Assembly (NCBI RefSeq): GCF_014304815.1
Contig: NZ_CP047958.1
Coordinates: forward strand, 1,364,001 to 1,428,000
DNA: 64,000 nt
Direction: 5' to 3'
DNA from: Synechococcus sp. MIT S9220
GTDB lineage: Bacteria; Cyanobacteriota; Cyanobacteriia; PCC-6307; Cyanobiaceae
The translations under genes were made by a program, and so were the position numbers. The notes under the pieces are model-generated. The model was not told the origin of the DNA, ran no database searches, and worked only from the letters and a program-made list of their open reading frames with translations. How positions within the stretch are numbered: the first letter of the stretch is position 1; every line of letters starts with the position of its first letter. Positions 1-64,000 of the stretch are shown here, one piece after another.

Positions 1-2
1 CA

Positions 3-296
3 GGAACTATTGATTCGAAAATATTGTCGATCGACTCTTTTCCCGCTGGGTGCCAATCCCACAAACTGCCATTCGCCAAACTTATTTCAATTATTTCTCC
101 CATGGGAGCAAAGCCTGATCTCGCCAAAAACCTGATTGCATTCATTCAAAACATAAATATCCAAGCCAGGAAAAAATTATTGGATGCCATTCAAGCACAA
201 GCGAAATACCAAGCACCTGAGCTCTGCGCAGCCTTAAGATACGAAATCGAGATGATTCAAGCCTCTCTAGAGGCCACAGAATTATCTGAACCTTGA
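3..296 (+). CDS. hypothetical protein, possibly 5'-truncated by the window edge
   Basis: The frame is open from the left edge to the stop at 294-296, so the true start may lie outside. Inside the window the possible starts are TTG at 24 and ATG at 102; from the ATG the product would be 64 residues. The C-terminal half is helical and charged (KKLLDAIQAQAKYQ). It resembles in style the 50-residue protein at 14484-14636. The last 40 bases overlap the 3' end of the TPR gene on the other strand. No family recognised. Either a real small gene or a chance frame. Confidence 0.3.
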   Translation, partial: GTIDSKILSIDSFPAGCQSHKLPFAKLISIISPMGAKPDLAKNLIAFIQNINIQARKKLLDAIQAQAKYQAPELCAALRYEIEMIQASLEATELSEP

Positions 297-838
297 AGAA
301 CATCCTCACAAAAGCTGGCACCTAGCGATGACACAAACTCGACAAAATTTAAATCATTAATGACATCGCTATTTCTAGCGACTAAACTCAAAGCATGCGA
401 TTTCAGTCCTGCAATATCATCTACTCTGTAAACGCTCATGACATTCAAAAGAGCATGAGGGCTATTAGCGTCAAGCGAAAGGGCACACATAATTTCATTT
501 CTCGACTGGTCAAGATCACCAATATCTTTATAGAGAGAACCTAATTTCATACGCGCATCAAACAGATCAGGGCTAAGCGATACAGCCTGCTTACAGTGAC
601 TAATGGCTTTTTTTAAACGACCAGTTTCCTGGCAGATATCAGCCAAATTCAAAAATACTGCGAAATGCAAGTGCCCTGATTTAAGGATCTTCTCATAGGC
701 TGCTTCAGCGCTAAGCAAATGACCATTCTGCTGATGCCTCAAAGCCTCCTGGAACAGCAAATCTACATCTATACGCACTTGTTTCTTAAAAGCAGACTTT
801 TGAGCCTCAGGATTCTTTGATGGCCCGAACCCAGTCAT
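257..838 (-). CDS. short TPR-repeat protein
   Basis: A 193-residue protein. The N-terminus (MTGFG, then a lysine-rich stretch) is the style of picocyanobacterial TPR proteins. About three TPR units follow between roughly residues 28 and 135, with typical positions such as ALRHQQNGHLLSAEAAYEKI, AVFLNLADICQETGRLKKAI and ARMKLGSLYKDIGDLDQS. The C-terminus (FVEFVSSLGASFCEDVL) is not TPR. Related proteins I know of are often several hundred residues long and carry a C-terminal transferase domain, so this is a short version or a truncation. TPRs mediate protein-protein contacts; the partner is unknown. Convergent with acs, with a disrupted-looking stretch between. Confidence 0.7.
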   Translation of the reverse strand: MTGFGPSKNPEAQKSAFKKQVRIDVDLLFQEALRHQQNGHLLSAEAAYEKILKSGHLHFAVFLNLADICQETGRLKKAISHCKQAVSLSPDLFDARMKLGSLYKDIGDLDQSRNEIMCALSLDANSPHALLNVMSVYRVDDIAGLKSHALSLVARNSDVINDLNFVEFVSSLGASFCEDVLQGSDNSVASREA

Positions 839-924
839 GGAGAGATCAAATCAAGAACCCAACAATAAGCCACTACACATCACCACCAGCCAGACACACA
901 GACAAAGAATTCAAACCAGAAAGC

Positions 925-1029
925 ATGCCAAGCGAATCAACAACGTTAGAAATCAATGAATGCATAAAACAAGGTGTTATTGAAATTCAGACAAAAGACT
1001 ACTCAGCTGCGAAGCCGATCAAGCACTGA
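925..1029 (+). pseudogene. possible fragment of a TPR protein N-terminus
   Basis: From ATG 925 a 34-residue frame reads through LEINECIKQGVIEIQTKDY, which resembles the first helix of a TPR protein. It stops at 1029, after running 27 bases into the antisense 3' end of acs (stop at 1003). The TPR-like sequence is lost exactly where acs begins, as expected if a TPR gene was cut at a rearrangement junction. The fragment is short, so chance similarity remains possible. Confidence 0.25.
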
Positions 1030-2976
1030 GCGATCCTCCAAAGTACTGGTATCACCAGTGATTTCCTGGCCGGCGGCGAGGGCGCGCAGAATCCGGCGCA
1101 TGATCTTGCCGCTTCGGGTCTTGGGCAACGCATCGCTGCATCGAATCTCATCGGGCCTGGCAATGGGACCGATCTCCTGACCCACGTGAGCCCGCAATTC
1201 TGCTACCAAGGCATCCTCCGGTTCACGTCCTGCCTCAAGGGTGACGAAGGCGACAATGCCTTCACCTTTGAGGTCATCGGGACGACCGACAACCGCGGCC
1301 TCCGCCACGGCCGGATGACTGACCAAAGCAGACTCAATCTCCATGGTGCCGAGGCGGTGACCGGAGACGTTGATCACGTCATCCACACGCCCCATCACCC
1401 AGAAGTAGCCATCAGCATCACGACGAGCGCCATCACCAGCGAAGTAGATGTGACTGCCGTCAGCGGGACGAATGTGTTCCCAGTAACTTTCACGGAAGCG
1501 CTGAGGATTGCCATGCACAGTGCGCATCATCCCCGGCCAGGGACGACGCACGACGAGGTATCCGCCTTCATCGGCTCCAACCGTGTTGCCATCCGAATCG
1601 ACAACGTCGGCTTCAATGCCAGGCAACGGCAGTGTGGCTGAACCGGGCTTGGTAGGGGTTGCTCCAGGGAGAGGGCTGATCATCACGCCACCGGTCTCGG
1701 TCTGCCACCAGGTATCGATGATCGGGCAACGACCGGAACCGATCACATCGCGGTACCACATCCAGGCTTCAGGATTGATCGGTTCCCCCACGGTGCCCAA
1801 CAACCGCAGGCTGCTCATGTCGTACTGATCGGGCACCTCACGGCCGTTTTTCATAAACGCCCGGATTGCGGTGGGAGCGGTGTAGAAGATCGTGATGCCA
1901 TGCTTCTGGATCAGCTCCCAGAACGCTCCGGGCTTGGAGGGACGCGGCGCCCCCTCATACATCACTGTGGTCGCACCGTTGGACAGCGGGCCATAAACGA
2001 TATAGCTATGACCCGTGATCCAGCCCACATCCGCTGTACACCAGTAGACGTCATCGTCGCGAATGTCGAAGATCCATTGGAATGTGAGATGGGCCCAGAG
2101 GTTGTATCCCGCAGTGCTGTGCACGACACCCTTGGGTTTGCCGGTGGAGCCTGAGGTGTAGAGCACGAAAAGACGATCTTCACTGGCCATCGGTTCCGCG
2201 GGGCAATCGGTGCTCTGTGCCTCGACCAGGTCATGCCACCACTGATCACGACCTTCAGCCATCTCCACCTCCTGATTGGTGCGCTGCACCACCAGAACGG
2301 ACTGCACCGTTGGGCAGCTCCCGCCGGCAAGGGCTGCATCAACAGCTGGCTTCAGCGACACGGGCTTGTCCTTGCGGAAACCGCCATCGGCCGTGATCAC
2401 CGCCTTGGCTTCACCGTCGATCAGACGATCACGCAGGGCTTCGGCTGAAAAACCGCCAAAAACAACCGAGTGAGGTGCGCCGATGCGAGCACAGGCGAGC
2501 ATGGCGATGGCTGCCTCAGGCACCATCGGCATGTAGAGCGCCACAAGATCGCCCTTGCCGATACCCATGGCCTTGAGGGCATTCGCGGCTTTGCAAACCT
2601 CGGCATGCAGGTCGCGGTAGGTGAACCGTCGCACGTCGCCTGGTTCGCCTTCCCAGATCAGTGCCGTTTTATTGGCCTTTTCGCTCTGAAGATGTCGATC
2701 CAGGCAGTTATAGGAGATGTTGGTGGTGCCACCTTCAAACCAGCGTGCGAACGGCGCATCCGACCAATCGAGGACTGACTCGAAAGGCGTGAACCAGGAG
2801 AGTTCCTTGCGCGCAGCGTCTCCCCAGAAGGCTTCAGGGTCCTGGCGGGCTGCGTCGGACATGGACCGATAGGCCTCCATGCCACCGATACGGGCGGAAC
2901 GAGAGAAATCGGTAGGCGGCTCAAAAACCCGTTGCTCCTGAAGAACGCTCTCGATGGTGGATTTCTCGCTCGTCAT
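1003..2976 (-). CDS. acs: acetyl-CoA synthetase
   Basis: A 657-residue AMP-forming acetate:CoA ligase (acetate + ATP + CoA to acetyl-CoA + AMP + PPi), close to the usual ~650. It is a cytoplasmic ANL-superfamily enzyme. Visible motifs are the nucleotide loop [11 protein letters not shown] near residue 272, TWWQTETGG near 422, the hinge segment [20 protein letters not shown], and the C-terminal [11 protein letters not shown]. The last carries the catalytic lysine (about residue 624) that is reversibly acetylated in this family. The start is taken at MTSEKS (2976) because the 31 residues available upstream do not look coding. Divergent from the HAD gene. Confidence 0.96.
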
Positions 2977-3110
2977 CTTGGGTTTGCCTGTTGCGCCTAG
3001 GGCAAAAGATAGTGGCCGCGCCGCATTCAGACAGAACCTTGGATCAAACCGTTTCGAACAGCTGAACACTCCCTTCTGCTGAAGTGCGATCAGTGGTTAG
3101 TGGTCACTCA

Positions 3111-3236
3111 ATGGGAACCCCGATCAGAATGGTTGAGGTTCTTGGAGCAGCCATGTCTGGGCTGGATGCCGACCTCAGTCCCGTTCGCGCTGAGTCTTTG
3201 ATGCGTGGCAACGCCAGCCAGAGGGGTGATCTCTGA
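3111..3236 (+). CDS. putative 41-residue leader ORF before the HAD gene
   Basis: From ATG 3111 a 41-residue frame (MVEVLGAAMSGLDADLSPVR in its middle) ends with TGA at 3234-3236. That stop overlaps the only sensible start of the next gene, CTG 3233-3235, in a CTGA arrangement. The overlap is the layout expected for translational coupling. No strong Shine-Dalgarno sequence precedes the ATG. A second in-frame ATG lies at 3129. No family recognised. Confidence 0.38.
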   Translation: MGTPIRMVEVLGAAMSGLDADLSPVRAESLMRGNASQRGDL

Positions 3237-3940
3237 ATCAGCTCACCAGCCCACCCAAGGCCTGCCTGTTTGATCTCGATGGTCTGTTGATCGACACTGA
3301 GCCGCTGCATGCGCGCGCCTGGCAACAGGCGGCACTCCATTTCGGCAGCGAACTCGCGCAGGACCAGCTGATCCAGTTGCAGGGCCGCCGCCGGCTCGAT
3401 AACGCAAAGCTCGTCTGTTCCTGGATCAATCAAGCGATCACACCGGATCAACTGCTCGCCATCAGACAGCCGATCGCAGCAAAGCTGCTGCCTGAAGCGA
3501 AGGCCATGGAGGGAGCGGAATCCCTACTGCAAACAGCCGAACGTTGTGGCATTGCGACGGCTTTGGTCACCAGCAGCGACCGAGCATCAGTGCAACACAA
3601 AACAAGCAATCACCCATGGGTGAATCGTTTGCAGATGATGATCTGCGGAGATGATCCCGATCTGAAGGCCGGAAAACCAGCTCCGGATCCTTTCCGGCTT
3701 GGAGCTGATCGCCTGAAGGTGAAGGCTGAAGAGTGCTGGGCCTTCGAGGATTCCAGGGCCGGATGCGAATCAGCCTTGGCGGCAGGGTGCTTGGTTTGGC
3801 GACTGCTTCGAACAACTGAGAAGGCTGCCCAGCTAGAACATGTTGAGCAGGGTTTACTGCAGGCTGATCGACTGGTTGTCATCAGCCAACTGAGCGAGGC
3901 CCAGCGCAGCCTTGAATCGATCGTTAGTAGAGACGACTGA
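3233..3940 (+). CDS. HAD-superfamily phosphatase/phosphomutase with a probable CTG start
   Basis: A 235-residue cytoplasmic HAD hydrolase of the beta-phosphoglucomutase-like class. Motif I is FDLDGLLIDTE (nucleophile Asp14, acid Asp16), motif II VTSSD (~112), motif III lysine in KAGKPAPDPF (~150), motif IV FEDSRAG (~172). The ATG/GTG/TTG candidates all lie too far downstream: TTG 3287 falls after motif I. An in-frame TGA at 3227 blocks extension upstream. CTG 3233, six bases after GAGGGG (3221-3226), is therefore the most likely start. The cap domain between motifs I and II fits a sugar-phosphate substrate, but the substrate cannot be read from sequence. Its 3' end overlaps sds convergently. 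Confidence 0.85.
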   Translation: MNQLTSPPKACLFDLDGLLIDTEPLHARAWQQAALHFGSELAQDQLIQLQGRRRLDNAKLVCSWINQAITPDQLLAIRQPIAAKLLPEAKAMEGAESLLQTAERCGIATALVTSSDRASVQHKTSNHPWVNRLQMMICGDDPDLKAGKPAPDPFRLGADRLKVKAEECWAFEDSRAGCESALAAGCLVWRLLRTTEKAAQLEHVEQGLLQADRLVVISQLSEAQRSLESIVSRDD

Positions 3941-4895
3941 GCACGAAATCGGGGAGCTCCAGCAAGGCGGTGCGATAAGGGGAATCCGGAAGCCAGGTGA
4001 GCGCTTCACGGGACTCCTGAGCGAAGGTTTCAGCCAGTTGACGGGTACGAGCAATCGCATCCGACTCACGCACGATGCCAAGGGCTTCGTCGAGATCACC
4101 TTCATTGCTGAATTCCCGTTCGATCAACACACCCATGGCTGGATTGCACTCCAGGGCATAGAGAGCCGGTGCGGTGAGGTATCCACTGGAGAGGTCATTA
4201 GCGGCAGGCTTGCCGAGTTGCTGATCACTGGCCGTGAAATCAAGAATGTCGTCCACCACCTGGAAGGCCAGACCCAACTGGCGTCCATAGCGGTAGAGCG
4301 ATTCCAGCTGAGGCTCGGTGCAACCACTGAGTACCCCAGCAGCACGAGCGCTGTTGGCAACCAGAGACGCGGTTTTGCAGTAACTCTTTTCCAGGTAGGT
4401 CTCGAAAGTCTGGCCCGTGTCGTAACGGAACAGACCCTGCTTCACCTCACCATCAGCCAGATCCATGATCACGCGGCTGAGCAGTTTCACCACATCGAGA
4501 TCATCGAGATTGGCGAGGTGCCAGCTGGCTTGCGCGAACAGAAAATCACCAGCCAGAACGGCCACACGGTGATTGAAACGACTGTGAACCGTTTCGACAC
4601 CACGCCTGGTTGCGGCTTCATCAACGACGTCATCGTGAACCAGCGAGGCTGTGTGGATCATCTCGGTGATCTCGGCCAAGCGGCGATGCCGGGACGTGAG
4701 GCCGCCGTCGCTGGCAAGAGCTCTAGAGATCAAGAGAACAATGCCTGGCCGCAAGCGTTTACCGCCTGCACTAAACAGATGTTCTGCAGCTGCTTGGAGG
4801 ATCGGATGTCCCGCTCCGATCAGACTGCGCAGGTCGCTGAGCAAGATCTCAAGATCCGCCTCGACTGGCTCCAGCAAATCGGTGACGGTGGTCAT
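3924..4895 (-). CDS. sds: all-trans polyprenyl (solanesyl) diphosphate synthase
   Basis: A 323-residue trans-isoprenyl diphosphate synthase. The first aspartate-rich motif is LVHDDVVDEA (about residues 84-93); the second is VVDDILD (~212-218). It also has GGKRLRPG, which binds isopentenyl diphosphate. In cyanobacteria this enzyme makes the C45 tail of plastoquinone-9. Neighbouring murI, amidase and nitrilase genes lie on the same strand upstream, with 40 bases to murI. Start MTTVTDLLEP at 4895 is chosen because the upstream 51 residues are low-quality sequence overlapping murI. Confidence 0.92.
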   Translation of the reverse strand: MTTVTDLLEPVEADLEILLSDLRSLIGAGHPILQAAAEHLFSAGGKRLRPGIVLLISRALASDGGLTSRHRRLAEITEMIHTASLVHDDVVDEAATRRGVETVHSRFNHRVAVLAGDFLFAQASWHLANLDDLDVVKLLSRVIMDLADGEVKQGLFRYDTGQTFETYLEKSYCKTASLVANSARAAGVLSGCTEPQLESLYRYGRQLGLAFQVVDDILDFTASDQQLGKPAANDLSSGYLTAPALYALECNPAMGVLIEREFSNEGDLDEALGIVRESDAIARTRQLAETFAQESREALTWLPDSPYRTALLELPDFVLSRLY

Positions 4896-4935
4896 GAATC
4901 CCCTCAGTGCGCAGATCTTAGAAGGCGTCGACCTG

Positions 4936-5724
4936 TCACTGCAGTTGCACCAGCTCAACCCGTGGCCGTTGCCCCAGCCAGGGCGTGGCACGGTCCGCGA
5001 ATCCGTCAGCATCAGCCGTGACACAAATGCGTGTTTCCCCGATGGCAAGGGGCTGATCCAGGCCTCCGGGGACTGGCTTCCCTAGCAAGGCATCGAGCTG
5101 GCTGGCGACAGCCATGGCGGGATCGATCAGCCGGATGGATGGCGGCAACAGAGTGCTGAGCAGCGGCACCAGCAAGGGATAGTGCGTGCAGCCCAGCACC
5201 ACAGACTCCACAGAAGCCTCCATCAGGGGTTGCAGGTAGCGACTTGCAGCATCACGGAGGGCCTCAGAACGCAGATCTCCGCTTTCAATCAAGGGAACGA
5301 AGTCAGGACAGGCCTGCTGCACCACCAGCGTTCCTGGATGCAGAGCCTCGATGCTTTCCCGGTAGGCACCCGATGCAACGGTTGCCGGTGTGGCCAGCAC
5401 CCCGACCCGGGTTTCCCGAACCATGGCTGCGGCAGCTCCAATCAGGCCGACCACCGGGACACCTGCTTGCCCTTCGGCAACATCTCTGGCCAGCGCATTG
5501 GTGGTGTTGCAGGCCATCACCACAGTGGAGATCTGATGCTGGCTGAGCCACCTCACCACTTCGGAGGCAATCGTGCGGATTTCAGCCGCTGAACGACTGC
5601 CGTAGGGAACGCGAGCCGTATCGCCGAGGTAGATCACCTGCAAGGGTCCATGGCGTTCCAGAACCCGACGCAAGACCGTCAGTCCGCCAAGGCCGCTGTC
5701 AAACATGCCAAGACGGATGGTCAT
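4936..5724 (-). CDS. murI: glutamate racemase
   Basis: A 262-residue cofactor-independent racemase converting L-Glu to D-Glu for peptidoglycan. The N-terminus has the FDSGLGGLTVL signature with Asp9 and Ser10. The two catalytic cysteines are Cys72 in VMACNTTNA and Cys179 in VLGCTHYPLL. Length is typical. The ATG overlaps the stop of the upstream amidase gene in an ATGA arrangement (5721-5724), so the two wall genes are probably translated together. Confidence 0.96.
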   Translation of the reverse strand: MTIRLGMFDSGLGGLTVLRRVLERHGPLQVIYLGDTARVPYGSRSAAEIRTIASEVVRWLSQHQISTVVMACNTTNALARDVAEGQAGVPVVGLIGAAAAMVRETRVGVLATPATVASGAYRESIEALHPGTLVVQQACPDFVPLIESGDLRSEALRDAASRYLQPLMEASVESVVLGCTHYPLLVPLLSTLLPPSIRLIDPAMAVASQLDALLGKPVPGGLDQPLAIGETRICVTADADGFADRATPWLGQRPRVELVQLQ

Positions 5725-6812
5725 CGCACCCCCTGCAGATACTCAAGGATGCCGGTAGCAATAGCCAGAGAGAGCCGCCGGCGATGCGCTGCGCTAGCGA
5801 GCCTTGGTGAGTCGAGACTGCCAGTGACAAAGCCTGTTTCCACCAAGACCGAAGGCATGGTGGTGCGGCGGATCACAAAGAAGCGGCCGCGACGGACTCC
5901 GCGATTGGGGCTTCCCGGAGACACATTCAGCACCTGCTGCTGGATATGTGCGGCCAGCCGTGCAGAGCGAGGATCGGAGAAATAGAAGGTCTCAATGCCG
6001 TTCACTTCCGGACGAGACATGCTGATGGCATTGGCATGAATACTCACAAAGGCCGTTGCACCCAGTCGGTTGGCCAGCGACACCCTCGGCGGTAAATCAA
6101 CATCCACCTCTGCGGTTCGAGTGAGGGTGACCTGAACGCCCTTGGCCTCAAGCAATCGCGCCACCTGAAGCGAAACATCGAGAACAATTTCCGACTCGCG
6201 AATCCCCCTGATTCCCACGGCACCGGGGTCAGGTCCGCCATGGCCTGGATCGATCACGACGCTGTAACGACCTCGAGGCACACTCGGCAGCCCGGCGGCA
6301 TTCACCGGAGTTTTTGTGGGCTTGATACGAACGCCGCCCCAGCGGCCGGAGCTGGCCCGGTTGAGATCGCCTTCCCCGATGGTGCGCAGGCCTCTGGTGG
6401 GAAGCCCCTCGAACATCAACTTCCAGCGATCTGGCGAGGTGCCGATCAGTCGCAGTTGGCCAGGATCAAGCTCAACGCCAGGATTGAACTCGATCACCAG
6501 ACGCGTGGCGCCGGGGTTGGGCTTGCCGAGTCGAACCTCGCGAACCGGTCCGGAACCTCGCAGCTTGCGTGTGCGGCTCAGCTCACCGGGAAAATCAATC
6601 CAGACCCTTGGGCCACGACCGGCTTCACCGGCTTCAAAGAATGCGTCGAGGCGCGCTCCCGTGGCCGTGCGCAATTGCAGAACCCCATCACGTCCCAGCG
6701 ACCAGGCCGCAAGGGCACTGGCGGCCCGAGCGGGAAGGGCCATCAGCAAGCCAGCGCTCTGCACAACGAGAGCAACCAGCAGAGCGCTGAAACGACGAGG
6801 GAGCCGAGGCAT
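5721..6812 (-). CDS. N-acetylmuramoyl-L-alanine amidase (AMIN + Amidase_3)
   Basis: A 363-residue exported cell-wall amidase. Residues 1-30 form a signal peptide ending in ALPARA. An AMIN-type beta domain follows (about 35-145), then an Amidase_3 catalytic domain from YSVVIDPGHGGPDPGAVG (~182) through AFVSIHANAI and SVLVETGFVTGS. The zinc ligands of the family are visible in DPGHGG, the following RESEIV glutamate and IHAN. It cleaves the amide bond between MurNAc and the stem peptide in the periplasm, usually for cell separation (AmiC-like). Coupled to murI by a 4-base overlap. Confidence 0.93.
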   Translation of the reverse strand: MPRLPRRFSALLVALVVQSAGLLMALPARAASALAAWSLGRDGVLQLRTATGARLDAFFEAGEAGRGPRVWIDFPGELSRTRKLRGSGPVREVRLGKPNPGATRLVIEFNPGVELDPGQLRLIGTSPDRWKLMFEGLPTRGLRTIGEGDLNRASSGRWGGVRIKPTKTPVNAAGLPSVPRGRYSVVIDPGHGGPDPGAVGIRGIRESEIVLDVSLQVARLLEAKGVQVTLTRTAEVDVDLPPRVSLANRLGATAFVSIHANAISMSRPEVNGIETFYFSDPRSARLAAHIQQQVLNVSPGSPNRGVRRGRFFVIRRTTMPSVLVETGFVTGSLDSPRLASAAHRRRLSLAIATGILEYLQGVR

Positions 6813-6817
6813 CAGAT

Positions 6818-7639
6818 TCAGAACAGTGCGGTTCTGCGGTGCTTCAGGCAGGGCATCTGAGTGCGAATGCGCTCGAGATGATCAAGGTCAACCGGAGCGA
6901 CTGCTGCACCGGTGCTCACCCCGGCATCGGCGAGCACCGTTCCCCAGGGGTCAATGACCAGGGAATGTCCATGATTCTGACGTCGTCCTGCGTAAACACC
7001 TGTCTGTGCTGGGGCAAGCACATAGGACGTGTTTTCAATCGCACGCGCCTGCAGAAGCACCTGCCAGTGGTCCTTACCCGTAAAAGCCGTGAAAGCGGCG
7101 GGAATCATCAGCAACTCAGCTCCTGCTCCGATCAGATCTCGGTAGAGCTCAGGGAAGCGCACGTCGTAGCAAATCGACAGCCCCACCCGACAGAGTCCAG
7201 GCACATCCACAACGGGTGGAGGCGTCGTGCCGGGGCTGAACGAGGCTGACTCGCGATAGGAACTACCGTCCGCCAGGTCCACATCGAACAGATGGAGTTT
7301 GTCGTAACTGGCAAGGATCTGACCATCTCGGCCCACCAACTGCGCGCGTTGATAGGTGTGCTCACCGTCCTCGACGGGAACAGGGAAACCACCGCCAAGA
7401 ATCACCACCTGATAGCGACGCGCCATGGTGACTAAAAAATTGGAGGCCTGTTCTGCCAGGGCCGGAGCCAGTTCAAGGCGCCGTGAATCCTCACCAAGAA
7501 AGGCAAAGTTCTCGGGTAATCCGATCAACTCAGCTCCTCGACGTGCAGCAAGGTCGATCTGTTCCTCAGCAGCCGTGAAATTGCTCTGCGGGTCAGAACT
7601 GCTGGTGAGTTGCACGGCCGCCGCCAGGAAATCACGCAC
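6818..7639 (-). CDS. nitrilase-superfamily amidohydrolase (Nit1/deaminated glutathione amidase type)
   Basis: A 273-residue cytoplasmic carbon-nitrogen hydrolase with the Glu-Lys-Cys triad: Glu in LPENFAFLGED (~43), Lys in YDKLHLFDVD (~115) and Cys in SICYDVRFPELYR (~155). The motif context (FLGED, DVRFPELYR) matches the Nit1/YafV-like branch, whose known member repairs deaminated glutathione; the substrate here is inferred only. It sits 5 bases upstream of the amidase gene, so it is likely the first gene of the nitrilase-amidase-murI-sds series. Confidence 0.85.
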   Translation of the reverse strand: MRDFLAAAVQLTSSSDPQSNFTAAEEQIDLAARRGAELIGLPENFAFLGEDSRRLELAPALAEQASNFLVTMARRYQVVILGGGFPVPVEDGEHTYQRAQLVGRDGQILASYDKLHLFDVDLADGSSYRESASFSPGTTPPPVVDVPGLCRVGLSICYDVRFPELYRDLIGAGAELLMIPAAFTAFTGKDHWQVLLQARAIENTSYVLAPAQTGVYAGRRQNHGHSLVIDPWGTVLADAGVSTGAAVAPVDLDHLERIRTQMPCLKHRRTALF

Positions 7640-7691
7640 AGAGATCAGAGTTCAGTCGATGAAATGGTATGGCTGACGCGGGCTCCGCGCT

Positions 7692-8432
7692 TTAGACAGG
7701 CACGGCTCGTAAAACACCGGGCTCGACCTGGGTCGGAACGACGGAAATCTGATCCAACGCCGCGCAACAGCTGAAATCAGCATCGTGGTTGCCAAGTCCG
7801 ATCAGCCTCTGACCATGCGAAGCGGTGCGCAGGCAGGCCTCAGGGTCGTGTTTCCAGTGATTCCAGAGGGCCAGTGCAGCCTGAAGTTCATCATTGGCAA
7901 CCGAGGCTCCGGCCGACACGAGCAGCTCACCGATCGCTCCGGCAGCCAGCGAATCCTCGAGGGAATAGGTGCCTTCCCAACCACTGCCAAGAATCAGAAT
8001 CCGCTGGTATTGGCCTGCCAGCAACCGCTCGGCAACTGCACGCCTGTTAGGCAGAGCCGCCGTCACAAGGCAAGCAACGTCGCGAACCCGCTGCAATGCA
8101 CGGGTGCCGTTGGTGGTGCTCATCAGCAATCGCTTGCCCTGCACCACCTCAGGGGTCACCGCCACCGGGGAGTTGCCCAGGTCAAAGCCATCGAGCATGC
8201 AACCGCCGCGCTCTCCCAAAAGCAAACGGGAGGATTCAGACCACTGCTGCGCCTGGGCACGCAGTTCATCGAGATCAGCGAACGCCTGAACCGCCTCGGC
8301 GCCGTTGTGCAGCGCCCAGGCAATCGTGGTCGTGGCACGCAGGACATCGATCACGACCGCAGCATCAGGACCGTCGGCGGAACCAATCGTGTCTGGGACA
8401 TCCGTGGCCGCATGAAAATAGGAAACCTGCAT
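7692..8432 (-). CDS. comB: 2-phosphosulfolactate phosphatase family protein
   Basis: A 246-residue ComB-family protein. The characteristic N-terminal [14 protein letters not shown] and the [10 protein letters not shown] segment are visible. In archaea ComB dephosphorylates 2-phosphosulfolactate in coenzyme M synthesis. Cyanobacteria do not make coenzyme M, so the physiological substrate here is uncertain (sulfolactate metabolism is one possibility). MQVSYFHA at 8432 is preferred over the ATT/GTG-type starts a few codons upstream. Divergent from ubiD, with about 64 bases between. Confidence 0.85.
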
Positions 8433-8496
8433 GGCCACAATCACCGTCAGCGTGCGTCACAGTACCGAGATCATCCCCCGCTGAGGTGGCTTGCAG

Positions 8497-10056
8497 ATGG
8501 CTCTGTTCCGCTCCGGTCCCAGCACCAGGGATCTGCGCGCCTTCATTCAACTGCTGGAGGAGCGGGGTCAGCTCAAGCGGATCACGGCCCCGGTGGATCC
8601 CGATCTCGAGTTGGCAGCGATCGCCGATCGCGTACTGGCCAGCGGTGGACCCGGATTGTTGTTCGAAAACGTGATCGGATCGTCGATGCCGGTCGCCGTC
8701 AACCTGCTCGGCACCGTGGAGCGCGTCGTCTGGAGCATGGGCCTCGAGCACCCAGAACAACTGGAAGACCTGGGTGAACGTCTGGCGCTGCTGCAACAAC
8801 CACGCCCTCCCAAGGGATTAGGGGAAACCAAGAAATTTGCCCGTGTGTTTTGGGATCTGGTGAAGGCAAGACCAGACAGGGATCTCTTGCCTCCCTGCCG
8901 GCAGCAGGTGTTTGAAGGAGATCAAGTCGACCTCGACAACATCCCCTTGATCCGCCCCTGGCCAGGCGATGCCGGGGGGGTCATCACGCTGGGACTGGTC
9001 ATCACCAAAGACCCCGAAACCGGCGTTCCCAACGTGGGTGTGTATCGACTTCAGAAACAGTCGGTCAACACCATGACCGTGCACTGGCTGAGCGTCCGCG
9101 GTGGTGCACGCCATTTGCGCAAAGCGGCAGCACTCGGCCAGAAACTAGAGATCGCCATCGCGATTGGTGTACATCCACTGCTGGTGATGGCGGCTGCCAC
9201 ACCCATTCCTGTGCAGTTGAGCGAATGGTTGTTCGCCGGGATTTACGCCGGCGAAGGCGTCAGGCTCACCCCCTGCAAGACCTTAGATCTCAAGGTTCCG
9301 AGTCACAGTGAGGTGGTGCTGGAGGGCACGATCACACCTGGTGAGGTGATGCCAGATGGACCCTTTGGCGATCACATGGGCTTTTACGGAGGGGTTGAGG
9401 ACTCACCTCTGGTGCGTTTCCACTGCATGACGCAACGCAAAGATCCGATCTTTCTGACCACATTCAGCGGCCGGCCTCCCAAAGAGGAAGCGATGTTGGC
9501 CATTGCGCTGAACAGGATCTACACACCAATCCTGCGCCAGCAGATCCCCGAGATCAAAGATTTCTTCCTGCCGATGGAAGCGCTGAGCTACAAGCTCGCG
9601 GTGATTTCCATCGACAAGGCCTATCCAGGCCAGGCCAAGCGCGCCGCGATGGCGTTCTGGAGTGCCTTGCCGCAGTTCACCTACACCAAGTTTGTGGTGG
9701 TGGTCGATAGTCACATCAACGTGCGTGATCCGCGCCAGGTGGTCTGGGCAATCGCCGCTCAAGTGGACCCACAAAGGGATCTGTTCACCCTGGAAAACAC
9801 GCCATTCGACACCCTGGACTTCGCCAGTGAGCAACTTGGCCTTGGCGGACGATTGGCAATTGACGCCACAACCAAAATCGGCCCTGAGAAAAACCATCCT
9901 TGGGGCGAACCTCTGAGCAGACCAGACGATCTGGAACAACGCGTGACAGACCGCCTGGACGAACTGGGATTAGCCGATATCAGCAACAGAGAGCCGAACC
10001 CAGAATTGTTCGGCTACCTGCTGGATCAGCTCATTGCCAACCGGACTCAGCCATAA
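8497..10056 (+). CDS. ubiD: UbiD-family decarboxylase
   Basis: A 519-residue prenylated-FMN-dependent (de)carboxylase. Family landmarks include GGVITLGLVITKDPETG, the EVVLEGTITPGEVMPDGPFG block and the FLTTFSGRPPKEEA block. In cyanobacteria this family removes the carboxyl group of the prenylated 4-hydroxybenzoate precursor of plastoquinone. That fits the solanesyl diphosphate synthase 3.6 kb away. ATG 8497 is chosen; a TTG two codons upstream is possible. The 3' end overlaps idiA by 26 bases in convergent orientation. Confidence 0.93.
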   Translation: MALFRSGPSTRDLRAFIQLLEERGQLKRITAPVDPDLELAAIADRVLASGGPGLLFENVIGSSMPVAVNLLGTVERVVWSMGLEHPEQLEDLGERLALLQQPRPPKGLGETKKFARVFWDLVKARPDRDLLPPCRQQVFEGDQVDLDNIPLIRPWPGDAGGVITLGLVITKDPETGVPNVGVYRLQKQSVNTMTVHWLSVRGGARHLRKAAALGQKLEIAIAIGVHPLLVMAAATPIPVQLSEWLFAGIYAGEGVRLTPCKTLDLKVPSHSEVVLEGTITPGEVMPDGPFGDHMGFYGGVEDSPLVRFHCMTQRKDPIFLTTFSGRPPKEEAMLAIALNRIYTPILRQQIPEIKDFFLPMEALSYKLAVISIDKAYPGQAKRAAMAFWSALPQFTYTKFVVVVDSHINVRDPRQVVWAIAAQVDPQRDLFTLENTPFDTLDFASEQLGLGGRLAIDATTKIGPEKNHPWGEPLSRPDDLEQRVTDRLDELGLADISNREPNPELFGYLLDQLIANRTQP

Positions 10057-11032
10057 GCTGAATGGCCTTGGGATTGAGTGCACTCAACTGAGAGATCGTC
10101 ACATTGTCAGGAGTGAACTTGGTCATCCCTTTGAGATAGGTCGAACCACCAACACCAGTGAGCGGGAATTCGAAAGTAGGACCTGCAATTCCTCTGCTTC
10201 CATCAGGGGAAGCCATGAATTCGATGAGTTCAATAGCAGCTGATTTGTTTTTGGCGTATTTCGACACAGCTGCTGCACTGATATTCACATGCGCAGGGTT
10301 TGGCATCACAATTTTGACCTGATTACCAAGCTTCGTGTCTTTCGCACCGTTGATACCAGCTCGCATTCGGGCAAGGTAGTAGTGATTCACGACCCCAACA
10401 CCACACTTTCCTTGAGCGACTGCGCGAATAAGAGCAATATCACCCGGGAAGTAAGGCTGGGAGACATTGGAAATCAAACCCTTCAGCCAAGATTTGGTCT
10501 GCGCCTCTCCGCGAATCGCGAGCTGATCAGCCACCAACGATTGGTTATAGACATTTTTACGGTTACGCAGGCATACTTTGCCTTTGAGATCGGGAGACGC
10601 TAACTGCGCATAAGTCTGCACCTGTGATGGCTTGACCTGATTAGGATTAATGATGATTGCACGTACACGTCGTGCAATACCAAACCAGCGATTACCGGGA
10701 TCGCGATAACGCGCTGGAACTTCGGCATTCAACTTTGCAGAGTTGATTGGCTGAAACAAACCAGCTTTTGCTGCATTGTTGATTCTGGCCGCATCAACAA
10801 GAATGATCACATCAGCCCTGGTGTTACTTCCCTCTCGCTTGAGACGCTCAACAAGAGAAATGCCTGCTGCTTCGATCAGGCGGACTTTGATCCCAGTTTT
10901 CTCAGAGAATGCCTTGTAAGTCTGGCGGTCCGTATTGTAGTGACGCCCCGAATAAACTCGAACTTCTTCGGCGTGTGCGGCAGCCGCCAAGAAAGACAGC
11001 GACGCGAGAAATGGGATGGCAAACAGCTTCAT
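10031..11032 (-). CDS. idiA: iron(III) ABC transporter substrate-binding protein IdiA/FutA
   Basis: A 333-residue periplasmic binding protein. A signal peptide (MKLFAIPFLASLSFLAAAAH, cleavage after AHA) precedes EVRVYSGRHYNTDRQTYKAF, the classic FutA/IdiA/FbpA start. Tyrosines that bind ferric ions in the family lie in SGRHYNTD and VNHYYLARM. It would deliver Fe3+ to a FutBC-type permease, which is not in this window. ATG 11032 is used because translation upstream has no signal-peptide character. It is divergently paired with a PKHD-type hydroxylase, a layout common in iron-regulated loci. I saw no convincing Fur box in the 96-base gap. Confidence 0.94.
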   Translation of the reverse strand: MKLFAIPFLASLSFLAAAAHAEEVRVYSGRHYNTDRQTYKAFSEKTGIKVRLIEAAGISLVERLKREGSNTRADVIILVDAARINNAAKAGLFQPINSAKLNAEVPARYRDPGNRWFGIARRVRAIIINPNQVKPSQVQTYAQLASPDLKGKVCLRNRKNVYNQSLVADQLAIRGEAQTKSWLKGLISNVSQPYFPGDIALIRAVAQGKCGVGVVNHYYLARMRAGINGAKDTKLGNQVKIVMPNPAHVNISAAAVSKYAKNKSAAIELIEFMASPDGSRGIAGPTFEFPLTGVGGSTYLKGMTKFTPDNVTISQLSALNPKAIQLMAESGWQ

Positions 11033-11128
11033 AAAACACAAGAACCCACCTGAGGTTGTCCAAGAAAAACCGGTTCGTCTTGCATGTTTGATACCAAGCA
11101 AGAGAGCATTTGATACTCCTGTAAAGCA

Positions 11129-11788
11129 ATGAACCATATCAAGCTTCAATTGCTCAACAATGAGGAGTGTGAAAAGCTTTTAAGCAAACTGTGCGATGCA
11201 GAGTGGATTGATGGAAAGACAACTGCAGGCTCTCAAGCCCAGGCGGGAAAAATCAATGAACAAGTCAAGCAATCCTCTCCCCTGAGTGCCGAGATTCATG
11301 CCTACGTACAAAAAGCAATGTGGGCTCATCCGGCCATTAAGAGCTTTTGCTTGCCACGAAAACTACATCGTTTTTTAGTTAGCAAAACAAGCGTTGGAGG
11401 AGGCTATGACAGCCATGTGGACAATGCTTATATGAGCAGCGGCAGAAGTGATTTATCTTTCACTTTATGCTTGTCTGATCACAATCAATTCAAAGGAGGA
11501 TCACTTGAAGTTGATACTGTGATGGATTCGGTTGACATTGAGCTTGAGCAGGGAGAAATCGTGATCTACCCAAGTACATCGATGCATCGCGTGAACACAG
11601 TCACGGAGGGCGTGCGCATCGCTTGTGTGGGCTGGATCGAGAGCTATCTGAAAAACGAGATTGATCGCGTCACACTCTTTCAACTGGATAGCGGCGCCAA
11701 AGGACTGCTGGCCAAGCATGGCCGTAGCGAAGAGCTTGATCTTATTTTTCTTGCCTATACGAATTTGCTGCGATCGTTGGGCACATGA
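11129..11788 (+). CDS. PKHD-type Fe(II)/2-oxoglutarate dioxygenase (PiuC/YbiX-like)
   Basis: A 219-residue soluble hydroxylase. Iron ligands are the HxD in GGYDSHVDNAYM (His97, Asp99 by approximate count) and a distal His in YPSTSMHRVNTVTEG. The Arg of VRIACVGWIES binds 2-oxoglutarate. PiuC/YbiX proteins are associated with iron acquisition genes, and here the gene is divergent from idiA. The substrate is unknown for the family. Length matches YbiX (~225). Confidence 0.9.
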   Translation: MNHIKLQLLNNEECEKLLSKLCDAEWIDGKTTAGSQAQAGKINEQVKQSSPLSAEIHAYVQKAMWAHPAIKSFCLPRKLHRFLVSKTSVGGGYDSHVDNAYMSSGRSDLSFTLCLSDHNQFKGGSLEVDTVMDSVDIELEQGEIVIYPSTSMHRVNTVTEGVRIACVGWIESYLKNEIDRVTLFQLDSGAKGLLAKHGRSEELDLIFLAYTNLLRSLGT

Positions 11789-11843
11789 AAGTACGTCGAT
11801 AATTCCTTAAAATGAGAAGCGTCCGTCACTTAGTCGTTCTGAC

Positions 11844-12074
11844 ATGAAGAGGTCTACTCTTTCCATCTTTCTTGCAGGTGCAACAGCATTGAGCACTGCC
11901 GTAGCAGTACCCGCGGCGTTAGCTGACAGTCCAACCGGTGGTATGCAGGAATGGAGCACCGACCAAGACATCGACGCTGAAGCCAAAAAAGATGCCGATG
12001 CCAAAAAAGCTGCTGAAAAAGCTGCTGAAGAAGAGCTCTGTGTACCCATTGGCGAAGGCGAAAATTGCTGGTGA
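11844..12074 (+). CDS. small exported protein with Lys/Ala/Asp-rich tail
   Basis: A 76-residue protein. Residues 1-27 form a signal peptide (MKRSTLSIFLAGATALSTAV ending in ALA). The mature part has a run of acidic and lysine-alanine repeats (KKDADAKKAAEKAAEEE) and ends in CVPIGEGENCW, whose two cysteines could form a disulfide. No family recognised. It is a stand-alone gene followed by a strong terminator at 12097. Confidence 0.7.
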   Translation: MKRSTLSIFLAGATALSTAVAVPAALADSPTGGMQEWSTDQDIDAEAKKDADAKKAAEKAAEEELCVPIGEGENCW

Positions 12075-12096
12075 AGTTCTAATCAACTCTTCAAAT

Positions 12097-12125
12097 AAAA
12101 AGGAGACCCAAGGGTCTCCTTTTTT
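12097..12125 (+). terminator. rho-independent terminator of the small exported protein gene
   Basis: Perfect 13-bp arms (12097-12109 and 12112-12124, core GGAGACCC/GGGTCTCC) with a 2-base gap end in a T run. It lies 23 bases after the stop of the 11844 gene. Confidence 0.9.
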
Positions 12126-12142
12126 ATGGTGCATTGACCGAC

Positions 12143-12170
12143 AAAAAAAAGCTCCCCTAACGGGGAGCTT
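12143..12170 (-). terminator. rho-independent terminator of the porin gene
   Basis: Read on the minus strand, arms AAGCTCCCC/GGGGAGCTT (12162-12170 and 12149-12157) with a 4-base loop are followed by a run of eight T. It lies 21 bases after the som stop codon. Confidence 0.92.
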
Positions 12171-12191
12171 GAAAGAATCAACAGTTCCGTA

Positions 12192-13874
12192 TCAGAAGCG
12201 GAACGTTGTTTGGACAAGGTAGCCGAAGATGTTGAATGTATCGGCGTTGTTTCCACCATACTGAGCAGATGTACCTGTGAGTTGTCCATAAGGACGTGAC
12301 AGGTAGAAGATGGTGGGTGTAACTGCGATGTTGTCAGTTACTTGGAACTGATAGTAGAGCTCCATGGAGTAGTTACCATCCCGAGCACCATTGTCTCCGT
12401 TGTCATTGTAGTTCTTCATGGCAGTCTTGAAATTAGACTGGGCAATCGCAGCACCAAGGATGTTGCCCTTCATGAAGGCATCCTTCCAATTCAAACCAAC
12501 GAACCAGTTCTGAGACGTGGATGAGTAGTTGAGATCAGTACCAGTGTCGCTTGCAGGACCGTTGAATGAGGAAAGACCCCATCCTGCACTGATGCTGGGC
12601 ATCCAACCAGATTCCTTAGGCTGCCACCATGCACGCAAAGCAACAGAATTCACATCAGAGTAAGAACCCTTTGTGTAATCGCCAGCTGCATTGACGTAAT
12701 AGTTGGCCTGGCCGCTAGGTGTGCCGTAGCCCTTGAAGGCGCCTGCTTGAGCGTACTGATAAGCAGCAGAAAGGTTCCACTGAGGATTGCCGTAAGCAAT
12801 TTGTGTGTTGAACCTTGCCTTCGAATCAGTGCCGCCAATACCACCGTTATTGGGGTTTGACTTTGCTCCGTTAGAAGCGTTGTAGCTGGCAGAAACGGTA
12901 AATCTAGGATCAGAGAAGTTTTCCTTCTGCTGCCTCCAAGCAAGACCAACACCAGGTGAGGTGCTTGCACCGTATGCACCGTAGTAACCGCCGAGCTTGA
13001 ATTGCTTCAAGATTTGACGGTAGACACTTGGGGTTGAACCAAGCATGTAGTAGGCCTCAATCTTGGGGCCTACATAAGCTGTGAAGCTTGCACCGATAGG
13101 GAACTGGTACCAAAGCTTGTCAACCTTCAGGGTATCTCCGTTGGAGTTACCAACCGCAAGATCAGCGAGGCTTGACTCACCAAAACCATTCTGGTTTTGA
13201 TCGTAGAAGTTTGCGCCGAAGTTACCGGTCTTGATGCGGGTGTACAGCAGATCTTTGCCAGTGAAACTGGTGTTCAGATCGAACTGAGCCGTGTAGTTGA
13301 AGGTGAGGGCGTCTTCACCGGTATAGGTACTGCCTGTACCAAGGCCCATATCGTTGTCGTCAGAGCCGCTGCCGCCGTAGGACAAGCCGCCCAGAACCAT
13401 GTCAACCCTGCCTTTCAGCTTGGTGGTGGTGGAGAACTGGGTTGCTTCCAGTTCGCCAACACGAGCTTCCAGTCCGTCAACACGGCCCTTCACGATGGCG
13501 AGTTCTTTTTCGAACTCCTTCATCAGACGCTTGAGCTCGTCGGTCACTTCGGTGACGCGGTCGAGGCAGGCGTTCAGCAGTGCAGCCGCTTCAAAGCGGG
13601 TCATTGCACGGTTGCCGCGGTAGGTGCCGTTGGGGTAGCCAGCGACGCAGCCGTAGCGCTCGATCAGGTTGCTGAGAGCCTGATAAGCCCAGTCAGTCGG
13701 ATAAACATCCGAGAACTGAGTGATGCTGGTGACCTGATCCACAGAAACCGCGTCAGCAGACACGGGTGCGTAGTCAGAGATGCCAGCAACGTTGACGTCA
13801 GTTGCAACAGCAGCGACTGGAGCCATAAGGCCCAGAGCAGCTGGAGCAACAAGAAGTTGCTTGAACAGTTTCAT
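12192..13874 (-). CDS. som: Som-type outer-membrane porin with N-terminal SLH domain
   Basis: A 560-residue cyanobacterial porin. A signal peptide (MKLFKQLLVAPAALGLMAPV) precedes an S-layer-homology domain (FSDVYPTDWAYQALSNLIER to TRFEAAALLNACLD, about 54-107) that would bind the cell wall. A short coiled coil (~112-148, KRLMKEFEKELAIVKGRVDG) follows. The C-terminal ~400 residues are a beta barrel rich in Gly, Asn and Tyr that ends with the terminal phenylalanine (VQTTFRF) used for outer-membrane assembly. Such porins are among the most abundant envelope proteins and mediate passive uptake of small solutes and ions. Strong terminator downstream. Confidence 0.95.
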   Translation of the reverse strand: MKLFKQLLVAPAALGLMAPVAAVATDVNVAGISDYAPVSADAVSVDQVTSITQFSDVYPTDWAYQALSNLIERYGCVAGYPNGTYRGNRAMTRFEAAALLNACLDRVTEVTDELKRLMKEFEKELAIVKGRVDGLEARVGELEATQFSTTTKLKGRVDMVLGGLSYGGSGSDDNDMGLGTGSTYTGEDALTFNYTAQFDLNTSFTGKDLLYTRIKTGNFGANFYDQNQNGFGESSLADLAVGNSNGDTLKVDKLWYQFPIGASFTAYVGPKIEAYYMLGSTPSVYRQILKQFKLGGYYGAYGASTSPGVGLAWRQQKENFSDPRFTVSASYNASNGAKSNPNNGGIGGTDSKARFNTQIAYGNPQWNLSAAYQYAQAGAFKGYGTPSGQANYYVNAAGDYTKGSYSDVNSVALRAWWQPKESGWMPSISAGWGLSSFNGPASDTGTDLNYSSTSQNWFVGLNWKDAFMKGNILGAAIAQSNFKTAMKNYNDNGDNGARDGNYSMELYYQFQVTDNIAVTPTIFYLSRPYGQLTGTSAQYGGNNADTFNIFGYLVQTTFRF

Positions 13875-14483
13875 TGATCCTCACACCAATAAAAGAGGAA
13901 GAGGCATTTGCCTCGCACCGTATTAAAACGCACAGACAGCGACTCCGCTACCCAAAAAGCAGTCAGGGCGACAAACAACAGAAACCTGAAACGCCGAATG
14001 GTTGGCGAAAGAACAAATCCAGCAGAGTCAGACCAGCTCGCGAAGCGCAAAAAACCAGATATTCCGACACCTCAATCGGGACTGGAAAGCCATGACTTCG
14101 ATGCAGAGGGGGATACAAGAAACGCTCAGACCCCTTGACCTCACTGCAGCAAATGGGAAAGAAGCGAATTTCAAAACCGGGACAGCGGCGGAGCAGCGAA
14201 CACCTGCTCAAAAAATTTCTACTCGGTAGATGCAGCGATCGAGCGCGAGAGATGAATCACGGTTGCCAATGCACAAACCGAACACCTTAGTGACATATGA
14301 AGCTCTCGTTCGTAAATCCAGTCGCTTCTAAGGCGGGCCCAGGCAAGACATCAGCGCCAAGGCACCAAGCCATTCACCATTCGATCAGCGACAACCCCAA
14401 TAAAAGCTCAGGCTCATTGATCACCCGGCAGAGCATCAGAACTTCGCCCGAACCTTCAAAACAATCCATAAATTATTTGGAGC
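13875..14483. other. intergenic region upstream of som
   Basis: About 610 bases without a convincing gene. Several frames are open on both strands, but their translations are rich in Arg/Ser/Thr/Pro and lack family features. It must hold the som promoter (near 13875-13950). I see no clear hairpin or operator. A small RNA cannot be excluded by eye. Confidence 0.4.
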
Positions 14484-14636
14484 ATGAAATTAAGCATGGA
14501 CGTTGCTCACGAACTGCATCGGCAACAACTCATCAAGGCTTACAACAACGCGGTCAAAAGAAAAGACTGGCAGGCGGCTCGAAATTACCGCGATGAGCTC
14601 AATATTCTAATCGCCAAAAAAGTTGCTCTCTCTTGA
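14484..14636 (+). CDS. small hypothetical helical protein (50 aa)
   Basis: A 50-residue frame from ATG 14484 (a second ATG is at 14496). The translation, MDVAHELHRQQLIKAYNNAV then KRKDWQAARNYRDELNILIA, is a charged amphipathic helix hairpin of the kind seen in small conserved picocyanobacterial proteins. The tail of the open frame at 1-296 is similar in style. No function can be assigned. Confidence 0.55.
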   Translation: MKLSMDVAHELHRQQLIKAYNNAVKRKDWQAARNYRDELNILIAKKVALS

Positions 14637-15006
14637 GCTCAGGCCGATCTGAATCCTCAATCTGAATCTTTATATCGATTGCGCACCAACGATTTTCGAG
14701 AAATACGACTTTTGCTCAGATGATTGCCCATACGCAGTAAAAATGCCAATTTTTACAGCTTTTGCTCAATACACTGCACTCAGATAAAACTCTGAAATAG
14801 CGCTATATCCTTAAAGGTATCTCAATCCGCTAATTACGCGGATCAATGATTATATTTTACAAAATATTTTGAGCGAGTTTGTCTTTGCATTCTAAGTAAA
14901 CATGATGCCAGCAATTCACAACCTGCGATTGCAATCCAACCCCGGTCCATCGTCTGGCGCGGAATCAAGCGACTCATAGAATTAAGGCACAAAGCCATGA
15001 GAGAAC
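14637..15006. other. AT-rich intergenic region before aroA
   Basis: About 370 bases with no gene, clearly AT-richer than the flanks. Besides the repeat at 14737 it holds a second inverted repeat, ATCCGC/GCGGAT (14825-14830 and 14838-14843, 7-base loop). The aroA promoter should lie here. No tRNA cloverleaf was found. Confidence 0.4.
14737..14756. promoter_or_regulatory. perfect inverted repeat (operator or hairpin)
   Basis: Arms GTAAAAAT and ATTTTTAC (14737-14744, 14749-14756) are separated by four bases. It is AT-rich and without a T run in the right place for a classic terminator. It may be an operator, or a weak terminator for the 14484 gene. Confidence 0.35.
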
Positions 15007-16326
15007 GTGCCGGGAACCCCAGGAGATGCCCGCCAACTGAGATCCGGCGGAACTCTCAGGGGTCACGTGAGGGTTCCTGGAGATAAATCGATCTCTCATC
15101 GGGCCTTGCTGTTTGGAGCTATTGCTGAAGGCCAAACCACCATTGAGGGCCTGCTGCCCGCAGAGGATCCGATTAGTACGGCAGCCTGCCTCAGAGCGAT
15201 GGGAGCGGAGATCAGTCCTGTCGCCGACGGGGAAATCATCACCGTTCAAGGAGTCGGTCTGGATGGATTGCAGGAGCCCAGTGAAGTGCTCGACTGCGGG
15301 AATTCAGGCACCACCATGCGCCTGATGCTCGGGTTATTGGCGGGACGCGATGGCCGACATTTTGTGCTGAGCGGGGATGATTCCCTCAAGCGGAGACCCA
15401 TGCAACGCGTTGGGCAACCGCTCTCAATGATGGGAGCCGACGTGCGCGGACGCGGCCAGGGCAATTTCGCACCGCTGGCTGTGCAGGGATGCAAGCTGCG
15501 CGGTGCCGTTGTCGGCACCCCCGTCGCCAGTGCACAGGTGAAATCCGCCTTGCTGCTCGCCGCACTGACGGCGGATGGAACCAGCACGGTGATTGAGCCT
15601 GCACACTCCCGCGATCACAGCGAACGCATGCTGAAGGCCTTTGGTGCAGACCTGGATGTAGGCGGGGAGATGGGTCGCCACATCACCGTTCGCCCCGGTG
15701 CTCAGCTGCAGGGTCAGCATGTTGTGGTGCCAGGTGATATCAGCTCAGCAGCGTTTTGGCTGATCGCCGGCGCCCTGGTGCCCGGTGCTGATCTGACCGT
15801 TGAAAATGTTGGTCTGAATCCAACCCGCACTGGAGTGCTGGAGGTTCTGGAACAGATGGGAGCCAAGATCGAAGTGCTGAATCAGCGTGATGTGGCAGGC
15901 GAACCGGTGGGGGATCTGCGTGTTACGCACGGATCACTGAAACCCTTCCGGTTTGGAGAGGAAATCATGCCGCGACTGGTGGATGAAGTTCCGATCTTGA
16001 GCGTGGCGGCATGCTTCTGCGATGGAGAAAGCCAGATCACTGGAGCGGCTGAACTGAGAGTGAAAGAAACAGACCGATTGGCGGTGATGGCACGCCAGCT
16101 GAAAGCCATGGGCGCAGACATTGATGAGCATCCCGACGGACTAACCATCCGTGGGGGTCGACCACTGAAAGCTGCACAACTCGATAGCGAGACCGACCAT
16201 CGCGTTGCCATGAGTCTTGCGGTGGCAGCCCTGATGGCCAAGGGTGATTCAACCCTGATGCGCAGTGAATCCGCAGCGGTCAGCTACCCCAGCTTCTGGA
16301 CCGATCTCGATCGATTGCAGCGTTGA
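15007..16326 (+). CDS. aroA: 3-phosphoshikimate 1-carboxyvinyltransferase (EPSP synthase)
   Basis: A 439-residue shikimate-pathway enzyme (shikimate-3-P + PEP to EPSP + Pi). The conserved [14 protein letters not shown] (substrate-binding lysine), [15 protein letters not shown] and [10 protein letters not shown] blocks are present. The GTG at 15007 is the start; the nearby ATG at 14997 is out of frame. The TGA overlaps the TTG start of the next gene, so the methyltransferase is probably coupled. Confidence 0.97.
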
Positions 16327-17261
16327 CCCATCCGCTCGGGCAACTCAGGGCGCTCGAAACGGCTGACGGAAGTCTGAGTCTTCACAGCGATCACTTTGAT
16401 GAGGCGTTTCACAGCTCCGCAGGAGCCCTTGAGGAAACGGAAACGAAATTTGTCCGCCCCGCCGAGCTGGGACGGTTCTCGCAAACGAGCGAGCTCAAGC
16501 TGCTCGATGTCTGCTTCGGGTTGGGGTACAACAGCGCGGCCGTAATGGCTGCACTGCCTCCCACCAGCCCACCCTGGGTGCAGTGGTGGGGGCTGGACGT
16601 TGACCCGCGGCCCCTTGCATGGGCACTGAATCACCAACCGTTTTGTGACCTGTGGCCCAGCGCCGTTCTGCAGAGGCTTGAACAGCTTCATAAGAGCGGT
16701 AGCTGGCGTGACAAGGGGGGCCAGGGAACGATGCTTTGGGGCGATGCGCGCCAAAACCTGAAGGCCCTGCCCAGCAGTTGTCAATTGGACCTAATCCTCC
16801 TGGATCCCTTCTCTCCTGGGCGCTGTCCACAGCTCTGGAGCGAGGAATTCCTGAGAGCTTTGGCCAGTCGTCTGGCACCGGGAGGGCGCCTGCTCACCTA
16901 CTGCAGAGCCGCTGCCGTGAGAAGCAGCCTGCGGCGTGCAGGCCTGACACTTCGATCACTGCGTCCGGCAGCACAACAACGGATCGGATGGAGCGCCGGA
17001 ACCCTGGCAGTGAAACCCCTCGCCTCAGCACCATTGGCGAAGGAAGGGCCTGGTTGGACTGCACTGAGTGCCATGGAAGAAGAGCACCTCAACACCAGAG
17101 CGTCCGTGCCCTATCGAGATCCCGAGGGTGTTGATCAGGTCGAGAGCATCCAACAACGACGGGAGCTCGAGCAACAGTGCTGTGATCTGGAGAGCACCAG
17201 TGCCTGGCAGCGTCGCTGGATGATGAACAAAACTCGACAGCAAAGTTCAGATATCAGCTGA
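16323..17261 (+). CDS. MnmC-like (MnmD) SAM-dependent methyltransferase
   Basis: A 312-residue protein of the Methyltransf_30 type. The SAM-binding strand-loop [19 protein letters not shown] is at about residues 59-78, and the acidic [26 protein letters not shown] block is typical of the methyltransferase half of MnmC. In MnmC this half finishes mnm5s2U in tRNA wobble positions; the FAD oxidase half is absent, as in stand-alone MnmD proteins. It starts with TTG at 16323, overlapping the aroA stop as TTGA. The tRNA substrate is inferred from family only. Confidence 0.82.
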
Positions 17262-17777
17262 GTGTGATCCTGAAACGAAGAAACAGGTTTGGATTTTCCA
17301 GGCTGGAGCGACATCAAAAACAGCTTGTACAGGCTGAATTAAAATGCTCTGATCAGACTGTTTTCGCCGCTGAGATCAACTTTCGCCCGGATAAAAAACA
17401 AGGCCGATGGCGGGATCTTGATGGTCATTTCTGTTGATTGATGGTGGGGAGTTCAAGACATCGTCGACATCGGGCCCATGAAGGTCCAGGCTGAATGCAG
17501 TGATGTGCATTTCTGCCATGACTTTCACCCTGTCCGGCTTCGACGCCTGGACATTTCAGATCGTCTTTTACGGCAGTCTTCTGGTTCTTGAAGCCCTACA
17601 CGACGACGAGCGCCTCAGCACAGTGCTCCAACCGATGGACTGCACCCGTCAACGGGCCCATGCCTTGATCCGTCAACCCAGTTGCACCCTGGTTGGCCGT
17701 TGAAGAGACCAAGAACCATCCTGCTGGGCTGAAGCCACGGGATCCCAGTAGATTCCGCCCGTTTCGCATTACTGTTC
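17262..17777. other. intergenic region before glmU
   Basis: About 515 bases between the methyltransferase gene and glmU. Apart from the doubtful ORF at 17518 it shows no gene, RNA or strong hairpin. It presumably carries the glmU promoter. Confidence 0.35.
17518..17703 (+). CDS. hypothetical 61-residue ORF
   Basis: The frame from ATG 17518 (an upstream in-frame ATG lies at 17500) translates to a short hydrophobic start (TLSGFDAWTFQIVFYGSLLV) and a polar tail. The remainder of 17262-17777 shows no other gene. No ribosome-binding site stands out and no family is recognised, so it may not be real. Confidence 0.3.
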   Translation: MTFTLSGFDAWTFQIVFYGSLLVLEALHDDERLSTVLQPMDCTRQRAHALIRQPSCTLVGR

Positions 17778-19130
17778 ATGCTCGCTGTCGCTGTTCTGGC
17801 CGCAGGCAAAGGCACCCGCATGAAGAGTGCACTGCCAAAAGTGCTGCAGCCGCTGGCTGGCGCCACTCTGGTGGAGCGGGTTCTGGCCAGCGCCGGCAAT
17901 CTGCAGCCTGAGCGGCGAATTCTGATCGTTGGCCATCAGGCCGCTCGTGTTGAACAGCAGCTGAGCCCCATCGGCGGGCTGGAATTTGTCTTGCAGGATC
18001 CTCAGAACGGCACAGGCCACGCCGTGCAACAGCTGTTGACGCCATTGCAGGGTTTTGAGGGGGAGCTGCTGGTGCTGAATGGCGACGTCCCGCTGCTGCG
18101 TGCTGAAACCATCGATCAGTTGGTGGCCACACACCGGAGCAGTGGCGCCGATGTGACCCTGCTGACGGCACGACTGGACGACCCCACGGGCTATGGACGC
18201 GTTTTTGCAACTGCCGATGGCCAGGTGAGCGCCATCGTTGAGCATCGCGACTGCAATGAGGAACAACGCTGCAACAACCTCACCAATGCTGGCATCTACT
18301 GCTTCAACTGGCGCAAGCTCGCAGCCGTGCTGCCGACGCTGAGCACGGACAACGACCAGGGCGAGTTGTACCTCACCGACACCGTTGGCATGCTCGATCG
18401 GGCCATGCACCTGGAAGTGCAGGATTCTGATGAAGTGAACGGCATCAACAACCGGCGCCAGCTGGCTCAGTGCGAAGCCCTGTTGCAGCAGCGCCTCAAA
18501 GAACACTGGATGGATGAGGGGGTCACCTTTGTGGATCCGAACAGCTGCAGCCTGAGTGAAACCTGCCAGTTCGGTCGCGATGTGGTGATCGAAGCTCAAA
18601 CACACCTGCGCGGCGCTTGCCAGATCGGCGACAACTGCCGACTCGGACCCGGCAGCCTTCTGGAGGATGCAGTGCTTGGGGACGGTGTCACCGTGCTGCA
18701 CTCGGTGATCAATAAGGCCGAGGTGGGAAGCAACACTGCAGTTGGACCTTTCGCCCACCTCCGGCCAGCTGCGGCCATCGGCGATGACTGCAAGATCGGC
18801 AATTTCGTTGAGGTGAAAAAGAGCACCATTGCCAATGGCAGCAAAGTGAATCACCTCAGCTACATCGGCGATGCCGAGCTGGGGAGCAATGTGAATGTGG
18901 GCGCTGGCACGATCACGGCCAACTACGACGGCGTGAACAAACACCGCACCGTGATCGGCGACAACAGCAAAACAGGAGCCAATTCAGTGCTGGTGGCACC
19001 GATCACCCTTGGAAAGAGTGTCACGGTGGCGGCCGGTTCAACTCTCACAAAAAACGTTGCTGATGGAGCTCTGGCGATTGGACGCGCCAAACAGACGATG
19101 AAAGAGAACTGGTCGGAAGTGAAGCCATAG
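17778..19130 (+). CDS. glmU: bifunctional N-acetylglucosamine-1-P uridyltransferase / glucosamine-1-P acetyltransferase
   Basis: A 450-residue enzyme making UDP-GlcNAc for peptidoglycan and LPS. The N-terminal pyrophosphorylase domain begins with [20 protein letters not shown] and contains QNGTGHAVQ and LNGDVPLL. From about residue 255 the left-handed beta-helix acetyltransferase domain shows hexapeptide repeats ([33 protein letters not shown]) and the active-site stretch [14 protein letters not shown]. Length is standard (456 in E. coli). A long inverted repeat follows the stop. Confidence 0.97.
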
Positions 19131-19135
19131 AGCCA

Positions 19136-19171
19136 ATCCCAAAACAAAGGAAAACTCAGCACTTTTGGGAT
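19136..19171. terminator. inverted repeat just after glmU, possible terminator
   Basis: Perfect 9-bp arms ATCCCAAAA/TTTTGGGAT (19136-19144, 19163-19171) with an 18-base loop begin five bases after the glmU stop. There is no T run after it, so termination is likely but not certain. Confidence 0.45.
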
Positions 19172-19338
19172 CTGTCGGCCTCCAACATCAGCTGACGCTG
19201 AACGTTGGATCCACTACCAACAAGGGTGGCGTTGATGGCGCTTCTGCCATCAAGCAAACCCGACAGATTGTCAGAGAAGTGTGGAGCTCGACTCCATAGC
19301 CAAGCCAGTTCCTGACGTCCGACCTCTCCCCTGAGCAT
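19156..19338 (-). CDS. doubtful 60-residue antisense ORF
   Basis: A minus-strand frame from ATG 19338 to 19156 reads LAWLWSRAPHFSDNLSGLLD and SAINATLVGSGSNVQ, with protein-like composition. It fills the gap between glmU and the lipid-kinase fusion gene without overlapping either. It has no visible ribosome-binding site and no known family, and its 3' end sits inside the inverted repeat at 19163. Confidence 0.28.
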   Translation of the reverse strand: MLRGEVGRQELAWLWSRAPHFSDNLSGLLDGRSAINATLVGSGSNVQRQLMLEADRSQKC

Positions 19339-19340
19339 CG

Positions 19341-20648
19341 ATGCCGTCAAAGATTGTTCTCAATGCCGATCTGAACGTCTGTTCGGCACTCAGATCCTGG
19401 GCCTGCAACAACAGTGAGGTGCTCAAAGGTTTCGATCTTCTCGTTGCCGAGGATGTGCTTGAACGCATGACCAGCGACGGCAACCTCGGCAATCTTGCTG
19501 TGACGTCATCGCGCGCCATCGCGGAAGGGGGCGATATCGAACTGGCCGCGACGATTCTGCACGGTGAGATCAGCGGCCTGGTCCATTTCCCTGCCCCAGG
19601 AGCTGAACGGGCCGGGGATGTGCTGTCGGAGCCGCTGCTACGGGCAGCGCTACTCAACAACCTGCCGATTGCTCTCAATCCCGCCACCGCGTCGGCAATC
19701 CTTCGGGGCATCAAGGGAAGTCGCCGGGGCTTTTTGATTTTCAACCCCGTCGCCGGACAGGGCGATCCCAATGCCGAACTCGCCGAGATCCGCAACCACC
19801 TCGAGCCACAGATCATGCTTGAGGTGTGGATGACCAAGCCCGGTCTGGATCCGGGCGTGCAGGCACAAGAACTGATCAAAGAGATCAACGCCTTCGATCA
19901 AGAGGGGCAGGGTAAATCGCTGATCATTGCCTCCGGTGGTGATGGCACGGTGGGTGCCGTCGCCAGTGCACTGCGAGGCACTGACATTCCTCTAGGCATC
20001 ATTCCCCGCGGCACGGCCAACGCCTTCTCCGTCGCGCTGGGAATTCCAACGTCCGTCAAGGCTGCCTGCACCAATCTGATCCTCGGCAACACGCGCCTGG
20101 TGGATGTGGCGCTCTGCAATGACAAGCCGATGATCCTGCTGGCAGGGCTTGGCTTCGAAGCCGGCATGGTGAACAAAGCCAGCCGTGAACTGAAAAACAT
20201 GCTGGGGCCGATGGCTTACATCTTCTCGGGAGCCAGGCAATTGGTGGAACAGCAACCCTTTGATGCCAAATTGATCATCGACGGCGAAGCAACGGAAGTG
20301 CATGCCAGCGCCATCACCGTGGCCAACGCCGCTCCGGCCACATCGGTGATGGCCCAGGGATTCGGACAGGTGATCCCCGATGACGGCCAGCTTGAGGTGA
20401 TCATCGCTTCACCACGGGGCCGGATGGGCGGATTCTCAGTGTTGTCCAGCCTGGCGAAATCAGCAGTGCTCAAGAACAGCGCCAACAATGCCGATATCTT
20501 TTGCGTACGCACCCATCAACTGAGCGTGACGCTTCCCAAGCCTCAAACCATGGTGATTGATGGTGAGATCGAGGAAACCGATCACATGACCGTGTCGGTG
20601 ATTCCTGATGCGCTGAAGGTCATCGCACCGATCCGTCTCAGCCCTTGA
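19341..20648 (+). CDS. methylglyoxal-synthase-like / diacylglycerol kinase fusion protein
   Basis: A 435-residue two-domain protein. Residues ~1-125 look like a diverged methylglyoxal synthase fold: GGDIELAATILHGEISGLVH and LLRAALLNNLPIALNPATAS align with the MgsA core. The Asp of GGD is kept, but other catalytic His/Asp residues of E. coli MgsA are not obvious. Residues ~130-435 are a DAGK/YegS/LCB5 catalytic domain with IFNPVAGQGD, the nucleotide motif SGGDGTVGAVASAL (~199-212) and IPRGTANAFSVALG. It likely phosphorylates a lipid; the N-domain may be regulatory. The stop overlaps the next gene (TTGA). Confidence 0.82.
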   Translation: MPSKIVLNADLNVCSALRSWACNNSEVLKGFDLLVAEDVLERMTSDGNLGNLAVTSSRAIAEGGDIELAATILHGEISGLVHFPAPGAERAGDVLSEPLLRAALLNNLPIALNPATASAILRGIKGSRRGFLIFNPVAGQGDPNAELAEIRNHLEPQIMLEVWMTKPGLDPGVQAQELIKEINAFDQEGQGKSLIIASGGDGTVGAVASALRGTDIPLGIIPRGTANAFSVALGIPTSVKAACTNLILGNTRLVDVALCNDKPMILLAGLGFEAGMVNKASRELKNMLGPMAYIFSGARQLVEQQPFDAKLIIDGEATEVHASAITVANAAPATSVMAQGFGQVIPDDGQLEVIIASPRGRMGGFSVLSSLAKSAVLKNSANNADIFCVRTHQLSVTLPKPQTMVIDGEIEETDHMTVSVIPDALKVIAPIRLSP

Positions 20649-22222
20649 ATCTCGCCAGCGACCCGCCGATCGAGCGCAAGATCACGCGCATGGCACAGCG
20701 TGTTCGCTGGCAGCATCCGGCGATCAGCGCACGCAAGATTGACCAGACACGGCTGGTAATCGAGCAGCCAGGCATGAACAGCGGGGAGCACTCCGCTTTT
20801 CACTTTCTGGTTCTTGGCGACAGTGGAACCGGCCGGCATCGACGCCACAGTCCTCCACGTCACATTGCTGAACGTCTGCTCCCACACAAAGACAAGGCAG
20901 CGTTTCTGCTGCATACAGGTGATGTGGTGTACCTGGTCGGCGCCGCGGCCCAGTACCGCAACAACTTCATTCGCCCCTACAGGGAATGGCTCACTGGCGG
21001 AGAGAGCTGGGAAAGCATCCAGCCACAGAACCTGGTGTTCAACCAGCCCTTCCTGCCGGTGCTCGGCAACCACGACTACTACGATCTGGCCCCGATCATC
21101 TCGGCAATGGCCGGATTAACCCTGCCGCTGCGTCGCCATCTGCAGTGGTTTCACGACGTGGACACGGGATGGCGCGGATCCGACCAGGGAGGTTGCTTTG
21201 CCCATGCCTTCATGGATGTGCTGTCGGATGTATCCAGCAGTCGATTGGACGACTATCTCGACCGCCATTACACGGCTGAATGGGATGGTCAACGCTGCCT
21301 GCATTACCAACCCGGCCATCACACCAGACTGCCGAACCGCTACTACCGGTTTCGTCATGCCGGTGTGGACGTCTTCGCGCTCGACTCCAACACCCTGATT
21401 GCTCCGTTGAGCGGACGCGATGACCGTGCCTCGCTGAGACAACAGCTGAAATCCCTCGACGACGAGCAGACCCGCTGCCTGAAAGCGCTGTCGCTGAAAG
21501 CCCGCGATGAACAGCAACGCGATGGATTAATGGATGATCTCGAGACCCTGCAGGAGGAACGGCTCGATCTGCAACGGAGGCTTCACCATCACGCCGCTGA
21601 AGATGGCGAGCAGCTCACATGGCTGCGCGAAGGACTGATCGCATCCCATCGGGATCCGCGTGTTCGCGGCCGAATCCTGACCCTGCATCACCCTCCCTAC
21701 GTAACCGAGAGAACCAAATGGGCACAGGCCGACACACTCGGGATCAGGCAGCGGCTGCGCACTGTTCTTGATGATGTCAACCGAGTCCTCGGCCTTCAGA
21801 GCCGCAGTCAACGAACCGTCGATCTCGTGCTCAGCGGGCATGCTCACTGCCTCGAGATTTTGAGGACAGACGACACCGGTCATGGCGATTCATTCACCAA
21901 CTGGGCTGTCTGCGGTGGCAGCGGCTACAGCCTGCGGGACCAGCGAGGACAGGGCCCTCACCTCAGCGAATCGCAGAGCAATGGAGAGCAGCGACGGGTC
22001 GCCACCAGTGACCTGTATGTGGGCAGGAGCTGGGCAGACTGCGATGGCGGCAAGGCTTACAGCGCCCTGCGAGTCGACATCAGCGAGGGCAGTCCCCTGC
22101 GAATCCAACTGACTCCCCTGATCTCCCATCATGAGGAGAACGGCTGGAATGAGGTCACGATGAATCCGATCGAACTGCCGCAACCTGATCAACTCAAAAC
22201 AATGATCTCAAACGCCAATTGA
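20645..22222 (+). CDS. calcineurin-like metallophosphoesterase
   Basis: A 525-residue protein with the five metal-site blocks of the superfamily: VLGDSGTG (~58), HTGDVVYL (~91), VLGNHDYYD (~139), LHHPPY (~347) and LSGHAHCLEIL (~397). A helical insert around residues 270-310 (KARDEQQRDGLMDDLETLQE) is unusual. No signal peptide is evident, so it is probably cytoplasmic. It begins with TTG 20645, overlapping the upstream stop. Co-translation with the lipid-kinase fusion suggests a shared phosphorus or lipid role, but the substrate is unknown. Confidence 0.82.
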   Translation: MNLASDPPIERKITRMAQRVRWQHPAISARKIDQTRLVIEQPGMNSGEHSAFHFLVLGDSGTGRHRRHSPPRHIAERLLPHKDKAAFLLHTGDVVYLVGAAAQYRNNFIRPYREWLTGGESWESIQPQNLVFNQPFLPVLGNHDYYDLAPIISAMAGLTLPLRRHLQWFHDVDTGWRGSDQGGCFAHAFMDVLSDVSSSRLDDYLDRHYTAEWDGQRCLHYQPGHHTRLPNRYYRFRHAGVDVFALDSNTLIAPLSGRDDRASLRQQLKSLDDEQTRCLKALSLKARDEQQRDGLMDDLETLQEERLDLQRRLHHHAAEDGEQLTWLREGLIASHRDPRVRGRILTLHHPPYVTERTKWAQADTLGIRQRLRTVLDDVNRVLGLQSRSQRTVDLVLSGHAHCLEILRTDDTGHGDSFTNWAVCGGSGYSLRDQRGQGPHLSESQSNGEQRRVATSDLYVGRSWADCDGGKAYSALRVDISEGSPLRIQLTPLISHHEENGWNEVTMNPIELPQPDQLKTMISNAN

Positions 22223-22270
22223 ACGGTTGGCAATCCTTGTTGTAGGCAACATCAACGCGCAACACTGATC

Positions 22271-22309
22271 CGAATCCACTGTTCGAATCAACTGTTCGAA
22301 TCCACTGAT
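22271..22309. repeat. three tandem 13-base repeats
   Basis: Three adjacent near-identical copies of CGAATCCACTGTT occupy 22271-22283, 22284-22296 (one change) and 22297-22309 (last two bases differ). They lie in the gap between the phosphoesterase gene and the small gene at 22379. The unit contains GTTCGAATC, reminiscent of a tRNA T-loop, but no tRNA is present. Confidence 0.8.
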
Positions 22310-22378
22310 TGTCTTCAGGTGATGCCGATGGCCTGATGCTGATCATGCGGGACGTTGGGTGCATCCATCACTGGATCC

Positions 22379-22573
22379 ATGAACGATCACAAGCGCTACA
22401 CGGTGCGTTATCGCGACGCCAGCAGCCGACAGATCGAATCCTGTTACTACGCCGGTGATGCGTTTGAGGCCAGAGTTCTGGCCATGGAGTCGGTTCCCTA
22501 CATCCGAAACCACCCCCATGCCATCGATCTGATTCGCTGCGAAGACACACAATCAGGAGTGATGGCGGCCTAA
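22379..22573 (+). CDS. small conserved-looking protein (64 aa)
   Basis: From ATG 22379 the 64-residue product reads YTVRYRDASSRQIESCYYAG then FEARVLAMESVPYIRNHPHA. This is a compact alpha/beta domain, which looks like a genuine picocyanobacterial hypothetical protein. Upstream in-frame starts exist (22355) but add low-quality sequence. It converges on murF with 10 bases between. Function unknown. Confidence 0.65.
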   Translation: MNDHKRYTVRYRDASSRQIESCYYAGDAFEARVLAMESVPYIRNHPHAIDLIRCEDTQSGVMAA

Positions 22574-22583
22574 ACCGCAACCC

Positions 22584-23972
22584 TCAGGGTTGCTGGAGCA
22601 AAGGGATCAGTCGCTCAAGAGCAACTCCGCGGCTGGCCTTGAGCAACAGCGTGTCGCCCGGCTGTAACCAGTGATTGAGAGGTTCTGCAGCCAGTTCGGG
22701 CGATTCCACAAGAGCGAATCGCTCGAGAGAGGTCGCCGCTCGCTGCATGGCAGCGGCCTCCTCACCCGACGCCACAGCCACCAGACCATCCAGTCCGAGC
22801 TGGACGGCTCTGGAGACCACGGCCTGATGCAGCTCGATGCTGCTGGCGCCGAGCTCGAGCATGGTGCCGAGTACGGCGAATCGCCGACCGCTCTGCTGTG
22901 CCAGGAGATCCAGAGCTGCAAGCACGGCTTCCGGGGAAGCGTTGTAGGTCTCATCGAGAACAGTGATTGTGCCGATGCTCAGGCGCCGGTTACGGCCACC
23001 GGGCACCGTCACCTTGAGGTGCTGAAGATCCGCCAGGGGAACACCGAGTTCTGAGGCCACCGCCAGAGCCAGCATCAAGTTGCGGGCATTGTGACGACCC
23101 TCTAGCGGACAGGAGAAGCGCAGACCCTCGAGGCTGAGCAGACCCTGCTGTGGATCATGAACACCGATCAGATCGGGCGCAGGACAATCACTCTCCGGCA
23201 GGTCAGCGGCGATGTCACCTTCAAGGGCAACCCGCAGCGTGCGGCCACTCCAGCAGCGCGACAGGGCTTGTTCCAAAAGGGGATCACCCGCTGGAATCAC
23301 AACCACTCCCTGGGGGGCCAAAGCGGCAGTGATCTCACACTTGGCCGTGGCGATGGCCGCACGACTGCCCAGCCGACCGACGTGTGCCGTACCGATGTTG
23401 GTGATCACGGCAATCTCCGGCTCAGCACAACGGGAGAGACGTTCAATCTCACCCAGGCCGCGCATACCCATTTCCAACACCACAGCAGCATGGTCTTGAT
23501 GCGCACCCATCAGGGTGAGCGGCACGCCAATGTCGTTGTTGTTGTTGCTGACCGTGGCTTGAACATCTCCAAGAGGCGCCAGCGTTGCTCGGATCAGCTC
23601 ACGGGTGGTTGTCTTTCCGGCTGAACCGGTCACGGCCACCACACTGGCCTTGAGCTGACGCCTGTGCAGTGTGGCCAGCTGCTGATAGGCCCAGAGTGTG
23701 TCCTCCACCCTCCAGTGCAGCAATCCCTCCGGCAGGGGCTCGTTCCAGTCACTGGCCACAACTGCGGCTTGCGCTCCCAGCTGCGCGGCTTGGTTCAAAA
23801 AGATATGTCCGTCAAAGCGTTCACCGCGCAAGGGGATGAAGAACGCACCCGGTTGCAGCTGGCGACTGTCAGTGCAGACAGGCCCGAGCTCGACCTGCAA
23901 CTGAGCTGACGTTGCTCCGCTGATTTCGGGATGCCCCCAAAGCTGCACAAGCTGGGCAAGCTGCAGCGTCAT
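22584..23972 (-). CDS. murF: UDP-N-acetylmuramoyl-tripeptide--D-alanyl-D-alanine ligase
   Basis: A 462-residue cytoplasmic Mur ligase that adds D-Ala-D-Ala to the muramoyl tripeptide. The ATP loop VVAVTGSAGKTTTRELI is at about residues 111-127, NNNNDIGVPLTLM follows, and AVVLEMGMRGLGEIERLS carries the catalytic glutamate. The C-terminal domain holds LDETYNASPEA. Length is typical (452 in E. coli). The start overlaps the stop of the upstream membrane-protein gene by 4 bases. Confidence 0.95.
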   Translation of the reverse strand: MTLQLAQLVQLWGHPEISGATSAQLQVELGPVCTDSRQLQPGAFFIPLRGERFDGHIFLNQAAQLGAQAAVVASDWNEPLPEGLLHWRVEDTLWAYQQLATLHRRQLKASVVAVTGSAGKTTTRELIRATLAPLGDVQATVSNNNNDIGVPLTLMGAHQDHAAVVLEMGMRGLGEIERLSRCAEPEIAVITNIGTAHVGRLGSRAAIATAKCEITAALAPQGVVVIPAGDPLLEQALSRCWSGRTLRVALEGDIAADLPESDCPAPDLIGVHDPQQGLLSLEGLRFSCPLEGRHNARNLMLALAVASELGVPLADLQHLKVTVPGGRNRRLSIGTITVLDETYNASPEAVLAALDLLAQQSGRRFAVLGTMLELGASSIELHQAVVSRAVQLGLDGLVAVASGEEAAAMQRAATSLERFALVESPELAAEPLNHWLQPGDTLLLKASRGVALERLIPLLQQP

Positions 23973-24751
23973 GGCGAAGGCAACGGATCAAACATGATCA
24001 TGCCGCCGCCCACCCGGGCTGGCCTGGCGAGCAGATGCTGATCGACATCTTCGAGGGTGATGGCGTCATAGCCCTGGTCCTGCAGAGTGGCCCACCAGCT
24101 TTCAGCGCGTTCGCGGCGGAGAGCCTGCGGCAAGTCAGACCACAGATCTGCATCCACAACCAGCACCGCAGCATTCTCAGCAGGCACGGGACGTGCAGAC
24201 AGCAACAAGCCTGCTGGAGCTGCCGCGTCGGCGTCCACTTGCTCCAGCAGGTTCAACAAGGGATCCACCTGAAGGACCGGGATCTCCGGCTCAGGGAGTT
24301 CGAGAGCGACAGGCTCAGGTGGCGCGGCCTGAATCGGCGCTTGTGGAGGAGACGTTGGCTTTGACATCTGTGCTGGATCAGCAGCATCCGCCACGATCTC
24401 TGGCGCTGACATCAGCGGCCGGGCCTCAGGCAAGGGAGTTGTGCGAATGCGTTCGACAGCTGGAACAGGGTCTGGATCGGCGCCGCTCAACGCTGCACGC
24501 AGCTGGACGACACAAAGAGCAAGCAGCAGCAGCAAAACGGCCAGCGCAACAGGCCAGAACAGAGGAGCTAGATCCTGCGGCCAAAAACCGGGCGTGGAAA
24601 GATCACCTTCGCGGTTGCGTCGCCAGAGTTCCTGAACGCGCAAGCGCAGATCAGCAGCTGCAGCGGGAAGATCCTGACGCAAGGCTTCCCAGGGGCTCTG
24701 GTAGGGAGCCGGAAGCGAACGTTCGTCCCTTGCGTCCTGATCCTGCATCAC
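23969..24751 (-). CDS. single-pass membrane protein with proline-rich linker
   Basis: A 260-residue protein. Residues 1-63 are polar and helical, one transmembrane helix (FWPVALAVLLLLLALCVVQL) spans about 66-86, then a ~90-residue Pro/Ala/Glu-rich linker leads to a C-terminal domain (from ~190) with VLVVDADLWSDLPQALRRER and WWATLQDQGYDAITLEDVDQ. By topology the C-terminal part is probably periplasmic. No family recognised. A 4-base overlap with murF suggests an envelope-related role by association only. Confidence 0.65.
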   Translation of the reverse strand: MMQDQDARDERSLPAPYQSPWEALRQDLPAAAADLRLRVQELWRRNREGDLSTPGFWPQDLAPLFWPVALAVLLLLLALCVVQLRAALSGADPDPVPAVERIRTTPLPEARPLMSAPEIVADAADPAQMSKPTSPPQAPIQAAPPEPVALELPEPEIPVLQVDPLLNLLEQVDADAAAPAGLLLSARPVPAENAAVLVVDADLWSDLPQALRRERAESWWATLQDQGYDAITLEDVDQHLLARPARVGGGMIMFDPLPSP

Positions 24752-24844
24752 TCAAGCGTTGGGACATGCAAACCGAGTGCCGCCCAGTTGGTGCGCACCA
24801 AGCCCATCACCATCATGGCCTGTCCTGACGGTGATGCGCTGGTT

Positions 24845-26389
24845 TTAGGAGCGCGACTGACGCAGCAAACGAGCCAGGGGGTTGCGACTGCTACGACCGC
24901 GGGCTTCTGCTTGCGGAGCTTCTTCGGACTGCGGTTCAACGGCTCCGTTGCGTGATGGATCAGCGTCCTGGCCCTGAGAGAACCGCTCGACAGCTGCCGC
25001 ATCGGGGCCGGGTTCCTTCAGACCACAGACATCCCTGTACATCTGGTCGTACTCCAGGGCCGAGCGCGCCCAGCTGTAGTCCTCACGCATGCCTCTCAGC
25101 TGGAGCTGTTTCCAGCTGTCCTGATGGCGGTAGGCCTCCCAGGCGCGTACCAGCGCGGTGTAGAAGTCGACAGCTTCAAAGCGATCGAAACAGAACCCTG
25201 TCCCCAAAGCATTGCGTGGATCGTGCGGCGGCACAGTGTCCACCAGTCCGCCCACCTTGCGGACAACAGGCACACTGCCGTAACGCATGGCATTGAGCTG
25301 ACTGATTCCACAGGGTTCAAAACGACTCGGCATCAAGAAGGCATCACTGCCGGCGTAGATCAGCCGGGAGAGTGCGTCGTCGTAGGTGAGGAACACCGAA
25401 ACCCTGCCCGGATGGCGAGAGGCGAGCTGCCACAGACCAGACTCCAGGCCACGCTCACCGGTGCCGAGCACAACGATCTGGGTATCGGTGTAGGCCAGAA
25501 GTCGATCGGCGACCTGAAGGAGCAGATCCACGCCTTTCTGATCAACCAGGCGCGTCACCATGCCCAAGACAAAGGCGTCATCGCGCACTTCAAGCCCCAT
25601 CCGCTCCTGCAGAACGCGCTTGCAAACCAGCTTTCCGCTGAGATCATCAGCGCTGTAATTCGCTGGCAGGGTCTTGTCTGTGGCGGGGTTCCATGCCTCT
25701 AGATCGATGCCATTGAGAATGCCGCGCAGCTTGCCGGAGATGTAGTTCAGCAACCCCTCGAGTTTTTCGCCGTATTCGGACGTGCGGATCTCCTGCGCGT
25801 AGGTCGGCGACACGGCATTGACACCTTCTGCGTAGAGCAGTGCTGCCGCCATGGTGTGATCACCCTGCATATACCAGGGGCACCAGGTCATGCGATCCAA
25901 CTTCCAGCGCCAGGGCCCCTGGTATTTGAGGTTGTGGATGGTGAAGACCGTGCTGATTTCAGGGTCTTGATGCATCCAGACCGGGATCATCCCGGTGTGC
26001 CAGTCGTGGCAATGCAGCACCTGGGGCTTCCACACATTCCAGGAGAATTCCGCCGCCGCACTGGCGAAGAAGGTGAAACGCCAGTCTTCGTCTTCGCCGC
26101 CGTAGATCCGCTCCGGATCGAACACGGGATGGCCCACCAGGTAAAGGGGAAGGCCATTGGTGGGATGGCGGGTCTCGAACACGGCAAATTCAGTGCCCAT
26201 GGTCTGGGCGCGCCAGATCGGTTCAGCGGGAATCTCGAGCTGGCTCCAGAGCTTGCTGTAGCCAGGCATGATCAGGCGCACGTCGTGGCCGAGCTGGGCC
26301 AGAGCGGGAGGCAGGGAGCCGACCACATCGCCCATACCGCCCACCTTCACCATGGGTGCACATTCGGCGGCGGCAAACAGCACACGCAT
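24845..26389 (-). CDS. glgA: glycogen synthase (ADP-glucose)
   Basis: A 514-residue GT5 glucosyltransferase elongating alpha-1,4-glucan from ADP-glucose. The N-terminal [16 protein letters not shown] (ADP-glucose binding) and the C-terminal domain motifs [20 protein letters not shown] and [16 protein letters not shown] are present. The last ~45 residues ([20 protein letters not shown] to the Arg/Ser-rich end) are an extra hydrophilic tail beyond the usual ~477-residue enzyme. It is the carbon-storage enzyme of the cell. Confidence 0.96.
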
Positions 26390-26451
26390 GGACGATCGAT
26401 CCGGCTAAGCGGCGCGACTGTAAGCGCAATCCCCCCCTGTCTTCAGGCCGA

Positions 26452-27126
26452 TCAGGGCAGCACGGTGACCGGAGTTCCGACACGCACCAGCTCGAAGATC
26501 TCCTGCACGTTCTCCTCGTAAAGACGCACACATCCGTGGGACACAGCGCGACCCACCGTCCAGCGATAGGGGGTGCCGTGGAAGCCAGCCACCGTGCAGC
26601 CATCGATATCGAGGTATTGCTCTCCATCCCAGCCTTCACGGCCTTTGCAATCGCGGTAGAAGCCAATCCAGCGGCTGCCAAGTGGGTTGGTCGCATCATC
26701 CGGGCCCAGCTTCTTGCCGTTGACCGGATGGGTCCACACCGGTTTCTTGACCTTCTGCATCACGCTGAATCGCCCCGCAGGTGTTTCCCAGCCCACGGTG
26801 CCGACCGCAGCTGGAAAGCGGCGGGTGAGCACACCGTCGTGCAGCACAAGCAGCTGGCGGTGTTGACGATCCAGCACCAGCTGCAATCCCACCCGCTGCA
26901 ATAGATCATCAGGAACCCGCTGCATCGATTCAGCATCCGAAACCGCTGCTGCCAGGGGAGGAATGGGATCAGGTTCGCGCTTGGCGGAGGGAGCGGCAGT
27001 CGTTTCAGACGCCACAGATGCATCGTTCGTGGGCTCTGCCTCAACAGACAGCGCCACACCAGGCAGCAACAACAGCAGGGCGGCCAAAGCCGGAAGGCCT
27101 GAAACGAAGGGAATGCGAACCGGCAT
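26452..27126 (-). CDS. L,D-transpeptidase (YkuD family), exported
   Basis: A 224-residue protein with an N-terminal signal peptide/hydrophobic segment (LPALAALLLLLPGVALSVEA), a Ser/Thr/Ala/Pro linker and a YkuD catalytic domain from about residue 85. The active-site block HGTPYRWTVGRAVSHGCVRL carries the catalytic Cys in SHGCVRL, and His in FHGT. It would form 3-3 peptidoglycan crosslinks or attach proteins to the wall in the periplasm. Located 35 bases downstream of menB on the same strand. Confidence 0.92.
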   Translation of the reverse strand: MPVRIPFVSGLPALAALLLLLPGVALSVEAEPTNDASVASETTAAPSAKREPDPIPPLAAAVSDAESMQRVPDDLLQRVGLQLVLDRQHRQLLVLHDGVLTRRFPAAVGTVGWETPAGRFSVMQKVKKPVWTHPVNGKKLGPDDATNPLGSRWIGFYRDCKGREGWDGEQYLDIDGCTVAGFHGTPYRWTVGRAVSHGCVRLYEENVQEIFELVRVGTPVTVLP

Positions 27127-27160
27127 CGCTACGCAGAGCGGGGGATTTCTCCCTGTTTAG

Positions 27161-28036
27161 CTAGGGCAACCAGGGAGAAGCAGAGAAATCAGGATCTCGC
27201 TTCTCAAGGAAGGCGTTGCGACCCTCCTGGCCCTCCTCGGTTCGATAGAAAAGATGGGTGGCCTGCCCCGCCAACTCCTGAAGCCCAGCCAACCCATCGG
27301 TCTCGGCATTGAAGGCAGCCTTGAGGCAGCGAATCGCCGTAGGACTGTGCTGCAACACCTCCTGCGCCCAGCGCACGCCCTCGGCCTCGAGCTCTTGCAA
27401 GGGAACCACAGCATTCACCAGCCCCATGTTGAGCGCCTGCTCAGCCCCATAGCGACGACAGAGAAACCAGATCTCCCGCGCCTTGCGCTGACCCACCACC
27501 CGAGCCAGATAACCGGCACCGAATCCGCCATCGAAGCTGCCAACCCGTGGTCCGGTCTGACCGAACACGGCATTGTCTGCCGCCAGGCTGAGGTCGCAGA
27601 GCAGATGCAGCACCTGGCCGCCACCGATCGCATAGCCAGCCACAAGAGCGATCACCACCTTGGGCAGGCTGCGGATCATCCGCTGCAGATCCAGAACATT
27701 GAGGCGGGCAAGACCCTGTTCATCGAGGTAACCGCCGTCGCCGCGGACGCTCTGATCCCCACCGGCGCAGAAGGCGTAGCCGCCGTCGTCTGCAGGGCCA
27801 ACTCCGGTGAACAGCACCGCACCGATGCTGCTGTCATCACGAATGCGGGCGAAGGCATCGCAGAGCTCCGCCACAGTGCGCGGGCGGAAGGCATTGCGTT
27901 TCTGCGGTCGATTGATGGCAACCCTGGCGATGCCTGCATCACAGCGATCGAGCAGCACATCCTCGTATTGGCCCCAGGGCTGCCACGTCACCCCTGGATC
28001 ACCGGGCAAGACCGCGCGGGGGAACGACTCAGCCAT
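27161..28036 (-). CDS. menB: 1,4-dihydroxy-2-naphthoyl-CoA synthase
   Basis: A 291-residue crotonase-fold enzyme closing the naphthoquinone ring in phylloquinone (vitamin K1, photosystem I) synthesis. It has the MenB marks [37 protein letters not shown], and [20 protein letters not shown] (oxyanion hole), and [20 protein letters not shown] near the active site. It lies 14 bases after menD in the same orientation. Confidence 0.96.
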
Positions 28037-28050
28037 GGCAGCGACGACGA

Positions 28051-29820
28051 TCAGGCCTCAGTTGTACCGCCCCGCGACTGCAGCAGTGCAGCGGCCGTGA
28101 TCTCACGCAGCTGACGACGCAGCTCGGCATCGGCGGATCGATCGGTGCAAACACGCAGCAGTGCCGTGCGCTGCTGTGCCAGTCCCCACTCCAGAGCTGA
28201 AGGCAGGTCCTCGAGCCGGGTTAGCTGGCGAGCGGGCACGGCATGGGCCGCTGCCAGAGCCAGAGGGTCATGGCGCTGAGGCATGGCAAACAACTGATCC
28301 AACGCGTTGGATGCAACGGAAGCAATCGGCAGCTGGGCAAAGATGCCGCCACCGGCGTTATCGATCAGCAGCACCAGCAGAGGTGGTGAGGCCTCACTGG
28401 CCAGCAGCCAGCCATTGCTGTCGTGCTGCAGTGCCAGATCACCGCAGATCAGCACGGTGGGCCCCTGAACGCGGGCCAGACCAAGAGCCAGCGACAGGGT
28501 GCCGTCGATGCCGGACGCCCCGCGGAAGCTGAAACAACGCCGTGAGCCAAGATCGGCAGCTGCGAAGGTCTGCCAGTCGCGCACAGGACTGCTGGCGGCG
28601 AGCATCAGCGGCATCCCCTGCGGCAACAGTTCAGGCAGAGCCTTCATCAGTGCGGGCTCACTGACGCCGCCTGCAGCCGGCAAGTGCTGATCCAGAACGC
28701 GTTGCACCTGGGCATCGGCCTCAGCCCAGGCCGTGAGCAGCGCCCGCGAGCCGGACCGACTGAAGCAAGCATCGGTGCTGATGGCGTTCCACCAAGCCAC
28801 CAGGCCACTGCTGCATTGCCGCGACAACCCGAGCGGATCCAGGCAGCGGGGTTCGGCTTCACTGATCAACAGCTGGCCCGAACCAAGGCTGCGTAACCAG
28901 CTCTCCAATCGCCGGCTGGCAGGAAGTGGACCCAGCCGCAGCACCTGAAGACCTGCTTCAGCAGCCGGAAGACACTGCGGCAACAGCAGCTCCCAGTGGC
29001 GGATCAAATGGGGCAGATCAGCGGGAATCGCAGCCAGCTGATCGGCCAGCACCGGCCAACCACTGCACTCAGCCAGCGCCCTGAGTGCCTGCTGATAGGC
29101 GGGCTTGTCGGCTTCCAGGCCTCGCCAGGGTCCGGCCACCACTACCCCGGGACGGGACCAATCGAAGCCATCGCTTGGCCGGGTAGCAGCGGAGGCAGGT
29201 GGACGGCGAAGCTGCCGCTGCTGATTCACAGCACAATCCCAACCCGACCAAGCCTGCTGCTGATCGTCGCTGCTGGGATGCAGGGGCTCATCGAAGGGGA
29301 GATTGAGGTGCACCGGCCCGGGATGCTGAAGCGTTTGCTCCCAGGCTTGGTTCGCCAGCGCTTGCAGCTGGGTCTGCGACAGCCGGTGCAAACCATCCAG
29401 GGGTCCAGTCGTGAACGCACGACAAACCGACGCCAGAAAGTCCTCTTGATTGACCGTCTGGTTGGCGCCGCAGTTCTTGAGCCTTTGCGGACGATCGGCT
29501 GTGAGCAACAGCAAGGGCAGCGCTGAACGGTCGGCCTCCACCGCAGCGGGCAGCAGATTGGCCACCGCAGTGCCCGACGTGGTGATCACAGCCACTGCAC
29601 GCCCGGATGCAGCCGCCATGCCCAGGGCATGAAAGGCAGAAGAGCGCTCATCAATGGCCGTGGTCAGCGTCAGCAATCCCCGTTCAGCCAGGCCACCCGC
29701 CGCCAGCGCCAGTGGTGCGGAACGACTGCCAGGGCAAAGCACCACCCTTTCCAGGCCTTGCCGCTGCAGGCACAGCAGCAGACCGATCGCTGCAGCGAGA
29801 TTGTCGGCGGCGTGACTCAG
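28051..29820 (-). CDS. menD: SEPHCHC synthase MenD, probable CTG start
   Basis: A thiamine-diphosphate enzyme joining isochorismate and 2-oxoglutarate in phylloquinone synthesis. [28 protein letters not shown] and [15 protein letters not shown] (ThDP/metal binding) are clear. GTG 29745 would begin directly at VLCPGSRS and delete the first helix conserved in MenD. The frame continues upstream as [20 protein letters not shown] to an in-frame stop, without ATG, GTG or TTG. CTG 29820 gives 589 residues with a normal N-terminus, so I place the start there, with uncertainty. Divergent from lepB, and probably one transcript with menB. Confidence 0.88.
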
Positions 29821-29881
29821 ACCTGATGCCGAGGCTGATGCGATCCTCGTTCAAGGCCAACCCTCATTGCTGACGCTGCTG

Positions 29882-30499
29882 ATGAGCGACCCGTCCGCCG
29901 ACTCCACGAAACGTCAGGGGAGCTGGCGCTCCTTGCTGATCTGGGTGCTGCTGGCACTGCTGCTGCGCTGGATCGTGGTGGAGCCGCGCTGGATTCCATC
30001 CGGATCGATGCTGCCCACCCTGCAACTGCAGGACCGGATCTTGGTGGAGAAACTGAGTCCACGCTTCGACCGGGTGCGTCACCAATCGCTGCCCCTGAAC
30101 AGCATCGTGGTGTTCAAGGTTCCTGAGCCACTGGTGCAGGCCGGCTATGACCCGGATGCTGCCTTGATCAAGCGGGTGGTGGGCAGGCCCGGAGACCAGC
30201 TGGAGGTGCGTGATGGCCAGCTCAGGCGCAACGGTGAGGCCGTTGATGAGCCCTGGCTGAACGAAGCGATCGACTACGTGATGGCCCCGATCACCGTGCC
30301 CGACAACGAGCTCTGGGTGATGGGCGACAACCGCAATGCCAGCCTTGATTCACACCTCTGGGGTCCCCTGCCGGAAGCCGATGTGATCGGCACCGCAATC
30401 CTGCGCTACTGGCCGCTCAGCAGGTTCGGTCCGATTCGGTTCTCTCGACCCGACGCTTTAGTGACGAAGAGCACAGCTGCGATAGGGTCAGGCACATGA
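29882..30499 (+). CDS. lepB: signal peptidase I
   Basis: A 205-residue inner-membrane protease that cleaves signal peptides. An N-terminal transmembrane helix (SLLIWVLLALLLRWIVVEP) precedes the catalytic serine in IPSGSMLPTL and the general-base lysine in AALIKRVVGRPGD. VMGDNRNASLDSHLWGPL is the conserved box E. ATG 29882 is preferred over an upstream TTG. Its TGA overlaps the next ATG (ATGA). Confidence 0.95.
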   Translation: MSDPSADSTKRQGSWRSLLIWVLLALLLRWIVVEPRWIPSGSMLPTLQLQDRILVEKLSPRFDRVRHQSLPLNSIVVFKVPEPLVQAGYDPDAALIKRVVGRPGDQLEVRDGQLRRNGEAVDEPWLNEAIDYVMAPITVPDNELWVMGDNRNASLDSHLWGPLPEADVIGTAILRYWPLSRFGPIRFSRPDALVTKSTAAIGSGT

Positions 30500-30861
30500 C
30501 GGAGAGCGATGGGATGTTTAACCCTGAGTTTCTGACCACCGATAACCAGGAGGGTCAGCCCGTCAATGGCCTGATTCAGTACCTGCAGGATCAATCTCCA
30601 GACGTGCTGCAACGCGTGGCCAAATCGGCCAGCCCTGACATTCAGGACATCATTCGCCACAACGTTCAGGGGCTGCTGGGAATGCTTCCCGGTGAACAGT
30701 TCGAGGTGAAAGTGACCTCCAATCGCGACAACCTGGCCAACATGCTGGCCTCCGCGATGATGACCGGCTACTTCCTGCGCCAGATGGAGCAACGCAAGGA
30801 ACTGGAAGAGACGCTGTTCGGAGACGATGAAATGGCGATTGACTCCGACTCGGATCTCTGA
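30496..30861 (+). CDS. DUF760 family protein
   Basis: A 121-residue protein matching the cyanobacterial/plastid DUF760 pattern: NGLIQYLQDQSPDVLQRVAK, then HNVQGLLGMLPGEQFEVKVT and LANMLASAMMTGYFLRQMEQ. It ends in an acidic tail. No biochemical role is established for the bacterial proteins. It is translationally coupled to lepB by a 4-base overlap. Convergent with the DUF4336 gene. Confidence 0.85.
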   Translation: MTESDGMFNPEFLTTDNQEGQPVNGLIQYLQDQSPDVLQRVAKSASPDIQDIIRHNVQGLLGMLPGEQFEVKVTSNRDNLANMLASAMMTGYFLRQMEQRKELEETLFGDDEMAIDSDSDL

Positions 30862-30909
30862 ATCCAAATCCAATTCACATCTGCAGTGATCAGCGATTGA
30901 AGCGTTTGT

Positions 30910-32106
30910 TCACTGCGATGACTTCTGCGAGTCGGGAACAACGCCAAGGTCGAGCAGGGTTTGATCAATACTGCCCAAGAATTCCCAGTTGCCTTCACTG
31001 GGGGCCCATTCGCGCATCATGAGATGTTCGCGCAGCTGAACAACCTGCAGGGTTGAGAAGGCCAGCGGCGCTGAATAGTGAGCGGGCACCAACCAGTGCA
31101 GATCGCGCTGCTGTTCGAGAGCCGCCAACCAGGCGATCAACGCCTGTCGTTGCCTGGGCAGCACCAGGCGCTCCAGCACCGGTGCCACCTGCAACCGCGG
31201 TTGATCGTCTCCCATCAGAGCCTTGGCCGAATCCAGCCACCCAGGCTTCCAGGCGAAGGGATACAGGCCGAAATGGGTTCGTGCACTGCGCAGACCGGGC
31301 CGAAGGGCCTGCCGAATCACCTGCAGCAGGCCAGGTACATCAAGCGGTTCCGGGCGCAGGTAGGAGGCAAACAACACGAGCCTTGCCCAGCCGCGCCGGC
31401 GATTCTCGGGGGTGTCGTCGAAGGGTTGATCGCCGCGATCACGGGCATGGAACAGCAGCGGTGCAGGGTCGTGCGCAAACACCTCCGGCGGTTCAGAAGA
31501 AATACCAACCAGAGCGTCGGTCACCAAGAGCGCACCCGAGGGGCGGTGCAGGCAGCTCACTTCCTGAAAACGACCAACGCCAAGATCCAGGGGCCCCAGT
31601 GAAATCCACTCACAGACTTCGGGATGGGGCACGCCATCGTCGAGCAACACCCTGGTTCTGTTGGCGGGCACACCCAACCAAGACAGCGGCAAATTGATCG
31701 GAAAACTCCACTGACCTGGGCAGACCCAGAGATCAGCTTCAGGAAAGGCCCTGGCCATCGGAGCCAACGGCAGCTTGTGCTCCAGGCCGGAGGCCGTGGG
31801 CAACACAATGCTGCGCACAGGACCATGCTCAGCTTCGAGGGTGCGAATCAACGCGCGAAGCTCGCCAGTGGGCGGCAGCGGATTCACCAGCATCAAACCG
31901 CCGGGAACCTTCACCACCGTGAGCCGGATCGGCACCGCCACGTAATACACACCCTGAAGCTGCTCGAGGCTCCAGATCTGTCCGGGAATCAGCTCTTCAA
32001 AGTGCGTGGCACGGCGGCCATACGGATACAACGGCAGCAGCGGCCACCAGGGCCAGCTTTGGTCCTCTGACGAGATGCCCTCAGTTGCACTCAGATCGCC
32101 CTTCAT
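30910..32106 (-). CDS. DUF4336 family protein (metallo-beta-lactamase-like fold)
   Basis: A 398-residue protein whose opening (WPWWPLLPLYPYGRRATHFE, then IPGQIWSLEQLQGVYYVAVP) and VVKVPGGLMLVNPLPPT are typical of cyanobacterial DUF4336. The family is related to metallo-beta-lactamases, but the standard HxHxDH zinc motif is not seen, so hydrolase activity is doubtful. No signal peptide. Function unknown. Confidence 0.8.
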   Translation of the reverse strand: MKGDLSATEGISSEDQSWPWWPLLPLYPYGRRATHFEELIPGQIWSLEQLQGVYYVAVPIRLTVVKVPGGLMLVNPLPPTGELRALIRTLEAEHGPVRSIVLPTASGLEHKLPLAPMARAFPEADLWVCPGQWSFPINLPLSWLGVPANRTRVLLDDGVPHPEVCEWISLGPLDLGVGRFQEVSCLHRPSGALLVTDALVGISSEPPEVFAHDPAPLLFHARDRGDQPFDDTPENRRRGWARLVLFASYLRPEPLDVPGLLQVIRQALRPGLRSARTHFGLYPFAWKPGWLDSAKALMGDDQPRLQVAPVLERLVLPRQRQALIAWLAALEQQRDLHWLVPAHYSAPLAFSTLQVVQLREHLMMREWAPSEGNWEFLGSIDQTLLDLGVVPDSQKSSQ

Positions 32107-32142
32107 GACTGCTCTAGCTGGTGTTGGGAGCGTTCTGATTTC

Positions 32143-32161
32143 GCTAAGATTAATGCTTAGC
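32143..32161. promoter_or_regulatory. inverted repeat upstream of the first DUF1254 gene
   Basis: Arms GCTAAG/CTTAGC (32143-32148, 32156-32161) flank 7 AT-rich bases, in the gap between divergent genes 45 bases before the GTG of the 32206 gene. The size suits a dimeric repressor site. No known consensus is matched. Confidence 0.35.
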
Positions 32162-32205
32162 CCGAAATATTGGCTAAACTTACAACATCTTTTGAAGCTT
32201 AAATA

Positions 32206-33318
32206 GTGAATCGGATCAAGCCTGCTTTTTGTCTTGCGACTGTCATCGCAGCAACCTTGGCGATGAGTGCTAATACTTCTGGTTTTGCTAGCAGCAGGCC
32301 ATCTGAGTGCAACGACATTAAGCCTGCTCTTAAAAAAGAAAGTTCAACGACGAAAGCCATAGTCAATACAGACAACTACGCGTTTGCTGAAACTGAAATA
32401 ATCCTCGGTGATTATGTTCAAAAAATTGCAAAAGCAACCTGTTCAGATGGGATGGGTGTGTTCATGCATTTCCGAAAGGCAATGGATCCCAAAGATAGAA
32501 CTATATTGAGGCCAAACTTCGACACATTGTACTCAGCAGCTGTTGTTGACTTGAAAAGTCCAGCAACAATCACCTTGCCAACCTCCGATCGGTTGCAAAT
32601 CCTGGAAGTCGTTAGCGCTTATCACTGGATTCCATTGGTGACTAGCAAGCCCGGCGTCTACGAGATAACAGAAGAAATGGTGGGTAGTCGCTTCGCATTT
32701 ATCATCATTCGCACCCAAGTAAACATGCAGGATCCCGCCGATATTGAGCGGGTTGGCGACATTCAAGATGAAATAACAATTCGCCAGAAGAATCGCGGCA
32801 AATTCGTGCAAACCAAAGACTGGGATAGGAGCCAAATGCTTTCAATGCGATCTGACTATCAAAAAGAAAAAGAGGCAAAAGGTATTAGCAGCGAAGAAAT
32901 CTTTGGCGACAAGGGTGAAATCAGTTCGGAGATGAGAAATATTGGGGTTGCCTTCGGGTGGGGGGCTCTGACAAAAGAAGGAGCTGTCTATCCTTCCATT
33001 AACATCCCTGGATCTGACGAAGAATTCACACTCGTACTGAAGGATGTCCCTATGGCAAGCAATGCTTTTTGGTCGGTAACTGTCTACGACAAAGATGGAT
33101 TCGCCCAAGGAGAGAATTACAATGTAAATAGCTCCTTTGCGAAGCAGGATAAAGATGGCAACTATACGCTTAATTTCGGAAAGAATTCAGTCAAAGAAAA
33201 TTTCTTAGAAATTTACCCAGGCTCCAATGCAACGCTGCGGATCTACTCTCCGCAAAAGCCTTATTTTGATGGAAGTTGGAAAGTTCCCGAAATGCAATCC
33301 GCTGCTAAAAGTCAGTAA
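32206..33318 (+). CDS. exported DUF1254/DUF1214 protein
   Basis: A 370-residue protein. A signal peptide (FCLATVIAATLAMSANTSGF) is followed by an N-terminal DUF1254 domain (VNTDNYAFAETEIILGDYVQ; RPNFDTLYSAAVVDL; LEVVSAYHWIPLVTSKPGVY) and a C-terminal DUF1214 domain (FTLVLKDVPMASNAFWSVTV; FLEIYPGSNATLRIYSPQKP). Such proteins occur in many bacteria and are of unknown function. The start is GTG 32206. Visibly AT-richer than neighbours, which hints at acquisition. The next gene is a diverged paralogue. Confidence 0.85.
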   Translation: MNRIKPAFCLATVIAATLAMSANTSGFASSRPSECNDIKPALKKESSTTKAIVNTDNYAFAETEIILGDYVQKIAKATCSDGMGVFMHFRKAMDPKDRTILRPNFDTLYSAAVVDLKSPATITLPTSDRLQILEVVSAYHWIPLVTSKPGVYEITEEMVGSRFAFIIIRTQVNMQDPADIERVGDIQDEITIRQKNRGKFVQTKDWDRSQMLSMRSDYQKEKEAKGISSEEIFGDKGEISSEMRNIGVAFGWGALTKEGAVYPSINIPGSDEEFTLVLKDVPMASNAFWSVTVYDKDGFAQGENYNVNSSFAKQDKDGNYTLNFGKNSVKENFLEIYPGSNATLRIYSPQKPYFDGSWKVPEMQSAAKSQ

Positions 33319-33407
33319 ATGTGTTGAGCATGCCTGCATTAGTCGGATTGCTGCAAAAATCTCCCTTATAGGGATCAAGACCACGTTCGCCTTTCAGAAT
33401 TTCTGAG

Positions 33408-34457
33408 ATGTCTCACCGCCTTCGTCGTTTCCTCTGCCTCCTGCCTCTGCTGACCTTGAGCCCAATGGCAGCAGCACAGGAAACTGTCGAGTCCTACTTG
33501 AGGGAGTATCCAAATCAGGAACAGGTCAAGATGATGAACACTTGGCTTGAGAAGAACGAGAAGGGCACTTTCAAGTTCACCGGCTTGGTGGATCCCAGCG
33601 ACACCACCGTGGTCACGCCACAAGCCACTGTCGACTACGGCTACAACTGGTTTTCGATCTCAGATGGCCCGGCAATCCTGACGACGCCGACTTACGACAA
33701 ATTCTTGTCGGTGTCGGTCTTCGATATGAAGCACAATGTGCCGGCTGTCATCACCAACCCAACAAAACCGATCCTGCTCAAACGACCCAGCCAAGCGATG
33801 CCCGAGGGCGACTTTGAGGTGGTTGAGCTTGAAACGGATCAAGGTCTTGTGCTGACCAGGATGGTCGTCGTCGAAAACCTGGACGCAGTCGTCGCCTCCC
33901 GTAGCCAATTCCAGATGCAGGGTGGCAAGGGAGACATGCAGCGTGAGGTCCAGCAATTCAGCCCAGAGACGGAAAAGAACGCCCAGGCCGTGATCGACAC
34001 GGTGATCACCTATATCAACCCCGATGACGCCTTCGGTCGGGTCAGCGGAGACGTCAGCTTCCTCGACCTCGCAGCCGGAGTGAAGTTGGGCCAGTTAGGA
34101 ACGCCTTCCGACACGGTCCGTTACGGCACCATCTTGGTCGACGACAGCGGTGCGCCTTTGCGCGGTGATGCGACGTATGTCGTGACTGTGCCTGCAGGGC
34201 TCTACAACCCTGGCGGCTACTTTTCAGTGACCCTCTACGGAACCGATAACAAGCTGCTGATCCCGAACGATCTGAAGATCTACGACCAGACCACATTCTC
34301 CTCAGAGCCGAACCAAGACGGAACAACAACCATCACACTCAGTCCGGATGGAAGTGGAAAAAACGGAATCCCCACTGGCAAAGACTTTTATGGAGTCCTT
34401 CGTGCGTACGTGCCAGCACCCGATGCAATCATGAAAGTGAAGGTCGAGCGGCAGTAG
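33408..34457 (+). CDS. second exported DUF1254/DUF1214 protein
   Basis: A 349-residue paralogue of the preceding product, with a signal peptide (FLCLLPLLTLSPMAAAQ), the DUF1254 core (TVDYGYNWFSISDGPAILTT; KFLSVSVFDMKHNVPAVI) and DUF1214 end (YVVTVPAGLYNPGGYFSVTL; FYGVLRAYVPAPDAIMKVKV). Its base composition is closer to the host than that of its partner. Tandem arrangement with an 89-base gap suggests a duplicated or co-functioning pair in the periplasm. Confidence 0.83.
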   Translation: MSHRLRRFLCLLPLLTLSPMAAAQETVESYLREYPNQEQVKMMNTWLEKNEKGTFKFTGLVDPSDTTVVTPQATVDYGYNWFSISDGPAILTTPTYDKFLSVSVFDMKHNVPAVITNPTKPILLKRPSQAMPEGDFEVVELETDQGLVLTRMVVVENLDAVVASRSQFQMQGGKGDMQREVQQFSPETEKNAQAVIDTVITYINPDDAFGRVSGDVSFLDLAAGVKLGQLGTPSDTVRYGTILVDDSGAPLRGDATYVVTVPAGLYNPGGYFSVTLYGTDNKLLIPNDLKIYDQTTFSSEPNQDGTTTITLSPDGSGKNGIPTGKDFYGVLRAYVPAPDAIMKVKVERQ

Positions 34458-34644
34458 GGAAAAGCGATGTTGGGATACCAGCTTCTTCAGTAACGACTGA
34501 TCGATCAGCACAAGCACGCGATTCGAAAACTAGATGCAGTTGCTGAATCCAGCGTTTGCCCACAATCACGCCCAGTTGCACAACAAATCTGAGACAGCTC
34601 AGGGACCATTCCTCTAAAACCCAAGGTAATTAGAGAGTCTGATA

Positions 34645-35646
34645 GTGAACCAGAGCCGTATCCCAGCATCACAGGCAGCAACAGATCACGAGCGAACTAT
34701 CAATAAGATCGCTCTCGAAGAACACTTCTCCATCGGAGAACTTCTCCCCAAATCAGAAGAGTTGGAGTTTTTCGACCCACAAGTGCTGGGGGTGATTGAA
34801 CCGTTACTGCCTGAGCTGGCTGAACAGCGACTAGCCAATATGGACAAGGCCGGTATTGAGATCGCCGTACTGTCACAGACTGCGCCGGGTATTCAAGCGA
34901 TCGCCGACTCGACCGAAGCATCGGCCATGGCCAAACATGCGAACGACGCTCTGCACGCAGCAATCGAGCAGCAATCTCGGCGCTTCAGAGGCTTTGCGGC
35001 ACTGAATCTGCAGGATATCGATGCCGCTTGCGCGGAGCTGAAGCGATGCGTCAGCGAGCTGGGTTTCGTTGGAGCTCTGGTCAATGGCAGCACACAAGCT
35101 GAATACCTCGACAACCCCAGAGTCGATCCGCTGTGGTCGACGCTCGAGCAGCTTGATGTGCCCCTTTATCTCCATCCCGGACTTCCCACCAACCAACCCG
35201 CTTCGATGGTGAAAGAACTCGATGGTGCCACTTGGGGCTGGTCATTTGACACCGCTACCCATGCGCTGCGTCTGATTGTGAAAGGCGTTTTCGACAAACA
35301 TCCCAACGCCAACGTGATCCTCGGACATATGGGTGAGAACCTGCCCTTTTATCTCTGGCGACTGGACAGTCGTTATGCGTCGACTAGCTATCGCAACGAC
35401 ATCAGCACCACACCCAGCGCCGTCTTCCGACGAAATTTCTTCATCACTACCTCAGGCGTCTGTGATGATGCGGCACTGCAGTGTTCGATCGCGACTCTCG
35501 GCCCGGAACGCATCATGTTCTCCACGGATTACCCCTACGAAGACATCGAGCTCGCAGGCCGATGGATTGAGCAGGCAACGATCGATCCACTCGCGAAAAC
35601 CATGATCTGCAGAGACACAGCGCGGATGTTGCTTCGCCTGAGCTGA
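34645..35646 (+). CDS. metal-dependent amidohydrolase (gamma-resorcylate/ACMS decarboxylase-like)
   Basis: A 333-residue Amidohydro_2 protein. Metal-site residues are visible in IALEEHFS (Glu-x-His), LYLHPGLP, VILGHMGENLPFYLWR and the Asp of MFSTDYPYE. This combination is typical of non-oxidative decarboxylases of aromatic or muconic acids (2,3-dihydroxybenzoate or gamma-resorcylate decarboxylase, ACMSD). The exact substrate cannot be read. The start is GTG 34645. It follows the DUF1254 pair on the same strand but with a 187-base gap, so co-transcription is uncertain. Confidence 0.85.
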   Translation: MNQSRIPASQAATDHERTINKIALEEHFSIGELLPKSEELEFFDPQVLGVIEPLLPELAEQRLANMDKAGIEIAVLSQTAPGIQAIADSTEASAMAKHANDALHAAIEQQSRRFRGFAALNLQDIDAACAELKRCVSELGFVGALVNGSTQAEYLDNPRVDPLWSTLEQLDVPLYLHPGLPTNQPASMVKELDGATWGWSFDTATHALRLIVKGVFDKHPNANVILGHMGENLPFYLWRLDSRYASTSYRNDISTTPSAVFRRNFFITTSGVCDDAALQCSIATLGPERIMFSTDYPYEDIELAGRWIEQATIDPLAKTMICRDTARMLLRLS

Positions 35647-35949
35647 CATCCTTAACTGTGCCGACCTTGACATGGAAGTGATGCGCGAGCACAAGGCTCA
35701 TTGCTTCTCGCTCAAACTCAACGTGATCGGCGACCACAGTCACTGATAGCCATGCAAGGTATCCCACAGGCTGGATTAAGCAGCTGAACCATTGCTTCCA
35801 GAACCTCAACTGAATGGGTGTCCAACACCTGTGAGCAAAATCACAGCTCCTCTTGATCTCGATCATCAAGGCCAATCAACAAAACGGGAAAGCTGAGTTC
35901 ATTCAGAGGCCAGGCCCCAATCCGGTCTCCAACGTTCTCACCTCCTCCC
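35647..35949. other. intergenic region before the calpain-like gene
   Basis: About 300 bases. A minus-strand frame here translates to protein-like text (GYLAWLSVTVVADHVEFERE), but it has no bounded gene structure and overlaps the amidohydrolase 3' end, so it may be a decayed gene. No hairpin or RNA seen. Confidence 0.3.
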
Positions 35950-38136
35950 ATGCTTGAGTTCAACCTCCAAGGCGAGCTCCTCGGCGTTTTGGACGCCAGC
36001 AATGTCTACCAGCCATTCCCTGGAGGAGACGCTTCCGCCTACGGCCTCACCCAACAGAACAATCTCCAGCCCGAGTTGGCCTTCTTCGATCCTCTGAGCG
36101 CCCATGATCCGCTCTCTGCGCTGGCAGATGAGGCTCAAAACGATTGCGCAGCAACACTCAACCTGCCTCGTACTGCATTCTGGAACCAGGGCACACCCAT
36201 CCAGAACCACACCAGTCAGCCAACAGGTTTTGGTTGGGTCCCTGCCCTGAGCGATCAAGGCAGTGATCGCCAGCAAGACAACAGCGATCAAGCCCAGATC
36301 GATCTCCTCACCGATGGTCACCTCGGCCGCCGCGACATCCTGAGCACACAACCCACAACCAGCACTGACCTGCTCAAGCTCAATCAAGCCAATCAGGCTG
36401 GCCCAACAGATCTCAACACCGCACAAACCCAGCTCGATCCACTCACCGGAGATACGAGGTCCGGCGCCATGGGCTTTGTGCCAATGCCAATGCCAAGCAT
36501 CTTTGACATTGATCCGGATCTGCTCTCCTATCTCGGCGAACGCGCAGAGGTGAACAACCTGCTCGCAGAAGACCGCTTTGATCGCGGTCAATCCACCGGC
36601 ACCGAAACCCACTACAACTTCACGATTGGCAGCGGATTCTCCGCCCATGAGGGCAGCGGCTACGACGTCACCGACAGCTTCCACAATGCAGCTGACATCG
36701 GCACCGTCGCCTATCGCGATGACAAACAGGTGATCGGCACCGTTGGTTACCGCAGCGGCTGGAATCGTGACAGCAACGATTACTTCTCCTTCTATGCCGG
36801 CAAATCCGGCAACTTTGACCTCTCGCTCACAGGTCTCTCGGCCAACGTTGGTCTGGCTCTCTATGACGAGGGTGGATCACTGGTCACCTGGTCGAACAAG
36901 TGGGGAACCCAGGATGAAAACATCAGCACCTACCTGAGTGAAGGCCACTACACCAGCCGCATCTACAGCCACAACACCTCTTGGTGGAACAACAAAGGCG
37001 CCACTGCTTTCAATCTCAACATCAGCCGCCAGGCCGACTGCTTTGAACAAATCACTAACTGCTTGATTGATGACAGCAGCGTCAAAAACGCCACGCTCAA
37101 CTCAATCAAACTCGATAACGAATTCAGCCGCGACGACGTGATCGGCATCCTTAAAAGTGCTGGCGACTATGGATCTGTCACCAATACCGAGCTGACCGAT
37201 CTAAAGCAATTCCACAACATATTCAGCGGCACCATGCGCGCTGATATTGCCGGCCTCTCCAAAAAGGTGGTGTTCGGGGATGCCAGTAATGATCACTACA
37301 CCGGCTACGACAGCATCGTTGATGATCTCGGCAATCTGGAATCCGGCACCAGCACCCAGAACCTCAATCTGCTGATTGGGAAACACATGCTCGGCACCGA
37401 CAGGCCGATGATTCACACCGGCACCTACACCCAGGCCGGAGGCACCCTGGAGATCGGTGGCTACAGCGCCGGTGATATTGATCAAGGAGCGACAGGCTCC
37501 TGTTATTTCCTCTCCGCTCTTGCCGGCACCGCCGACAAAAAGGTGTCGATTATTGAGGACATGTTCACTGACAATGGTGACGGCACCTACAGCGTTCGCT
37601 TCTATACCAACGGGCAGGCTGATTACGTCACCGTCGACAGCATGATGGCGACCAAAGCCGATGGCACTTACCTGCATGCCGACACCGGCGCGGGCGACGC
37701 AATCGACGGCGTGGTGGCAGACCACAATGAACTCTGGGTTGCCCTGGCGGAAAAAGCCTATGCACAACTGAATGAGTCGGGTCGCCTTAATCAAGAAGAA
37801 GCGACAAACCGCTACGGCATTGCCGGTGATGAAGGCATCAGCTGGGGGTTCACCACTGACGCGATTACCCATATCACTGGACTCAATTCCAGCTGGGGCA
37901 ATGCAAGCGCGTCAGGCGTCGGCGTAAACAATGTGAGCTCTGCAGAGCTGCAAACACTCGTTAACAGCGACCGTGTCGTATGCGCAGGATGGGGCGGTCA
38001 CGCTCGCACAATCATGAGCTACGACGAGGTCACAGGGGTATATGAGATTCGCAACCCCTATGACGAAAACCACTCCTCACTGACCCATGCACAATTGATC
38101 AGTCTGGGCGCACAGTTCAGCTGGAGCAACAGCTGA
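35950..38136 (+). CDS. calpain-like (C2) cysteine protease with pre-peptidase-type domain
   Basis: A 728-residue protein. The first ~195 residues are low-complexity and polar, without a classical signal peptide. Residues ~220-360 resemble a PPC (bacterial pre-peptidase C-terminal) beta-sandwich (SNDYFSFYAGKSGNFDLSLT; NVGLALYDEGGSLVTW). From ~500 a calpain catalytic domain follows: Cys518 in DQGATGSCYFLSALAG, His684 in GWGGHARTI, and Asn702 in YEIRNPYDENHSS form the triad. Calpains cleave proteins in a limited way. The PPC domain suggests secretion, perhaps by a C-terminal-signal-independent type I route; the target is unknown. A terminator follows. Confidence 0.85.
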   Translation: MLEFNLQGELLGVLDASNVYQPFPGGDASAYGLTQQNNLQPELAFFDPLSAHDPLSALADEAQNDCAATLNLPRTAFWNQGTPIQNHTSQPTGFGWVPALSDQGSDRQQDNSDQAQIDLLTDGHLGRRDILSTQPTTSTDLLKLNQANQAGPTDLNTAQTQLDPLTGDTRSGAMGFVPMPMPSIFDIDPDLLSYLGERAEVNNLLAEDRFDRGQSTGTETHYNFTIGSGFSAHEGSGYDVTDSFHNAADIGTVAYRDDKQVIGTVGYRSGWNRDSNDYFSFYAGKSGNFDLSLTGLSANVGLALYDEGGSLVTWSNKWGTQDENISTYLSEGHYTSRIYSHNTSWWNNKGATAFNLNISRQADCFEQITNCLIDDSSVKNATLNSIKLDNEFSRDDVIGILKSAGDYGSVTNTELTDLKQFHNIFSGTMRADIAGLSKKVVFGDASNDHYTGYDSIVDDLGNLESGTSTQNLNLLIGKHMLGTDRPMIHTGTYTQAGGTLEIGGYSAGDIDQGATGSCYFLSALAGTADKKVSIIEDMFTDNGDGTYSVRFYTNGQADYVTVDSMMATKADGTYLHADTGAGDAIDGVVADHNELWVALAEKAYAQLNESGRLNQEEATNRYGIAGDEGISWGFTTDAITHITGLNSSWGNASASGVGVNNVSSAELQTLVNSDRVVCAGWGGHARTIMSYDEVTGVYEIRNPYDENHSSLTHAQLISLGAQFSWSNS

Positions 38137-38167
38137 CTTCAGCTATCAACCCAACACAACCAACACA

Positions 38168-38192
38168 AAGGTGGCTGCGGCCACCTTTTTTA
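38168..38192 (+). terminator. rho-independent terminator after the protease gene
   Basis: The hairpin AAGGTGGC/GCCACCTT lies 31 bases after the stop codon, with a very short loop, and runs directly into TTTT. Confidence 0.88.
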
Positions 38193-38320
38193 TTGCAGTC
38201 ATCAAAGAACTACGGAATAAGTGAGAGCCAGGCTTGCTGACCATTGTCTAAAGATCGAAAACGCTCAAGTGATGTTCAGCACACATGATTCTGGCCAAAA
38301 GGTTCTGAGCAGTCGTGCAA

Positions 38321-39904
38321 TCAGGGAACCTCCTTCAGGCCTGGCTCCACCTGCTGAAGTTGCTGCATGGTTAACGAGGATCGCAACAGCAAAGAAAGAG
38401 GTGCTCCACCAGATTGGAATGCTCCATCACCCGCAGGCGCGAGCGGAACAGTCCCTGAATCAGCAAGCAGATTCCTGTCGAAGAACAGTTTGGCCATCCC
38501 CTGAAGCTCCTGTCTGGCGAGTGACTGATCCGGGCCGGTGATCACTGGTGGAAGGTTTGAGGTGGCATCCAAGAAGGAAAGATGGGTGCCCTTCTCCTGA
38601 ACTGCCAGAACCGAGCCTGGCTGGCGGAGGCTCGTAAACAGGGAGAGCTGCTGGGAGACAGGCGGAGCAAAGACGTCATTCATGCCAGCGATCACGAGCA
38701 TCGGCACCTCCACATGGGAGATTGATCGACTGCTGAAAATCGGATTGGTCACCGGATTCACCGCCACAGCAACCTTGACGCGGGGATCACGAAAGCTTGT
38801 CTGTTTCACCACACGACCGGGTGCTTTGCACTGCCAGACGATCGCCGGATTGAGAACCACTGTGCGGGGATCATTCAGCTGCTCACAACCACGAACCAGA
38901 TGGGGCCAGTCCAGCTTGGCGCCAGCAAGCGCCGTGACCGTATAACCGCCAAGGGACTGACCGAGTACGCCAACCCGTTGTGTGTCGACCCGATTCCCCC
39001 AGCGCTTCTCCACCTGATCGATCAATTCACTGACTGTGATCGGCTGGCGATACCAGGCGTTCGCAGGAGGAATGGCTCCTGTGCCCTTGATGGCTGCCGT
39101 CATGGTATCGGCGCTGGTGAAGGGAAAGTCGAGAGAAGCGACCACATATCCATGACTGGCCAGGGTCTGCCCCACATACAAAAGGGCATTCATGTCGGTG
39201 TTCAGTCCGGGCGCAAGCACCACCAGGGGAGCCTTGCTCTGAGCCGTCGACGAGTCAGGCAGATAGGCGCCGGCTTTGATGTTGTCGACAACACGGCCCT
39301 TAAAGCTGAAGTGAAACTGCTGAAAGCGGATGCTGCCTGGCTTCGCGGCTGCCAGAAGATCTGGACCAGTCTCTGGAGTGCCTTCCAGTTCAGCCAGACG
39401 CGAATACAACTTGTTCTGAAGATTGAACTCCTGATTAAGGGAACGCAGCAGCGAAGCGACGGCCCTTACGTCAATAGGAATCGTGGGCAATGGATAGGCC
39501 TGAAGCACATCGATCATGCCCATGCTGTTGTTGCTGGCAGCTCCCTCGATCAATGCTGAGGCCAGGGCATTTGCTGCAACGTCTGTGGGCTGATTGATCA
39601 GCTTCACCAACTGTTGAAGCGTTCGACGGCCCAAAGGCGTCGATAGATAGTTTGATGCCATCACGGCATTCACCGGCGCCGACTGATTGAGAGCCTTGCG
39701 GAGTGCCTGTTGTTCTGAAGGTTTAAACAGACGAAGAATATCGGCGAGCGCAGTACCAGGAGACTTGCCAGCCGCGTAGTCGGCGAGTTCGTCGATCGGG
39801 ATGGATCGCTCGAATTCACCAAGCTGAAAGCTGATTTGTTCAGCGCAAAAGGCCGGGGCAGCCATAGCACTTAAGCCAATCACCGTGGCGAGAAAACGCT
39901 TCAC
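38321..39904 (-). CDS. DUF1400 alpha/beta hydrolase (dienelactone-hydrolase-like), exported
   Basis: A 527-residue protein. A signal peptide (FLATVIGLSAMAAPAFCA) is followed by the cyanobacterial DUF1400 domain (~25-175) and an alpha/beta-hydrolase domain. The nucleophile is in VGVLGQSLGGYTVTAL (~318), an Asp in IAGMNDVFAPP and the His in GTHLSFLD complete the triad. A lipase/esterase-type activity in the periplasm is likely; the substrate is unknown. The C-terminus (DGAFQSGGAPLSLLLRSSLT) is disordered. Confidence 0.85.
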   Translation of the reverse strand: MKRFLATVIGLSAMAAPAFCAEQISFQLGEFERSIPIDELADYAAGKSPGTALADILRLFKPSEQQALRKALNQSAPVNAVMASNYLSTPLGRRTLQQLVKLINQPTDVAANALASALIEGAASNNSMGMIDVLQAYPLPTIPIDVRAVASLLRSLNQEFNLQNKLYSRLAELEGTPETGPDLLAAAKPGSIRFQQFHFSFKGRVVDNIKAGAYLPDSSTAQSKAPLVVLAPGLNTDMNALLYVGQTLASHGYVVASLDFPFTSADTMTAAIKGTGAIPPANAWYRQPITVSELIDQVEKRWGNRVDTQRVGVLGQSLGGYTVTALAGAKLDWPHLVRGCEQLNDPRTVVLNPAIVWQCKAPGRVVKQTSFRDPRVKVAVAVNPVTNPIFSSRSISHVEVPMLVIAGMNDVFAPPVSQQLSLFTSLRQPGSVLAVQEKGTHLSFLDATSNLPPVITGPDQSLARQELQGMAKLFFDRNLLADSGTVPLAPAGDGAFQSGGAPLSLLLRSSLTMQQLQQVEPGLKEVP

Positions 39905-40031
39905 ATCAAATTCAGTCTCTACAACTGAAATTACCTCGAATGACGCAAAAGACGTCCAATCAAGTCAAAGACCTGGGTCAAACAGGGCTGTTGATTCAGC
40001 CGAGGCCATACCTCGATTTAGGCTCAATCCT

Positions 40032-40943
40032 TCAGGAGGACGCTTGAGCTTGATCACGAATCATGCTCCAAGCCTGGTCAGCTGTATCAGCAAACTGGAA
40101 TAATTGCTGATCCTTATCATCAATCAGACCCGAGTCGGCCATGAAGTCAAAATCAATCAATCGTGACCAGTAATCAGTGCCGAAAAGAATGATCGGCATC
40201 GCACTTTTAGACCCAACTTGTCGGAGTGTCAGAACTTCAAAAAGCTCATCCAACGTGCCAAAACCGCCTGGAAACAACACTGCACCAACAGAGCGCATCA
40301 CAAAATGGAACTTACGCAGTGAAAAGTAGTTGAATTTAAAACACAACTCTGGAGTGATGTAAGGATTTGGATATTGCTCATGGGGAAGATCAATATTGAA
40401 ACCGATCGAACGGCAGCCAGCGTCAAAAGCTCCACGGTTGGCAGCTTCCATAATCCCAGGACCGCCACCAGTCACGATCACATGGCTCGAGCAGCAAGAA
40501 GCGGAGCTATCACCTTGTTGGCCATATTTGGAAGCCAAAAAAGCAAATTCACGTGCTGAATCGTAGAAACCTGAAAGCTCTACAAGTCTTCGGGCTTGAT
40601 CCACTTTGCGTTGTAACAAGGGGGAGCTTGGGTCAGCATTCAGTGCATCAACTGATTGCGCCAGACACGCCTCTGCAGCTGAGCGTTCTTGAACGCGAGC
40701 ACCTCCGAAGACGATGATGGTCGAGGTAATTCCAGCCTCCTCAAGCCTTAGCTCTGGCTTACTAATCTCCAAAAGCATCCTGACCCCGCGCATCGACGAA
40801 CGATTCAGCAGGTCAAGGTCATGGTGAGCCAGCTTGTAGGTGTCCGAATGAATGATCTGATCAAGGTTCTGTGCAATCAAGTCCTGATCATCACTGAGAA
40901 AGCTGGAATCACTTGATGCTGAAGACATTGATGAACCATCCAT
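40032..40943 (-). CDS. LOG-family protein (TIGR00730; putative nucleotide hydrolase/decarboxylase-like)
   Basis: A 303-residue lysine-decarboxylase-like protein. It has the family's two signatures: GGGPGIMEAANRGAFDAG and LFPGGFGTLDELFEVLTLRQ (PGGxGTxxE). Relatives include the plant cytokinin-activating LOG phosphoribohydrolase and bacterial PpnN. The ~60 N-terminal residues before the Rossmann-like core are an extra helical region. The role in cyanobacteria is uncertain; nucleotide-monophosphate glycosidase activity is the best guess. It precedes, by 23 bases on the same strand, nothing recognisable except the gene at 40967 upstream. Confidence 0.83.
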   Translation of the reverse strand: MDGSSMSSASSDSSFLSDDQDLIAQNLDQIIHSDTYKLAHHDLDLLNRSSMRGVRMLLEISKPELRLEEAGITSTIIVFGGARVQERSAAEACLAQSVDALNADPSSPLLQRKVDQARRLVELSGFYDSAREFAFLASKYGQQGDSSASCCSSHVIVTGGGPGIMEAANRGAFDAGCRSIGFNIDLPHEQYPNPYITPELCFKFNYFSLRKFHFVMRSVGAVLFPGGFGTLDELFEVLTLRQVGSKSAMPIILFGTDYWSRLIDFDFMADSGLIDDKDQQLFQFADTADQAWSMIRDQAQASS

Positions 40944-40966
40944 AACAACAGGTTGGCGGCATGGTT

Positions 40967-41770
40967 TTATGACATCACGCCCATTTCATGAAGGGTGGTC
41001 ATGACCTGTTGTCGTGCAGCCGCTTCAGTGAGCCTTGGGTTCTCTCTTTTGGTGTTCAAGACCATCTGCTTAAACATCTCTCGATGGTCGCTTGAAGCAT
41101 GTTTGAGCCACTCTTCATATTCCGACCTGGTTTCGTTCAACAGCCTCTCCTCAAACATCTTTTTGTAATGGGGATAAAGGAAGGCATGGTCTCTCTCACA
41201 TCGAATCCCCATGTCCGTTAAAAGCTGCATCGACGATCGACCACTGAGGTAGCTCAAGCCCACTTTTTTCTTGTGTCCGAGCCAGTCGCATGCAGAGGCA
41301 AGAGCTTCATACGCGCCTTGCTGGTTGTTCATCACAAGCTGTTTCCAGTTGTCATAGGTGTCCTGATCAAACTGGCCGAGGATCAATGTGCGAATGGCTG
41401 AGGGTGAACATCGGAACCGTTTGCCGGTCTTCACTCCCAGTGTCCAGGCCGGATACTTGTGCCTCTTGCCTGCTTCGTCGCTGAACGCAAGCACGACCGC
41501 CCAAAGCCCACACATGAAGGTGATGCTGTGTGGATGCTTCACCACGAACACACCATGGCCTTGTTGACCCTCTGGCACTGGGGCCAACAGATCTGGCTTC
41601 CAAATCTTGTGGTCCTGGTTCTCTTCAGTCCATCTGTCGTGGTCGAACCACTTGCGGGACGCCTCAATCTCCTCAGGGGTGGCGTCCTTGAAATTCTGAT
41701 TGAAGATCTCGTTGGTCCGCCTGGATGAATAGCCATCACCGGCCTCAATCTCTTGCGCAAATGCCGCCAT
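40967..41770 (-). CDS. hypothetical protein (267 aa), function unknown
   Basis: A soluble 267-residue protein with no signal peptide or membrane segment. It is rich in Trp, His and charged residues (EEIEASRKWFDHDRWTEENQ), has a central hydrophobic block with Cys (HPHSITFMCGLWAVVLAFSD) and a helical C-terminus (EMFKQMVLNTKRENPRLTEA). I do not recognise the family. It lies 23 bases upstream of the LOG gene on the same strand, so the two may be co-transcribed. Confidence 0.65.
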   Translation of the reverse strand: MAAFAQEIEAGDGYSSRRTNEIFNQNFKDATPEEIEASRKWFDHDRWTEENQDHKIWKPDLLAPVPEGQQGHGVFVVKHPHSITFMCGLWAVVLAFSDEAGKRHKYPAWTLGVKTGKRFRCSPSAIRTLILGQFDQDTYDNWKQLVMNNQQGAYEALASACDWLGHKKKVGLSYLSGRSSMQLLTDMGIRCERDHAFLYPHYKKMFEERLLNETRSEYEEWLKHASSDHREMFKQMVLNTKRENPRLTEAAARQQVMTTLHEMGVMS

Positions 41771-42398
41771 CAGTCAATCAAAGCTGCTGCTTTGCCAGCG
41801 CCCATGAGGGAACGATCCAGCCACACCATTTCCACTATTGGAGGTTTTGCCATCCAAGGCAATGCGCGATTCGACCGATGCCAAAAACGTCTCTGCGGGT
41901 GGAGAGTGAGGCCACGCAATCGGAGGAACCAAGCATGGTCGACACTCCACCTGAGCAGATCGCAGAAGCAGACTGACTTCTGGCCCCTGCTCCAACAGTC
42001 TCAACAATGACCTGGGTTGGTCGTTTGGTTAGGTACACATCAGATACGTCACGCCAATCGACGCTCCACTCGCACCGCCCTAGGTGCCCTCGGAGACAAC
42101 AACCCGACACCTAGAGCGCATGGCCCCAGGGCGCCTCTAGCCAGAAGCTTCGACCCCTTCCTTTCTCGACAAGCGATGGGTTGAACAATGCACAAACGAG
42201 CGACTTAGGCCGTCTTTCCATCGGGAAGGGCGGCCTTCCTCTTTGGTGATGGCCTCATTGCGCAGGTGAATGGTCCTGGTTTCCAATGACTCGCCGCTGA
42301 ATCCTGCAATGGCAACGCAGAGAGCTTGTCGTTTTCGTTCCTTCCATTGTCGTGAGACATGGTCATCGACACGCTTGAGAAGAGTGCTCCTCCTGGCC
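41771..42398. other. intergenic region with hairpins
   Basis: About 630 bases with no confident gene. A 32-residue acidic frame starts at ATG 41878 (PKTSLRVESEATQSEEPSMV) but has no ribosome-binding site. Inverted repeats occur at 42081-42114 (CTAGGTG/CACCTAG) and 42207-42236. Confidence 0.35.
42207..42240. terminator. probable hairpin terminator
   Basis: Arms AGGCCGTCTTTCC and GGAAGGGCGGCCT can pair with G-U wobbles around a short loop, and are followed by a pyrimidine-rich stretch (TTCCTCTTT). Which gene it serves is unclear; no plus-strand gene lies just upstream. Confidence 0.4.
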
Positions 42399-42878
42399 AT
42401 GGCAGCAAAACACGATGAAGCCTTGATGCGTGAAGCCATCCGTGAAATGCGCGCTGCCGGATTGGACAACAAAACGGGGGGACCATTTGGAGCTGTTATT
42501 GCAAAGAACGGCGAGGTTGTAGCCTCGGCCGGGAACAGCGTGATCAGAGATCTTGACCCGAGCGCCCATGCTGAGGTGAACGCAATCCGAGCTGCCTGCA
42601 AACAACTGGGAACCTGGGATCTGTCTGGCTGTGTGATGTACACCAGCTGTGAATGCTGTCCGATGTGTTACGCCGCGGCTTACTGGGCTGGCATTCGCAA
42701 CGTGTTCTACGCGGCGTCCTGGTCGGACTACAACGATCTGTTTTCCGATGAAGCCATCAATCAGGACATGCAGAAACCAAAGGAACAGCGTGAGATCAAA
42801 CTCACCCAGATCCTCAAATGCGAGGCGTGCGAAGTATGGGATGAATTCCGCAAACTGCCCAACGGGGCTCGCTATTAA
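42399..42878 (+). CDS. guaD: guanine-deaminase-like cytidine/deoxycytidylate deaminase family protein
   Basis: A 159-residue zinc deaminase. The zinc/catalytic site is HAEVNAIRAAC (His and proton-shuttling Glu) and TSCECCPMCYAA (two cysteine ligands). The layout, with WDEFRKLPNGARY at the C-terminus, matches GuaD (guanine to xanthine), although cytosine or other purine substrates are possible. The start is ATG 42399; the 43 residues available upstream do not look coding. Confidence 0.85.
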   Translation: MAAKHDEALMREAIREMRAAGLDNKTGGPFGAVIAKNGEVVASAGNSVIRDLDPSAHAEVNAIRAACKQLGTWDLSGCVMYTSCECCPMCYAAAYWAGIRNVFYAASWSDYNDLFSDEAINQDMQKPKEQREIKLTQILKCEACEVWDEFRKLPNGARY

Positions 42879-42956
42879 GCAGTGGCTGGATTCAAGGTGT
42901 AATTGGCTTCCGCTTCATCTCGCGGCACAGGCCAACGTGATCATGCTGCTGCCAGT

Positions 42957-44138
42957 TCAGATCTCCCAGATCAGAGCGTTTTCACGCGCCACCTCAAGGA
43001 TGTTGTTGCGTGCCATTGCCTGCAGCTCGGCCGGATACCAGACACCTGCGGGAATGGTCTGCTCTGCAGACGTTTGGCCTGAACGCCCTCGCAGCAGCTC
43101 CATCGCGAAGGCTGCTGTGGCCTGACCCACGCAATCTTCGAGATCTGCATGCACACAGCGCAGCGTGACCTTTTCAGGGAAACCTGATCTGACATCAGCG
43201 TTGCTGAAGCCATCAACACGCATGGCATTGGTGGCTCCGACAAGCTTGTCGACCAATCTGATCACAGGCATCGAGACCGCTGCCAAGCCCTGCATCGCAG
43301 CGCGATTGAGCAGCCAATCGCTCGGCAACAGTTTCATAGCGGCAAACAGACTGTTCCAGACAGCCGGCGCGGTGCCGAAGCGAGAAGCGCAGTTGGCAAC
43401 AGCCAATGCTTCAACGGTCGTGGGTACATCGGGGTTGTCGAGCAAATAGCAGGCGTGCCTGCCCACACCATCACCAAAGTCAACGAGCCGACGCTCGGTC
43501 CATGGCTCTTTGGGCGTGAGCCTGCCATCTCGATAGGTCAGCACTTTGGTGGCCAGCAGCAGAAAGGTGGCACTCACGATGGTGGGACCGGCACCACCGG
43601 TTCCAGCTGTGAAAAAGCTCAGCTCAATGCGTTCACAGCTCGCCGGCCCCCCAAGCTGTTGCACCGCCTCCGCCGCCATGAGTGCACTGACGCCAGGCCA
43701 GATTCCACACGACACCACGGCAGGAATCCCAGCCGCCGCGGCCTCTCCCGAGAGGTCCTTGGCATGGCGACTGAGGCTGTACTCATCGCAGACATCGCAA
43801 TAGGGCACTCCTGCTTCGATGCAGGCACGGAGCAGATCAGGTTGCGTCCGCCCCTGGAATGGTCCGGCCGTATGCACCACCAGCTTTGCTCCACGCACCA
43901 CGGCGACGAGCGAGTTCCTCTCAGCCTCAAGATCCACCGGCCTGAAGACGAGCTCTGGGAGATCGAGGCGATTGCGCACAGCCTCAAAATGGGCCCTGCT
44001 GCGACCGCCAATCGCAACTCTGAGTGGCGCACTCGCGCAGCAACGGCAGGAGAGGCGATGGAGCCAACGCACTGTTGAGGCGCCGACGCGCCCACTGCCT
44101 CCGACGACGAGTACATCAACCGTCGATGACGACCCCAT
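42957..44138 (-). CDS. saccharopine dehydrogenase-like NAD(P)-binding protein
   Basis: A 392-residue Rossmann-fold protein starting at MGSSSTVDVLVVGGSGRVGA (GxGxxG loop). VVHTAGPFQGRTQPDLLRAC and GVPYCDVCDEYSLSRHAKDL are typical of the saccharopine-dehydrogenase NADP-binding family (trans-acting enoyl reductase/membrane-associated relatives included). A GTG 20 codons upstream (44198) could also serve as start. The substrate cannot be predicted. A C-terminal helical region is less conserved. Confidence 0.78.
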   Translation of the reverse strand: MGSSSTVDVLVVGGSGRVGASTVRWLHRLSCRCCASAPLRVAIGGRSRAHFEAVRNRLDLPELVFRPVDLEAERNSLVAVVRGAKLVVHTAGPFQGRTQPDLLRACIEAGVPYCDVCDEYSLSRHAKDLSGEAAAAGIPAVVSCGIWPGVSALMAAEAVQQLGGPASCERIELSFFTAGTGGAGPTIVSATFLLLATKVLTYRDGRLTPKEPWTERRLVDFGDGVGRHACYLLDNPDVPTTVEALAVANCASRFGTAPAVWNSLFAAMKLLPSDWLLNRAAMQGLAAVSMPVIRLVDKLVGATNAMRVDGFSNADVRSGFPEKVTLRCVHADLEDCVGQATAAFAMELLRGRSGQTSAEQTIPAGVWYPAELQAMARNNILEVARENALIWEI

Positions 44139-44224
44139 TACAGCTGACACCGGACCATCAAAACGCGCTGAATGGCTAGCCAGTTCCTTACTAGCCACTG
44201 TTGCTCGGGCTGACTCCTGAACAT

Positions 44225-47200
44225 TCAGCGCCTGACATCAGCAAGCAACCTGGATCCGAACCGTGCATAAAGAGCAGGAATCACCACCAGCGTGAGCAGG
44301 GTCGAAGTGATCAGGCCACCCAGCACCACGATCGCTAACGGCTGCAGAATCTCGTTACCGGCCCCGAAGGCCAGAGCCAGTGGCAGCATCCCCAGCGATG
44401 AGGTGAGGGCAGTCATCAGGATTGCGTTAAGACGGTCCAAGGTGCCGGCTCGGATCAACTCCTTGAGGCTCTCGCCCCTCTGGTGGCGTCGGTTGTAGTT
44501 GTCAACGAGCAGCAGCCCATTTCGCACTGCCACACCGAACAGGGTGATGAACCCGATCAGCGATGCCACGGAGAGCACGCTGCCACTTAGCAGAACGGCA
44601 ACAAGGCCTCCAACCAGAGCCAGCGGAAGATTGAGCAGGATGGCAACCGTCGCGGGCAGAGAACGGACAGCCACCACCATCACTGCCGCGATCACCGCAG
44701 CGGCAAGCAGGCTGTAGAGCACCAGAGAACGGGTGGCACGCTGTTCAGACTCAAACTGTCCGCCATAGCGCAGCGTGTAGCCAGAGGGCAGTTTCACCGA
44801 CTGATCTACACGGCGACGAATGTCATTCACCACCGGCCCAAGGGGGCGACCGGCGACATTGGCCGAGACGACGATCCGCCTGGAGACATCCTCACGGTTG
44901 ACCTCATTGGGGCCCGTCGTCTGGTCGAAGGTCATGAAATCACCGAGTGGCTTCAAGGCCCCTGATACCGTTCGGATCGGAAGCTCTTGCAGCGACTGCA
45001 GGTCGCCCTGCTGCTCAGTGGGAAGCGTCACGACCAGTGGGGCCGCAACGCCGGAGGATTCCGCTTGGCCAACGGTCGTGCCATGCAGGGCCACCTCAGC
45101 GGCTCGCGCCAGTGCGGCGACGCTCACGCCTTCCTGCAGCGCCGCCTCGCGATCAATGCGCAGTTGGATCTGAGGCACTGGCAACTGCGGCTCCAGCTGC
45201 AGATCAACCACACCGGAAACCTCGCCCACCACATCGCGGACCTGCTCTCCGAGATCACGCAGTTCCACCAGATCAGGACCGGCGATCTTGATCGCGATGG
45301 CACTGCGTACACCCGACAGCACCTCATCCATCCGGTGGGAGATGAATCCACCGACGTTGGGTGCCACACCCGGCAGGCCAACAAACTCCTCACGGATGCG
45401 CGCGATCGCAGCAGGACGGTCTCGCATCGCCTGATCACTCAACTCCAGATCCACATGGCCGATGTTCACTCCGGCGCCATCAGCATCACCCGGCGCCCGG
45501 CCGGCTCTCACCTGCACCCACTCCACATCGTCACTGGACTGGAGCTGTTGGGAGAGAAGTCGACCCGCTCGGCTGGTCATCTCGAGCGAGACACCGGGGT
45601 AAAGCACCATCGAGTTGACCAGTGACTGCTCCCGGAACTCAGGCAAGAACACCCGGCCGAGACTGGGAAGAATCAACAGGGTGGCGATCACCACAGACAC
45701 GGCCAGCACAAGCACCCGGCGAGGAGATTTCAGAACACCCTCGAGCAGAGGTTTGTAGAGACGCTGAACACGGGATTCCACCCATGACGCGGCAGCCGGC
45801 AGGGGTGCACGACTCAGCAGCAAGGCGCAGAGTGCCGGTGACAAGGTGAGCGCGACGGCTGTCGAGGCAACGATCGACAGCACATAGGCGATCCCCATCG
45901 GCATGAAAACGCGCCCCTCCACACCACTGAGCGTGAAGACCGGTGCAAACACCACAACGATGATCAAGGTGGAAAACAGCACCGGCTGTCGCACTTCAAC
46001 CGAGGTGTTGAACACCACCTCAAGGGGATTCAACGGCTTGTCCTGAAGCCGATTGCTGCGCAGACCCCGGTAGCAATTTTCCATATCGACGATGGCATCG
46101 TCGACAACGGAACCGATCGCCACCACCAGTCCCCCGAGGGTCATGGTGTTGAGTTGCAAGCCGAGCCCACGCATCAACAACAGTCCAACAAGCAGCGACA
46201 GAGGAATGGCACTGAGGGCAATCAAGGCCGTGCGCCAGTTCATCAAAAACAGCAGCAGCACAACAGCAACGATCACCACGCCAAGTAGGAGAGATTCACT
46301 GACGTTGCGGATGGCGATTTCAATGAACTTCGCCTGACGGAACGTCTGAGTCACCGAGACATCCGCAGGAAGTGACGACTGAAGCCGTCGCATGCTGTCT
46401 TCAACAGTGCGTGTCAGCTGAGGCGTATCAACATCAGGCTGCTTGTTGATCATCAACACAACAGCCGGTTGTCCATTCAGGCTGGCCTCGCCGCGCCGCA
46501 GCGCAGCTCCAGATCTCACCTCTGCAAGCGAGCCGAGCGGAATGGCACGACCATCACCCGCACGCACCACGGACCGTGTGATGTCGTCGTTGTCGCTGAT
46601 GGCATGGTCGCTAAGGACCAGACGCTCCTGACCACCAGAAATCTGCACCCCGCCCCGGCCATTGAATTGAGCGTTGCCAGCTGCTTCAACCAGCTCATTC
46701 AAGGCGACATCCTGATCCTGCAGAGCCTTGAGATCAAGCTGCAACTGGGTCTGCGGATGGTCACCCCCATAGATCGTGACCTGCGCCACACCGGGAATGG
46801 CGAGCAGTGGATGTTCGTAGGTGCGCTGCACAACGCTGCGCAGCTGCAAAGCCTGCTCGGGGGAGGCGCTCTCCGGAAGCGTGAACGCGTATTGAAGAAT
46901 CGTTCCCAGAGGAGAGAGCAACGGCGAAATTTCCGGGGCCTCCGCCGACTCAGGAAGTTGCATCCGCACTTGCTGCAAGCGTTCCGACACAGCCAGCCGG
47001 GCACGATCCAAGCTGGCCGAATCACGAAACACCACCTGCACCATCGACAGACCAGGCTTGGAGGCGGATCGCACCAGATCCACCCCCCCAAGGCCATTGA
47101 CTGCCGACTCGATCGGCTCACTGATCTGATGCTCGACCTGCTCAGGAGCCAGACCGGGCGCAACGGTCTGAATTTCAACCTGTGGTGGTGCAAATGGCGG

Positions 47201-47329
47201 AAACACATCCAACGGCATCTGCAGCACATTGACCACGCCGAGAAGGCTGATCAGCACGGAGCTGATCAGCACAAGCCATCTGCGGGCAATCGACCAGCGC
47301 AGAATGTCGTTCAGCAGATTGTTGAACAT
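44225..47329 (-). CDS. heavy-metal RND efflux pump (CzcA/CusA-like)
   Basis: A 1034-residue inner-membrane proton-driven transporter. TM1 (WLVLISSVLISLLGVVNVLQ) and the periplasmic start DVFPPFAPPQVEIQT are typical of HME-RND pumps, as are the TM4 block VVAIGSVVDDAIVDMENCYR with its acidic pair, and a second duplicated half ending in PLAIVVLGGLITSTLLTLVV. Likely substrates are Co/Zn/Cd or Cu/Ag, not distinguishable by eye. The upstream gene (47376) encodes the apparent adaptor. No TolC-type partner is in the window. Confidence 0.92.
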   Translation of the reverse strand: MFNNLLNDILRWSIARRWLVLISSVLISLLGVVNVLQMPLDVFPPFAPPQVEIQTVAPGLAPEQVEHQISEPIESAVNGLGGVDLVRSASKPGLSMVQVVFRDSASLDRARLAVSERLQQVRMQLPESAEAPEISPLLSPLGTILQYAFTLPESASPEQALQLRSVVQRTYEHPLLAIPGVAQVTIYGGDHPQTQLQLDLKALQDQDVALNELVEAAGNAQFNGRGGVQISGGQERLVLSDHAISDNDDITRSVVRAGDGRAIPLGSLAEVRSGAALRRGEASLNGQPAVVLMINKQPDVDTPQLTRTVEDSMRRLQSSLPADVSVTQTFRQAKFIEIAIRNVSESLLLGVVIVAVVLLLFLMNWRTALIALSAIPLSLLVGLLLMRGLGLQLNTMTLGGLVVAIGSVVDDAIVDMENCYRGLRSNRLQDKPLNPLEVVFNTSVEVRQPVLFSTLIIVVVFAPVFTLSGVEGRVFMPMGIAYVLSIVASTAVALTLSPALCALLLSRAPLPAAASWVESRVQRLYKPLLEGVLKSPRRVLVLAVSVVIATLLILPSLGRVFLPEFREQSLVNSMVLYPGVSLEMTSRAGRLLSQQLQSSDDVEWVQVRAGRAPGDADGAGVNIGHVDLELSDQAMRDRPAAIARIREEFVGLPGVAPNVGGFISHRMDEVLSGVRSAIAIKIAGPDLVELRDLGEQVRDVVGEVSGVVDLQLEPQLPVPQIQLRIDREAALQEGVSVAALARAAEVALHGTTVGQAESSGVAAPLVVTLPTEQQGDLQSLQELPIRTVSGALKPLGDFMTFDQTTGPNEVNREDVSRRIVVSANVAGRPLGPVVNDIRRRVDQSVKLPSGYTLRYGGQFESEQRATRSLVLYSLLAAAVIAAVMVVAVRSLPATVAILLNLPLALVGGLVAVLLSGSVLSVASLIGFITLFGVAVRNGLLLVDNYNRRHQRGESLKELIRAGTLDRLNAILMTALTSSLGMLPLALAFGAGNEILQPLAIVVLGGLITSTLLTLVVIPALYARFGSRLLADVRR

Positions 47330-47375
47330 CGTTGAACCGTTGAATCGCCGCAAAACAAAGGGAGAAGAACGGGGT

Positions 47376-47783
47376 TCAGCGCTTGTTCTTCTGCGACTCA
47401 GCGAAGATCGACAACGCACCAGAGACGACAATCTGCTCGTCTGCTGTCACACCGTCGAGAACCACCGTGCGATTCACAGAAACAGAGCCCGGTTTGATCA
47501 CAACAGGGTCGTAGGTGGTTCCGCTGAAGACGAAGACGTAGGGCTGTCCGTAGGCCTTGACGATGGCAACGTTCGGTACGCTCAACTGACCATTGGCCTC
47601 CTTTTTGGGCTTTTCAGAGACGATCCCGAGCATCTGATCGCGGGTGGGGTTGGCCTTCACCTGGCCCACGGAACCGGTCTGGACAAACTCATCGCCATGG
47701 CCGGCATGAGCCAACACTGGAGCTTGATAGAAACCACCGATACCGGCCATGGCGGCGATACACGTGAAAGTGAGAGCGCGCAT
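47376..47783 (-). CDS. minimal membrane-fusion-protein-like adaptor of the RND pump
   Basis: A 135-residue exported protein. A signal peptide (TFTCIAAMAGIGGFYQAPVL, cleaved near AHA) is followed by AHAGHGDEF, a His-rich possible metal site. The body has VPNVAIVKAYGQPYVFVFSG and VVLDGVTADEQIVVSGALSI, which match only the C-terminal beta-barrel/membrane-proximal part of CusB/CzcB adaptors. The alpha-hairpin and lipoyl domains (about 250 residues) are missing. It lies 46 bases before the pump gene on the same strand. A Fur-family-like box lies 29 bases upstream of the start. Confidence 0.75.
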   Translation of the reverse strand: MRALTFTCIAAMAGIGGFYQAPVLAHAGHGDEFVQTGSVGQVKANPTRDQMLGIVSEKPKKEANGQLSVPNVAIVKAYGQPYVFVFSGTTYDPVVIKPGSVSVNRTVVLDGVTADEQIVVSGALSIFAESQKNKR

Positions 47784-47811
47784 GCACAATCTGTCGATGC
47801 ATCCATTGTGA

Positions 47812-47826
47812 TGAGAATGGTTATCA
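47812..47826 (-). promoter_or_regulatory. Fur/Zur-family-like operator upstream of the RND operon
   Basis: TGAGAAT-G-GTTATCA is a 7-1-7 inverted repeat matching 12 of 14 arm positions of the Fur-family pattern TGATAAT-N-ATTATCA. It sits 29 bases upstream of the adaptor start, where a promoter is expected. Which metal regulator (Fur, Zur, PerR) would bind cannot be decided by eye. Confidence 0.55.
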
Positions 47827-47971
47827 ATGGCCACCGTTGTGACACCACTCAGCTGCAACAAAAAAGCTCAAAGCGGCTTCAGCAACAACCAGCGCACACT
47901 CAGCACCGGCAAACTTGATTCAGCTCAAGCTGATTGCACACTGCGAGAGGCGCTGAACCTGCATCTGAATC

Positions 47972-48211
47972 ATGGTTTTTTCTGCCTTGGCGATTGCATG
48001 CACAACCGTTGCCTGCATTTCTGCTGTTGTGATGTCTGGCCTGGCGATGCCTAAGCCTGCATTGGCTCACAGCAAAGGCCTCTACGCAACAGAAGCCGAA
48101 GCACGTGAACGCGCTGAACAGATCGGCTGCAAGGCTGTTCATGAAAACAACGGTCGCTGGATGCCCTGCGCAGATGAGCGTGAATTGCATCAACAACTGC
48201 GTCAGCAATGA
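47972..48211 (+). CDS. exported DUF3721 domain protein
   Basis: A 79-residue protein. A hydrophobic signal segment (ALAIACTTVACISAVVMSGL) ends in PALAHS, then a DUF3721-type domain follows: LYATEAEARERAEQIGCKAV and NGRWMPCADE, with two cysteines. The domain is common in cyanobacteria and its function is unknown. Divergent from the metal-efflux operon; its TGA overlaps the next ATG, so it forms a pair with the PepSY-like gene. Confidence 0.78.
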   Translation: MVFSALAIACTTVACISAVVMSGLAMPKPALAHSKGLYATEAEARERAEQIGCKAVHENNGRWMPCADERELHQQLRQQ

Positions 48212-48480
48212 AACGCGGCCTCCATTCACAGCGTCAGGCACAACGCGTTCACCGCTGGCTTGTTCCCATTGCAGCGGCACCACTCCTGCTCACGGCAATC
48301 AGCGGGTCGCTCTACAGCGTTTTGCTGGAGCAAGGAATTGATGCATTCTGGTTACTCAAGATTCACACCGGCAGATTCGGCTGGCTGAATCTGCAGTCGT
48401 TCTATCCAGCGCTGCTGGGAGTGCTCACCGTTGTGATCACAGCATCAGGACTCACACTGCTGATGAAGCCCCGAAGTTGA
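48208..48480 (+). CDS. PepSY-like small membrane protein
   Basis: A 90-residue protein with two membrane helices: WLVPIAAAPLLLTAISGSLY (~17-36) and PALLGVLTVVITASGLTLLM (~67-86). Between them is FWLLKIHTGRF with the His typical of PepSY-TM/ferric-reductase-like proteins. It is coupled to the DUF3721 gene (ATGA overlap). A role in metal or thiol handling is suggested by the neighbouring efflux genes, by inference only. Confidence 0.7.
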   Translation: MKRGLHSQRQAQRVHRWLVPIAAAPLLLTAISGSLYSVLLEQGIDAFWLLKIHTGRFGWLNLQSFYPALLGVLTVVITASGLTLLMKPRS

Positions 48481-48588
48481 AGAGCCCTTGCGAACCGGCT
48501 GATCCACGGAGTGCAAACCTAACGCCATGACTGTTGGGACTGAATCTCCCGAGTTGCTAAGCCGTGAACGAACGAACAACAACTAACA

Positions 48589-49437
48589 ATGAGTCGATTC
48601 GCTTACAGCTGCGCTGCGATCGGGTTGATTGCAGGCATCAGCGTTGCAGGCCTGCCAGCAGGAGCACAGACACCGACTTACTGCGAACCTGATGTTGGTT
48701 CACCGACGAATCTCAAGACCATCAAGCATGGGCTGCTCGAGGGCTATCTGGCGCCCGATGCCGTGCCCGATTCGCTGAAGCTTCTGCCGGCGCATCCCAT
48801 GAAGGGGTCCATGGCCTACGACCTGGATGTGGCCAATGCCGAATCAACCTTCCCGCTCCAGGGAGGCCCACGCTGGGAAGTGGCAGCGATTGATGCCAAT
48901 CTGCATTTCCCTGAGGCCGCAGCGATCTACTCCTGCGCTCTGGGCGTGCCGATCACCGAGGAAGGAACACCAAGGCTTTACACCCTGCTGCGACGCACAC
49001 TGACCGACGCCGGTCTTGCGACCTACAAAGCCAAAAACAACTATCAACGCCCCAGGCCGTTCATGGTCAACGGCAAGCCAATCTGCACGCCCGACGAGGA
49101 AACCCTGCTGAGAGGCGATGGCTCCTACCCATCCGGCCACACCGCTGCCGGATGGGCATGGGCACTGGTTCTCAGTGAGCTCGCACCGGAACGTCGCGAT
49201 GCAATCCTGGCCAGAGGCATTGAGTACGGGAAGAGCCGCTACATCTGCAACGTGCACTGGCTGAGTGATGTGCAAGCCAGCCAGATCATCGCCTCAGGCA
49301 CCGTTGCTCAATTGCAGAACGATCCGGTCTTCCGCGCTGATCTGCGAGCCGCAAGAGCGGAAGTCCAGGCCATGCGCCGTCAAGGCCTGTCCCCTAACGG
49401 AGACTGCGACCTCGAACGAAGAGCCTTTCAACCCTGA
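48589..49437 (+). CDS. periplasmic class A (PAP2-type) acid phosphatase
   Basis: A 282-residue exported phosphatase. Signal peptide MSRFAYSCAAIGLIAGISVA is followed by the full three-part PAP2 signature: KAKNNYQRPRPF, GSYPSGHTAAGWAWAL and SRYICNVHWLSDVQ. This matches KxxxxxxRP-PSGH-SRxxxxxHxxxD with the phosphoryl-accepting His in the last block. The C-terminal 40 residues are helical. It would release phosphate from organic esters in the periplasm. No Pho box was identified upstream. Confidence 0.93.
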   Translation: MSRFAYSCAAIGLIAGISVAGLPAGAQTPTYCEPDVGSPTNLKTIKHGLLEGYLAPDAVPDSLKLLPAHPMKGSMAYDLDVANAESTFPLQGGPRWEVAAIDANLHFPEAAAIYSCALGVPITEEGTPRLYTLLRRTLTDAGLATYKAKNNYQRPRPFMVNGKPICTPDEETLLRGDGSYPSGHTAAGWAWALVLSELAPERRDAILARGIEYGKSRYICNVHWLSDVQASQIIASGTVAQLQNDPVFRADLRAARAEVQAMRRQGLSPNGDCDLERRAFQP

Positions 49438-49578
49438 GGTTGTGGTCCACATGGCTACTGACCAAGCCACTCGCTCATTGCGGGTGGCCTTTCGAACCAG
49501 CACGACTGATGGAGTGGGGCACGGCAAATCTTTGCAACATCCATTGGGAGACCACTGCTTCAGAGCGAAGCTGGAACC

Positions 49579-50499
49579 ATGCACGAAGTCGAATACCTCG
49601 ACGTCACCATGAACCTTCGTTCCCGAATCGGTGGTGTACCCGAAAATCTCCACGTCAACCTGAATGGCCGCGACGTTCGCGTCACGCTGGAACGTCGCGG
49701 TCCAGAGAACGGCGACCTCTGGCTGCTGCTACCAGCCTTGAGCACCGTGTCGAGCCGGGGCGAGTGGCATGACTTTGCTGATGCCATGGGTGAACCATGT
49801 CAGCTGGTGAGCTTCGATTGGCCGGGATTTGGAGATAGCGAACGTCCAGCAATGGCGTACAACGCCAAGACCCTGCGTGAGGCTTTAACCGGCATTCTTC
49901 AACACCTTCAAGGTGCTGATCTGAACAAAATCAATGTTGTGGCGGCGGGCCACAGTGCTCCCATCGCTCTCGGCCTCGCCGAGCAATGCTCACGGCAATG
50001 GGCACAGATCGTGGTGGTTGCACCCACGTTCCGAGGTCCGCTTCCAACCATGACAGGACGAGCAGGGCAGAGCTTCAACTGGGTCAGACGGCTGGTGGAA
50101 CTGCCACTGATCGGACCGCTTCTCTATCGACTCAACACCAGTCGAGCGATCCTGAAACTGATGCTTCGTCGCCATGTCTGGGTCAATCGCAACCTGCTAA
50201 CGCCTCAACGCCTGCGTGAGCAGCAACAGATCAGTCGGCAGCCGGGAGCTCGTTTTGCGAGCGTGGCGTTCGTGAGCGGTGGTTTGGATGCGGCCTCCGA
50301 CTCCCGCTGGTGGCTGGCACAGGTTCAGAACTTGCACTGCCCTCTGCATGTAGTGCTAGCCAACGAAGCACCACCTCGCTCGAAGCAGGAGATGTTGACG
50401 CTGGCAGATAAGGCCGATCGTGTCTCTGACATCGATGGACGCTTGGGGCTGCATGAGGAATTCGGCCAAGAACTGGCGCAGAGCGTCAGCGCCAACTGA
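49579..50499 (+). CDS. alpha/beta-hydrolase fold protein
   Basis: A 306-residue cytoplasmic protein. LLLPALSTVSSRGEWHDFAD and VSFDWPGFGDSERPAMAY form the oxyanion region, and the nucleophile elbow is AAGHSAPIALGLAE (GHSAP, with Ala in place of the usual last Gly). An Asp in VFVSGG-type context is weak and the late His is in LGLHEEFGQELAQ. An alternative start is ATG 49609. Activity (esterase, peptidase, haloalkane dehalogenase-like) is not predictable. Confidence 0.75.
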   Translation: MHEVEYLDVTMNLRSRIGGVPENLHVNLNGRDVRVTLERRGPENGDLWLLLPALSTVSSRGEWHDFADAMGEPCQLVSFDWPGFGDSERPAMAYNAKTLREALTGILQHLQGADLNKINVVAAGHSAPIALGLAEQCSRQWAQIVVVAPTFRGPLPTMTGRAGQSFNWVRRLVELPLIGPLLYRLNTSRAILKLMLRRHVWVNRNLLTPQRLREQQQISRQPGARFASVAFVSGGLDAASDSRWWLAQVQNLHCPLHVVLANEAPPRSKQEMLTLADKADRVSDIDGRLGLHEEFGQELAQSVSAN

Positions 50500-50612
50500 A
50501 CCAGTGGCAGGGTCCAGCAGACCCTTGGCATCAGCACTGCTCAGACAAAAGCTTTAAACTCGTGTCAAATCTGCACTGACGCAGCACTGGTTCACCCTCT
50601 TCCGAAATCGCC

Positions 50613-50819
50613 ATGGCCTCCTTCACCTGGAATGAATCCACCCTCTCCGCAGATTGCGGAACCCTTGAAGACATGGCTGAACGATTCGAAGACACAGCTG
50701 CTCTGATGAGGCGTCTTGCCCAAACTGGATTCGCTGTCAAACAGCAAGAAGGTGCCCGAAAGATCATCCACGCCAATGACGAGGTTTTTGAAAGTTTTGG
50801 ATTTGTAATCGAGGAATAG
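50613..50819 (+). CDS. small conserved-looking protein (68 aa)
   Basis: A 68-residue cytoplasmic protein reading MASFTWNESTLSADCGTLED, then helical MAERFEDTAALMRRLAQTGF and a final VFESFGFVIEE. It has the feel of a conserved picocyanobacterial protein of unknown function. It converges on the CAAD gene at 50853. Confidence 0.65.
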   Translation: MASFTWNESTLSADCGTLEDMAERFEDTAALMRRLAQTGFAVKQQEGARKIIHANDEVFESFGFVIEE

Positions 50820-50852
50820 GACCGATCAGGTCGGGCACAGCAATCAACACAT

Positions 50853-51368
50853 TCATTCCTGCCCTCCCAGTAGATCTTTTTTTAATGCGGCAATACGCGC
50901 GAACACTTCTGCTCGTCGATGCTGCAGCAATAAATTCGAAGTAATCAGTCGCACGACAGCAACCAGGCCAATCAGCTCAGCGACTCCCTGGAACAAGCCA
51001 CCGACAACCGGCAGATGGTTCATGGAGCTCAAAAATGTGGTGATAAATGACAGCAGCAAACCGAGAATCACCGAGCCGAAGACAATCAGAAAGATCGGGT
51101 AAATCTGCTTAAAGCCCTCAAGATTCAACTGTTTCAGCGAATCTAATCCAAGCGAAAGCTGTTGGAGCAGGTGAGAGACAGAGAGTTCATCCCCATGATC
51201 TTCTGACTCCAAGGATGACGGAGCTTCAACAGCATCCGATGGAGACTTTGCAATCTCAACATTTTGAACTTCTTCAGCCTCAATGGGGTCAAGCCCGAGA
51301 TTCAGTTCGGCAGCATCAACAGGCTCTTTGAATGGCAAGTCGCCACTTTGATCAGGACTTTCAGCCAC
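50853..51368 (-). CDS. CAAD-domain membrane protein
   Basis: A 171-residue protein. The first ~80 residues are acidic and disordered. The C-terminal half matches the CAAD (cyanobacterial aminoacyl-tRNA synthetase appended domain) plan: an amphipathic helix, then two membrane helices IYPIFLIVFGSVILGLLLSF (~107-126) and VVGGLFQGVAELIGLVAVVR (~139-158), and a basic tail. CAAD proteins sit in thylakoid membranes, the plant CURT1 relatives curving them. A thylakoid role is inferred. Confidence 0.78.
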   Translation of the reverse strand: MAESPDQSGDLPFKEPVDAAELNLGLDPIEAEEVQNVEIAKSPSDAVEAPSSLESEDHGDELSVSHLLQQLSLGLDSLKQLNLEGFKQIYPIFLIVFGSVILGLLLSFITTFLSSMNHLPVVGGLFQGVAELIGLVAVVRLITSNLLLQHRRAEVFARIAALKKDLLGGQE

Positions 51369-51637
51369 CTGCGCACCTCAGCAATCAAGCTGCCAATATG
51401 CGGGACAAGGACATGCACAGAACAATAAATTCAGCAAACAAAAACTCTCACAACAAATCTCATCAAGACCCAGCGACAAAAACACAATACTCAACAATTA
51501 GCGCAACAAAGATCCATCTTGTTCGCGCAAACTGCCGTCCCAGTCCCATCAGGGAGCCATGCATGGCAACGATCAAGCCCAGATCGCCACAACAGCCATC
51601 ACCGCGAAGCCACCAAATGCGTCGATGCACGTCGTCA

Positions 51638-51868
51638 TCACTCCACTAACGGCGCACTGTGAAAGTTCCAGCTGTCACCGTCCTCCAGCCACAGCTCCCA
51701 GTTCATCGCCGTTCCATCACGAAGACGCAAGCGTCCTCCAAAACCAGCAGGAGAGGGTTGGTAGAGATCGGATAACTCGATGACTGTTTCGCCATCGCGC
51801 GCCAACAGCAGTTCAACAGGTCGACCGATCCGTTGGGACAGGTCCTGACGCAGCTCATCAACGGTCAT
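51638..51868 (-). CDS. small hypothetical protein (76 aa)
   Basis: A 76-residue acidic protein: MTVDELRQDLSQRIGRPVEL, then TVIELSDLYQPSPAGFGGRL and MNWELWLEDGDSWNFHSAPL. Starts with ATG 51868, overlapping the TGA of the upstream gene by one base (TGATG), so it is coupled to it. No family recognised, no signal or membrane segment. The 269 bases to the CAAD gene hold nothing evident. Confidence 0.65.
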   Translation of the reverse strand: MTVDELRQDLSQRIGRPVELLLARDGETVIELSDLYQPSPAGFGGRLRLRDGTAMNWELWLEDGDSWNFHSAPLVE

Positions 51869-52182
51869 CAATCAGGAACGCTGAAATCAAGCACCAGGTC
51901 ACCGAGATCCTCACGGCTGATGGTGAAAGCAAAGCCGTCAACCTTGCCGCTCCAGACCCCTATCGCAGCATCAGCAGCCGTGCCCTCCAACTGCTCCACC
52001 TTGTGATCAAAGAGAACGGAGAAACAGTGAGCCGCCACACGAGCAGCCTGGTCCTCATCCATCTCATCGAGCTCATGCGCCTGAACCGTGCATCCCTCAA
52101 GCAGTTCGGCATCAATCACATTGCCGCCGCCAACGTCGGCGACAAGAGCCTGCAATCCGGCAAGTTCGCTGTTGTCTGTCAT
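51868..52182 (-). CDS. small acidic hypothetical protein (104 aa)
   Basis: A 104-residue protein with a long helical, acidic first half (CTVQAHELDEMDEDQAARVA) and a beta-rich end (GVWSGKVDGFAFTISREDLG). No known domain recognised. It is the upstream partner of the 51638 gene and the last host-like gene before the integrase. Confidence 0.65.
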   Translation of the reverse strand: MTDNSELAGLQALVADVGGGNVIDAELLEGCTVQAHELDEMDEDQAARVAAHCFSVLFDHKVEQLEGTAADAAIGVWSGKVDGFAFTISREDLGDLVLDFSVPD

Positions 52183-52270
52183 GTCGTCATTGACCGTGTT
52201 TAGTAGTTAGAACTGGTGATCACAGGGTTTCTACCTCGTCATCGTTGTAAAACTCGTAAAACGACAGCGG

Positions 52271-53449
52271 ATGGGCAGACCCAAGAAAACAATCCAACGA
52301 CGGACCAACGGTATCTACATCGTCCAGATATGGCTGGGTGGCAAGCGGCATGTGAAAAGCCTTGAGACCAGGGATCCAGAGAGAGCTGCAGCAAGAGCAG
52401 CGCAGGCAATCAGGAAGCTGCAGAAGGAAGCATCTAGTGGTTTCAATCGCTGGGATGAGCATCCAGCTGAAAAGCCATTAACCGAATGGCCGGGACCAAT
52501 CCCCTACAAGGTCGATGGACGTCCAGACGTTGAGAGCATCGAAGAGGTTCCTGACAGAGAGACCACATGGGGTGAGTTCTGTGAAGACCCAGAGATTCAG
52601 ATAACCCCACCACATCAGACCGACTGGCTGGACCTAGTCCGTGAAGCGGAGAGCGTTCGTAAGCGCAAGCACAAGAAGCCTTACTCAGCCAGTTGGCACA
52701 AGAACGTAGGCATCTCGATCAAGCAGGTGCCCTTCACGCTGCAACAGGCGTCAGCAAAAACCATCAGAGACTGGATCAAGTTGATGGAGAAGCAGGGGTT
52801 GAGTGGTCTCACCATCGCCAATAAGTGCACTCTGCTCAGTGGCTTAGTTGATACCTGCATCAAGAGCGGACTACTGGCAGGTCAATCGAACCCGTTCGGG
52901 TTGGTTGACTATGCAGCAGGTGAAGCTGACCACATAACACCAGCAGAGGAGCAGGACTATCGAGGACTGAAGGACCTCCTACCGAACCTGGATATTCGGT
53001 TCCAGCTACCGATCCTGATCCAGGCTTATTGCGGGACACGGATCTCTGAGGTGCTTAAGCGAGAAGCAGAGGACTTTGACCTAAGCAAAGGAACGATGGA
53101 GGTAGCCGTGGGGACTGCAAAGAACAAAGCAAGCGAGAGAACCATCCCCCTACCCCCTCAAATCGTGGAGATGTTGAAAGGGTTTGACTTTGCATGGGGG
53201 TCACAAGCAACCATCAACAAGTGGCTGAAGACTGTGAACTCTGAAGTCACGTCTCACTCATTCCGTCATGGACTGACAAAGCTGGCGCGTGATGAACAAG
53301 CAGATCAGATCGGTCTAGAAGCAATGCTCGGTCATGTCCTGTCTCACTCACATATGGCAAACATGTATGGCGGCAAGTACGGCCACGAGGCCATGAGGAA
53401 GGCTGTGGAGCCCGTCTGGACGCAGTTGGATAAATGGATGGGTCTATGA
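52271..53449 (+). CDS. int: tyrosine recombinase (phage-type integrase)
   Basis: A 392-residue site-specific recombinase. The N-terminal part has an arm-type or AP2-like DNA-binding start (GRPKKTIQRRTNGIYIVQIW), then a core-binding helical domain (~115-200) and the catalytic domain. Catalytic residues are Arg257 (CGTRISEVLKRE), His329 and Arg332 (SHSFRHGLTK), His355 (LGHVLSH) and Tyr366 (NMYGGKYG), so the set looks complete and active. It integrates or excises the adjoining island. It is transcribed into the island, with 88 bases separating it from the divergent host genes. Confidence 0.92.
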   Translation: MGRPKKTIQRRTNGIYIVQIWLGGKRHVKSLETRDPERAAARAAQAIRKLQKEASSGFNRWDEHPAEKPLTEWPGPIPYKVDGRPDVESIEEVPDRETTWGEFCEDPEIQITPPHQTDWLDLVREAESVRKRKHKKPYSASWHKNVGISIKQVPFTLQQASAKTIRDWIKLMEKQGLSGLTIANKCTLLSGLVDTCIKSGLLAGQSNPFGLVDYAAGEADHITPAEEQDYRGLKDLLPNLDIRFQLPILIQAYCGTRISEVLKREAEDFDLSKGTMEVAVGTAKNKASERTIPLPPQIVEMLKGFDFAWGSQATINKWLKTVNSEVTSHSFRHGLTKLARDEQADQIGLEAMLGHVLSHSHMANMYGGKYGHEAMRKAVEPVWTQLDKWMGL

Positions 53450-53976
53450 CGTTTGAGCTGTCTTCCGACAATGAGCGTCTCAAAAGAGGATTTCTTGACT
53501 CGATAGGGGCAAAACCACAACTGGTTTGGTGATTTACGACTCTAGGGTTAATCAGCAACTCTCCTAGCGATAGTCATCATGCCTATAGCTACTAAGTACT
53601 TCTAATAATTACTAGTAGTACTAATTTCAAATAGGTATGTCGGACTGGAAGTCTTGGGCAAGCTGGACAGCTTCGCTGTTAGGTAGAAACTCTTTTTCAA
53701 GAGTCTTCCTAACTGGCAAAGCCCATCGTCGCTACCCATTTCAAATGAGGTAGAGGTCGCCCATTGATGCCACAGCCAGTGTCATACGAGGGTTGGGGAT
53801 AATATTCACGTCTAGATCCGGTGCTGTTAAGCCGAGTCCTGTTGGGTCATCATCAGACCAGACACGAGTTACTCCACACAGTCGCTGTGCTTTCATCGTG
53901 TCCCTTTTACATCTCAGCTAATCAGTTCCCTGATCGGCTGTGCTTCGTTGATGGGTTTGATAAAGAGTTTTCCTTC

Positions 53977-54230
53977 TCTCTAATAGGAGACCTTTGCGGT
54001 TGTCCCTGTATTAGGCCGCCTTTGCAAGGCTCCTCTTAAGAACCCGCCTTTGCGGTCTTCCCCTGTAATAGCCAGAGGCGAGGAAAGCGTATCAACCTTA
54101 TAGGGGTGGGTTTGCAATTGGTTCCTCTATTAATCAGGTTTTGCCCCCTCTTATAGTGAGGGGGTGACTGTTACCCTTGATAGGCAGGGTTAGCAATCTC
54201 CTATCTGCAAGCCTCTCTAAGGCCTGTTAA
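53977..54230. repeat. degenerate ~28-base tandem repeat array
   Basis: Units anchored on TTTGC start at 53993, 54021 and 54049 (exact 28-base spacing), then 54111 and 54140 (29 bases). After TTTGC each has a purine-rich step, then TCC(C)CTNTWATAG, and often ends GCC before the next TTTGC. Partial units flank them (CTAATAGGAGACC at 53980; TAGCAATCTCCTAT and CTGCAAGCCTCTCTAAGG near 54190-54220). Copies are diverged and unit length varies where spacer is inserted, so this is not a CRISPR array. Possible recombinase arm sites or a repetitive RNA. Confidence 0.6.
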
Positions 54231-54258
54231 ATCTGCTGGATAGGATTACATGCTAAAC

Positions 54259-54285
54259 AGCCCCAAGAGAGATGCTCAAGGGGCT
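54259..54285 (-). terminator. probable terminator of the 54320 lipoprotein gene
   Basis: Arms AGCCCC/GGGGCT (54259-54264 and 54280-54285) with a 15-base loop are followed, on the minus strand, by GTTTAGC. It lies 35 bases after the lipoprotein stop. The T run is poor. Confidence 0.45.
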
Positions 54286-54319
54286 TGCAGGCGTCGCTCA
54301 GGGAATGTCGTATCGAGAC

Positions 54320-54679
54320 TTAGAACCTGAAGTACCTGTAGTTGCTGTTGTCTCTGCTGTCGAAGCAGACGATCTGCCTCTCTTCATGTACACAGTTGAC
54401 GATGTTTTGCTCGCGTGTCTTTGAAACGTTTTCGTAGTTGTGTTCCCAATTCCACTCGTTGCACTCTTGCGTGGTGAATGGACCATTGCACTCCATCTCA
54501 GCAGGTGGTGAGATGTATGACTTCCTCACTCGCTCTGAATAGGTCTCTGTGTACTTGCCAGCCATTGTCATGTAGTCATTTGAAGTAATCACTGCCTCTC
54601 GCATCGAGCCGTAGCTCTGGGAGCTGCAAGCGGTGACGATGAAAGCAATTGCAATGAGTAGTGGTGCGAAGCGTTTCAT
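54320..54679 (-). CDS. small lipoprotein (119 aa), function unknown
   Basis: Signal peptide MKRFAPLLIAIAFIVTACSS with lipobox VTAC (Cys18) indicates lipid attachment at a membrane. The mature part has several cysteines (ECNGPF, QECNEW, VNCVHEE, IVCFDS) and ends in aromatic NSNYRYFRF. The paired-Cys tail plus aromatic end resembles that of the 55858 lipoprotein, so they may be diverged paralogues. Four bases separate it from the upstream 54684 gene, so they are one operon. Confidence 0.72.
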   Translation of the reverse strand: MKRFAPLLIAIAFIVTACSSQSYGSMREAVITSNDYMTMAGKYTETYSERVRKSYISPPAEMECNGPFTTQECNEWNWEHNYENVSKTREQNIVNCVHEERQIVCFDSRDNSNYRYFRF

Positions 54680-54683
54680 CTGC

Positions 54684-55535
54684 TTAAGCGCAAAACTTCT
54701 TCGCAGCTATGTCAACAGCTGTATTGCTTTGTATTGGTCTCCAATTGCTTCCGTATGAACTAAGAGACTCCCAGGAATTGCACCTGACAAAGCTTGTCTG
54801 CTTCAAGTATGACTTCACATTGTATGAACCATACCTGAAGTTGCGGTCAAAATCTATTTCTATTTGACTCCCTCTTCTTGACGCAAGTCTTACAAAAGTA
54901 TCGAAGCAGTTCTTGGCGGAATCTTGCCCAAAAAATCCAATCCTCTGCCAGCCTGGGCCATAGGGAGGCATTGGCTTGAACTTGCACGACTCTCTCATGC
55001 AAGACTGTCTCCATTTGCTAGCAAATGTTTGATTTAATTGTCGTGCTTTTTTGTCATGTCCTCTTACATATTTGCTTACAATATTCGGGTGAGCATTGGC
55101 ATAATCTTTGGCAATTTGCTTGTAATAAAAATCATAACTATTACCTCTGCAGTTCCCTTCGTTAGCAATTGGATGAACGAAAGGTATAGGGTACATATGC
55201 CTGTACCTTCTTACTACTTCTGTCTGCCTAACAATACCTTTTGAATCGGTCATAATGCATGGGCCCCTGTAAGTAGAAGACTGCCATCCTTCTTCGCAGG
55301 TCAGGAAGCCGGCATTTTTAGCAGACCTTTTCAAACACTTTTGCCATTTATCCCAGTCGAAATCTTCGTGTTCAATATTATATTGGTAGCCAAGCTCATA
55401 TTTATCACAGCCAAAGTCAAAATGAGCCTTGGCTTTTGGAATGGAAATACTGCCAAAGATGGTCAACAGAAAGACAAGCACCCCAGCTCTGTACGTTTTG
55501 CCGTTGGCTCGTCTTTCGAGTGTGGATTGGTTCAT
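54684..55535 (-). CDS. exported cysteine-rich protein (283 aa), function unknown
   Basis: After a basic N-terminus, a signal segment (GVLVFLLTIFGSISIPKAKA) is followed by a mature part with about ten cysteines and many aromatic residues (FGCDKYELGYQYNIEHEDFD; WRQSCMRESCKFKPMPPYGP). These suggest a disulfide-stabilised periplasmic or surface protein. No domain recognised. Upstream partner of the 54320 lipoprotein on the same strand. It is divergent from the 55562 gene. Confidence 0.7.
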   Translation of the reverse strand: MNQSTLERRANGKTYRAGVLVFLLTIFGSISIPKAKAHFDFGCDKYELGYQYNIEHEDFDWDKWQKCLKRSAKNAGFLTCEEGWQSSTYRGPCIMTDSKGIVRQTEVVRRYRHMYPIPFVHPIANEGNCRGNSYDFYYKQIAKDYANAHPNIVSKYVRGHDKKARQLNQTFASKWRQSCMRESCKFKPMPPYGPGWQRIGFFGQDSAKNCFDTFVRLASRRGSQIEIDFDRNFRYGSYNVKSYLKQTSFVRCNSWESLSSYGSNWRPIQSNTAVDIAAKKFCA

Positions 55536-55561
55536 GGCTAGTGGTTTTTATTGAATGATCT

Positions 55562-55858
55562 GTGAAAGGGCAGGGGATACGCATCCCCCATTCGAGCCAT
55601 TTAGAAGGTTCAGCTTTGGTGCCAACGGGGGATGTGCTCCAGATACAGCACTGCGAGGGTGACAAGAGAGCACAAGTCACCTTGAACCAACAGCAAGTCG
55701 AGCAGTCGTACTGGAGGGACCTTGAGTCAGCGTCATCTCAGGATCTACAGCAGTACCTGGAGGAGCTAGATGTTCAGCACTACTTCAGTGCCATCCATCC
55801 TATTGTCAGCAAGAAGCTAAGAGCTTGTGCAGCTATCTGTATTTGTGAGGAGGAGTGA
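55562..55858 (+). CDS. hypothetical protein (98 aa) ending in the AAICxCEEE tail
   Basis: Frame from GTG 55562. The middle, GDVLQIQHCEGDKRAQVTLN then a helical DLESASSQDLQQYLEELDVQ, looks like a small regulatory or binding domain. The end ACAAICICEEE is shared with the 25-residue fragment at 56168. The TGA overlaps the next ATG (55858), so it is coupled to the lipoprotein. A hairpin GGGGAT/ATCCCC falls in its first codons (55573-55588), which makes the start uncertain. Confidence 0.5.
   Translation: MKGQGIRIPHSSHLEGSALVPTGDVLQIQHCEGDKRAQVTLNQQQVEQSYWRDLESASSQDLQQYLEELDVQHYFSAIHPIVSKKLRACAAICICEEE
55573..55588. repeat. hairpin GGGGAT-N4-ATCCCC
   Basis: Perfect 6-bp arms around ACGC. A close relative (GGGAT-CAGC-ATCCC) is at 58566-58579. 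Both lie near gene boundaries in the island. Confidence 0.5.
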
Positions 55859-55864
55859 TGAAAG
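55824..55864 (+). repeat. 41-base duplicated junction, copy 1
   Basis: The end of the 55562 gene plus the start of the next lipoprotein gene recur at 56211-56251 with 35 of 41 bases identical. The stretch contains GTGAGGAGGA, a strong ribosome-binding site, and the TGATGAAAG stop/start overlap. Confidence 0.8.
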
Positions 55865-56163
55865 CTTGGCCTTTGCTGTTAGCTGCTTGTGTCCTTTCCG
55901 GCTGCGAATCCAACCCTACATATTCCACTCCAAAAGTTCAGTACTTCTATTCATCTGAGGAACTTATTAGAGATATGCGTAGCTGGGAAAGTTCTGGTGG
56001 TCAAACCTCTTATGATGATGTTTCTGGCAAGTTTGTATCAACGTTTCAAAGAAAATGTCACCGTGATCCTGTAGCCAAACCAATGAGCTACATCTGCCAA
56101 GAAAAAAAATACAATGAAGATTGGAATAAATCCAAGTATTACTATTTCAAGCTAAGGACTTAA
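55858..56163 (+). CDS. small lipoprotein (101 aa), function unknown
   Basis: Signal peptide MKAWPLLLAACVLSGCESNP with lipobox LSGC (Cys16). The mature part has a helical stretch (SSEELIRDMRSWESSGGQTS) and two later cysteines (KCHRDP, YICQEK), ending in aromatic SKYYYFKLRT. ATG 55858 is preferred to the GTG one codon before, and is preceded by GGAGGA. Overlaps the stop of the 55562 gene. Possible distant paralogue of the 54320 lipoprotein. Confidence 0.7.
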   Translation: MKAWPLLLAACVLSGCESNPTYSTPKVQYFYSSEELIRDMRSWESSGGQTSYDDVSGKFVSTFQRKCHRDPVAKPMSYICQEKKYNEDWNKSKYYYFKLRT

Positions 56164-56167
56164 GGCT

Positions 56168-56245
56168 ATGACTCGAACACGAAGTTCTGCGATTGATAAG
56201 GGAGAAAAGGCTTTTGCAGCTATTTGCCTCTGTGAGGAGGAATGA
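56168..56245 (+). pseudogene. 25-residue remnant of the AAICxCEEE gene
   Basis: ATG 56168 opens a 25-codon frame whose end, FAAICLCEEE, repeats the end of the 55562 product, and whose stop overlaps the next start (ATGATG). The rest of the longer gene is missing. It is either a truncated duplicate or a translated leader retained because it couples to the following gene. Confidence 0.45.
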
Positions 56246-56251
56246 TGAAAG
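56211..56251 (+). repeat. 41-base duplicated junction, copy 2
   Basis: Second copy of the 55824-55864 stretch, 6 mismatches. It again ends at a stop/start overlap in front of an exported-protein gene. Confidence 0.8.
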
Positions 56252-56670
56252 TCTATTACTTGATGATGGCTATGGCATTAGGTGGTTTACCTGTTAATGC
56301 CCAGTTAGACCAGCAGTGGAAGCAGCGTGATGCAGAATTTGCTAATTGCAGGCAACGTTATGAGGATGCTCAATATTCGGGTGGAGGATCTAATTGGTTA
56401 ATAGATAAGCAGAACAACATATTCAGCCTTAGCAATGAAACCCCACAAGTAAATTTATCATTTTTGTCAGGCAGTGATAAAGGTCCGAAGGCTGTTATGA
56501 GATGTTTTGACCATCATATGGCAGTTTTGAACAAACAGAAGAGGTCAGGCGATTACGAGTGTTTGTACAAAGTAGAGAGTAATGAATTAGTCAGATATTG
56601 CAAAAGAGATGGACTCAGCGAAGTCACAAGAGAAGTGTTAGGCAGAAATAGAAATAGGCCGGTGCACTAA
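56242..56670 (+). CDS. exported protein (142 aa), function unknown
   Basis: A signal peptide (MMKVYYLMMAMALGGLPVNA) is followed by a charged helical start (DQQWKQRDAEFANCRQRYED). A central Ser/Gly region and paired cysteines follow (MRCFDH, YECLYK, RYCKRD). It is not a lipoprotein. The start is ATG 56242 or 56245. The TAA overlaps the next ATG (TAATG), so the zinc-ribbon gene is coupled to it. No family recognised. Confidence 0.65.
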   Translation: MMKVYYLMMAMALGGLPVNAQLDQQWKQRDAEFANCRQRYEDAQYSGGGSNWLIDKQNNIFSLSNETPQVNLSFLSGSDKGPKAVMRCFDHHMAVLNKQKRSGDYECLYKVESNELVRYCKRDGLSEVTREVLGRNRNRPVH

Positions 56671-56930
56671 TGCCAATGAAAAACCAGTTCATGAATAAGC
56701 AACTAGGACTGCCAATTAATCCTCAGTATTGCCATTCATGCTGGAGGTTAATGTATTACACATTCGACTATGACAGGCATTATTTGATTTGTAAGGAATG
56801 CCGAGAAAGACCTACTAAGGCAAACAACAGTACAATTCGCTCAGGCAATCCAGTCATTCAATTCATTAGATTCATTTCACGTATCTGTCAGATTATCAAA
56901 GGCAAAGACTACTTAGACTTAGATGACTAG
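56670..56930 (+). CDS. small zinc-ribbon-like protein (86 aa)
   Basis: Two CxxC knuckles, YCHSCWRLMYY and LICKECRERP, about 20 residues apart form a probable zinc ribbon. The C-terminus is basic and hydrophobic (IQFIRFISRICQIIKGK) and could lie on a membrane. Coupled to the exported-protein gene upstream by one-base overlap. Nucleic-acid or protein binding is possible; function unknown. Confidence 0.6.
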   Translation: MPMKNQFMNKQLGLPINPQYCHSCWRLMYYTFDYDRHYLICKECRERPTKANNSTIRSGNPVIQFIRFISRICQIIKGKDYLDLDD

Positions 56931-57367
56931 GGCTGATCTCCATGCCTCTGCGAAAAGCGAATAGATAGCGCTTAATATATGAAGAACAGATGACAGTAGC
57001 TGCCAACAATTAGCCTCCTTGTCTAACACTTAGGGCTGATTGCTACTGATGCCTGTTAGTAGTGATCAGTGCACCTGCCTGCCACTTCAGTCAGGAGTCA
57101 CCGTAGGCCCGGTCTTTCCCATAATGACCACAACTCAACGCTGATCTACTGCGCTGCAACGGATCACAAGGGATGACCATGCTTATGTATTGCGTCATCG
57201 TCGTAGAACTGCAGCGGTGGAGCCACAAGGACTGCAGAAATAATCTCCAGACCAGGTCAGCAAAGGGCTTTCTTTGATTCTTGGGCAACAGCCACCACAG
57301 GAGGTAGACCCACCCATGGGGGTATTTGCGTCCTTATGGTTACGTATATAAGGCCTGAGAAATTTTG
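56931..57367. other. island intergenic region
   Basis: About 440 bases between convergently oriented genes. I see no gene; a 32-codon frame at 57179 is not convincing. An inverted repeat ACCCACC/GGGGGT lies around 57307-57323. No T run or tRNA. Confidence 0.4.
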
Positions 57368-57823
57368 TCATTTTCTGAATGGCTCATCCCAGCTGTAGGA
57401 AGAACCTGAGATATAAACCCTGTCAACTTCTGATTCTTCAGAACCATCTAGAGGCCTGCTTAAGTATTCCACATAAGCAGCCACGCTCCACATATCCTTG
57501 AACTTTTTGTTAGGTGATGGATCACAGTATCCACGGATGATATTGATTTTTTCGTATTCTTCATCGAGAAGGAATGTCCATTTAAATGTGTCGTAGTACT
57601 CATCTAGATACTTGTCGAAGTCTTCCTTCTCCAATTTTTGATATCGAGCACGATCAGAGTTCCACAGCTTTCGTTCATCTCTGATTTGATCCAGAGCTTC
57701 GCCAAGTTTGTCGTCGCAGAGCTTCATCGCTTCAGCACGGCTAGAAGCAGATGGTTCGGGTCGAGGAGTACAGGCAGCAAACCCCAGTGCGAAAAGCAGT
57801 ATCAGTAGGAATTTCAGCTTCAC
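57368..57823 (-). CDS. lipoprotein (151 aa), function unknown
   Basis: Signal peptide MKLKFLLILLFALGFAACTP with lipobox FAAC (Cys18). The mature part is helical and highly charged (CDDKLGEALDQIRDERKLWN; KEDFDKYLDEYYDTFKWTFL) with Tyr/Trp-rich segments. It lies 3 bases downstream of the 57827 gene and is the last of a three-gene minus-strand run. No domain recognised. Confidence 0.7.
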   Translation of the reverse strand: MKLKFLLILLFALGFAACTPRPEPSASSRAEAMKLCDDKLGEALDQIRDERKLWNSDRARYQKLEKEDFDKYLDEYYDTFKWTFLLDEEYEKINIIRGYCDPSPNKKFKDMWSVAAYVEYLSRPLDGSEESEVDRVYISGSSYSWDEPFRK

Positions 57824-57826
57824 TGT

Positions 57827-58228
57827 TTACTCCGAACATGCAAACTTGATCAATGGTCTGTAAGCAGGATCTGCCTGTTTGAAATTGGCGCTTTCATAAG
57901 CCTTAAACTCCAATGTTTTGCAGTTTGCTATTCGTAAGAACTTGTCTTTGGGTTTAGATTCTTTGTTGTTCCATCCTATGCCCGTGGTGGGTCTTTTATC
58001 GCTATCTAATGGGACCCAGCCATCATAATAAAAGACAAGATCACCTTTCTTGACTACTGATTGCAGGTCTATGTAATAACCCAGTCCCCACCAGTTGTAC
58101 TCCTCAGCAATCGTTCCAGGTTTAGGCTTGCCATGCATTTCCCATGAAGCCATAACCCAAGTCTCTCCAGCTTGAACTGATGGGATTGGAATTAAAAGCC
58201 CAGCAATAACTGCGGCAATCCTTTTCAT
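57827..58228 (-). CDS. exported protein (133 aa), function unknown
   Basis: Signal peptide from MKRIAAVIAGLLIPIPSVQA, then a beta-rich mature domain with TWVMASWEMHGKPKPGTIAE, YYIDLQSVVKKGDLVFYYDG and the cysteine pair IANCKTLEF/IKFACSE. The overall plan resembles small surface-adhesin-like (CNP1/adhesin E type) domains, but I cannot assign one. ATG 58228 overlaps the stop of the zinc-finger gene by 4 bases. Confidence 0.68.
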   Translation of the reverse strand: MKRIAAVIAGLLIPIPSVQAGETWVMASWEMHGKPKPGTIAEEYNWWGLGYYIDLQSVVKKGDLVFYYDGWVPLDSDKRPTTGIGWNNKESKPKDKFLRIANCKTLEFKAYESANFKQADPAYRPLIKFACSE

Positions 58229-58440
58229 TGGCTTACATCCTCCTTCGGCCATTTGAGCAACTTTCCGTTGAACGTGGTTTCACCATGGATGCCATGGACT
58301 TCCCATAAGTGCTGCCTTAAGCCGACGAACTGCCAGGCATGCCCAAACTGCTTGCCGCATTCAGGGCAATAGCTCTTGAGGGGATTTCGCTCGTTCATGG
58401 GTTCAGCTTGGCCTGAGACCTGGCCCAAAGCATCCCTCAT
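58225..58440 (-). CDS. small C2H2-like zinc-finger protein
   Basis: A 71-residue frame from ATG 58440 (a second ATG at 58398 would give 57 residues). SYCPECGKQFGHAWQFVGLR then QHLWEVHG gives C-x2-C-x15-H-x4-H, with F four after the second Cys and L three before the first His. This is the layout of a classical C2H2 finger with about 3 extra residues in the loop. Bacterial C2H2 fingers are rare. It is coupled (ATGA) to an exported-protein gene, an odd partner for a DNA-binding domain. Confidence 0.6.
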   Translation of the reverse strand: MRDALGQVSGQAEPMNERNPLKSYCPECGKQFGHAWQFVGLRQHLWEVHGIHGETTFNGKLLKWPKEDVSQ

Positions 58441-58565
58441 TCTGGGGAATCTCAGCCGTATTCATTCGAAGTGATGCTCTGTGCCTGACCTGATCCAGCA
58501 ACGGCACAGCCAACCAACAGCATTGTTAGATGATTGAGCTTCTGTATCGATACGGTCCTTTGCTT

Positions 58566-58579
58566 GGGATCAGCATCCC
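58566..58579. repeat. hairpin GGGAT-N4-ATCCC
   Basis: Perfect 5-bp arms around CAGC, similar to the hairpin at 55573-55588. Lies just downstream of the 58622 micropeptide. Confidence 0.5.
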
Positions 58580-58621
58580 CTGAACACCTCGCTGAGCGGA
58601 TCCCCCAAAGGAGGTAACTCG

Positions 58622-58711
58622 CTACTTCTTTTTGGCCTTATCAGCTTCATTGATCTGGTTCATGCCTAGGCCGACCAGAAGAGCAACAGTGAGAACAAGG
58701 GTGGAAGTCAT
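58622..58711 (-). CDS. putative 29-residue single-helix membrane micropeptide
   Basis: Minus-strand ATG at 58711, stop at 58622. The product starts MTSTLVLTVALLVGLGMNQI and ends with a charged EADKAKKK, a typical one-helix micropeptide with the basic tail inside. No strong ribosome-binding site. Size makes it uncertain. Confidence 0.4.
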   Translation of the reverse strand: MTSTLVLTVALLVGLGMNQINEADKAKKK

Positions 58712-59224
58712 GGCTCGAGCTAAACGCATGAATTGAGTGTCTGCCACTCGGCATGCGATGCCATCCCCCAAGTGAGCCAATCGCTTGACGACCACCCCTT
58801 TTCGGGAGTAGTACAGGCGTACTTGCTAGTGATGGGCGATGGACGGATGGCTTTCAGATCCGAAGGGTTATTGGCTTGCACGTTTTCATCGGGACCCAAA
58901 GAGCACTTTGGCCAGAGATCAGAGGGTTTACGTGGACCACGGGCGGCCAATGCCAGAAGGACCTGCGCTACTCAAAACCTGAAGGGAAATGCGTTACGAG
59001 GATGCAGCTTCTCTGTGGTTCCAGCTCAAGAGGCTTGGGTGGACCGTGACCGAACCCGCCTGGGGTGGTGATATGGAGCCTTAGAAGTCAGCCAGGAAGT
59101 CCTTGCGGCCATCAACAGAGGCAGTCGGCTGGAAGACCACCCGAATGGGTGATGTGAATCCGATTGATTCAGGCGATGGTGAAGAGGTCCAGGAGGGATG
59201 ACCTCCACTATCTAAAACAATCAA
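58712..59224. other. island intergenic region
   Basis: About 510 bases. Overlapping frames on both strands (58733-59071 plus, 58720-58950 minus) give no recognisable protein and neither has a ribosome-binding site. Higher G+C than the flanking island genes, so it may be older host sequence. Confidence 0.35.
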
Positions 59225-59635
59225 ATGAAACTTCGATTGATCACCACAGGCCTGCTTAGCTCAGGCCTATTACTAGCTGGTTGTAGCGCTGCATCGGTTT
59301 CTTCTAAATCTGAACGTTGGAAAGTTCAAGAAGTGGCAATGATGGCAATGACTCGATGTCTCGTAACTGGTGGTCACTTTAATAGAAACGATGCTGCGAA
59401 GTTCATTGCTCAAGCGAATCAAGAACAGAGTGGTCAGTTTCAGCGCGTATATGATTCAATGGCAACAGGAGTTTCTGCGTCTGTAAATCAACAAGTCGCT
59501 GATGCAATATCTCAAAGCGGAGGGTGCAGACTGATGCTTACTAAATTTGTCGACTCTGAGCCCCAAACCGACTTCAAGAGGCGCATAACTAATGACTGGT
59601 TGTTAAGTCCAATTGAGTATCCAGACGACAAATAG
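59225..59635 (+). CDS. lipoprotein (136 aa), function unknown
   Basis: Signal peptide MKLRLITTGLLSSGLLLAGC with lipobox LAGC (Cys20). The mature domain is largely helical (VQEVAMMAMTRCLVTGGHFN; KFIAQANQEQSGQFQRVYDS) with a second Cys pair candidate (SGGCRLML). Followed directly by a hairpin terminator. No domain recognised. Confidence 0.72.
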   Translation: MKLRLITTGLLSSGLLLAGCSAASVSSKSERWKVQEVAMMAMTRCLVTGGHFNRNDAAKFIAQANQEQSGQFQRVYDSMATGVSASVNQQVADAISQSGGCRLMLTKFVDSEPQTDFKRRITNDWLLSPIEYPDDK

Positions 59636-59636
59636 C

Positions 59637-59661
59637 TAGATATATTCGCATCTATTTTTTT
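59637..59661 (+). terminator. rho-independent terminator of the 59225 gene
   Basis: Arms TAGAT/ATCTA (59637-59641, 59650-59654) with an 8-base loop run into seven T. It begins two bases after the stop codon. Confidence 0.7.
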
Positions 59662-59748
59662 AATGTCGGGAAGCCTGAAGCCATGAAAGCGAGGCTGAGA
59701 GCTATACAAGACCCGAAAGGGAAAAGCAGGGGGCGTTGAGTAGTCGCT

Positions 59749-59767
59749 ATCGATCTCCCGACAAAAC
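59749..59767 (+). repeat. 19-base direct repeat, copy 1
   Basis: ATCGATCTCCCGACAAAAC lies 33 bases before the 59801 lipoprotein gene. It recurs at 60660 with one change, and both are soon followed by AATTTTCT. Confidence 0.85.
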
Positions 59768-59800
59768 CATCACTCAAAGAATTTTCTGAACCTCTTTGTC

Positions 59801-60619
59801 ATGTTTCACCGATTAAGCAAGCCTTTAATACTTTGTCTTCTTGGAGTCGCAGTGGCTTCGTGCGCTTCACCCAAGTCAATAGTATCTACATACCTAAAAT
59901 CGCCCGTTGACTCAAAGAAAAGGTATGACACAATCTGTGAAAAAGATGTAGTTTCTCTATCCGAATTCAGAGAATACTATTCACCTGAAAACAATTCAGA
60001 TATTGCAAATTGGACAACCGAAAATATTAAATTTGACAGCAAGGCAGGAAGATATACATATATTTCGGCTGACCATGAAATAGGGTCAAAAACTCAAACA
60101 TCAATCTATAAGACTTTTAAGAAACAAAATGGTGAGTATTGTGTTCTATGGACATCGCATGGACGAGTAATTGGCGACCTTAGTGTCTTGATTCGTTATC
60201 CTGAAACCAAGATAACTGCATTTTTGCCAGTCGAATTAAGCGACTATTACAACTACGATTTCAACAATAAAGAGAGAAGCCACATGGCTTTAACTGTTCT
60301 AGACTCTTCATTAAAAAACAACCCTACGATCTATATTCCATATAACGGAAATGAAAAGCTTTATCAATACATAAAGACTGCAGACAATCCCGTCATTAAG
60401 GGAGTCGTCAGCCGAGAGTACACTCTGGATCTTGACACTGAAAAGGTTGATCAATTCAATAAATCACTCCGTAACTTAAAGACCTTGCTATCACAATATG
60501 ATACAGGCGAGGATATTGAGTACATGGGGTATAAGCGTTCTTATGTTACTGATGACAGCAGTATTCTGTATATGCCAACAGCAATTCCAGTTACTGCTTC
60601 TGCAAGCGAAAATCGTTAG
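59801..60619 (+). CDS. large lipoprotein (272 aa), function unknown
   Basis: Signal peptide from MFHRLSKPLILCLLGVAVAS with lipobox VASC (Cys21). The mature part is mixed alpha/beta and low in G+C (DTICEKDVVSLSEFREYYSP; YGVL-type strands; DNPVIKGVVSREYTLDLDTE). Two cysteines besides the lipid one (TIC, EYC). The gene is flanked on both sides by the same 19-base repeat, as if it were a separate module. No domain recognised. Confidence 0.7.
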   Translation: MFHRLSKPLILCLLGVAVASCASPKSIVSTYLKSPVDSKKRYDTICEKDVVSLSEFREYYSPENNSDIANWTTENIKFDSKAGRYTYISADHEIGSKTQTSIYKTFKKQNGEYCVLWTSHGRVIGDLSVLIRYPETKITAFLPVELSDYYNYDFNNKERSHMALTVLDSSLKNNPTIYIPYNGNEKLYQYIKTADNPVIKGVVSREYTLDLDTEKVDQFNKSLRNLKTLLSQYDTGEDIEYMGYKRSYVTDDSSILYMPTAIPVTASASENR

Positions 60620-60639
60620 TTTCTTGATGCGCTCGACCT

Positions 60640-60655
60640 ACACCCGTATGGGTGT
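60640..60655. repeat. hairpin between the 59801 and 60717 genes
   Basis: Perfect arms ACACCC/GGGTGT around GTAT, 20 bases after the lipoprotein stop. No T run follows; it may act as a weak terminator or RNA stabiliser. Confidence 0.45.
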
Positions 60656-60659
60656 TGCA

Positions 60660-60678
60660 ATCGATCCCCCGACAAAAC
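60660..60678 (+). repeat. 19-base direct repeat, copy 2
   Basis: ATCGATCCCCCGACAAAAC lies 38 bases before the 60717 gene. It differs from copy 1 at one base. Confidence 0.85.
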
Positions 60679-60716
60679 AATTTTCTATTTTATTCTTGAG
60701 CTGGCAGCAGACTTTG

Positions 60717-61364
60717 ATGAAACTAAAACATGTAATTGGCTATTCACTACTTGTCATTGCAATGGTATTTAGTGGAGTTATGCCGAAGCTGTATGTAGGG
60801 CAGAAAGATTCTTTGGTTTCTATTGCTAATGCATCAGCACCCAATGGAATGCAGGAAGATAGCTTTGGTGGTTTGGCAGATGACCCAGTCTTCAAAGCAG
60901 TCATAAGGAGTGGTGGCCAAATTGCCTTGGTCACTAATATCGATCCGATTGCTGGCCTGCCAGATGCCTCAGGATTGTGGAACCCAAACAATGGCACGAT
61001 AGAAATAAAGGCTGGAGAATACCCCTATGAATACTTCACATCAGTCCTCAAGCATGAAGCTATTCATATGGCCCAGTCATGCAGTAATTTTGCTTATACA
61101 CTTAGTACTCCCTCAGTACCACTGGGATTAGAAGTCACTGCAGAAGGAATGCAAGACCTAGCTCAATACAAGTATTCTCACCCTGCGTATTATCGCAATC
61201 CAGTAGAACGCGAAGCTTATTCCAATGATTCTAAGAGTTCTGAATATGTGGCGAATTTAGTAGAAAGGCATTGTGGTTCAAAGCCATGGATTGGCTGGCT
61301 AGGAAAGATTCGCGGCAGACTTCAACTTCTAAGTACAGGTAGTGAGACTGGGAATTACCGGTGA
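60717..61364 (+). CDS. secreted or membrane-anchored putative zinc metalloprotease (HExxH)
   Basis: From ATG 60717 a 215-residue protein. The N-terminal hydrophobic segment (HVIGYSLLVIAMVFSGVMPK) is a signal peptide or anchor. The mature domain contains NGTIEIKAGEYPYEYF followed by VLKHEAIHMAQSCSNFAYTL, with HEAIH at 113-117 as the zinc motif, and an acidic late helix (EREAYSNDSKSSEYVANLVE) that could supply the third ligand. Family not identified. The stop overlaps the GTG of the next gene, so they are coupled. Starts further upstream give text overlapping the lipoprotein. Confidence 0.7.
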   Translation: MKLKHVIGYSLLVIAMVFSGVMPKLYVGQKDSLVSIANASAPNGMQEDSFGGLADDPVFKAVIRSGGQIALVTNIDPIAGLPDASGLWNPNNGTIEIKAGEYPYEYFTSVLKHEAIHMAQSCSNFAYTLSTPSVPLGLEVTAEGMQDLAQYKYSHPAYYRNPVEREAYSNDSKSSEYVANLVERHCGSKPWIGWLGKIRGRLQLLSTGSETGNYR

Positions 61365-62098
61365 AAAAATACTACGTTTACTTGATCAAAGCCACGAACT
61401 CAAACGGCTTAGTAAAGATCGGACGCAGTAGCCGTATTGATGATCGATTGCGTGAGCTGGAATGTCCACCAGAGAATGTCATTCAGCTGGCGGATTGTAT
61501 GATAGAAATACGAATGAAAGCCACTGAAAAAGTTCTGCATAAAAAATATGCCAAATGGCGTGTTCCTCAGTCTGAAATGTTCAACCTATCGGATGAACAG
61601 ATCAAGGAATGCAGTTTGATTCTGCAATCAATCAATGCCAAGGCAGTTGAGGCAAGACAAGCTGCACACGACGCCACAGTGGCTGAATATGAACGCAAGG
61701 CAGCCGAGCAAGCAGAACGCAAGGCAGCTGCTGAACGTGAAGCTCTTGAGCGTGATAAAAAACTGTGGCCTGTTGAGAATGGTGTGCTGAGAGATCCACC
61801 AACATTGGCAGATTCAAGACTAGGTGAATCCACGTGGGACCCAAACCGCACCCATCAGGGCAGACCAGGAGCACCGACAAAGCCCTATCCCTTCAAGCAA
61901 GATCTAAAACCAGCGCCTGACAAAGGAGAAGAAGCGCAATTCGTCTGCGAAATTATGCCGACTGCCTTTGCATGGATTGCTGGTGCTTGCTTCCTGGCTG
62001 CCGGGCTAGTGCAGCTAACTGCCGTTCCAAGCACAAACCAATTCGAACCGCTTTTTGATGTTCAACAACACAACCGACCGCGAACTTCAGGAGATTAA
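61361..62098 (+). CDS. GIY-YIG-like (T5orf172) domain protein with C-terminal membrane helix
   Basis: A 245-residue protein starting at GTG 61361 (GTGA overlap). Residues 1-85 match the T5orf172/MUG113 branch of GIY-YIG: KYYVYLIKATNSNGLVKIGR (Tyr-x-Tyr, KIGRS), DDRLRELECPP, and LHKKYAKWRVPQSEMFNLSD with the Glu of SEMF. An Ala/Glu/Lys coiled coil follows (~95-133), then a Pro-rich linker, and a membrane helix near 200-222 (FAWIAGACFLAAGLVQLTAV). A nuclease-type domain tethered to a membrane is unusual. Function unknown. Confidence 0.72.
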   Translation: MKKYYVYLIKATNSNGLVKIGRSSRIDDRLRELECPPENVIQLADCMIEIRMKATEKVLHKKYAKWRVPQSEMFNLSDEQIKECSLILQSINAKAVEARQAAHDATVAEYERKAAEQAERKAAAEREALERDKKLWPVENGVLRDPPTLADSRLGESTWDPNRTHQGRPGAPTKPYPFKQDLKPAPDKGEEAQFVCEIMPTAFAWIAGACFLAAGLVQLTAVPSTNQFEPLFDVQQHNRPRTSGD

Positions 62099-62101
62099 AA
62101 A

Positions 62102-62422
62102 GTGACAACCATTCACTGGCCTTACTTCGATCCTGATTACCTAAAGAACTGGGTTAAAGAAAAGGGATGGCAAAACCTGACAGATGCAGAACGATGCCTT
62201 GTCATTAAATCCTGTAAGTCTGAGATGGAAGTTGCTCAACTCATTGCAATGCCATCTATAAAACGCAAGAGAAAAGAAACCTTGCTCAGCGAGATTGATA
62301 CTTCTACAAAAGACGGATTGAAAATGTTTCTTTGGCAGGTGCAACAGTTGTCCTTAGATATCGATCCTGATGAATATGTCATCTATAATGTTCCGCAAAG
62401 AGGCCAGGGCCTTCATGGATGA
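62102..62422 (+). CDS. hypothetical protein (106 aa)
   Basis: Starts at GTG 62102, three bases after the previous stop, so it is likely in one operon with the 60717 and 61361 genes. The product is soluble and charged (WVKEKGWQNLTDAERCLVIK; IKRKRKETLLSEIDTSTKDG) with a helical middle. No family recognised. Confidence 0.6.
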   Translation: MTTIHWPYFDPDYLKNWVKEKGWQNLTDAERCLVIKSCKSEMEVAQLIAMPSIKRKRKETLLSEIDTSTKDGLKMFLWQVQQLSLDIDPDEYVIYNVPQRGQGLHG

Positions 62423-62468
62423 ATTCCGCGTTGATGCCTACCGGAAAGACGGTTCATTAGAGGTCTGA
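62376..62468 (+). CDS. possible 30-residue small ORF overlapping the 62102 gene
   Basis: In another frame from ATG 62376 (or ATG 62388) the sequence reads FRKEARAFMDEFRVDAYRKD and stops at 62466-62468. Its composition is protein-like but it overlaps the previous gene by 47 bases and has no clear ribosome-binding site. Confidence 0.28.
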   Translation: MSSIMFRKEARAFMDEFRVDAYRKDGSLEV

Positions 62469-62944
62469 AGCTCTCGCAAAAACCGTGGTAGAACCCGCCT
62501 AATGAACTACGAGAGGCCCTGCAAATACTGGATTACTTGACAAGTCGTCATTGTCCACGAAGGACGTCATCAATGCTGAAGTGCTACAGGGTTATAGCCA
62601 TCAGATGACGTGACAATCAGCCGACGAAGAGCCAGTGGCTCACCTGTCAGCAGAAACCCTTGATCCTGCACGTTGAGCAAATCGATTTGTTTCTGCAGCT
62701 CAACTCACGAAACCAAGTACAGCAGCAAAGACAAAGACATCTCAATGATGACCACCGACCAACAACAAGTCGATCATCAAATCATCAGATCAGACACTTC
62801 AACAGAGATGAATCACTGACACGAGATTTAAAATAACAACAGTTCCACAAGCGACAAAACATGAACTCATTGTGAGCTCACCACAAAGAACTGACCAGTC
62901 ACGGATTGTGCTGTCAACTTGAACAAACCATTCGAAGGGACTTC
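62423..62944. other. right boundary region of the island
   Basis: About 520 bases with no gene apart from the doubtful frame at 62376. It contains GTCGTCATTG (62544-62553), also present at 52183-52192 before the integrase. Inverted repeat GTCCACGAAGGAC occurs at 62554-62566. The osmC promoter should lie near 62880-62930. Confidence 0.4.
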
Positions 62945-63346
62945 ATGCCCACTGTTTCCTGTCGGTATCGCGGTGAGCTGCGCTGTGAAGCCACACACCA
63001 TGGCTCTGGTGCCGTGTTGATCACCGATGCTCCGATCGACAACGCCGGCAAAGGCGAAGAGTTCTCCCCTACCGACCTTCTTGCCACATCCGTCGCAACC
63101 TGCATGCTCACCATCATGGGAATTACTGCCAAGAGCAGAAACTGGTCGATTGAGGGGAGCACTGCAAATGTGGAGAAACAGATGACCCAATCAGGCCCCC
63201 GCAAGGTGGAAAAGCTGCGAGTACACCTGAAACTGCCCCAGCAGCTCAGCAACGAACAGCGCTCACTGCTGCAACGCGTGGCCGAGCAATGTCCTGTGAA
63301 ACGCAGCCTTGATCCATCGATTCACCTGGAGCTGATCTGGAGTTGA
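62945..63346 (+). CDS. OsmC-family peroxiredoxin-like protein
   Basis: A 133-residue soluble OsmC/Ohr-fold protein. The family core is visible: KGEEFSPTDLLATSVATCML carries the first redox cysteine and LLQRVAEQCPVKRSLDPSIH the second. It is in the OsmC/YhfA branch rather than canonical Ohr. It likely reduces organic hydroperoxides or binds thiols. ATG 62945 (MPTVSCRYRGEL) is chosen; the 13 residues upstream are not needed. It marks return to host-type sequence. Confidence 0.88.
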   Translation: MPTVSCRYRGELRCEATHHGSGAVLITDAPIDNAGKGEEFSPTDLLATSVATCMLTIMGITAKSRNWSIEGSTANVEKQMTQSGPRKVEKLRVHLKLPQQLSNEQRSLLQRVAEQCPVKRSLDPSIHLELIWS

Positions 63347-64000
63347 TTACAGCGCCAGACCCTGTGCCAAGACCGCCGGCAGGGCAGTATCAACGCTGAG
63401 AGTGCGTTCACCGAGATGGACCCGCTCTGCCACGACCGAGGTCGCGAGCTCGACCTCGAAGGGGACAAAACCTCCCTCTGGACCGATCATCACCACAGCA
63501 GGTCTTGCAGGTGTTTGCGACAGGGCAGTCGCTGCTCCCTTGTCGGTGATCCAGCAAGGCCGACCGTTGCAAAGCTGGAGAAGCTCATCCTCCACAAAAG
63601 GACGGAAGCGTTGATGACAGTGCACCACTGGAGCGATCGTGTCCTGTGAGCGTTCCATCCCCGCAATCAAAGCTTCATTGAGCTTGACCTGCGACAGCAG
63701 AGGTGACTGCCAGTAACTCTTGTCGACCCTGGCACTATTGATCAGATGCAGGTTTGACACACCAAATTCCGCGACGGTGCGCAAAATCCGCCGCAGCATT
63801 TTTGGACGAGGAAGTGCCAGAACGATGTCGAAGCGATGCCTTGACGGCGGTGATTGCGTCAACTGCACAGACAACGTCACACCAGCGTCGTCGATGACAT
63901 CAACACGAGCGCTCCCCTGAGCACCGCCATACAACCCAACCCGAAGCGTGTCGCCGACCACCGCTTGCAAAACCGTACGGATGTGTTGGGTGCGGCGACC
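63347..64000 (-). CDS. rsmE: 16S rRNA m3U1498 methyltransferase, 5' end outside window
   Basis: At least 217 residues, open to the right edge. Reading in from the edge, RRTQHIRTVLQAVVGDTLRV is the usual RsmE N-terminus, then LALPRPKMLRRILRTVAEFG, and the SPOUT knot VVMIGPEGGFVPFEVELATS. The final block VHLGERTLSVDTALPAVLAQ corresponds to the family's LGxRILRxETA motif but with SVDT instead of RVET. Methylates U1498 of 16S rRNA in the 30S subunit. The start is just beyond the window. Confidence 0.93.
   Translation of the reverse strand, partial: GRRTQHIRTVLQAVVGDTLRVGLYGGAQGSARVDVIDDAGVTLSVQLTQSPPSRHRFDIVLALPRPKMLRRILRTVAEFGVSNLHLINSARVDKSYWQSPLLSQVKLNEALIAGMERSQDTIAPVVHCHQRFRPFVEDELLQLCNGRPCWITDKGAATALSQTPARPAVVMIGPEGGFVPFEVELATSVVAERVHLGERTLSVDTALPAVLAQGLAL

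Follow-up and report, generated by a model that had tools for sequence, protein, structure and literature searches.

The island behind the integrase was found to be a 10.4 kb site-specific element that carries predicted exported cargo and sits at a protein gene's start codon. One cargo gene lies in a frame of two dispersed non-coding elements, A on its 5' side and B on its 3' side, and B would be a cis-acting structured RNA of the 3' UTR. We give this reading a probability of roughly 0.8. Marine Synechococcus strains have many genes of their own that are short and nameless and encode exported proteins. A structured RNA shared behind many such genes would provide a handle on the whole class and a test for one regulon, and attachment at start codons would account for islands of this kind being missed by tRNA-anchored searches.

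Boundaries and insertion site

The insertion measures 10,361 bp and is flanked by two copies of GTCGTCATTG. Its exact ends, 52183 and 62553, which had not been given originally, were obtained by comparison with uninterrupted sites.

51868-52182, - strand: target gene, 104 aa, function not recognised (ORF; the ATG directly abuts attL)
52183-52192, unstranded: attL core GTCGTCATTG, identical to the core at the uninterrupted site of five relatives
62544-62553, unstranded: attR core GTCGTCATTG, direct repeat of the attL core

The uninterrupted site is present in five relatives (G001, G002, G010, G016 and G024). In G002, the end of the left homology and the start of the right homology coincide within one 19 bp stretch, and the genes flanking the empty site are about 0.4 kb apart; the two homologies likewise coincide in the other four genomes. 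The original prediction, an integrase-borne island of exported proteins, was to be checked by adjacency of the flanking genes with the island absent, and the uninterrupted junction comes close to that arrangement. The AT-richer DNA noted behind the integrase was borne out by G+C values of 0.46 for the island versus 0.58 at 43-52 kb and 0.61 at 15-32 kb of the window (the whole 64-kb stretch of DNA analysed). At the level of sequence, the direct-repeat cores and the empty site confirm the region as a site-specific integrative element with a tyrosine recombinase.

The complete element is known from one genome. Its interior found no match in the regions fetched from 19 relatives, and among the 299 other family genomes (two candidates scored per genome) the whole island was matched by fragments only. 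The longest of these was a relative of the integrase in G020 (72%, about 0.8 kb). The 104-aa target gene has a match in 28 of the 99 genomes searched, its own included. The spacing between this gene and OsmC in distant relatives was rejected as proof of a hotspot; by eye, the stretches looked at appear to contain ordinary genes.

The integrase and its relatives

52271-53449, + strand: tyrosine recombinase (integrase), intact, 392 aa (ORF, Pfam, PHROG, residue alignment)

The integrase matched Pfam PF00589 above cut-off (E 1.2e-9) and the PHROG integrase (E 9.9e-32). It had been called apparently intact on the strength of R257, H329, R332, H355 and Y366, and all five residues were kept. The first four align with IntI4 (2a3v) in an alignment that is weak overall (E 0.68, the second stretch scoring below 0 bits), and Y366 was read from the sequence; on these two grounds the catalytic pattern R..H-x-x-R..H..Y is present. 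An integron was rejected, as the NCBIfam integron model, whose cut-off is 265, gave the integrase 17.7 bits. Assignment to a known kind of phage integrase was rejected as well; three phage records matched with 25-31% identity, none covering 80%.

Nine genomes contain an integrase match at E<=1e-10, of which four hold a 5' fragment only and two a split gene. Remnants of related integrases in G021 and G016 lie where, judged by eye, other genes apparently have their start codons, and their sites are uninterrupted in 10 of 10 and 6 of 6 aligned relatives, respectively. The three att sites resemble one another only loosely. ARAGORN found no tRNA in the window, and there was none in the 14-19 kb loci surrounding six related integrases; a tRNA attachment site was rejected on these results.

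Tycheposons, which occur in marine picocyanobacteria and other plankton, are described in excerpts of PMC10872708 as cargo-bearing elements of 4-200 kb with a tyrosine recombinase at one end and a tRNA border, and an excerpt of PMC11389934 names them among the proposed phage satellites. The island could be an ordinary tycheposon or a relative of the phage satellites at a secondary, non-tRNA site, given that it has its tyrosine recombinase at one end, cargo, a size within the quoted range and probably the same host group. The tycheposon-like mobility originally proposed holds for the recombinase and the size, but not for the tRNA border. The likeness is only partial, because the element attaches at a protein gene's 5' edge, in a window where no tRNA was found. 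The empty tRNA search around the related integrases and the start-codon sites in three genomes also argue against an ordinary tycheposon, as does a cargo without any packaging or replication family above the Pfam cut-off or seen in PHROGs. Moreover, this cargo is mostly unrecognised exported protein, whereas the excerpts give nutrient genes as tycheposon cargo. We consider this alternative quite improbable.

In the sections of PMC8409611 consulted, dusA-targeting elements (IMEVchUSA3 and its relatives) use a tyrosine recombinase to insert at the 5' end of a protein gene, replacing the DNA upstream. The island does the same, but it differs from what is described there in target gene, host group and cargo. 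Pfam and NCBIfam scans of the island's cargo proteins gave no conjugation family above cut-off; a single match to TrbH was marginal, at 14.8 of 160 bits.

Cargo genes

54320-54679, - strand: lipoprotein-like ORF, 119 aa, no Pfam hit
54684-55535, - strand: exported protein, 283 aa
55855-56163, + strand: lipoprotein-like ORF, 102 aa, weak PHROG matches
56242-56670, + strand: exported ORF, 142 aa
56670-56930, + strand: small CxxC-pair protein (ORF), zinc-ribbon-like by eye
57368-57823, - strand: lipoprotein-like ORF, 151 aa
57827-58252, - strand: exported ORF, 141 aa
58225-58440, - strand: small C2H2-like protein, Pfam C2H2 E 0.043, below cut-off
59225-59635, + strand: lipoprotein, payload gene of the A-gene-B unit (ORF, unit clustering)
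59801-60619, + strand: lipoprotein-like protein, 272 aa
60717-61364, + strand: exported zinc-peptidase-like protein (HEAIH), matches in 46 of 151 genomes, its own included
61361-62098, + strand: T5orf172 (GIY-YIG-superfamily) protein, PF10544 E 4e-12
62102-62422, + strand: 106-aa protein, function not recognised (ORF, no Pfam hit)

The cargo had been described as wholly unrecognised. This is true of most of it, but Pfam and comparison with relatives make the T5orf172 protein and the HEAIH peptidase-like protein recognisable. The former agrees with the GIY-YIG-like call made earlier; the HEAIH motif of the latter is kept in three of the five relatives looked at (L292, L294 and L296). The five lipoprotein genes all exist as ORFs, with lipobox-like motifs by eye. 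Two zinc-finger-like proteins had also been proposed; the one at 58225-58440 keeps its weak, sub-threshold C2H2 match, but the one at 56670-56930 gave no Pfam hit at E<=1. An envelope function of the cargo is plausible; an effect on phage, grazer or nutrient contact, as proposed originally, is conceivable, with weak hints from the PDC-S57 and PHROG matches given below.

The two largest exported proteins (54684-55535 and 59801-60619) matched only themselves in 151 family genomes, and the second of them, the 272-aa protein, had no match in phage records. The ORF at 55855-56163 has alternative starts, GTG at 55855 or ATG at 55858, and its weak PHROG matches comprise an Rz-like spanin family at E 0.004 and Cor superinfection exclusion at E 0.066. 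The gene that follows it, 56242-56670, has a 42-bp leader in common with it (86%). The 58225-58440 region is 82% like positions 939994-940249 of the same genome. A defence island was rejected: PADLOC returned the predicted defence candidate PDC-S57 for the T5orf172 protein (E 4.5e-10, a weak hint) and two marginal JetB matches for 57368-57823.

Elements A and B around a lipoprotein gene

The lipoprotein gene 59225-59635 is flanked by the two dispersed elements, which had not been noticed originally.

59133-59213, + strand: element A, dispersed element on the 5' side, its end about 12 nt ahead of the start codon (profile hit; alignment A3)
59664-59771, + strand: element B, structured RNA, 29 nt past the stop codon (model R1, 125.9 bits; covariation; distance)
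60645-60682, + strand: possible truncated 3' half of B behind the 272-aa gene (weak; 28-nt repeat, 86%; model E 0.12, not significant)

Element B is a covarying RNA of about 105 nt, for which we modelled a fold of five helices. In alignment A1 (41 copies), 96% of the cells were paired and 11 of the 19 pairs changed on both sides (0 of 500 shuffles). Alignment A2, which comprises 92 distinct copies and was fitted to the model, gave compensation at 16 of 19 pairs, again with 0 of 500 shuffles. Loops are swapped among copies, and unpaired bases are conserved too. The island's own copy had a folding z of -1.41, with 14 of 200 shuffles at least as good. Judged from these comparative alignments, B qualifies as a structured RNA with helices backed by compensatory changes.

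Rfam gave no match at E<=1 in the 50-64 kb part of the window. Elsewhere, it gave none at gathering threshold in 15 of 21 viral loci and none at the element itself in six loci at E<=1. No report of B appeared among the results listed in a literature search, and the RNA family is apparently undescribed. The L17 downstream element is likewise a structured RNA of the 3' UTR, as far as the excerpt of PMC2864571 describes it; B differs in standing behind many unrelated genes, in its presence on viral contigs and in having no Rfam match.

Element A occurred in 63 copies in the loci examined. Its proposed hairpins gained no clear covariation support, and A was not accepted as a proven structured RNA. 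A conserved coding peptide was rejected because of in-frame stops and indels of one or two bases. A 5' UTR stretch of about 40 nt in common with small-peptide genes is described for Yfr6 in an excerpt of PMC1242208.

Position and spread of element B

The loci for these counts were chosen round A or B. The B model gave 96 hits, 87 of which were kept and used for stop distance, A position, units and terminators. The nine dropped hits were four duplicate places, two short loci (L100 and L112), two hits near locus ends (L148 and L178) and a weak hit in L137. The 87 copies are not independent, because copies from close relatives are included.

B starts 5-20 nt past a stop codon in 55 of the 87 copies, as compared with 4.5% of 2000 random positions. 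The upstream ORF ends outside this band in 21 copies, and no ORF of >=40 aa ends nearby in 11. The island's own copy, at 29 nt, is outside the band, and the test used revealed no terminator-like sequence for it. A terminator-like hairpin lies within 110 nt of B in 53 of 87 copies versus 23 of 600 random windows. In 55 of 87 cases, element A lies up to 1.5 kb upstream of B on the same strand; it is downstream in 15 and on the opposite strand in none. There were 53 A-ORF-B units, and 46 mature parts fell into 35 clusters, so the payloads are mostly dissimilar. Some units contain more than one gene. A crude signal-peptide test was passed by 41 of 76 ORFs upstream of B and by 179 of 689 control ORFs, and B also stands behind genes without a predicted signal peptide.

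Element B was detected in 51 of 300 family genomes, with up to at least 12 copies per genome (12 candidates scored in each). Of 21 viral contigs picked up with a B pattern, 19 also matched the B model, and in 12 of these the ORF upstream of B ends 6-7 nt ahead of it. Five proteins tested from five such contigs included three terminase large subunits and one DNA methyltransferase. A second B pattern matched no viral contig, and a blast search with B found no match in phage or plasmid records.

A dispersed, multicopy sequence that often lies just past stop codons, occurs on viral contigs and has payloads varying between copies might also be a mobile or recombination sequence. B, with A, would then be an attC-like cassette end or a MITE that travels with the upstream gene, and not a regulatory RNA. 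The fold conserved through compensatory changes and loop swaps, the conservation of unpaired bases, the terminator-like hairpins often found behind B and the multi-gene units speak against this, and the attC core letters were not seen. We regard it as unlikely. The compact fold with conserved unpaired stretches, the many copies per genome and the carriage by viral contigs are also consistent with a small RNA processed from the 3' UTR and acting in trans, or with a decoy for an RNA-binding protein that phages also use; this we find somewhat unlikely.

Proposed mechanism

In the preferred reading, the site-specific element with a cis-acting B, the tyrosine recombinase would have joined a circular form, with a putative attP core GTCGTCATTG, to an identical 10-bp sequence directly next to the ATG of the 104-aa gene. 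The cargo thus introduced is predicted to be mostly unrecognised secreted protein. As comparison with other copies shows, one of its genes belongs to a frame dispersed among marine picocyanobacteria, in which A is followed by a variable, often secreted protein, by B after the stop codon and often by a terminator-like hairpin. B is most likely a cis 3'-UTR element setting mRNA stability or end-processing, and its action may be coupled to the ribosome that ends translation just ahead of it. In that case, the envelope or secreted proteins imported by the element would come with a host-wide expression frame from the outset.

Tentatively, marine picocyanobacteria and some viruses may share a modular secreted-protein system, in which a fixed 5' element with a signal peptide and a fixed 3' RNA enclose exchanged, unrelated payloads. 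It would be spread by start-codon-inserting elements and be under host-wide RNA-based control. That viral contigs contain B suggests that phages may use this control too.

Element B in other named genomes

The B pattern picked out 43 stretches in named genomes, 21 of which were tested with the model. Hits of the pattern are also present in the record of Synechococcus WH7803 (CT971583), from the same search. Loci of Ruminococcus, Bacillota, two Chryseobacterium, Bryobacteraceae and 'Cyanobacteria SW_9_44_58' gave no match at E<=0.001. Strong matches (95-112 bits) were obtained for contigs binned as Planctomycetota, Gammaproteobacteria and Blastopirellula, and a weaker one (52 bits) for TMED88; these contigs are presumed to be mis-binned.

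Insertion site and borders of the island

The original prediction of an island behind the integrase gene at 52271–53449(+) was borne out, as an insertion, by comparison with relatives. The window occupies positions 1,364,001–1,428,000 of a single-contig genome of 2,424,175 bases. We compared the island with the fetched regions of 19 relatives (its own genome being the twentieth), some of which held one flank only and one, L079, neither. In a blastn search with the window's final 16 kb, the island interior (52196–62537) had no match in any of the 19 regions. In relative G002, the left-flank match ended at 52195 and the right-flank match began at 62538, with a 19-base overlap. The same junction was found by blastn in G001, G010, G016, and G024, where other DNA breaks into the right flank farther along. 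The junction is therefore uninterrupted in 5 of the 19 regions, and all five share an exact core, which recurs at the island ends:

52183–52192, left att core GTCGTCATTG, one copy at this island end
62544–62553, right att core GTCGTCATTG, one copy at this island end
51868–52182, minus strand, target gene of 104 aa, its ATG touched by the att core

In the empty sites, the left neighbor of the core corresponds to the left-end side of the island and the right neighbor to the right-end side. The neighbors thus match opposite island ends, the pattern expected of site-specific recombination. The site-specific insertion is real and exact, measuring 10,361 bp from core to core with a G+C content of 0.46. 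The island exemplifies a known kind of element well; its attachment site is unusual, and it would pass through an active circular form. Two further lower-G+C stretches lie at 10000–15000 and 32000–42000.

In L061, an empty-site locus, the frame of the 104-aa gene could begin five codons farther upstream, so the insertion either sits immediately ahead of this gene or takes the place of its first codons. Neither the window nor the loci round six related integrases yielded a tRNA. Elements inserting at dusA (PMC8409611) are a precedent for insertion at a gene's 5′ end that supplies a new upstream region; there, as here, the target is a protein gene. In L061 (3467–5599) and, similarly, L065, also an empty-site relative, the stretch from OsmC to the 104-aa gene holds chromate-transporter-like halves together with one other gene (labels assigned by eye).

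Related integrases

Nine of 60 genomes, the island's own among the nine, have an integrase match at E ≤ 1e-10; four of them hold a 5′ fragment only and two a split gene. The left flanks of the integrase remnants in G021 and G016 were found in 23 and 15 of 40 genomes, respectively, occupied genome included. Of the others, we aligned 10 at the G021 site, where they read CAT-GGCTGCG-ATG, and 6 at the G016 site, where they read CAT-GGCGG(C/T)G-ATG. Each sequence holds two apparent start codons, one per strand, with seven bases between them, and the remnants begin there. The G007 fragment lies less than 200 bases from the left flank shared with the G021 remnant. Start-codon sites at three loci, the island's and those of the G021 and G016 remnants, suggest a preference, although the sites agree only loosely. 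More distant integrases (27–28% identity) were seen at G010 1620150 and G002 C7 72078.

A shared RNA frame around dissimilar genes

A DNA search with the island against 300 family genomes gave matches in 39, and two short non-coding stretches, A and B, appeared in many of these. In the island, A (59133–59213) and B (59664–59771) enclose the lipoprotein gene 59225–59635(+). A is about 80 nt long and ends 3–66 nt upstream of a start codon, mostly 13–19 or 29–42; B is about 105 nt long and follows a stop codon. The fetched loci yielded 63 copies of A and 96 of B, 4 of the latter at duplicate places. B began 5–20 nt past the stop codon in 55 of 87 counted copies, against 4.5% of 2000 random positions; the island copy, at 29 nt, lies beyond this band. 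A predicted terminator-like hairpin followed in 53/87 (controls, 23/600), placing B between the stop codon and, in these copies, that hairpin.

In loci picked round A or B, a sample that was not blind, A lay on the same strand within 1.5 kb upstream of 55/87 B copies, downstream of 15, and on the opposite strand of none, and 55/63 A copies had B within 1.5 kb downstream. The proteins of 53 A–ORF–B units often start like MKLF..IAAAAVIGAS..., and would be secreted. Clustering of 46 mature parts gave 35 clusters, of which 30 hold a single member. We found no published account of this A–gene–B frame in the literature searched, and we regard it as a larger finding than the island. In L121 and L122, genes near such units encode short peptides whose leaders look double-glycine-like by eye. 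The contig with integrase G002 C7 72078 also carries A and B, about 9–10 kb off.

B as a structured RNA

The predicted fold of B comprises a closing stem, a two-part hairpin enclosing an internal loop (CUGA/UGARA) that is conserved, a CCC-GGG hairpin with GAAA, GCAA, or UUCG as the loop in different copies, and one further hairpin, the fourth element. Compensation was found at 11/19 pairs in 41 copies (slid controls, 1–4; shuffles, 0/500) and at 16/19 in 92 distinct copies aligned by fitting to the covariance model (slid controls, 5–9; shuffles, 0/500). Folded alone, the island copy is ordinary for its composition (z = −1.41), so the case for a structured RNA rests on comparison, which shows a conserved RNA fold. 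Rfam gave no match for B. It was present in 51/300 family genomes and 9/59 genera, copies per genome being lower bounds from 12 scored candidates each. B would act in cis on mRNA end or stability, and the short stop-to-B spacing is the reason to think that a terminating ribosome would feel it. In the island, where another gene follows, B may act between two cistrons.

A 20-base B pattern matched 21 viral contigs, several B-bearing ones looking closely related to one another, and the covariance model gave best scores of 38–100 bits on 19; another pattern, taken from B's 3′ end, matched no viral contig. An ORF ended 6–7 nt upstream in 12 of the 19, with seven different C-termini by eye. Five proteins tested from five viral contigs gave three terminase large subunits, one DNA methyltransferase, and one without a match. 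L225, L254, L233, and L260 also hold strong B copies; their contigs come from MAGs assigned to Planctomycetota, Gammaproteobacteria, and Blastopirellula, and are perhaps mis-binned cyanobacterial contigs.

Island cargo

The cargo had been described as wholly unrecognised. This holds in Pfam for all but the GIY-YIG-like protein (61361–62098), which, beside the integrase, scored above cut-off, as T5orf172; it also matched the PADLOC candidate PDC-S57 (E = 4.5e-10). Searched for in 151 family genomes, most of them from other genera, the exported proteins of 283 and 272 aa each matched nothing but itself. We call protein 60717–61364 peptidase-like because its HEAIH motif is conserved in three relatives of other genera. 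We give no weight to the PHROG matches to spanin, Cor, and protease, which are weak (E 0.003–0.07). The C2H2-like region 58212–58464 has an 82% copy elsewhere in the genome, about 1.1 kb from the genome's other B copy (941364–941471). A 42-bp repeat (86%) with a GAGGAGG motif (55823–55864 and 56210–56251) lies upstream of two adjoining exported genes.
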